32,796 nucleotides of DNA from an uncultured Lachnospiraceae bacterium (lineage in GTDB: Bacteria > Bacillota > Clostridia > Lachnospirales > Lachnospiraceae): NCBI GenBank assembly GCA_947589455.1, contig CANQCD010000009.1, forward strand, positions 1 to 32,796, in the 5' to 3' direction. Positions 1-32,796 of the stretch are shown here, piece after piece. Every line of letters starts with the position of its first letter. The stretch's first letter is position 1. A program made the translations under genes and the position numbers. A model generated the notes under the pieces. That model did no database searches. It had not been told where the DNA came from and saw only the letters and a list, made by a program, of their open reading frames with translations.

Positions 1-63
1 CTGAAAGCATTGTAAAATAAGGATATAAGAAGATTTAACAAGATATGAGAGGTTATAAAAAGC

Positions 64-528
64 ATGATAAAAATACTATTCGTCTGCCACGGCAACATTT
101 GCAGATCTCCCCTCAGCCAGAGTGTTTTTCAGCACATGGTAAATGAGATGGGGTTAGAGGAGCTGTTTCTCATCGACAGCTCTGCTACGAGTACGGAGGA
201 GATAGGCAATTCTCCGCACAGGGGAACGGTAAACAAGCTGAGAGAGCAGGGGATTCCCCTGGTGCCGCACAGAGCAAAGCAGATTACTTCATGGGAATAT
301 GATGAGTTTGATTACATCATAGGTATGGATAACTGGAACATGAAGAATTTGAACAGGATGTTCGGGGGCGATTCGGAGGGGAAACTGTACAAGCTTCTTA
401 CATTTGCCGGATCCGACAGGGATATAGCAGATCCGTGGTACACAGGCAATTTTGACGATACTTATAATGATGTCGTGGAGGGTTGCGAGGGATTGATGCG
501 GTATCTCAAGGAGCGGGGAGAAATTTAA
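64..528 (+). CDS. Low-molecular-weight protein tyrosine phosphatase
   Basis: 154 aa ORF with N-terminal P-loop signature VCHGNICRSP and C-terminal DPWYTGNFDDTY acid loop, as in LMW-PTPs. Confidence 0.93.
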   Translation: MIKILFVCHGNICRSPLSQSVFQHMVNEMGLEELFLIDSSATSTEEIGNSPHRGTVNKLREQGIPLVPHRAKQITSWEYDEFDYIIGMDNWNMKNLNRMFGGDSEGKLYKLLTFAGSDRDIADPWYTGNFDDTYNDVVEGCEGLMRYLKERGEI

Positions 529-620
529 CTTTATAAGAGTGAAAAGAACGGATGGCAGTATCCGTCCGGTTTTCAGATTTTGCGCGGCTTGCAGGGGCAG
601 GCGCGGGAAAGGGAAAGAAT

Positions 621-1865
621 ATGACAAAAAAAGAATACGATGGATATACTTATGTAGACGGCGGGGTTTGCGCTGCCAAGGGGTTTGTGGCAAATGGATT
701 AAACTGCGGGATTAACCCAGATCGGGAGAAATATGACCTGGGGCTGGTTTACAGTGAGACAGTCTGTAATGCGGCGGCGGTATATACGCAAAATAAGGTT
801 AAGGGCGCGCCGATTTTTGTCACGAAGGAGCATTTGGAGAAATCGGCCGGGACAGCCAGAGCGGTTATTGTTAATTCCAAAAATGCAAACACCTGTAATC
901 CAAATGGGATTGAAGTGGCAGAAGAAGTGTGTGCGTTGACGGCGGGAGCGCTTGGAATCCTGCCGGAGGAAGTGATCGTTGCCTCGACAGGAGTAATTGG
1001 TGAAAGACTTTCTACAGAACCGTTTCGGCAGGGGATGCCGGAGCTTGTCAGAGGGTTAAGCGCAGATGGGAATGGAAGAGCGGCATATGCGATCATGACG
1101 ACAGATACGATTCAAAAAGAAGTGGCAGTTACTTTTGAGATTCAGGGGAAATCCTGTACGATTGGCGGCATGGCGAAGGGAAGCGGAATGATCCATCCGA
1201 ATATGGCAACTACGCTAAATTTTATTACATCGGATGTGTCGATTTCTACAGAAATGCTGCAGGCTGCTTTGAGTGAAGTTGTAAAAGTTACATACAACTG
1301 CCTGACGATAGATGGCGATACTTCTACGAATGATATGGTCAGCGTAATGTGCAACGGACTTGCGGGTAATGTGCAGATACGGGAACAGAACAGGGATTTT
1401 GACGTGTTTCGGCAGGCGTTGTATATCGTTATGGAAAATATGGCCAAAATGCTTGCCGGAGACGGCGAGGGGGCGACAAAGATGCTGGAGTGCAGATGCG
1501 GCGGCGCAAAGAATTTGGAGACGGCAGTTGCTGTTGCGAAAAGTGTTGTTGGTTCTGCGCTGGTCAAGTGTATGTTTTTTGGCGAGGATGCAAATTGCGG
1601 CAGACTTCTCTGTGCACTGGGCTATGCGGACGCCGAATTTGATATTGAAAAAGTCAATATAGATTTGGCTTCTTCCGGCGGAAGAATTTCTGTGTGTAAA
1701 AATGGTGTTATCCTGGATTTTTCAGAGGAAGAGGCCGCCAAAATAATCGGCGAACAGGAAATTTATATTATAATAGATCTGCAGGATGGGGACGCCAGCG
1801 CAAAGGCGTGGGGGTGCGATCTGACATACGACTATGTAAAGATTAATGGGGATTACCGTTCATAA
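621..1865 (+). CDS. argJ: Bifunctional glutamate N-acetyltransferase/ornithine acetyltransferase (ArgJ)
   Basis: ORF 552-1865. Start at 621 (MTKKEYDGYT) preferred because of the purine-rich Shine-Dalgarno-like GGGAAAGGGAAAG. Contains the autocleavage region KGSGMIHPNMATTL and other ArgJ motifs (NSKNANTC, ASTGVIGERL, GEDANCGRLLCALGYA). Confidence 0.95.
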   Translation: MTKKEYDGYTYVDGGVCAAKGFVANGLNCGINPDREKYDLGLVYSETVCNAAAVYTQNKVKGAPIFVTKEHLEKSAGTARAVIVNSKNANTCNPNGIEVAEEVCALTAGALGILPEEVIVASTGVIGERLSTEPFRQGMPELVRGLSADGNGRAAYAIMTTDTIQKEVAVTFEIQGKSCTIGGMAKGSGMIHPNMATTLNFITSDVSISTEMLQAALSEVVKVTYNCLTIDGDTSTNDMVSVMCNGLAGNVQIREQNRDFDVFRQALYIVMENMAKMLAGDGEGATKMLECRCGGAKNLETAVAVAKSVVGSALVKCMFFGEDANCGRLLCALGYADAEFDIEKVNIDLASSGGRISVCKNGVILDFSEEEAAKIIGEQEIYIIIDLQDGDASAKAWGCDLTYDYVKINGDYRS

Positions 1866-2045
1866 AAAGTAAGCAGATTTTAAAGGACATTTTGGGGAAG
1901 CGCCAGCGCAAAGGCGTGGGGTGCAATCTGACATACGACTATGTAAAGATTAATGGGGATTACCGTTCATAAAAAGTAAGCAGATTTTAAAGGACATTTT
2001 TGGGAAGCCCCAGCGCAAAGGCGTGTGGTGCAATCTGACATACAA
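1796..2045. repeat. Tandem repeat, period about 107-108 bp, about 2.4 copies, beginning in the argJ 3' end
   Basis: CAGCGCAAAGGCGTG...TGACATACGACTATGTAAAGATTAATGGGGATTACCGTTCATAAAAAGTAAGCAGATTTTAAAGGACATTTT recurs; CAGCGCAAAG starts at 1796, 1904 and 2011. Confidence 0.95.
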
Positions 2046-2065
2046 TACAGAATAGGAAGAAATTA

Positions 2066-2121
2066 AAAAGCAGGCAGGGATTTTGGCTGATATTGATTCA
2101 GTTTAGATCCCTGCCTGTTTA
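2066..2121. terminator. Bidirectional intrinsic terminator between argJ and the convergent L,D-transpeptidase gene
   Basis: CAGGCAGGGAT (2071-2081) pairs perfectly with ATCCCTGCCTG (2107-2117), flanked by AAAAAG on the left and TTT on the right. Confidence 0.8.
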
Positions 2122-2155
2122 ACGATCATGGGAAAGAGAATGAGCTGCGTTCTCT

Positions 2156-3673
2156 TTAATAGATAAAAGTAGCCTCGCGGTATTTTGTCATTTTGTAGAT
2201 TTTTTCTGCATCTTCAACGGACAGATTAATGCATCCGTGGGAGCCGTTTGTTTTATACAAATCTTTCGTCCACCTTGACCACGGCTGCCATGTGGCAGGA
2301 TGGAATCCAGTTCCAGTCCAGGTGATGCGAACCCAATTTTGTACCGGCGTAGAATAATCCGCTCCGGTCAGCGTGTAAGCAGAACGGTGTTCTTTGATAA
2401 AATATGCGCCGGTTGGCGTCTGCCGATCCGGAACGGGACGTCCGGTGATGCAGGGGCAGGAAAATGCGAGTTTTCCTTTTCGGAAGACATACACTTCCTG
2501 GTTTTCTATTGAAATAACAGTATAATTTGCGGTATCCCAGTCTGTTGGGAATTTATCAAAATTCATCTGGAATGCCGTGTTCAGATATGTAACTTTTTTC
2601 CGGAAAGTTAAAGCTTTCTTATTTGCTTTATTTGGTTTTTCAATGTAAGCTTTCGTCAGGGACGGGGAAATTTTCTTTTGTAACAGCTGCTTTGTCCGTT
2701 GAACCATTTTTTCATAATCCATTTGCCAGCCATAGTCCCCGCCGTATACCTTTACGGTTTTTCCGCCTTTGGTTTTTACTTTCCGTGTTTTGCCGACTGT
2801 TTTATATTTCAGGCAGAACTGTTCTACCCAGTTTTCGATTACCGTATTTTTATATTTAATTTTTCCCTTTTTGTAGGTTATCCACTTGGAGATCATGTTT
2901 GGCGTGATCTTCTCTGTGTATCCGTGTCCCAGATTCCAGGTAATAAAACGTACAGCTGCATTATTGCAGGCCTCCAGCTCTTTTGTCAGCATATCGCTGC
3001 CAGAAGTGAGTTTTGGCTGTTTGTAGACGTCGGGATAGCTCTTCTCATCTGTCAGGTCTATTTCGGTGATGGCGCTTTTCAGGGCGTCTTCTACCGTGCT
3101 GGACAGGACGCTGCGGTTAATGGAGTTTCCCTGTGTTTCTGGATTGCAGATATATTGCTTTTTCCCGGCGGAGTATTCCACCGTGGCAGAAACCGGCTCG
3201 GTAATGCTGTATTGCGGGCTTCCGCAGACCAGCTCTGACTCCGTGACGATCTTCCGCAGGGCGTCTGTATCGTATGTGACGTCATAGTCAACATCGTAAT
3301 CCCTTTTTTTGGGGAAAAGGGAAAAGGACTGATGCTGCTTTTTAAAAAGTTCTTCAAATTGTTTGCTGATCTGGAAATGAAAAGAAAAATCATCTCCATT
3401 TAAAACAAGCTTTCCGTTATTGCGCCCCTTGATTGTCATGGAGTAGTCCTGATACATTTTATTCAGGTTTTCTTCGGATTCTTTTAAAGTCTGTCCGGAG
3501 ATATCGACTCCATTTACATTCGTATTTTTATACCAGCGGCTGCCATAATATATTTTCTGGCTGATTGTGACTGCTGCTGCGGTCAGCACGGCGGCAGACG
3601 CGGCGAAAATCAGTATCAGATGTGATTTTTTAATTTTTTTTCTTGTCGTGGCCTTGTTTTCTTTTTGTTTCAT
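2156..3673 (-). CDS. L,D-transpeptidase (YkuD domain) with N-terminal TM segment and putative peptidoglycan-binding region
   Basis: 505 aa ORF; N-terminal TM (LILIFAASAAVLTAAAVTI); C-terminal YkuD catalytic motif GSHGCINLSVEDAEKIY. Confidence 0.93.
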   Translation of the reverse strand: MKQKENKATTRKKIKKSHLILIFAASAAVLTAAAVTISQKIYYGSRWYKNTNVNGVDISGQTLKESEENLNKMYQDYSMTIKGRNNGKLVLNGDDFSFHFQISKQFEELFKKQHQSFSLFPKKRDYDVDYDVTYDTDALRKIVTESELVCGSPQYSITEPVSATVEYSAGKKQYICNPETQGNSINRSVLSSTVEDALKSAITEIDLTDEKSYPDVYKQPKLTSGSDMLTKELEACNNAAVRFITWNLGHGYTEKITPNMISKWITYKKGKIKYKNTVIENWVEQFCLKYKTVGKTRKVKTKGGKTVKVYGGDYGWQMDYEKMVQRTKQLLQKKISPSLTKAYIEKPNKANKKALTFRKKVTYLNTAFQMNFDKFPTDWDTANYTVISIENQEVYVFRKGKLAFSCPCITGRPVPDRQTPTGAYFIKEHRSAYTLTGADYSTPVQNWVRITWTGTGFHPATWQPWSRWTKDLYKTNGSHGCINLSVEDAEKIYKMTKYREATFIY

Positions 3674-3814
3674 GCTTCACCTCGTGATGGAACCTCTCTT
3701 GCATCCGGTTCATGGTGCAATGTCTGCGCGTTCCCTCTGCAGACCTGGCGAGTGAAAGATTTGGTTTCGCTCTGGCTTATCATATCATTCTGTTATCTGC
3801 TCTGGATGATTCGC

Positions 3815-3980
3815 AAAGTAATCCGTTTCTGGCGTGCATTGCAATTTGCTTTTGAAAATGCTTGGCAATCTGTATCCGACAGAGTGCTGCAATCCGTTTT
3901 TGGCGGTGCATTGCAATCCATTTTTAGGATGTTTTGCGAGTCATTGGCAAAATCTTCTTCATTATAATCCATTTTTAGTG
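3815..3980. repeat. Degenerate short repeats around (T/G)CAATCC(G/A)TTTTTGG / GTGCATTGCAAT
   Basis: AGTAATCCGTTTCTGGCGTGCATTGCAAT, TGCAATCCGTTTTTGGCGGTGCATTGCAATCCATTTTTAGG and ATAATCCATTTTTAG lie close together in the intergenic region. Confidence 0.6.
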
Positions 3981-4098
3981 TATAATTGTATCAAAATGAT
4001 TAACTTTTTCTGTTATTTAGGGACAAAATATTACAAAAATATTACAAAAAAAGAAAAAATTAATGAGAATCGGAAAAAAGAGGAGCGCGATATCAGAA

Positions 4099-4473
4099 AT
4101 GGAGAAAATATTACTATTTCAGTCAGAGTGGGAAGAGCAGCTTAAGCGGCTGGCAAGGTCAATGCGTATCTCTGCAGAGAGTGTTGCCGTGGAACATTTC
4201 AGGGAAAAACTTCAGTCGTTATACCGCGGGGAGACTGGGAAAGCGGAGCGATTTGAAGGCACGCCGCCAGAAGGGTCGCTGATTTTATTTTGCCAGGTAG
4301 AAGAGAAAAAGATGGATAAACTGTTGGCGGCAATGCGCAAAAAAGGACTGTCTGCCACATATAAGGCAGTTTTGACAAGGACAAATGCGCAGTGGAATGT
4401 CTTGCGGCTTTATTTTGAATTGGGACAGGAGAAGAAGCAGTTTGAAAATGGAAAGAGCCGGTTCGGCAAATAA
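4099..4473 (+). CDS. DUF3783 domain-containing protein
   Basis: ORF 4063-4473; the motif SLILFCQVEEKKMDKLLAAMRKKGLSATYKAVLTRTNAQWNVLRLYFEL recalls DUF3783. Start at 4099 (MEKILLF) or 4063. Confidence 0.7.
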   Translation: MEKILLFQSEWEEQLKRLARSMRISAESVAVEHFREKLQSLYRGETGKAERFEGTPPEGSLILFCQVEEKKMDKLLAAMRKKGLSATYKAVLTRTNAQWNVLRLYFELGQEKKQFENGKSRFGK

Positions 4474-4486
4474 TCCGGCCGGCTCT
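4454..4486. terminator. GC-rich stem-loop at the convergent DUF3783/DUF1292 junction (possible terminator)
   Basis: AGAGCCGG (4454-4461) pairs with CCGGCTCT (4479-4486) around the stop codon; no clear U-tract, so only a candidate. Confidence 0.4.
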
Positions 4487-4511
4487 GGCTTCCTGTATCA
4501 CATATGTCACT

Positions 4512-4904
4512 CTAATCTCGCTTGAACGTGATGCCGGGGATCATGCTTTCCACTTCGTCCATATAATCACCGATTTCTTCTGCGTCGTCTTCCATTTCCT
4601 CTGTATCAAGGTCTTCAAAATACTGATTAAAGATTTGTGAGGCAATCTCAAATTCTTCTTCGTCTTCAATCGGCAAAAATTCAGGATCGCCGTTTTTGTA
4701 TTCCCGATATTCGAGTATCACTACTTCGCCTTCTTCAAAATCGCCATTCAGCGGCATGGCTGCGACATATTCCTTGCCAAGCTCTTCAATCTCGATTGCG
4801 ATAAAAACTTCCGCTTCGATATCATTCCCGTTCTCATCTGTCAGAGTAACGATGGTTGACGTTTCTTCATCATTAAAAATCATATCATGGTTTTTCTGGT
4901 TCAT
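4512..4904 (-). CDS. DUF1292 domain-containing acidic protein
   Basis: 130 aa acidic ORF with the DUF1292-like layout IVTLTDENGNDIEAEVFIAIEIEELGKEYVAAMP...EEEFEIASQIFNQYFED. Confidence 0.8.
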   Translation of the reverse strand: MNQKNHDMIFNDEETSTIVTLTDENGNDIEAEVFIAIEIEELGKEYVAAMPLNGDFEEGEVVILEYREYKNGDPEFLPIEDEEEFEIASQIFNQYFEDLDTEEMEDDAEEIGDYMDEVESMIPGITFKRD

Positions 4905-5036
4905 AAATACCGCCTTTCTGCCGGGTCGATGAAATATCGCCCTTATTGTCTGTTATTAGGATAGTAACACTGAAAAACATGCTTGTCAAATAAACAATGT
5001 TTTCCGTCGGTTTTTTTTAATTTTTTTGAAAAAAGG

Positions 5037-5092
5037 TTCCATGACGCGGGGAAATATGGTATAATATACAAAACTTATCTAAGCATAGATAA
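5037..5092 (+). promoter_or_regulatory. Putative sigma-A promoter with adjacent palindrome upstream of the 5159 ORF
   Basis: TTCCAT (5037-5042), 17 bp, TATAAT (5060-5065), then the perfect inverted repeat TTATCTA-AGCA-TAGATAA (5075-5092). Confidence 0.55.
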
Positions 5093-5158
5093 CAAATGCG
5101 GCATAGAATGTTTTCAATTATGGCCGGCGCATAGATGTTCCGGCGTAGAAAGGAGGGA

Positions 5159-5716
5159 ATGAAAATGAGCGGCATATCAGCAGTAGACGGTTCTTACAGT
5201 CAGGCGCTCCCTGTAAATCAGGTGCAGCGGCAGCAGGATCCGGAGGAGATGTCTCCGAAGGAGAGGAACCAGTTAGCTGTCGAGGAGAGTTTGAGCAAGA
5301 CAAATGAGGCGATGGCTGACAAGAAAGACACAGGGGAAGTAGATATGGGTTCCGGCGAGGGCCTGCAGACACTTCTGAAAATGCGTGAGATTACTTTTGA
5401 GTCAAGTGATTTTGCAGCACGTGCGAACCAGGATACCCGGTCAGCGCAGGAAGACGCGCTCCGCGAGATAGAGAAGGAACGCGAGCAGCAAAGGCTGCAC
5501 CTGGATCCGGAAGAGTTTGCCATTGGATATAATTCGCAGACGGCGTATAATATTGAAGAGGCAAATCAAAACGCCAATGCAGGAGACGACGATTCCCGTT
5601 TTGAGAGACAGGCGATGAACCTGGACAGGGAGAGGACGCTTGAGACATACCAGGGTATGGTTCAGAAACAGCAGAACGAGGAAGAGTACAGCAAACTGAC
5701 AATGTTTTATATGTAA
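5159..5716 (+). CDS. Uncharacterised small hydrophilic protein
   Basis: ORF 5135-5716; strong RBS AAAGGAGGG before ATG at 5159/5165 (MKMSGISAVDGSYSQ). Rich in Gln/Glu; no domain recognised. Confidence 0.75.
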   Translation: MKMSGISAVDGSYSQALPVNQVQRQQDPEEMSPKERNQLAVEESLSKTNEAMADKKDTGEVDMGSGEGLQTLLKMREITFESSDFAARANQDTRSAQEDALREIEKEREQQRLHLDPEEFAIGYNSQTAYNIEEANQNANAGDDDSRFERQAMNLDRERTLETYQGMVQKQQNEEEYSKLTMFYM

Positions 5717-5822
5717 TACTTTTGTTTCAGGCAAACAGAGTATAATAGAGTCCACTTCTGATGTCAGGAGAAAATGTCTGATGTTGGGGTGGATTTTGTG
5801 ATAGTAGAAAGAGAGGCTTTGT

Positions 5823-6431
5823 GTGGATAAGATTATTACAATAGGCCGTCAGTATGGCAGTGGCGGTCGTGAGATCGGACAGAGGATTGCGGAAAAATAT
5901 AACATTCCGTTTTATGACAACGAGTTAATAACCCGCGCGGCAAAGGAAAGCGGTTTTGCTGAAGAGAGTTTTGAGCGGGCGGAGGACAGGGCTACGAACA
6001 GTTTACTGTATTCTCTTGCAATGGGGATCAATGTATATGGCAATCAGGATTTTGGATTTTCCGGACTGTCTTTGGACGACAGGATTTTTCTGGCGCAGTC
6101 AGATGTAATACGGAAAGTTGCAGAGGAAGGACCTTGCGTCATTGTGGGGAGATGTGCGGATTATGTCCTGAAAGAAAGGGACGACCTTGTGAATATCTTT
6201 GTGCGTGCCAGTATGTCCTACCGATTGCAGCGCGCAATCAATAACTATCACATTGACAGAAAAAAAGCGGCGGATTTTATATTGAAAAATGATAAAAGAA
6301 GGGGGAATTATTACAATTACCATGCAGGTGAAAAATGGATGAACCTGAATAATTATGATTTGGTGATCCGAAGTGATTTGATCGGGATTGAGAAATCTGT
6401 GGAATGCATCTGCATGTTTTTGGGGGAATGA
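5823..6431 (+). CDS. Cytidylate kinase-like family protein
   Basis: GTG start; IITIGRQYGSGGREIGQRIAEKYNIPFYDNELI is the P-loop region typical of Cytidylate_kin2/AAA_26-like kinases. Confidence 0.88.
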   Translation: MDKIITIGRQYGSGGREIGQRIAEKYNIPFYDNELITRAAKESGFAEESFERAEDRATNSLLYSLAMGINVYGNQDFGFSGLSLDDRIFLAQSDVIRKVAEEGPCVIVGRCADYVLKERDDLVNIFVRASMSYRLQRAINNYHIDRKKAADFILKNDKRRGNYYNYHAGEKWMNLNNYDLVIRSDLIGIEKSVECICMFLGE

Positions 6432-6461
6432 GGGGAGTTATTTTAGAAAGGAGAGATTACT

Positions 6462-7208
6462 ATGGAACCGGTATTAGATAATATCAGACAGGTAATCCGT
6501 GAGAATGATAATATTGTTTTGGTTGGGGGCAGCGAAATGATGCGCGAGACCGGCTTGAACGGATTCCGCGCAGAGCATATGGCGTATGAGATCGAAGAGG
6601 AATATGGATACTCGCCGGATGAAATTCTCTCCTCACTTTTTTTTACGCGACAGGCAGAAAAATTTTTTGACTATTATAAAAATATTATTTTAAATAAGAA
6701 GAATGTACAGCCGACGAAAGCTTTGAAAGCTGTTGCAGAGCTGGAAAAGGCGGGAAAACTGACTGCGATTGTCACCAGGACGGTATACCAGCTTTTTCAG
6801 AGGGCGGGCTGCCAGAGCACGATTGAACTGTACGGATCGGTGGAAGAGAATACCTGCCCGGTCTGCGGCAAGATGTTTGACAGCAAATATATAAAAAATG
6901 CGGACGGTATCCCAAAATGCGACAAATGCGGGATTCCGCTGCGCCCGGGATTTTCCCTGCTGGGGGAAATGCTTGATAATGGCCGGCTGACAAAAGCAGT
7001 GAATGCGATTGAGAATGCAAATGTTTTGATCGTGGCTGGCACGTCGCTTAATTCTTTGACCTGGGCAAGCACCTTGCGTTATTATGAAGGTGATAAGCTG
7101 ATTTTGATAAACACACAAAAGAAAAGTGGGGACGAAAAAGCAAATTATTGCGCATATGGAAATATTTCAGAAATATTTGAATATGTTATGGATTACAGTG
7201 AGGAATAA
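6462..7208 (+). CDS. Sir2-like protein with degenerate catalytic motifs
   Basis: 248 aa sirtuin-like layout: Zn ribbon CPVC...CDKC, ELYG in place of ELHG, TRTVYQLFQRAG in place of TQNIDGLHQKAG, VGGSEMMRETGLNGFR in place of GGAGVSTESGIPDFR. Confidence 0.8.
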   Translation: MEPVLDNIRQVIRENDNIVLVGGSEMMRETGLNGFRAEHMAYEIEEEYGYSPDEILSSLFFTRQAEKFFDYYKNIILNKKNVQPTKALKAVAELEKAGKLTAIVTRTVYQLFQRAGCQSTIELYGSVEENTCPVCGKMFDSKYIKNADGIPKCDKCGIPLRPGFSLLGEMLDNGRLTKAVNAIENANVLIVAGTSLNSLTWASTLRYYEGDKLILINTQKKSGDEKANYCAYGNISEIFEYVMDYSEE

Positions 7209-7220
7209 AGCAAGTAAACA

Positions 7221-7304
7221 GGGCAGCTGTTATAATCTTATTTTTGCATCCGCTGCAGATTGGGGGGATGGCCGATAACATTATAATAAGGCTGCCATTT
7301 TTTT
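7221..7304 (+). terminator. Putative intrinsic terminator downstream of the Sir2-like gene
   Basis: GGGCAGC...TTATAATC / CATTATAATAAGGCTGCC stem followed by ATTTTTTTAT. Confidence 0.65.
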
Positions 7305-7877
7305 ATACTGCGGCAGGAGGTGCGGCGGCGTCCACTCCGGGGAAAGGCACAAAAAGATGAGGTCAAACTGTTCCTGGAACACGCAGGCAAGCGAGGTGGA
7401 GGCAGCGTAGGGGAAATCTCCTTCCAGGCTTTGCGTCTCGCTGTCCGTGCGCCTGATCCAGATCACATTCTGTGTGCTGCAGGGGAAATGCCTGGCGAGA
7501 TGGCGCAGCCAGTTTGCACAAGTCAGAGTGTTGCCATACATACAGTAATTGTCGTGGTGAAAATCAATGTGGAACAGCCGGAACGTTTTTTCTGTCTCTG
7601 GAGAACAGTGCGACAGGATGAAAGGATAAATTTCTTTGTGGCTGTCTGCGGTGTGGGAGATGGCGCCTGGCTTTTGGAGCGAGGGGAGCGCTTCGCAGAA
7701 TGTGTCGTATGCGGGGATTGTGCCGATGCTTTGCAGCTGCGGATATTGCTGGTATGCTTTTTCCCAGAGTTTTTTCACAATCTGGGGATCGGCGTCTTCT
7801 GCATAGGGAAACATGGCGTCGCGCGTGCGGCTGTCAGTATCGATAAAATAGTCGAAGTCGATGCTTAAAATGTTCAT
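7281..7877 (-). CDS. UPF0489/arginase-fold-like family protein
   Basis: 198 aa ORF with ILSIDFDYF near the N-terminus and LFHIDFHHDNYCMYG, metal-site-like Asp/His motifs of UPF0489-type proteins. Confidence 0.6.
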   Translation of the reverse strand: MNILSIDFDYFIDTDSRTRDAMFPYAEDADPQIVKKLWEKAYQQYPQLQSIGTIPAYDTFCEALPSLQKPGAISHTADSHKEIYPFILSHCSPETEKTFRLFHIDFHHDNYCMYGNTLTCANWLRHLARHFPCSTQNVIWIRRTDSETQSLEGDFPYAASTSLACVFQEQFDLIFLCLSPEWTPPHLLPQYKKMAALL

Positions 7878-8056
7878 GGAATACCTCTCTTACTTTTGTT
7901 TTCCCGGCAATGGGGACTGTGTCTGCAATATAGTATAACATGGATCGGGAGGTTGGGCAAACACAGTGAAAACATAGTTTTGACGTAAAATTGCCATGCA
8001 TTTCGATGAAAATGTGTCATGATACGGCAGTGATATTTGGATATCAGATATTGCCT

Positions 8057-8490
8057 GGCAGCTGCCATGATAAAAGCGGAAAGAGAATGAATATGGTGAA
8101 TATGCCGCTGATTAGTATTCTGCGGCTGCCATGATAAAAGCAGAAAGAGAATGAATATGGCGAATATGCCGCTGATTAGTATTCTGGCGGCTGTCATGAT
8201 AAAAGCAGAAAGAAAAATGAATCATAGTGGTGAATATGCCGCTGATTAGTATTCTGGCGGCGGCTGTGATAAAAGCAGAAAGAAAATGAATATGGCGAAT
8301 ATGCCGTTGATTAGTATTCTGGCGGCGGCTGTGATAAAAGCAGAAAGAGAATGAATATGGTGAATATGCCGCTGATTAGTATTCTGCGGCGGCTGTGATA
8401 AAAGCAGAAAGAGAATGAATATGGCGAATATGCCGCTGATTAGTATTCTGGCGGCTGTTATGATAAAATCAGAAAGAGAATGAATAGTGA
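8057..8490. repeat. Tandem array of about 64-69 bp units, six full copies plus partial
   Basis: ATAAAAGCAGAAAGAGAATGAATATGGCGAATATGCCGCTGATTAGTATTCTGGCGGCTGT repeats; ATGAAT anchors at 8087, 8151, 8217, 8286, 8351, 8415 and 8480. Confidence 0.95.
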
Positions 8491-8514
8491 TCAGGAAAGA
8501 AAGGATAATTACAG

Positions 8515-11022
8515 ATGAAGCGAAGACGAGATAGATGGATTGCCGGAATTACTGTAGCAGCAGTTATTTTTGCAGGAGCGGGCGCAGCCGTCCGGGCAGA
8601 TTCTAAGGCGCAGAGCCGTTCGGACTGGCATGGGAAGATGTTTCATAAGATACAGACAGGGCAGGAAAATGGACTTTCCCATTATACTGTTGTGGATGAG
8701 GATGGAAAAGAGCATCTTCCTGTCAATCTGCAGAAAGGATCTGCGAGAAAGCGTGCTGTGGAAGTTCCGTTTGCTTATGATTCAAGGGAGAAAGGGGTTG
8801 TCACTCCGATTAAAAACCAGGGGAGTACGGGGGCGTGTTGGGCTTTTTCCGCGGTGAAAGCGTTGGAGGCGGATGCGTTGACAAAGGGGATTGCCACAGA
8901 AGAGGACGCGGATTATTCGGAGAGCCATCTGGCATGGTATTCTTACAGCGCTTTGTCGGATGGTTCGGAATCGTTTCATGATAATAATATGGTTCTGGAC
9001 AGCGGAAGCGTCTATGATTATGGCGGGAATCCGGCTATGGCATCTTCTACGTTGGCAAATTGGTGGGGAGCTGCGGATGAGAGTGCAGCGCCGTACCGCG
9101 CGGAGACAGCGCGCGAGGTAGCCATGATGGAGCGGGAGATGGAAACGGCGGATGCAAGCCTTCGCACACAGGATTCTGTCCATATAAAAGAAGTAAATTG
9201 TTATGATGATGCAACGCGGGATGACGTCAAGCGAGCCGTGATGGAACATGGGGCGCTCAGTCTGTCTATGTATTATTCGAGGAGCAATCTATACGATACA
9301 GGAAGTACATATTCGATGTATCAGAGGACAGAGGGGACGAGAAGTTCAAACCATTGTGTGACGATCGTGGGATGGGATGATTCGTTTTCTGACTTTAAAA
9401 ACAGCCCACCGGAACCTGGTGCATGGCTGATAGCGAACAGTTACGGCGAGGATTATGGCGATAATGGATATTTTTGGCTGTCTTACTACGATACTTCGCT
9501 TTATGAATATTATTCTTTCGAGGCAGAACCGGCAGACACATATGAAAATAATTTCCAATATGACGCCAGCGGCTGGGGAGCGGGATATTATGATGAGGCG
9601 GATATCCAGGTTGCCAATGTTTTTACAAATGAAAAAGAAAGCGCGCAGTCGATCGAAGCAGTTGGACTGTACACATATAACGCCGGCCAGCGGTATGAAA
9701 TCTCAGTTTACCGCAATGTGGAGGGGATGCCGACAGAAGGCAGGCTTATATCAAAATGTACCACATCCGGCAGGGCTGATTATCCGGGGTATCACACAGT
9801 GGAGTTAGATGAGTCGGTTGCCGTGGCCAGTGGCGAGACGTTTTCTGTAGTGGTTACTTTTTTTGCTGATGGCGGGGAGGCCTATGCGCTTGTGGAAGGC
9901 TCTTCGGACAGTGAGATAGGGAAAATATATTATGCGCAGGCAGGGGAAAGTTTTATCTGTTTTGCGGACGAAGGGGAATGGTATGACACTGTGCTGGATG
10001 CGGAAGACCCGCAGAAATGCGCTAATAATGTATGCCTGAAAGCATTTACAAACTCTGTGAGTGATGAGGATTATCAAAAGCAGGAAGAAGTCGATCAGCC
10101 GACGCCGTTGGTTTCTGCCAGTGTGCAGCCGTCTGGAGGCGGGACAGAGACGCCGGGGAGCAGCGTGCAGCCGTCTGGAGGCGGGACAGAGACGCCGGGA
10201 GGAAGCGCACAGCCGTCCGGAGGCGGAACAGAGACGCCGGGAGGAAGCGCACAGCCGTCCGGAGGCGGGACAGAGACGCCGGGGAGCAGCGTACAGCCGT
10301 CCGGCGGTGGAACAGGGACGCCGGGAGGAAGCGCACAGCCGTCCGGAGACGGGACAGGGACGCCGGGAGGAAGCGCCTTGCCGTCTGGGAGCGGGACAGG
10401 GATTCCGGGAAGCACCGCCTCGCCGTCTGGAGGCGGGATAGGGACGCCGGGGAGCAGTGCACAGCCGTCCGGAGGCGGAAACGGAGCGCCGTCACAGTCT
10501 CCAGCCGCCACATCATCCAACAACGGGGAGAATGCGAAGACAAAAGTGACAAAAATCACTCCTGCAGCCAGGAAAATGATCCTGGGAAAGGGGGAGAGGG
10601 TCACAATTCCTGTGAAGGCTGCGCCGTCTTCTGCCAAAAAAGAGCTTCATTATCATTCTTCCAATAAGCGATGCGTTTCTGTCAGCGCAAAGGGAAAAAT
10701 AAAAGCGAAGGCAGTGGGCAAGGCAGTGATCGCAATATCGGCTGATTCCGGTGTGAAAAGCAAAGTGACAGTTATTGTCAAAAAAGCGCCATCTTTTGTC
10801 AGAGCAAAGAACATGAAGATAAAGAAGGGGAATGCAGCGAAAGTTACAGTAAATCTCGGTAAGAACAGGGCGAGTTACCAGATTCGCTTTACTTCCCTGC
10901 GGCCAAAGACTGCGTCGGTCAGCCAATCTGGAACGGTGAAAGCAAAGAAGCGCGGGACGGCAAAAATACGGATAACAGCCTTTAATGGAAAAAAATGTAC
11001 AGTGAAAATCAAGATAGTTTAG
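8515..11022 (+). CDS. Secreted papain-family (C1) cysteine protease with Ser/Pro/Gly repeat linker and C-terminal Ig-like (BIG2-type) repeats
   Basis: 835 aa; signal peptide-like N-terminus; NQGSTGACWAFSA (Cys), SNHCVTIVGWDD (His), WLIANSYGEDYGDNGYFWLSY (Asn); linker SxQPSGGGTETPGx; C-terminal VTKITPAARKMILGKGERVTIPVKAAP...KAVGKAVIAI. Confidence 0.92.
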   Translation: MKRRRDRWIAGITVAAVIFAGAGAAVRADSKAQSRSDWHGKMFHKIQTGQENGLSHYTVVDEDGKEHLPVNLQKGSARKRAVEVPFAYDSREKGVVTPIKNQGSTGACWAFSAVKALEADALTKGIATEEDADYSESHLAWYSYSALSDGSESFHDNNMVLDSGSVYDYGGNPAMASSTLANWWGAADESAAPYRAETAREVAMMEREMETADASLRTQDSVHIKEVNCYDDATRDDVKRAVMEHGALSLSMYYSRSNLYDTGSTYSMYQRTEGTRSSNHCVTIVGWDDSFSDFKNSPPEPGAWLIANSYGEDYGDNGYFWLSYYDTSLYEYYSFEAEPADTYENNFQYDASGWGAGYYDEADIQVANVFTNEKESAQSIEAVGLYTYNAGQRYEISVYRNVEGMPTEGRLISKCTTSGRADYPGYHTVELDESVAVASGETFSVVVTFFADGGEAYALVEGSSDSEIGKIYYAQAGESFICFADEGEWYDTVLDAEDPQKCANNVCLKAFTNSVSDEDYQKQEEVDQPTPLVSASVQPSGGGTETPGSSVQPSGGGTETPGGSAQPSGGGTETPGGSAQPSGGGTETPGSSVQPSGGGTGTPGGSAQPSGDGTGTPGGSALPSGSGTGIPGSTASPSGGGIGTPGSSAQPSGGGNGAPSQSPAATSSNNGENAKTKVTKITPAARKMILGKGERVTIPVKAAPSSAKKELHYHSSNKRCVSVSAKGKIKAKAVGKAVIAISADSGVKSKVTVIVKKAPSFVRAKNMKIKKGNAAKVTVNLGKNRASYQIRFTSLRPKTASVSQSGTVKAKKRGTAKIRITAFNGKKCTVKIKIV
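10120..10497 (+). repeat. In-frame 42-bp (14 aa) repeats SVQPSGGGTETPGS, about 9 copies
   Basis: Direct reading of the C1 protease translation and DNA. Confidence 0.95.
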
Positions 11023-11255
11023 GCAGAGCGGTAAATAGAGGAAAGAGACAGAAATTTTTGATGGGAAGAAGTGCACAGTAAAAATCAAGGCTGTTTAGGC
11101 AGGGGGACAAATAGAGGAAGGGGACAGAAATTTTTCATGGGAAGAAGTGCACAGCAAAAACAAGACTATTTAGGCAGGGCGACAAATAGAGGAAAGGGAC
11201 AGAAATTTTTCATGGGAAGAAGTGCATAGTAAAAATCAAGGCTGTTTAGGCAGGG
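11021..11255. repeat. Tandem 75-76 bp repeat duplicating the 3' end of the C1 protease gene, about 3 extra copies
   Basis: GGAARAARTGYAYAGTRAAAATCAAGRYWGTTTAGGCAG recurs; AGGCAG starts at 11021, 11097, 11172 and 11248. Confidence 0.93.
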
Positions 11256-11290
11256 GGCATATCCCGGAAATGGGATGAGATGGGCGGAGA

Positions 11291-12337
11291 TCAGCGTCCG
11301 GGAATCAGCATATAAAGGCTGCGGATCGTTACCACTGCCAGCGGGCCAAGGATAATGCCCGTCACGCCAAAGATCTGCAATCCGATAAAAATAGACGCCA
11401 GCATAAAAAAGGGGTTTAGTCCCATGCCCTCTCCGAGCAATTTTGCCTCCAGAAACTCTCTGACAAGCAGTGTGAGCAGGTAGGCTGTCAGAATGGTGGC
11501 GGCATACAGGTAATTACCGCTGATAAAATAATAGATGCCCATCGGCGCCAGAACCATTCCACTGCCAAGGATGGGAAAAGCGTCGATTAGCGAGATTGCC
11601 ATGCCAAAAATAAAAAAATAGGAATTATGCACAAGAAATAAGCCCAGAGAGCAGATAGCCCAGTTGATGAGCAAAATAATCCCTTCTGTGCGCAGATAGG
11701 CGAGCCCGCTTTTTTTGATGTGGGAGAGGATGAAATGCATATGCTGGTAATATCTGCTCTCTTTATATCTGCGGTTGATCGGTTCCAGCTCTTTGATCAA
11801 AATAAACATGGAAATGCCGACAATAAACAGGACAACGGCGATGCGGAGCCATGCGGACACGCAGGACATCAGCGCCGGACCAATCTGGTCTGCAAAGTGA
11901 TTGGAAATATTCTGGTTAATGCGCATGATCTGGCGTGTAAGGATCAGACCAGAGGTTCCCTGTTCTAAATGAAGATAATAATCAATCCCGCTGCAGACAG
12001 AATCAGCCTGTCTTGAAAAGGAGGCTTCAATCAGATCCCGGTAAAAAGGGAAATTTGCCAGCAAAAGCCGGAGTTGTGAGATCAGTTTTGACGCAAGCCA
12101 GAAGACGCCGGCGCCGATGGCGACAAAAAAGAGAAACAATGTCCCATAATGTGAAATAAGCCGGGGAAGATGACATCTGCGGTGGAGAAAGTTCATGGCA
12201 GGCCATAAGATCCGCATAAGGATATAGGCGCATAGAAATGGAAAGACATAGGGCAGCAGGTAGGCAAAGGAAAGGTAGACGCCCGCGGTGATGCAGATTA
12301 AATATATCAGGTTGTGCCATAGCTGCTGTTTATTCAT
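11291..12337 (-). CDS. AI-2E family transporter (YtvI-like permease)
   Basis: 348 aa polytopic membrane protein; DAFPILGSGMVLAPMGIYYFISGNY and EAKLLGEGMGLNPFFMLASIFIGLQIFGVTGIILGPLAVV are typical AI-2E/PerM family motifs. Confidence 0.9.
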   Translation of the reverse strand: MNKQQLWHNLIYLICITAGVYLSFAYLLPYVFPFLCAYILMRILWPAMNFLHRRCHLPRLISHYGTLFLFFVAIGAGVFWLASKLISQLRLLLANFPFYRDLIEASFSRQADSVCSGIDYYLHLEQGTSGLILTRQIMRINQNISNHFADQIGPALMSCVSAWLRIAVVLFIVGISMFILIKELEPINRRYKESRYYQHMHFILSHIKKSGLAYLRTEGIILLINWAICSLGLFLVHNSYFFIFGMAISLIDAFPILGSGMVLAPMGIYYFISGNYLYAATILTAYLLTLLVREFLEAKLLGEGMGLNPFFMLASIFIGLQIFGVTGIILGPLAVVTIRSLYMLIPGR

Positions 12338-12374
12338 AATTCACCCCGTTTCCGTGCTGCTTGCTTCTTGCAAT

Positions 12375-12785
12375 TAGTATCTCTGCCAGAGGAGAAATTA
12401 TTCAACAAAAAACCGTCAGGATTTCCGCCAGAGGAGAGATTATTCGAAAAAAGCCGCCAGGATTTCCGCCAGAAGAGGGATGATTCGACAAAAAGCCGTC
12501 AGTATTTCCGCCAGAAGAGGGATGATTCAACAAAAAACCGTCAGTATTTCCGCCAGAAGAGGGATGATTCGACAAAAGCCGTCAGTATCTCTGCAAGGGA
12601 AGAGATGATTCAACAAAAAACCGTCAGTATTTCCGCCAGAAGAGGGATGATTCGACAAAAAGCCGTCAGTATTTCCGTCAGAAGAGGGATGATTCGACAA
12701 AAGCCGTCAGTATCTCTGCAAGGGAAGAGATAATTCAACAAAAAACCGTCAGGATTTCTGCCAGAAGAGAGATAATTCAACAAAA
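12375..12785. repeat. Tandem 41-42 bp repeat, about 10 copies
   Basis: Units of (T/G)ATTTCCGCCAGAAGAGGGATGATTCGACAAAAAGCCGTCAG from the permease start region to the terminator at 12790. Confidence 0.95.
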
Positions 12786-12811
12786 AAACCGAGGTTGCGT
12801 TAGCAACCTCG
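12781..12811 (-). terminator. Intrinsic terminator, minus-strand orientation
   Basis: CGAGGTTGC-GTTA-GCAACCTCG perfect 9-bp stem (12790-12811); A7 on the plus strand to the left gives a U-tract on the minus strand. Confidence 0.85.
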
Positions 12812-12972
12812 TCAAAAGGAGAAAGTATGAAAAAAATAAGAAAACAAATCATAAGTTAATTTGTAATTATATTGTATTTGTCATTTATGAACTTGCAATG
12901 ATGTAGTTATGAAGAAATTGTAAACGTTTTTCCAAATTAAGTCACAATTATTCCATAAATATAATACCAGTT

Positions 12973-13155
12973 GCGCATTCAGCGGATATTTCATCTGGTT
13001 TCCAATCTTGTGCCGGAGGGCACAAAAGAATTGCCATATGATGCATTATATCGATATTTCACCCGGTTTCCAATCTTGTGCCGGATGGGCTGCAAAGTAA
13101 ATAGTATAGTGTGCGCACTCAGCGGATATTCCGTCTCGTTCCCCATTCCGGAATT
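12973..13155. repeat. Imperfect repeat, period about 69-71 bp, three copies
   Basis: GATATTTCATCTGGTTTCCAATCTTGTGCCGGA (12984), GATATTTCACCCGGTTTCCAATCTTGTGCCGGA (13053), GATATTCCGTCTCGTTCCCCATTCCGG (13124); copies 1 and 3 share GCGCA(T/C)TCAGCG. Confidence 0.8.
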
Positions 13156-13194
13156 GAGGGGGCTGTGGCGCGGGCGTGCTGCGCCGCGCGCAGA

Positions 13195-13887
13195 TCACAT
13201 TTTAAAACGGTAGCCGACGCCCCAGATGGTTTCGATATATTGCGGTTTTGAAGTAGTCTTTTCGATTTTTTCACGTATTTTTTTAATATGTACGGTTACT
13301 GTTGCAATATCGCCGACTGACTCCATCTCCCAGATTTCCTTGAACAGCTCTTCTTTGGAATAGACATGGTTCGGGTGGCTGGCAAGGAATGTGAGCAGGT
13401 CAAATTCTTTGGTGGTGAAAGGCTTTTCGACGCCGTCCATGTAGACGCGGCGAGCCGTCTTGTCAATGCGGAGGCTGCGGATTTCGAGGATGTCGTTTTT
13501 GTGCGCGTCTGCGGTAGTCAGCCTCTCATAGCGCGCCAGATGCGCCTTGACTCTTGCTACCAGCTCGCTGGGGCTGAACGGTTTGGTGATATAATCGTCT
13601 GCTCCAAGTCCCAGGCCGCGGATTTTATCAATGTCATCTTTTTTGGCGGACACCATGATGACAGGGGTGTTTTTCTCCTCGCGGATGAGCCTGCAGATCT
13701 CAAACCCATCTATCCCCGGCAACATCAAATCCAGTAGGATCAGATCAAAATGTTCTTCAAGCGCCCTGGCAACGCCGGCGCTGCCGTCCGTCTCGATCAG
13801 CACCTCAAAGTTGCTCAATTCCAGATAGTCTTTTTCCAGTTCGGCAATCGCCTGGTCGTCTTCGATAATCAAAATTTTATTCATCAT
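13195..13887 (-). CDS. OmpR/PhoB-family response regulator
   Basis: Receiver domain ILIIEDDQAIAELE...LILLDLMLPGIDGFEICR...VSAKKDD...GADDYITKPF plus winged-helix C-terminus (TVHIKKIREKIE...IWGVGYRFKM). Confidence 0.96.
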   Translation of the reverse strand: MMNKILIIEDDQAIAELEKDYLELSNFEVLIETDGSAGVARALEEHFDLILLDLMLPGIDGFEICRLIREEKNTPVIMVSAKKDDIDKIRGLGLGADDYITKPFSPSELVARVKAHLARYERLTTADAHKNDILEIRSLRIDKTARRVYMDGVEKPFTTKEFDLLTFLASHPNHVYSKEELFKEIWEMESVGDIATVTVHIKKIREKIEKTTSKPQYIETIWGVGYRFKM

Positions 13888-15455
13888 TATTTCCTTGTCG
13901 TGTCCTTTCTCAGTGTAAAATAAAAGCTGCTTCCCACGCCTTCCGTGCTCTCTGCCCAGACGCTGCCGCCATGGTCTGAGATGATCATCTTGACGATGGT
14001 CAGCCCCAGTCCGCTTCCCTGTATGGCAGAATTTCTGGAGGTATCTGCGCGGAAAGAACGGTCAAAGACATATGGCAGATCCTTTTCAGAGATGCCAATC
14101 CCGTTATCTTCGATCTGAATCTGCACAAATTCTTCTGCTTCGTGCGGCAGGGGCGGTTCGCTCTCATCATTTCGGATTTGGCGGTAAAGGGGCTTTACCG
14201 TCTCCTGCACTTTGGCGTTCTGAATGCGGATAGAAATCCTGCCATCTTTTTTATTTATATATTTTAGCGCATTTCCTATCAGGTTGTGAAGTACTCTTTT
14301 TAATTGTTCTGTGTCAACCAGCACTCTGGTATTTCTATCAAGAGGATTATAATATTTGATCTTTACCTGTTTTAATTCCATATCAAGTGAGAGATTGTCA
14401 ATGCAGTCTGAAAAATATTCATGCAGATTGACAGAGACAAAATTATATGCCAGGGATTTCCGGTTCACTTTGGAAAAGACAGAAAGCTCATCTACCAGAT
14501 ATGTAATGTCGTTTGCCTTGACATAAATAGTCTGAAGATATTTTTTCTTTTTTTCTTCTGTGTCGGCGACTCCGTCCAGCAATCCTTCCGCATAGCCCTT
14601 AATGGCGGTAATAGGCGTTTTTAAGTCGTGGGAGAAGTTGCTGATCAGAAGCTTTGCATATTCTTCTGAACGGACGTGTTCGTTTACTACGTCCTGCAGC
14701 CGGATGCGCATATCCTCTACGCTTTGCGTCAGCTGTCCAATCTCGTCGGAGGATATCGCCTCGATCGGCGTAGACAGATCGCCCGAGCCGATGCGGATGG
14801 CGGCCAGATGCAAAAGCTTGATCGGATAGGCAATGCTGTGGTAGAGCCACATCACCAGGATCAGCCCGGATAACGCTATGATCGCAAGCAGTGCGGCAAA
14901 CAGCTCATGCAGCAGATTGTGCAGGTTGATGCTTAAGGCGGAGAAATCCGTTATGATGACAATCTGTCCTAACGTCTTGTCCGGAAAGTAAAAAGTCATT
15001 TCCCGGACGGCAGTGTTTGTTTCTTTATTAATATAAGTCAGGGTATTTTTTGTGCTGTGGTACTGGGTGGCGACTGGAAATGTCGGGATTTCCTGTACGT
15101 CTTTGGACTCCCCGGAATAGACGGATACGCCGTCTCTATACAGGATAAAAAAAGAATTTTTGCGGCTTAGGTTTTTGGATAATCCCGTCAGAAACTCCCT
15201 GTTGTTAAATAGTTCCGGAGAATCCTCCGCTATCTGGGAAAGCTGCCTGTAATCAGCGGCTGCGACGTCGCTGAGAAGGCTGACAGGGTCTAAAAGGATA
15301 TCCAGGGACTGCAGGCGGTTGATAGAAATGTCATATTTTTTTTCGAGTACATCTAACTGCCTGTCAATGATAAAATTAAGGCTGAACATAGCGACCACGG
15401 CGGGGAAGATCGTCATGGTAACAAAGATGATCAGCAGTTTGCTTCGTATTTTCAT
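13887..15455 (-). CDS. Sensor histidine kinase (HAMP/HisKA/HATPase)
   Basis: NFSHDLKTPITAIKGYAEGLLDG H-box, LIGNALKYI N-box, IEDNGIGI, GSGLGLTIVKMI; two TM segments. Confidence 0.96.
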   Translation of the reverse strand: MKIRSKLLIIFVTMTIFPAVVAMFSLNFIIDRQLDVLEKKYDISINRLQSLDILLDPVSLLSDVAAADYRQLSQIAEDSPELFNNREFLTGLSKNLSRKNSFFILYRDGVSVYSGESKDVQEIPTFPVATQYHSTKNTLTYINKETNTAVREMTFYFPDKTLGQIVIITDFSALSINLHNLLHELFAALLAIIALSGLILVMWLYHSIAYPIKLLHLAAIRIGSGDLSTPIEAISSDEIGQLTQSVEDMRIRLQDVVNEHVRSEEYAKLLISNFSHDLKTPITAIKGYAEGLLDGVADTEEKKKKYLQTIYVKANDITYLVDELSVFSKVNRKSLAYNFVSVNLHEYFSDCIDNLSLDMELKQVKIKYYNPLDRNTRVLVDTEQLKRVLHNLIGNALKYINKKDGRISIRIQNAKVQETVKPLYRQIRNDESEPPLPHEAEEFVQIQIEDNGIGISEKDLPYVFDRSFRADTSRNSAIQGSGLGLTIVKMIISDHGGSVWAESTEGVGSSFYFTLRKDTTRK

Positions 15456-15467
15456 ATGTCACCTCGT

Positions 15468-16898
15468 TTAATATGCATTTTTGTTCACGTTCTTGCCAAA
15501 AAAGGTGAGGAAAAGAATCTTAAAATCCAGTCCGAGCGTCCAGTTTTCAACATAGTACAGATCGTACTCAATCCGCGTCGTAATGGAAGTATCGCCGCGG
15601 TAGCCGTTGACCTGCGCCCAGCCGGTCATGCCGGGGCGCACCTGATGCTTTATCATGTAGCGGGGGATCTCTTCTTTGAACTGCTCTACAAAGAAGGGAC
15701 GTTCTGGGCGGGGGCCTACCATGCTCATGTCGCCTTTTAAAACGTTAAACAGCTGTGGAAGCTCGTCAATATTTGTCTTGCGCATAAATTTCCCAATCGG
15801 CGTGACGCGGGGATCGTTTTCCACTGTCCACGCTTTTTTTTCTTCGGATTCATCCTGTAAGCGCATCGAACGGAATTTATACATTTGAAATTCCCTGTTG
15901 TGAAGCCCGACCCGCGTCTGCTTGAAAATCAGCGGCCCAGGCGAGGTGATCTTGATGACCGTGGAGATGATCAGCATTGGGATTGCGAAGATGATCAGGG
16001 CAACCAGAGAACCAAAAATATCAACAGAACGTTTTACCGTATTGTTGAATGAGCTGCTCAGCGGGACATGGCGGATATGGATGATCGGAAGCCCGTACAA
16101 GTCTTCTGTATATGGCCGTGTCGGGATAATATGGTTGTAGTCCGGGATAAATTTGGTGTGTACGCCGGATTTTTCGCAGATGCTGACAATCCGTTCCAGC
16201 TTGTAAAATTCATTGATGCTGAGAGTGATGACAATTTCGTCAAATTGGTTGGTGGCAAGCATTTTTTGAAGGGAGCCGGTATTCCCGATCACTTTGATGC
16301 CACGGTATTCCTCTCCCTCTGCATGGTTGTCGTCTAATATGCCGTGCAGCGCATATCCCCATTCTGGATGGACGCGCAGACGGTTGATATACCCTTCCGC
16401 GGTCCGGCTGTAACCGACCAGAAGAATGTGTTTTAAATTCATGCCGGAGCGCCGTATCTTCCGGAGGAAGCGCATAACGCAGAGGCGGAACGCATAGTCG
16501 ATCACCAGATTGATAAAGCCAAAGATTGCCAGGAACAGACGGGCAAAGTTTGGCTGGCGGATCAGGTAGAGGACGGCAACGCAGTAGATCAGGCCGAGTG
16601 CATTTGCCTTGATCAGCCCTTTCAATTCCGCGCGGCGCCCGGATGTCCGCTGCGGGTCGTAGAGACCGAAAATGCGGTATAAAATAAGATAGCATGGTAC
16701 CAGGAAGATCAGCATAGTATAATAATCGGTAACGGGACGGACATATCCGCTTGCCGGTTCGAGCGGCCCGTATTTGATCAGGGGGCTCCAGGTATCATCA
16801 AAACGGAGATTATATGCTAAAACAAAAGAAAATGCTATAATTACAGCATCAATAAATAATTTTAAAAAATTCAACAATTTTTGACGTTCTTTTATCAA
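15468..16898 (-). CDS. Undecaprenyl-phosphate sugar phosphotransferase (exopolysaccharide polyprenyl glycosylphosphotransferase)
   Basis: N-terminal TM helices and C-terminal bacterial sugar transferase domain: [61 protein letters not shown]. Confidence 0.94.
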
Positions 16899-17129
16899 TT
16901 TATCACCTCATTCATCCGAAAATCCGACCATAATCGACTATAATTATAGCCGTTCCGGACAAGAATAGCAACCAAAATTCACATGATTTACACAAATCGC
17001 TGTTATACTTTCAACTGACATGGAAAAGCGCCAGTTATGATGCTTTTACCGTGCCAGTATCATATTATTACTCAAAAAGGGAAAAAACATAAATAGCAGG
17101 ATAAAAATGTTTGTTAGGAGGGTTTTACA

Positions 17130-19574
17130 ATGGAAGAAAATAACCAGGAAACAAATAACAATCAGATGGCAAGCGAAGGACAGTCAGTGAATGGAAGCCA
17201 GATGGTAAACGAAGGGCAGCCAGTGAATGGAAGCCAGCAGGCAGATGAAGGGCAGCCAGTGAATGGAAGCCAGATGGCAAGCGAAGGGCAGCCAGTGAAC
17301 GGAAGCCAGATGGTAAACGAAGGACAGTCAGTGAACGGAAGCCAGATGGTAAACGAAGGACAGTCGGTGAACGGAAGCCAGCAGGCAAGCGAAGGGCAGA
17401 CAGTGAACGGAAGCCAGATGGTAAACGAAGGGCAGCCAGTGAACGGAAGCCAGCAGGCAAACGAAGGGCAGACGGTGAACGGAAGCCAACAGGCAAGCGA
17501 AGGGCAGACAGTGAACGGAAGCCAGCAGGTAAACGAAGGACAGTTAGTGAATGGAAGCCAGATGGCAAGCGAGAGTCAGGCGGCGAATAGCAGTTGGGAG
17601 GCAAAGCAAACAGAATATACCGGTGAATACGGAAATGCTGTTGCCGGTGAGTACAGGCATCCGGATTCTTCCGTGTACAGCTATTCCTATAAAAATGGAA
17701 ATGGAGAGAGTACCCATTCGGGAGACTATTACGCAGACAGGGATTCTGCCGGTCAGGGCGACGCTGAAATGAGAGGCGCATATTACGGCGCACCGGGAAG
17801 CAGCAATGAAAGCGGCTATCAAAATAGCGGCAGTTCGGGAAACAGTAGCGGAAGCGGCTATCAAAATAGCGGCAGTTCGGGAAATAGTAGCGGAAGCGGT
17901 TATCAAAACAGCGGCAGTTCGGGGAATTATAGCGGAAGCGGCTATCAGAATGGCGGCGGTCTGGGAAACGGTTATCAGAACGGCGGCAGTTCGGGAAACT
18001 ACGGCGGGTATCACGCAGGCTACACATCAGACAATGCCAATAGCGGGAAGATGAAAAAGCAGAAAAAGGAAAACAGCGCATGGAACCGCTGGGGCAAAAA
18101 AGCGGTTGCCTGTGCAGTCTGTTCTTTTGCATTTGGTCTTTTGGGGGCATTTGCATTCCATACTGCAGATGGTCTGGTTAATCGGGAAAAGGCAGAGATC
18201 CAGACGCAGGAAAACGATACTGTGCTGCAAGACGACAGTGCAGCGGATGTTACGGCGTCGCCGGATTCTGTGGACAGCGCAGGGAACAGCTCTGATATCA
18301 CAGCGATCGCAGAGCAGTGTATGCCAGCCGTTGTAGCGATTACCAGCACGACCGAGGGAACGGACTACTATGATTTATTTGGGAGATATTATCAGGGAGA
18401 AGATACGGACAGCAGCGGGACAGGTTTTGTTGTCGGCCAGAACGAGAAGGAGCTTCTGATCGCAACGAATAATCATGTGATTTCCGGGGCAAAGACGATT
18501 TCCGTACAGTTTATTGACGGCGAAATCTATGAGGCGGCAGAGAAAGGCTCTGATACGGCGAACGATCTTGCCGTAGTTGCTGTGGATGTGTCAAAAGTAA
18601 AAAAAGCGACAATGGAGAAGATAAAGATTGCCGACATGGGCAATTCCGACAAGGCAAAAGTAGGCGAGCGCGTGATTGCCATCGGCAATGCGCTGGGCTA
18701 TGGGCAGTCTGTCACAGTAGGTTATATCAGCGCAAAGGATCGGGAGATCACAGAGTCATCGCAGGACGGAAGTACACAGAATACGATCAAGGCAATCCAG
18801 ACAGACGCCGCGATCAATCCGGGCAACAGCGGCGGCGCACTGATCAACATGCAGGGGCAGGTGATAGGGATTAACTCTGCCAAAATAGCAGATTCTGCGG
18901 TAGAAGGGGTAGGATATGCCATCCCAATCTCTGTGGCAACGCCAATCATTGACGAGCTGATGAACCGTGAGATATTAAAGGATTCAGAGAAGGGTTATCT
19001 GGGAATCAGCGGCAGTACCGTTTCACAGGAGGCGTCTGCGTATAATCTGCCATACGGCGTATATGTCAAGGAAGTTTCTAAGGGCGGCGCGGCAGACAAA
19101 GCAGGCATCAAGGTAAACGATGTCATTACTGCGGTAAATAAAATGGAAGTCACTACGATAGAGAGCCTGCAGGAAAAAGTAAACAGTTACCGGAAGGGCA
19201 CGGAGGTTGAAATAACACTAAAGAGGAGCACAGACGGCGTATACAAGGAACAGAAAGTAAAAGTAACGCTGCAGGGCAGCAGTTCTTTGGATGGATTGTC
19301 CGAGGGCACTGTGCCGGGCAACGGTGAAAATGGAAACGGGGATAACGGAAACAATGGAAACGGCGGAAACGGAGATAACGGAAGCAATGGAAACGGCGGG
19401 AACAACGGCGGGAACGGAAGCAACGGAAACGGTGGAGACAACGGCGGAAACGGAAGCAACGGAAACGGCGGAAACAACGGCGGGAACGGAAGCAATGGAA
19501 ACGGAAGTGATGGAAACAACAACCCAGGAGAGGGATATGACGATTTCTGGGGAGACTTTTTCGGATTTAACTAA
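17130..19574 (+). CDS. HtrA/DegP-like S1C serine protease with PDZ domain and three low-complexity repeat blocks
   Basis: 814 aa; TM KAVACAVCSFAFGLLGAFAF; catalytic NNHVISGA (His), ANDLAVVAVD (Asp), NPGNSGGALINMQGQVIGIN (Ser); PDZ region GVYVKEVSKGGAADKAGIKVNDVI. Confidence 0.95.
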   Translation: MEENNQETNNNQMASEGQSVNGSQMVNEGQPVNGSQQADEGQPVNGSQMASEGQPVNGSQMVNEGQSVNGSQMVNEGQSVNGSQQASEGQTVNGSQMVNEGQPVNGSQQANEGQTVNGSQQASEGQTVNGSQQVNEGQLVNGSQMASESQAANSSWEAKQTEYTGEYGNAVAGEYRHPDSSVYSYSYKNGNGESTHSGDYYADRDSAGQGDAEMRGAYYGAPGSSNESGYQNSGSSGNSSGSGYQNSGSSGNSSGSGYQNSGSSGNYSGSGYQNGGGLGNGYQNGGSSGNYGGYHAGYTSDNANSGKMKKQKKENSAWNRWGKKAVACAVCSFAFGLLGAFAFHTADGLVNREKAEIQTQENDTVLQDDSAADVTASPDSVDSAGNSSDITAIAEQCMPAVVAITSTTEGTDYYDLFGRYYQGEDTDSSGTGFVVGQNEKELLIATNNHVISGAKTISVQFIDGEIYEAAEKGSDTANDLAVVAVDVSKVKKATMEKIKIADMGNSDKAKVGERVIAIGNALGYGQSVTVGYISAKDREITESSQDGSTQNTIKAIQTDAAINPGNSGGALINMQGQVIGINSAKIADSAVEGVGYAIPISVATPIIDELMNREILKDSEKGYLGISGSTVSQEASAYNLPYGVYVKEVSKGGAADKAGIKVNDVITAVNKMEVTTIESLQEKVNSYRKGTEVEITLKRSTDGVYKEQKVKVTLQGSSSLDGLSEGTVPGNGENGNGDNGNNGNGGNGDNGSNGNGGNNGGNGSNGNGGDNGGNGSNGNGGNNGGNGSNGNGSDGNNNPGEGYDDFWGDFFGFN
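17166..17597 (+). repeat. In-frame 36-bp (12 aa) repeats MVNEGQPVNGSQ, about 12 copies
   Basis: Direct reading of the HtrA N-terminal region. Confidence 0.95.
17810..18010 (+). repeat. In-frame repeats SGYQNSGSSGNSSG (about 42 bp)
   Basis: Direct reading of the HtrA translation and DNA (GGCTATCAAAATAGCGGCAGTTCGGGAAA). Confidence 0.9.
19318..19530 (+). repeat. In-frame Gly/Asn-rich repeats (NGGNNGGNGSNG)
   Basis: Direct reading of the HtrA C-terminal extension. Confidence 0.92.
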
Positions 19575-21489
19575 AAAAGAGCCCGACGGAAAAAGAGCCC
19601 AGAGTAAAGAGCCGGATAAAAAGTCGGATGAACAAAAGCAGGGAGGATGGTGGCAAGTCAGCCGCCATCCTCTTTTTCAGGCAGTTCTTTTTGTGCTATT
19701 TAATATTTTGGAGTTTCTGGTCCTGGAGTTATTTTTTAATGTATTTGCATTTCAATATGAATGGCAGATATTCTGCAAAAATCTGGCGATCCTGATGGGG
19801 GTCAACCTGATCTTGACCGGTCTGTTCCACGGAATCCGCCATGCGTTTATCCTGTCTTCTGTCCTTTGCCTTGTGATTGGGATCGCAAATTATTTTTTGA
19901 TTTCATTCCGGGGTTATGGAATCGTCTATATGGATTTTTATGCAGTGGGAACGGCGGCAGAAGTGGCGGGCGGATATGATTACCGGGTGACGGCAGAGCT
20001 TGCCGGGGACGTCATTACCGGAGCCGCGCTTGTGGTACTTAGCTTTTGTCTGCCGCGCAGACGGCATCCTTACCGAAGTCTGAAATATAGCCTGATCTCG
20101 CTGGGCGGTATTTTGGCCAGCGCGCTGTTCTTTTTCTGGACAGTTTTTGACACCGTATTTTATAAGGACGTCAGCAGCCTGTCCTGGGATCACAGTATCG
20201 GCATGGAGCAGTATGGCTATGTCCTGTATTTTATGGCAAATGCGGGCAAAGCGCAGGTAAAACCGCCATATGGTTATTCAGCGGAGTGGGCAGACCGCAT
20301 TTTGTCCCGTTATGAGGAGAAAGGGGCAAGCAAAGCTATGGGAAATGCTTTGGGAAAGAATGGGAAAACCCCTGACATTATCATGATCATGAATGAATCT
20401 TTTGCAGATTTGTCGGTGCTCGGGCATTTTTCTACCAATAAAGAGGTGCTTCCGTTTTACCACAGTCTGAATCAGAATGTGATCAAAGGCTATGCAAAAT
20501 CTTCCGTCTATGGGGGATATACGGCGAACTCGGAATTTGAGTTTCTTACCGGGGCGACAAAGGCGTTTTTGCCGGGCAATCCGTATTTGCAATACATAGA
20601 AGACGATCTTCCCAACCTGATCACTACGATCAAGGCGCAGGGAAATTACAAGACGGCGATCGCAATGCATCCGTATAAGCCTTCGGGCTATAACCGGATC
20701 AGCGTCTATCCGCTGATGGGTTTTGATACGTTCCTGTCCGAAAAAGATTTCTCAAAGAAAAATCTGGTGCGGGATTTTGTCGGGGACAGCGCAGATTATC
20801 AGAAGATTATAGAGGAGTATGAGAAAAAGGAGCCGGACAGTTCCCTTTGCCTGTTTAATGTGACAATGCAGAACCACAATCCGTATGATGATACAGACTA
20901 TCATTTTGCAGAACCGGTTCATATAACGGATGTTTCCTCCTCCCATTCCGTCAACCAGTACCTGTCGCTGATGAAAATGTCTGACAATGCGTTAAAAGAG
21001 TTGATCGGATATTTTAAAAAGCAGACAGATCCGGTGATCATCTTGCTGTTTGGGGATCATCAGCCCCATCTTCCGGATGAATTTTATACGGAAGTGGTGG
21101 GGACGGCGCCAAAACTGTTTACTTCAAAACAGGTAATGGCGAAACATACTGTGCCGTTTATGATCTGGGCGAACTATGATATAGAAGAGAAACAGGTAGA
21201 AAATACGTCGCTTAACTACCTTTCTCTGTATTTGTTGCAGGCAGCAGGTTTGGAACTGTCTGATTACGACCGGTTTCTTCTGGATCTGCAGAAAAAAATC
21301 CCGTCCATCAGCCAGAATGGCTATTATGATGAAAACGGGACTCTTCATTGTTTTGAGGGGGATGACGGCGAGTATGAAACCCTCCTGAAAGAATATGAGG
21401 TCGTACAATATAATTATCTATTTGGCGGCAAAGAACGCCTTGACAAACACTATGCCATGTCAGCAGAAAATCAAGCGCGAACGAAGTGA
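19537..21489 (+). CDS. LTA synthase family (sulfatase/alkaline phosphatase superfamily) membrane protein
   Basis: ORF 19291-21489; start at 19537 (MTISGETFSDLTKKE) chosen because of RBS AGGAGAGGG. TM helices followed by DIIMIMNESFADLS, YGGYTANSEFEFLTG, NVTMQNHNPY, LLFGDHQPHLP. Confidence 0.88.
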   Translation: MTISGETFSDLTKKEPDGKRAQSKEPDKKSDEQKQGGWWQVSRHPLFQAVLFVLFNILEFLVLELFFNVFAFQYEWQIFCKNLAILMGVNLILTGLFHGIRHAFILSSVLCLVIGIANYFLISFRGYGIVYMDFYAVGTAAEVAGGYDYRVTAELAGDVITGAALVVLSFCLPRRRHPYRSLKYSLISLGGILASALFFFWTVFDTVFYKDVSSLSWDHSIGMEQYGYVLYFMANAGKAQVKPPYGYSAEWADRILSRYEEKGASKAMGNALGKNGKTPDIIMIMNESFADLSVLGHFSTNKEVLPFYHSLNQNVIKGYAKSSVYGGYTANSEFEFLTGATKAFLPGNPYLQYIEDDLPNLITTIKAQGNYKTAIAMHPYKPSGYNRISVYPLMGFDTFLSEKDFSKKNLVRDFVGDSADYQKIIEEYEKKEPDSSLCLFNVTMQNHNPYDDTDYHFAEPVHITDVSSSHSVNQYLSLMKMSDNALKELIGYFKKQTDPVIILLFGDHQPHLPDEFYTEVVGTAPKLFTSKQVMAKHTVPFMIWANYDIEEKQVENTSLNYLSLYLLQAAGLELSDYDRFLLDLQKKIPSISQNGYYDENGTLHCFEGDDGEYETLLKEYEVVQYNYLFGGKERLDKHYAMSAENQARTK

Positions 21490-21514
21490 GCATTTGATTT
21501 TACCTGACATGGCA
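21453..21514. other. Long hairpin at the convergent LTA synthase/sirtuin junction
   Basis: TGCCATGTCAG (21453-21463) pairs with CTGACATGGCA (21504-21514); inner AAAATCAA (21467-21474) pairs with TTGATTTT (21494-21501). Confidence 0.75.
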
Positions 21515-21552
21515 GTGACAGAATCAAGCAGTGCGCCAGCACGCCGCCTCTT

Positions 21553-22269
21553 TTATAAATCTTCAAATACTTCGCCCAGCCCTGCCTGGATCAACAGGTC
21601 GGCATTGCTGTCATAAGGGGTCGGCGATTTATTGATCAGCGCCAGATGGTTTCCCTGATAGTACTGCAGCATACCGGCGGCAGGATAGACGGACAGAGAA
21701 GTTCCGCCGACGATCATCAGGTCTGCATGGGAGATGGCGCTGATTGCGCCGCTGATCACCGTCTCGTCAAGCCCTTCCTCATAGAGGACAACATCCGGTT
21801 TGATAATGCCGCCGCAGTGGCACTGCGGCACTCCGGTGCTGTTTATGATTTCTTCAACCGGATAAAAAGTATGACAGCGGGTACAGTAATTCCGGTGGAT
21901 AGATCCGTGGAGCTCAAATACTTTCTTGCTACCCGCCTTCTGATGCAGGCCGTCAATATTCTGTGTGACGATTCCTTCCAGTTTCCCCTCTTCTTCCCAT
22001 TGGGCAAGCTTTTTGTGGGTAATATTTGGAAGGGCGTCCAAATAGATCATCTTGTCCCGGTAAAAGTCAAAAAATTCCTCTGTCTTTCTTTGAAAAAAAG
22101 TATGGCTTAATATGGTTTCCGGGGGATAGTCATATTTCTGGTGGTATAACCCGTCTACACTGCGAAAGTCCGGGATGCCGCTCTCTGTGCTGACTCCGGC
22201 GCCGCCAAAAAATACGATATGACGGCTGTTTTCTATCAGTTCTTTTAGCTGTCTGACTTTTTCTGGCAT
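21553..22269 (-). CDS. NAD-dependent protein deacylase (canonical Sir2 family)
   Basis: VFFGGAGVSTESGIPDFRS, VTQNIDGLHQKAG, FELHGSIHRNYCTRC, VGGTSLSVYPAAG all canonical. Confidence 0.96.
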   Translation of the reverse strand: MPEKVRQLKELIENSRHIVFFGGAGVSTESGIPDFRSVDGLYHQKYDYPPETILSHTFFQRKTEEFFDFYRDKMIYLDALPNITHKKLAQWEEEGKLEGIVTQNIDGLHQKAGSKKVFELHGSIHRNYCTRCHTFYPVEEIINSTGVPQCHCGGIIKPDVVLYEEGLDETVISGAISAISHADLMIVGGTSLSVYPAAGMLQYYQGNHLALINKSPTPYDSNADLLIQAGLGEVFEDL

Positions 22270-22440
22270 ATGATATCACAACCTTTCTGGATGATAGAAG
22301 TTATTTGTCTGGCTAAGGCCGGAACGCCGGCTCGCCATTGTCTGGCAACAGTATAGCGCAAAGAAACGGGCGGCGCAAGCGGAAGCGAGGGGAGGATGCG
22401 AAAAAGTGGGGGAAGGTTGGATTTAAGTCATTAAAAAACT

Positions 22441-22490
22441 TTTATTGTGCGGATACATCTGCTATAATAAGGGAAAATACATAGTATTTT
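22441..22490 (+). promoter_or_regulatory. Putative cas operon promoter with overlapping/adjacent palindrome
   Basis: TTTATT (22441-22446), 16 bp, TATAAT (22463-22468), then AAAATAC-ATA-GTATTTT (22474-22490); 43 bp before the cas9 ATG. Confidence 0.55.
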
Positions 22491-22532
22491 AATTTTTTAA
22501 CCATCTAATCAAACATTACATAGGAGAGAACA

Positions 22533-25500
22533 ATGAATAAAAAATACTATTTGGGACTAGACATAGGGACAGCGTCCATTGGCTGGGCGGTGACAGATGA
22601 CAAGTATGAAATTGTGAAAAGGCATGGCAAAGCGCTATGGGGAATAAGGCTCTTTGAGACAGCAAACACAGCAGAAGAGCGCCGACTCTTCCGCACGGGA
22701 AGGCGTCGGACAGATCGGAGAAAGAACCGCATTGCATTGTTGCAAGAACTCTTTGCAGAAGAAATAGGAAAGAAGGATCCAGGCTTCTTCCTCCGTTTAA
22801 AAGAAAGTAAGTATTATCCAGAAGACAAACGAGACATGCAGGGCAATGTGCCAGAACTTCCCTATGCGCTTTTTGTGGATGCTGGTTTTACGGATAAAGA
22901 TTTTCACAAAGATTTTCCAACGATATATCATCTGAGATATCAACTTATCCATGGAATGAATGAAAAACCGGATATCCGTCTGTTATATTTGGCGCTGCAT
23001 CATATTATAAAACATCGAGGACATTTTCTTTTTGAAGGGAGCAAGATGTCTGATGTAACAAACTTTTCCAACGCATACCGCGCTCTTTGTGAGTGTGCGT
23101 TGGAACAAGGGATTGAGCTTCCTGAGGATATACAGATTGTAAACGATCTTGAAAAGATTATGAAGTCCCGTGATATAAATCGAACGGACAAAAAGAAAGA
23201 GATTGCAGCGCTCATTGTAAGCCGCGATGCAGACAAGGGGACGGCAGGACGTTTAAAAGCTATGGCGGGACTGATGGCTGGATGTTCTGTAAAATTGAGT
23301 GAGCTGTTTGCAGATGATTCCCTGGCTGAGGAAGAGAAGAATAAGATTAGTTTTGCCGACAGCAGTTATGAGGATTATGCCGCACAGGTAGAAACAGCGC
23401 TGGCAGATCGATTCCTGTTAATTACCGCAGCGAAAGCAATCTATGATTGGGCAGTTTTGAGTGATATCCTGCAATCATCAGAATTTTTGTCAGAGGCGAA
23501 GAAGAAATCCTATGACAAACATAAAAAAGATTTGCGCAAGCTGAAGGATCTGCTCTGCAAGGATCGTAACGTGTATAGAAAAATGTTCGGCGTACCGGAA
23601 AAACAGAATAACTATAGCGCATATATTGGCATGGTCAAAAAGAACGGAAAAAAGATGCCGATAGAGAAAAATTGCAGTAAAGAGGATTTTTATACCTTTT
23701 TGAAAAATACATTATCTGCGCTGCCATGCGATGGAGAAGATATGCAGATACGAGATGGCATTCTTGAAGAAATCGCGCTTGGCGTCTTTCTGCCGAAGCA
23801 GACGATCCGGGATAATGGAGTGATTCCCTATCAGCTTCATGAAAAAGAATTGAATGCAATCCTGAAAAATGCAGAGACATTCTATCCATTTCTCACGGAG
23901 AAAGATGCACAGGGACGCACAGTCAGCGATAAAGTGCGGGCGATTTTCCGATTCCGCATCCCTTACTACGTAGGACCGCTGAATACCTATCACAGCGAAC
24001 TTGGAGGAAATAGTTGGGCAATCCGCCACAAAGGAGCGGAAGGGAAAATTTATCCGTGGAATTTTGAGGAGATGATTGACGACGAGAGCAGCGCAGAACA
24101 GTTTATATACCGTATGACCAATAAATGTACTTATTTGCTTGGTGAAGATGTACTTCCCAGGGAATCTCTGCTCTATGCGAAATTTATGGTGCTAAATGAG
24201 TTGAATAATCTCCGTATCGATGGCGAGCCTGTATCGGTGGAAATTAAACAACAAATCTATGAAGGCGTATTTCAAAAACATCGCAATGTGACAGGAGTAC
24301 GTGTGAAAGATTTTCTCGTGCGCGAGGGAATCATTGGAAAAGAGCAGGAACTCTCTGGTTTTGATAAAAATTTTAAAAGTTCGCTAAAGGCGTATCATGA
24401 TATTCGTCAGATTGCCGGACAAATAGCGCTCTCGGAGAATGAATGGGAAGATATTATTAAGGATATTACGCTTTTTGGGGATTCACAGTCTATGTTGCGC
24501 CGTCGCTTGCAGCGCAAATATCCGGTGCTAAGTGAACGTCAGATAAAACAGCTTGCAGCAAAGAAATATAGCGGATGGGGCAGACTCTCTCGTGTATTTT
24601 TGGAACGCATGGAATCCGTCAATACAGAAACTGGTGAAATGCTAAATATTATATCGGCGCTTTGGGAGACGAATAACAATCTCATGCAGCTTTTGAGCAA
24701 GGAATGGCAATTTACAGCACAGATTGAGGAACACAATGCAGCAGTTACGTCCGAGGGAGACACAAGCTATCAGACAGTGGAAGATCTCTATGTATCTCCT
24801 GCAGTCAAACGACCGATTTGGCAAACACTAAAAATTGTACGGGAGATCAAGCATATTATGGGATGCCCGCCGGCACGAATCTTCATTGAGGTGGCACGTG
24901 AGCCGGGAAAGAAAGGTCAGCGGAAAGTGTCAAGGAAGTCTTCTTTGTGCGACTTATACCAGATATGCAAGAAAGAGGAATCGGAACTTTGGGAGAGTTT
25001 ACAAAACTGCGATGAGAACGATTTGCGCAGCGATAAGCTCTATCTGTATTATACACAATTTGGCAAATGTATGTATTCAGGAGAGACGATCGATCTTGGG
25101 GATTTGTTTACCAACCGTTATGATATTGACCACATCTATCCTCAATCGAAGGTGATGGATGACAGTATTGACAATCGCGTACTTGTAAAGCGGGATTTGA
25201 ATGCAAACAAGTCGGATGTCTTTCCGGTACCAAAAGAATATATGGAGAAAGCAAAATGGTTGTGGGATTCTCTGCTGCAAAAAAAGCTGATCTCTAAAGA
25301 AAAATATCATCGTCTGACCAGGCGGGATGATTTTGGTGAAAATGAACTTGCAGGATTTATCGCCAGACAATTAGTTGAGACAAGGCAGAGTACAAAAGCA
25401 GTTGCACAACTATTGGGAAATGAATATCCAGACACAGAAATTGTCTATGCCAAGGCACAGGCGGTGAGTGAGTTTCGCCATAAATTTCATTTGATCAAAG

Positions 25501-26600
25501 TGCGTGAGATCAATGATTATCACCATGCCAAGGATGCCTATCTCAATATTGTGGTGGGCAATACCTATTATGTGAAATTTACGAAGGATGCGGCGTGGTA
25601 TGTGCGGAACAATCCGGGGCGTTCCTATAATTTGCAAAAAATGTTTGAGAAAGGCACAGTGGAGCGTGGCGGCGAGATTGCGTGGACGGGCGGAGAAAAT
25701 GGCACCATACGTATTGTCAAGCGGTGGATGGGCAAAAATAATATTCTCTTTACAAGACGGTCTTACGAAGCAAAGGGAGAATTGTTCAAGCGGCAAATTG
25801 TTAAGAAAGGGAAGGGGCAAATCCCTATTAAGAGCGAGGAACGTCTCGCAGATATTGATAAGTATGGTGGATATAACAAGGCGAGCAGCGCTTACTTTAT
25901 GTTAGTAGAATCTAAGGGAAAGAAAGGGAAGCTGATGCGTACCATCGAAGTTGTGCCAGTGTATCTTGCCAAAAAACTGGAAGATTCCCCAGAGGCGATG
26001 GCGCAATATTGCAAAGAGGATCTGAAATTGACAGAGGCGAGAATCCTCTTGCCAAAGATTAAGACTGACACACTATTCTGCATAGATGGATTTTTCATGC
26101 ATTTATCGGGACGGTCGGGAGGGAAAAGAAGGCAGTTATTAGTTAAGGGAGCTAATCAGCTTGTGGTATCTGAGGAGATACAGGGGATACTTAAAAAAGT
26201 AACAAAATATTGTGCCGACTATAAGGTCAACAAAAACGCAACTATTTCAGACAAGGCGGAGCTTATGGAAGAGCAGCTTATAGCGGTATATGATGAGTTT
26301 CAGCATAAGCTAAGCGACACGGTGTATGGCAGGAGATTAAGTGCACAGCTTGACACGCTTGAAAAAGGGAAGGCGGCGTTTCTGAAGCTTTCCAAAGAGG
26401 AGAAGTGCCTGACAATCGGAGAGATACTCCATTTGTTCCAATGCCGGAGCACGTCAGCAAATTTATCTGCGATCAAGGGATCGCCTAGTGCAGGTGTGCT
26501 GGTGTTAAACAAAGATATTACTAAGTTAGAAAATATAGTGATAATCAACCAATCCATTACTGGATTTTATGAGCAGGTAATTGCTCTAAAGGACTTATGA
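22533..26600 (+). CDS. cas9: CRISPR-associated endonuclease Cas9 (type II)
   Basis: 1355 aa; RuvC-I YYLGLDIGTASIGWAV (Asp10), Arg-rich RTGRRRTDRRKNR, RuvC-II IFIEVARE, HNH YDIDHIYPQSKVMDDSIDNRVLV, RuvC-III HHAKDAYLNIVVGN. Confidence 0.98.
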   Translation: MNKKYYLGLDIGTASIGWAVTDDKYEIVKRHGKALWGIRLFETANTAEERRLFRTGRRRTDRRKNRIALLQELFAEEIGKKDPGFFLRLKESKYYPEDKRDMQGNVPELPYALFVDAGFTDKDFHKDFPTIYHLRYQLIHGMNEKPDIRLLYLALHHIIKHRGHFLFEGSKMSDVTNFSNAYRALCECALEQGIELPEDIQIVNDLEKIMKSRDINRTDKKKEIAALIVSRDADKGTAGRLKAMAGLMAGCSVKLSELFADDSLAEEEKNKISFADSSYEDYAAQVETALADRFLLITAAKAIYDWAVLSDILQSSEFLSEAKKKSYDKHKKDLRKLKDLLCKDRNVYRKMFGVPEKQNNYSAYIGMVKKNGKKMPIEKNCSKEDFYTFLKNTLSALPCDGEDMQIRDGILEEIALGVFLPKQTIRDNGVIPYQLHEKELNAILKNAETFYPFLTEKDAQGRTVSDKVRAIFRFRIPYYVGPLNTYHSELGGNSWAIRHKGAEGKIYPWNFEEMIDDESSAEQFIYRMTNKCTYLLGEDVLPRESLLYAKFMVLNELNNLRIDGEPVSVEIKQQIYEGVFQKHRNVTGVRVKDFLVREGIIGKEQELSGFDKNFKSSLKAYHDIRQIAGQIALSENEWEDIIKDITLFGDSQSMLRRRLQRKYPVLSERQIKQLAAKKYSGWGRLSRVFLERMESVNTETGEMLNIISALWETNNNLMQLLSKEWQFTAQIEEHNAAVTSEGDTSYQTVEDLYVSPAVKRPIWQTLKIVREIKHIMGCPPARIFIEVAREPGKKGQRKVSRKSSLCDLYQICKKEESELWESLQNCDENDLRSDKLYLYYTQFGKCMYSGETIDLGDLFTNRYDIDHIYPQSKVMDDSIDNRVLVKRDLNANKSDVFPVPKEYMEKAKWLWDSLLQKKLISKEKYHRLTRRDDFGENELAGFIARQLVETRQSTKAVAQLLGNEYPDTEIVYAKAQAVSEFRHKFHLIKVREINDYHHAKDAYLNIVVGNTYYVKFTKDAAWYVRNNPGRSYNLQKMFEKGTVERGGEIAWTGGENGTIRIVKRWMGKNNILFTRRSYEAKGELFKRQIVKKGKGQIPIKSEERLADIDKYGGYNKASSAYFMLVESKGKKGKLMRTIEVVPVYLAKKLEDSPEAMAQYCKEDLKLTEARILLPKIKTDTLFCIDGFFMHLSGRSGGKRRQLLVKGANQLVVSEEIQGILKKVTKYCADYKVNKNATISDKAELMEEQLIAVYDEFQHKLSDTVYGRRLSAQLDTLEKGKAAFLKLSKEEKCLTIGEILHLFQCRSTSANLSAIKGSPSAGVLVLNKDITKLENIVIINQSITGFYEQVIALKDL

Positions 26601-27478
26601 GCTGGAGGGTGGTTGTGATCCATAATACGGCAAAGCTGGATTTGCAACTCAATTATCTGGTAGTCCGTGGGGAGATGAATACAACAAAGATCCATATCTC
26701 AGAAATCAGCGTTCTTCTCGTGGAGTCGACGTCCGTCTCGCTGACGGCAGGACTGCTTGCAGAGTTGAGTCGCCAAAAAGTGAAAGTTGTGTTTTGTGAT
26801 GAGAAGCGTAATCCCTCCTCAGAGCTGCTATCGTATTATGGAGCGCATGATACGAGCAATAAGATACGCACGCAGATTCGATGGCAGCCATCGGACAAGG
26901 AGGCAGTATGGACAGAGATTGTTCGTGAGAAAATACGTCAGCAGGCAGAACTGCTGGCAGAAAGGGAAAAGAAGCAAGAAGCAGAGCTGTTAAATACATA
27001 TGTGCACGATATCCGTTGGAATGATGAAACGAATCGAGAAGGACATGCGGCAAAAGTATACTTTAACGCATTATTTGGCATGGATTTTTCCCGAAGTCAG
27101 GACAATTACATCAATGCAGCTCTCAATTACGGATATGCCATTTTGCTTTCCGCATTCAATCGAGAAGTTGTAGCCAATGGCTATATTACACAATTAGGTT
27201 TGTTTCATGACAATATATTCAATCCTTTCAATTTGAGCTCGGATTTGATGGAGCCATTCCGTGTGTTGGTCGACAGGAAAGTATGTGCCATGTGTCTGAC
27301 AGATTTTCAGCATCCGGAGAAGATGGAGCTCGTGGATCTTTTGAACAAAGAGGTCATTATGGAGGGGAAGCATTATGTGGCGCTCAATGCCATAAAGCGT
27401 TATGTTAAAAGTGTTTTTGATGCGTTGAATGATTCGGATATATCTTTGCTGACTTTTTGCACGTCATATGAGTTATAG
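26597..27478 (+). CDS. cas1: CRISPR-associated endonuclease Cas1 (type II)
   Basis: 293 aa; MSWRVVVIHNTAKLDLQLNYLVV and HDNIFNPFNLSSDLMEPFR as in type II Cas1; 4-bp ATGA overlap with cas9. Confidence 0.97.
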   Translation: MSWRVVVIHNTAKLDLQLNYLVVRGEMNTTKIHISEISVLLVESTSVSLTAGLLAELSRQKVKVVFCDEKRNPSSELLSYYGAHDTSNKIRTQIRWQPSDKEAVWTEIVREKIRQQAELLAEREKKQEAELLNTYVHDIRWNDETNREGHAAKVYFNALFGMDFSRSQDNYINAALNYGYAILLSAFNREVVANGYITQLGLFHDNIFNPFNLSSDLMEPFRVLVDRKVCAMCLTDFQHPEKMELVDLLNKEVIMEGKHYVALNAIKRYVKSVFDALNDSDISLLTFCTSYEL

Positions 27479-27788
27479 ATTTATGAGAGTATTGGTATTG
27501 TTTGACCTTCCTGTGCTTACTTCGGCACAGCGAAGAGAATATACGCGTTTTCGAAAATATTTAATCAAAAGCGGATTCGTAATGCAGCAGGAGTCTGTTT
27601 ATAGTAAGCTGGCGCTTAATATGACAGTGGCGCAGCGAATTGCAGACAATGTGCGGAAAAATGCGCCACCAGAAGGACTGGTGCAAATGCTTACTATCAC
27701 AGAGAAACAATACAATCGTATGGAATTTTTGGTTGGAGAGAGCAAAAGCGATGTATTGCAGTCGGACGAGAGGATGATCATATTATGA
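27468..27788 (+). CDS. cas2: CRISPR-associated endoribonuclease Cas2
   Basis: 106 aa; YRFMRVLVLFDLPVLTSAQRREYTRFRKYLIKSGFVMQQESVYSKL; 11-bp overlap with cas1. Confidence 0.97.
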   Translation: MSYRFMRVLVLFDLPVLTSAQRREYTRFRKYLIKSGFVMQQESVYSKLALNMTVAQRIADNVRKNAPPEGLVQMLTITEKQYNRMEFLVGESKSDVLQSDERMIIL

Positions 27789-28456
27789 AATTAGTACATA
27801 AGGAGCTTCCTTTTCAGATTTTATTCGAGGAGGAATTTGTTCCGGTTTGCCTGATTGAGTCTCCAGTATGGTGGCGCATTTTGCAAAGAGAGATATATAC
27901 GCAAGTGCAAGGTGGTGAAGGAAGGTGGGTGCTCTCGGAAGAAGAAAAAGAATTGAAATTATCCAAGGCAGCACATCTGATTTTGAGTCCTATCTATTTA
28001 GATGAAAATCAAAAAAGTCTTTGGAATGGCGTCACGCGATTGATCGGTACAAAGGTCATGGATGAGGCTCATTGGAAAGACTGGCAGGAAATCAATGCAT
28101 TGCTCCATCGTTTTTTTGCAGAATTGGAGACAGAATTTTTATTTTCTTATTATTTGGATGGAGAAATTGACGTCCCTGCATTGGCAAAATCGTTGGGGCT
28201 TCGAATAGAAACAGATTTCAAAAGCGATTTGGAGAGGCTTTTGGCATACTGTATTTTAGTAAAGGAAGTTTTGGGAATCAAATTGTTTATTTTTGTGCAA
28301 TTGCATGATTATTTTACAGAGAAGGAATTAACGTTATTGTATGAGGAAATACAGACAAGAAAGTGGAATGCTCTTCTTTTGGAAACACATGTCGAACAAC
28401 GTGTGTTGGGTGAAAAATATTATATTATTGATAAAGACGGCTGTGGAATCTATTGA
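27785..28456 (+). CDS. csn2: Type II-A CRISPR-associated protein Csn2
   Basis: 223 aa; position after cas2 with 4-bp overlap; C-terminal EQRVLGEKYYIIDKDGCGIY as in Csn2 proteins. Confidence 0.9.
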   Translation: MKLVHKELPFQILFEEEFVPVCLIESPVWWRILQREIYTQVQGGEGRWVLSEEEKELKLSKAAHLILSPIYLDENQKSLWNGVTRLIGTKVMDEAHWKDWQEINALLHRFFAELETEFLFSYYLDGEIDVPALAKSLGLRIETDFKSDLERLLAYCILVKEVLGIKLFIFVQLHDYFTEKELTLLYEEIQTRKWNALLLETHVEQRVLGEKYYIIDKDGCGIY

Positions 28457-28481
28457 ATTTTGGCTGAAAACATGGTATATT
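28453..28481 (+). promoter_or_regulatory. Putative pre-crRNA (leader) promoter
   Basis: TTGAAT (28453-28458), 17 bp, TATATT (28476-28481); overlaps the csn2 stop and lies about 80 bp before the first repeat. Confidence 0.55.
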
Positions 28482-28562
28482 TAGGAAGTGTTCTTAGTAA
28501 AGTTTGAGTACATGCTTCATACAAATTATGCGAATTGATGGCATTTCATTTTCTATTTTGAG

Positions 28563-31500
28563 GTTTGAGAATGATGTAGATTTGTATGGCACTCAAACAA
28601 GTTATGCTACACAAATGAAGCATGGCAGTTTGAGAATGATGTAGATTTGTATGGCACTCAAACTTGAATCCGACAGATTCTTTTGTTCGTAAGGTTTGAG
28701 AATGATGTAGATTTGTATGGCACTCAAACGAAGACAAGAAAGAAGAGTCTAAACCTGCTGTTTGAGAATGATGTAGATTTGTATGGCACTCAAACTCCGA
28801 CACGATACCAATGATTCCCTCTACAGTTTGAGAATGATGTAGATTTGTATGGCACTCAAACTAAACGCCATTATAACCGGGAGGTCTGCAGGTTTGAGAA
28901 TGATGTAGATTTGTATGGCACTCAAACAAACATATCACTGACTATTTTCTTCATTAGGTTTGAGAATGATGTAGATTTGTATGGCACTCAAACATACTTT
29001 GGCATTCTGCGTTTTGCAATAATGTTTGAGAATGATGTAGATTTGTATGGCACTCAAACAAGCAAAAATTGGCAGACATGCTGCAGCAGGTTTGAGAATG
29101 ATGTAGATTTGTATGGCACTCAAACTGATCTCTTTGCGCTGCAGTACCTGTACGGGTTTGAGAATGATGTAGATTTGTATGGCACTCAAACAGTATCAGA
29201 GACTGAAGCAGACAAGATCAAGTTTGAGAATGATGTAGATTTGTATGGCACTCAAACAATCATCATCTGCAGCCGTTCTGTCTCAGATAGTTTGAGAATG
29301 ATGTAGATTTGTATGGCACTCAAACCGGATTTCTTTCGCGCGGATGACCTGTCTAGTTTGAGAATGATGTAGATTTGTATGGCACTCAAACAATACTATG
29401 TTTAATGATGCTAAGAAAAGGGTTTGAGAATGATGTAGATTTGTATGGCACTCAAACACCAGGCAACACAATATGTTGACGTGAAAGGTTTGAGAATGAT
29501 GTAGATTTGTATGGCACTCAAACTTTTCCCACGGATCTGTTCCGCTACGTAACGTTTGAGAATGATGTAGATTTGTATGGCACTCAAACGATACAGCAGA
29601 CTGTTACGCATTGATCTACGTTTGAGAATGATGTAGATTTGTATGGCACTCAAACCAATCTCACACGCAAGACAGCACGACACAAGTTTGAGAATGATGT
29701 AGATTTGTATGGCACTCAAACTGTTTAGTGTGTCCTAGTACCATAAAGTCAGTTTGAGAATGATGTAGATTTGTATGGCACTCAAACTGTATAACGGCTC
29801 ATTGGCATACGCCGAAAGTTTGAGAATGATGTAGATTTGTATGGCACTCAAACCAGGCTGACAAAGAGGTTGCCGGGGATGTGGTTTGAGAATGATGTAG
29901 ATTTGTATGGCACTCAAACAATATTGGACTCCACATTTCGTACAGCTTAGTTTGAGAATGATGTAGATTTGTATGGCACTCAAACGTTTAGTGTGTCCCT
30001 AGTACCATAAAGCCAGTTTGAGAATGATGTAGATTTGTATGGCACTCAAACTATACAGTTAATGAGTATCAATCAATAGCAGTTTGAGAATGATGTAGAT
30101 TTGTATGGCACTCAAACAGCATAGCTCTAAAAAAGAAGGGTACTGGGGTTTGAGAATGATGTAGATTTGTATGGCACTCAAACAGATGTTAAGTTCTTTT
30201 ATATAGATAAGTGTTTGAGAATGATGTAGATTTGTATGGCACTCAAACACCTATCTGGTTGGTGAGATTTCTGCCAGCGTTTGAGAATGATGTAGATTTG
30301 TATGGCACTCAAACTGGGATTTTCGCCATTCATGGTTGTGAAACGTTTGAGAATGATGTAGATTTGTATGGCACTCAAACATTTCATAATATTATGATAT
30401 TTTTGCCACGGTTTGAGAATGATGTAGATTTGTATGGCACTCAAACTCCTTTTCTGATATATCTTCACTGGTTACAGTTTGAGAATGATGTAGATTTGTA
30501 TGGCACTCAAACAGCATACCCAATGGGCAGCTTGTCTGCTGTGTTTGAGAATGATGTAGATTTGTATGGCACTCAAACAAGATGGCATTAATATAGCCAG
30601 CACTGATGTTTGAGAATGATGTAGATTTGTATGGCACTCAAACTTTGCTGTGACCGCTTCCCGCGCTTGGCGGTTTGAGAATGATGTAGATTTGTATGGC
30701 ACTCAAACACTGCCAATGGTGCAAATAGGTCTTTGTCGGTTTGAGAATGATGTAGATTTGTATGGCACTCAAACAAAGAAGAAACAATTCGTAAGCAAGG
30801 TAAGGTTTGAGAATGATGTAGATTTGTATGGCACTCAAACCTAATGTAGATACAGCATAATGACTATGAGGTTTGAGAATGATGTAGATTTGTATGGCAC
30901 TCAAACAACGGTTACAGACAATGACGGACAGGTTAGGTTTGAGAATGATGTAGATTTGTATGGCACTCAAACCCACTCCGCATTGTTGCAAACATCTAGT
31001 CAGTTTGAGAATGATGTAGATTTGTATGGCACTCAAACACTCGTCCAATATTAACTGGTCAATGCTGGGTTTGAGAATGATGTAGATTTGTATGGCACTC
31101 AAACATTCGATATCAATGTTGCTACCATGATCACGTTTGAGAATGATGTAGATTTGTATGGCACTCAAACTCTCACGGAGATGGCTAATGATATCATGCA
31201 GTTTGAGAATGATGTAGATTTGTATGGCACTCAAACGTTGGATCAATTATCCAAGGCAAACAGCACGTTTGAGAATGATGTAGATTTGTATGGCACTCAA
31301 ACAGGGTCTGGAATTTATTCTAGAGATGGCTGGTTTGAGAATGATGTAGATTTGTATGGCACTCAAACGAAACAAAACAAAATCCGGTTCTGTGATGGGT
31401 TTGAGAATGATGTAGATTTGTATGGCACTCAAACTACTTTCCCATATAAATATGCAGACAAGTAGTTTGAGAATGATGTAGATTTGTATGGCACTCAAAC

Positions 31501-32489
31501 TGAAGTCATAAAAGAGGAGGAAGACAGTGGTTTGAGAATGATGTAGATTTGTATGGCACTCAAACACCAGGCAACACAATATGTTGATGTGAATGGTTTG
31601 AGAATGATGTAGATTTGTATGGCACTCAAACACAACCCAAAAATAAACCAAAACCACACCAGTTTGAGAATGATGTAGATTTGTATGGCACTCAAACAAA
31701 TCCCCTAGCGTTTCTTGATTCAAGACGGTTTGAGAATGATGTAGATTTGTATGGCACTCAAACCTTAAATGACGCATATTCTCCATCATGTTTGTTTGAG
31801 AATGATGTAGATTTGTATGGCACTCAAACTATTTTTCTGTTGTAGTAGGCAATCTTCTCGTTTGAGAATGATGTAGATTTGTATGGCACTCAAACACGGT
31901 CGGACATATCCTGTATTATTCCCTAGTTTGAGAATGATGTAGATTTGTATGGCACTCAAACAGATCCGTGTATTCCTTGCTGGTAAAATGGTTTGAGAAT
32001 GATGTAGATTTGTATGGCACTCAAACTGTTTCTTCCGGGTTATTAACCGTCGTTTGTTTGAGAATGATGTAGATTTGTATGGCACTCAAACGAAAATTTA
32101 ACAATCCATTGGCAGTGTTAAGTTTGAGAATGATGTAGATTTGTATGGCACTCAAACATTGAGCTTCTCGAATCCCATCTACTCTTCGTTTGAGAATGAT
32201 GTAGATTTGTATGGCACTCAAACACTATCTCACGAATATAAAAGAGCAGTCCTGTTTGAGAATGATGTAGATTTGTATGGCACTCAAACTTGTATTGATT
32301 ATTGGCGAATCAGGTACCGGTTTGAGAATGATGTAGATTTGTATGGCACTCAAACATTATATCTCATGCCGTCTCACTCCTTTCCGTTTGAGAATGATGT
32401 AGATTTGTATGGCACTCAAACCTGCCCGATCCGCTTTTATACTGTTCCGGGAGGTTTGAGAATGATGTAGATTTGTATGGTACTCAAGC
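28563..32489 (+). CRISPR. Type II-A CRISPR array, 60 repeats and 59 spacers by manual count
   Basis: 36-bp repeat GTTTGAGAATGATGTAGATTTGTATGGCACTCAAAC; spacers mostly 30 bp (29-32). Only the last copy (32454-32489, ...TATGGTACTCAAGC) diverges, which puts the leader at the csn2 side. Confidence 0.99.
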
Positions 32490-32505
32490 TAGCCATCTTA
32501 ACTAG

Positions 32506-32796
32506 ATGCTGAATAATCTGCGCAAATGCCAGGACGAGCTAAGGGAGATGTTTGACATTTTGGTAAAATATATGTATGAACATTTTCCGGATTTCGGAGA
32601 AATCCTGGCGGCAGATGGAAAAGCAATCCAAAGTTATGCAGCTAAAAAATCCGTAAAAGACAGTGGAAACCGTGGTGAAAAGGATGCAGACTGGTGTCGG
32701 AAAACATATACCGCCACAAAACCGGATGGCGAAAAAATAACAAAAGCAAAAAAATGGTTCGGGTTCCGACTGCATTTAATTTCAGAGTGCTTGATC
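32506..32796 (+). pseudogene. DDE transposase fragment, 5'-truncated and running off the window
   Basis: Open frame to the window end: MLNNLRKCQDELREMFDILVKYMYEHFPDFGEILAADGKAIQSYAAKK...DADWCRKTYTATKPDGEKITKAKKWFGFRLHLISECLI; in-frame TAG directly upstream, and the N-terminal part expected of such transposases is absent. Confidence 0.6.

Follow-up and report, generated by a model that had tools for sequence, protein, structure and literature searches.

The window (the whole 32,796-nucleotide stretch of DNA that was analysed) carries two sirtuin genes, which encode the only sirtuins in the whole genome assembly. One is a canonical CobB-type sirtuin. The other, at 6462-7208 on the plus strand, is a divergent paralogue, here called the pseudo-sirtuin, that shares 35% identity with the canonical copy. 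The pseudo-sirtuin ORF starts with ATG, is intact and begins 30 bp past the stop of a kinase-like gene. The features of the locus and the comparison copy are as follows.

5823..6431, plus strand: cytidylate-kinase-like gene (PF13189), directly 5' of the pseudo-sirtuin gene and co-oriented with it (Pfam).
6447..6453, plus strand: AAAGGAG, ribosome-binding-site-like, 5' of the ATG (read from the sequence).
6462..7208, plus strand: pseudo-sirtuin ORF, 248 aa, a Sir2-fold paralogue without the NAD+ pocket (sequence, AF2 model, Foldseek).
6525..6569, plus strand: codons 22-36, GGSEMMRETGLNGFR replacing canonical GGAGVSTESGIPDFR, NAD-binding loop (alignment).
6594..6596, plus strand: Glu45 codon, invariant in 64 aligned family members and unconserved in canonical sirtuins.
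6774..6809, plus strand: codons 105-116, TRTVYQLFQRAG replacing TQNIDGLHQKAG; the canonical Gln, Asn and Asp are gone and the family consensus is TR..[YF].
6825..6836, plus strand: codons 122-125, ELYG, with Tyr124 (6831-6833) in place of the catalytic His (alignment).
6855..6929, plus strand: Zn ribbon, Cys132 to Cys156 (CPVC...CDKC), invariant across the family (alignment).
21553..22269, minus strand: canonical CobB-type sirtuin, the comparison copy, with the full set of canonical motifs (Pfam, NCBIfam).

The pseudo-sirtuin matches the Pfam SIR2 domain (PF02146, E = 1.7e-26; 93.7 bits against a cut-off of 24) and scores below the cut-off for every NCBIfam NAD-deacylase model scored. For NF001752 (NAD-dependent protein deacylase) it reaches 173.8 bits against a cut-off of 221, and the CobB of the window reaches 337.7. 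The pocket residues of canonical deacylases (GAGxS, PDFR, QNxD and the catalytic His) are all absent, and the zinc cysteines C132, C135, C153 and C156 are all retained. The following details had been read from the letters by the first-pass annotation, and each of them was confirmed: the changes of GGAGVSTESGIPDFR to GGSEMMRETGLNGFR at residues 22-36, of TQNIDGLHQKAG to TRTVYQLFQRAG at 105-116 and of ELHG to ELYG at 122-125, the four cysteines, and an intact ORF about 30 bp downstream of a kinase gene.

Elsewhere in the window, a 65-bp tandem repeat (8055-8486; 6.6 copies, 90% matches) lies in intergenic DNA immediately 5' of a gene that has internal 42-bp repeats and whose secreted product is a papain-like C1 protease carrying lectin-like and Big_2 domains (8515-11022). 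About 10 copies of a 42-bp tandem repeat (12376-12787) separate a gene for an AI-2E-family transporter from the genes that follow, and a 107-bp tandem repeat (1793-2043; 2.3 copies) covers the 3' end of argJ so that the last argJ codons are duplicated past the stop. The ORF at 17130-19574 encodes a trypsin-like serine protease (HtrA-like by eye) with a long N-terminal series of 12-aa repeats that derive from a 36-bp tandem repeat. A Type II-A CRISPR-Cas locus occupies 22533-32423 and includes Cas9 (1355 aa), Cas1, a Cas2-sized ORF, Csn2 and an array of about 58 repeat-spacer units with the repeat GTTTGAGAATGATGTAGATTTGTATGGCACTCAAAC. An Rfam scan of the window returned no family at its cut-off.

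A structure prediction, one of the checks proposed in the first-pass annotation, gives a Sir2 fold. The AF2 model (m5c41d9249b3d, from six input sequences) has a mean pLDDT of 88.7 and a pTM of 0.85, and a canonical control built on those six inputs has a pLDDT of 88.8. When the model is searched against the PDB with Foldseek, the matches are Sir2 enzymes (E about 1e-21, TM about 0.8), including TmSir2 H116Y (2h4h). Homology and the predicted model both show the paralogue keeping the whole Sir2 fold. Low pLDDT at the NAD loop was considered as a sign of a broken pocket and rejected, since the uncertainty there is just as great in the canonical control (blocks at 60 against 64-67).

Across 200 searched genomes from the GTDB family of the window, many genera contain relatives that share these altered motifs. 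A paralogue profile was built from 26 relatives and applied at a strict cut-off of E 1e-83 (about 281 bits). At this level the paralogue is present in 71 of 397 genomes and 56 of 334 genera of the one GTDB family (Lachnospiraceae-like, a label taken from its single named member, L035, Hominisplanchenecus murintestinalis), and these counts are a lower bound because the divergent paralogue of genome G010 fell under the cut-off. Members beyond the family are therefore possible. Within the genus of the window, 27 of 28 genomes carry the paralogue, mostly alongside a canonical copy. The order (146 genomes) and the phylum (349 genomes) yield no match above the strict level from outside the same family, and the best match from another family scores 271 bits.

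The paralogues separate cleanly from canonical sirtuins. When 64 paralogues and 67 canonical sirtuins are scored with two profiles there is no overlap, the differences being at least +91 for one set and at most -102 for the other. A family tree, also proposed at first pass, places the window gene in a distinct paralogue set: in a maximum likelihood tree of 100 rows, paralogues and canonicals each occupy one side of a branch (SH-aLRT 100%; quick search, sirtuins from one phylum, midpoint rooted, no bootstrap). As judged from these sequences, the window gene belongs to a paralogous subfamily that is distinct from the canonical CobB of the same genome. The subfamily is probably ancient and lineage specific, and it was detected here in one family of gut-type bacteria only.

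What the paralogues have lost and what they have kept differ sharply. Every one of the 67 canonicals has A24, D34, F35, Q103, N104, D106, H109 and H121. In the paralogues the first seven of these positions are mostly replaced, and H121, the catalytic His, is retained in 71%. Conservation was compared over 16 NAD-contact columns, a list drawn from established knowledge of Sir2 structures. Mean entropy at these columns is 0.02 bits in the canonicals, compared with 1.21 for random columns. Across 52 diverse paralogues it is 1.89 bits, compared with 1.76 for random columns, and 71% of random sets lie at or below the observed value. The cofactor site of the paralogue family, taken as a whole, shows no detectable constraint, and the loss of NAD-binding residues is ancestral to the whole subfamily. 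The first-pass annotation had described a homologue that lost the catalytic His and the NAD-binding residues; the second part stands and extends to the entire subfamily, while the change from His to Tyr proves to be secondary and belongs to one clade of the genus.

The zinc cysteines have an entropy of 0.0 and are invariant in the 64 aligned members. The substrate-strand GE is also strongly kept (Gly168 100%, Glu169 95%), and the family has acquired invariant or nearly invariant residues of its own: Glu45 (100%), Gly49, Asn173, Arg161 and Cys117 (89%). Pocket positions that are conserved within the family include Gly23, Gly193, Arg106 (78%, with Lys in 6%), Tyr/Phe109 (94%, with Phe in 23% of paralogues) and Asn217 (70%). 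Together with the catalytic His that persists in 71%, these residues make a weak or different ligand-binding role for the pocket possible. NG86 dN/dS values for close paralogue pairs are 0.03-0.11, in the same range as those of canonicals (0.04-0.11); the pair formed by the window copy and L033 has saturated dS and was left out. Thus, the paralogue is under purifying selection. A pseudoenzyme or a protein of changed chemistry, which the first-pass annotation had preferred to a decayed gene, is favoured by the occurrence in many genera, the purifying selection, the invariant Zn ribbon and the unconstrained NAD pocket.

By parsimony, the catalytic His has been lost at least 5 times in the paralogues and 0 times in the canonicals, and a further Tyr form occurs in L212. 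Relatives of the window protein have HG, LG or RG at this position and the window copy has YG. Among 27 aligned members of the genus, 14 have Tyr (one clade, 97%) and 13 have His, and the Tyr form reflects a single later event common to the 14 species. Nine positions (24, 124, 176, 194, 200, 201, 203, 206 and 238) differ cleanly between the Tyr clade and the His clade, and six of the nine fall within the old pocket (hypergeometric p = 0.001; leaving out position 124 gives 0.005; the pocket set was chosen after the alignment had been viewed). Ser24 and Trp201 accompany Tyr124 in 14 of 14 sequences. Re-packing of the pocket thus seems to have gone along with losing the His. Either packing or a new ligand site could account for the change, and the evidence favours packing because conservation at the lost contact positions does not exceed that of random columns inside either clade.

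The paralogue is followed by gltX (glutamyl-tRNA synthetase), with a UvrD-like helicase gene next in line, all on the same strand, in 24 of 40 loci and 17 of 27 genera. Six of the 24 gltX-linked loci overlap slightly, and excluding these leaves 18 loci in 11 genera. The gaps between the paralogue and gltX ORFs range from -14 to +120 in most cases and are near zero in many, and the paralogue of L212 is likewise beside the gltX-helicase pair. In genomes that lack the paralogue, the pair is mostly without any sirtuin, which suggests that the sirtuin is an added gene. The idea that the gltX link goes back to a canonical sirtuin that stood there ancestrally was considered and dropped, as the gltX-side sirtuin of G010, canonical-looking by score, is a paralogue. 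In the other 16 loci gltX is not 3' of the paralogue, and in the species of the window it is found elsewhere, on contig 48; the link has been lost in this lineage. The PF13189 kinase gene lies 5' of the paralogue at each of the 13 loci checked in the genus and also in the window (14 of 14), and it is not linked to the paralogue in the loci examined outside the genus. The kinase is a probable operon partner within the genus. A connection with glutamyl-tRNA synthetase, or with the 5' kinase, is suggested by gene order only.

Taken together, the findings are best explained, with reasonable though not high confidence, by an ancient pseudo-deacylase with the Sir2 fold and structural zinc intact, which would neither bind NAD+ nor deacylate as sirtuins do and is selected as a binding or regulatory protein. 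The old cofactor pocket may have been partly refilled by side chains, which in the window copy would be Ser24, Arg106, Tyr109, Tyr124 and Trp201. A protein or peptide partner would dock in the inter-domain cleft, given that the best conserved parts of the family (the Zn ribbon, the Glu45 helical module and the GExxDN loop) frame this cleft in sirtuins. The GExxDN loop is the site where canonical sirtuins grip the acylated peptide. A more specific form of this explanation, compatible with it, is that the protein is a regulatory subunit of its operon that binds GltX or the 5' kinase and tunes how active or how stable that enzyme is, the sirtuin fold serving as the docking platform. The frequent gltX-helicase arrangement, with ORFs that often overlap or nearly do so, the appearance of the sirtuin as an added gene and the constant kinase in the genus all argue for such a subunit. 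However, the gene order may simply be inherited from an ancestor, the loci without gltX include that of the window, and the kinase link is confined to the genus, so that this form is possible at a fairly low probability.

Changed chemistry is the main rival. The pocket would have been rebuilt and not given up, so that it now binds or turns over some different ligand, for instance an anionic nucleotide or an acyl compound held through Arg106, the aromatic at position 109 and Glu45. These three are novel, family-specific residues, and Arg107 is invariant (15 of 15) in one subfamily. A precedent is SirTM, a sirtuin class that lacks the His and whose pocket was rebuilt for a different activity, ADP-ribosylation (PMC4518038). 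The concentration of clade-switching positions in the pocket also agrees with this reading, although the pocket set behind that statistic was picked with the alignment in view. However, the 12 lost contact positions do not exceed random conservation even inside single clades, residue 109 is Phe in 23% of members, His is replaced variously by Tyr, Leu or Arg, and Arg106 is the sole conserved polar replacement in the pocket, which makes changed chemistry unlikely. Rather unlikely as well is a combined form in which the pocket, refashioned to take a ligand that is not NAD+ (Arg106, the aromatic 109 and Glu45, with clade versions such as Ser24/Tyr124/Trp201), makes the protein a ligand-responsive regulator of glutamyl-tRNA synthetase or the neighbouring kinase. 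A role in which the pseudo-sirtuin pairs with the canonical CobB of its own cell, or antagonises it as a dominant negative, is suggested by the presence of a canonical sirtuin, intact or contig-split, in 66 of 71 paralogue genomes. Bacterial CobB is as a rule a monomer, and four genomes have the paralogue without a detected canonical sirtuin: G104 (3 contigs, 96% complete), G105, G147 and G164. In the single-contig genome G085, the canonical sirtuin is apparently broken (C1:3088044-3088400, covering query residues 20-139 only, with one in-frame stop) and the pseudo-sirtuin is intact. These five genomes suggest that the paralogue has its own role and does not require CobB, and they weaken an obligate partnership, leaving this role very unlikely. 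Finally, the missing catalytic and cofactor residues could mark a duplicate heading for loss. This is barely credible given the intact ORFs across the family, the low dN/dS, the near-universal presence in the genus and the invariant Zn cysteines and Glu45. The narrower idea raised at first pass, that this copy alone is eroding, was rejected on the family-wide distribution of the change, the presence of the gene across the genus and dN/dS.

The pseudo-deacylase explanation has consequences for annotation and for the study of the sirtuin fold. Because the paralogues pass the Pfam SIR2 cut-off despite an unconstrained NAD site, automatic annotation likely labels them NAD-dependent deacetylases. 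The genus of the window offers a natural test of an NAD-free sirtuin fold, as half of its members have the His and half have the textbook dead Tyr in a common background. If the paralogue does bind acyl-lysine or GltX, the sirtuin fold would be tied to translation in gut bacteria. A search of the open-access literature, with subscription journals outside its scope, found no bacterial pseudo-sirtuin family and no divergent Bacillota sirtuin.

Comparison with known sirtuins places the protein near three reference points. With CobB (PF02146; NF001752) it shares the fold, the length, the Zn ribbon and the Glu of the substrate strand, but it lacks GAGxS, PDFR, QNxD and the His. The laboratory mutants TmSir2 H116Y (PDB 2h4h) and SIRT1 H363Y have, at the same position, the substitution that is natural here and shared by 14 species. 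However, the mutants keep all other NAD residues (2h4h is an NAD complex) and the window protein does not. The class M sirtuins (SirTM) are macrodomain-linked, have Gln for the catalytic His (QG for HG), keep the NAD site and have another activity (PMC4518038). The macrodomain gene is adjacent to the SirTM gene, extended operons include GcvH-L and LplA2, and Asn118 is conserved in SpySirTM (PMC4518038). Like SirTM, the window protein belongs to a sirtuin-fold clade without the catalytic His; SirTM has no deacylase activity and none would be expected of the window protein. Unlike the QG of SirTM, the motif is YG in the window protein and HG, LG or RG in its relatives, and the equivalent of Asn118 is Thr107, with Met, Arg, Ser or Asn across the paralogue family. 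No macrodomain gene was identified beside the pseudo-sirtuin in the window or among the commonest neighbours elsewhere, which are gltX, the helicase, the kinase and ThrE. The window genes at 4063-4470, 4512-4904 and 5823-6431 have Pfam domains other than the macrodomain, and the ORFs at 5135-5716 and 7281-7877 have zero Pfam matches. Membership in SirTM was rejected on the motif and the neighbours. Loss of the NAD site, a variable residue at the His position and, among the neighbours scanned, no macrodomain gene set the pseudo-sirtuin family apart from SirTM, the known class of sirtuins without the catalytic His.
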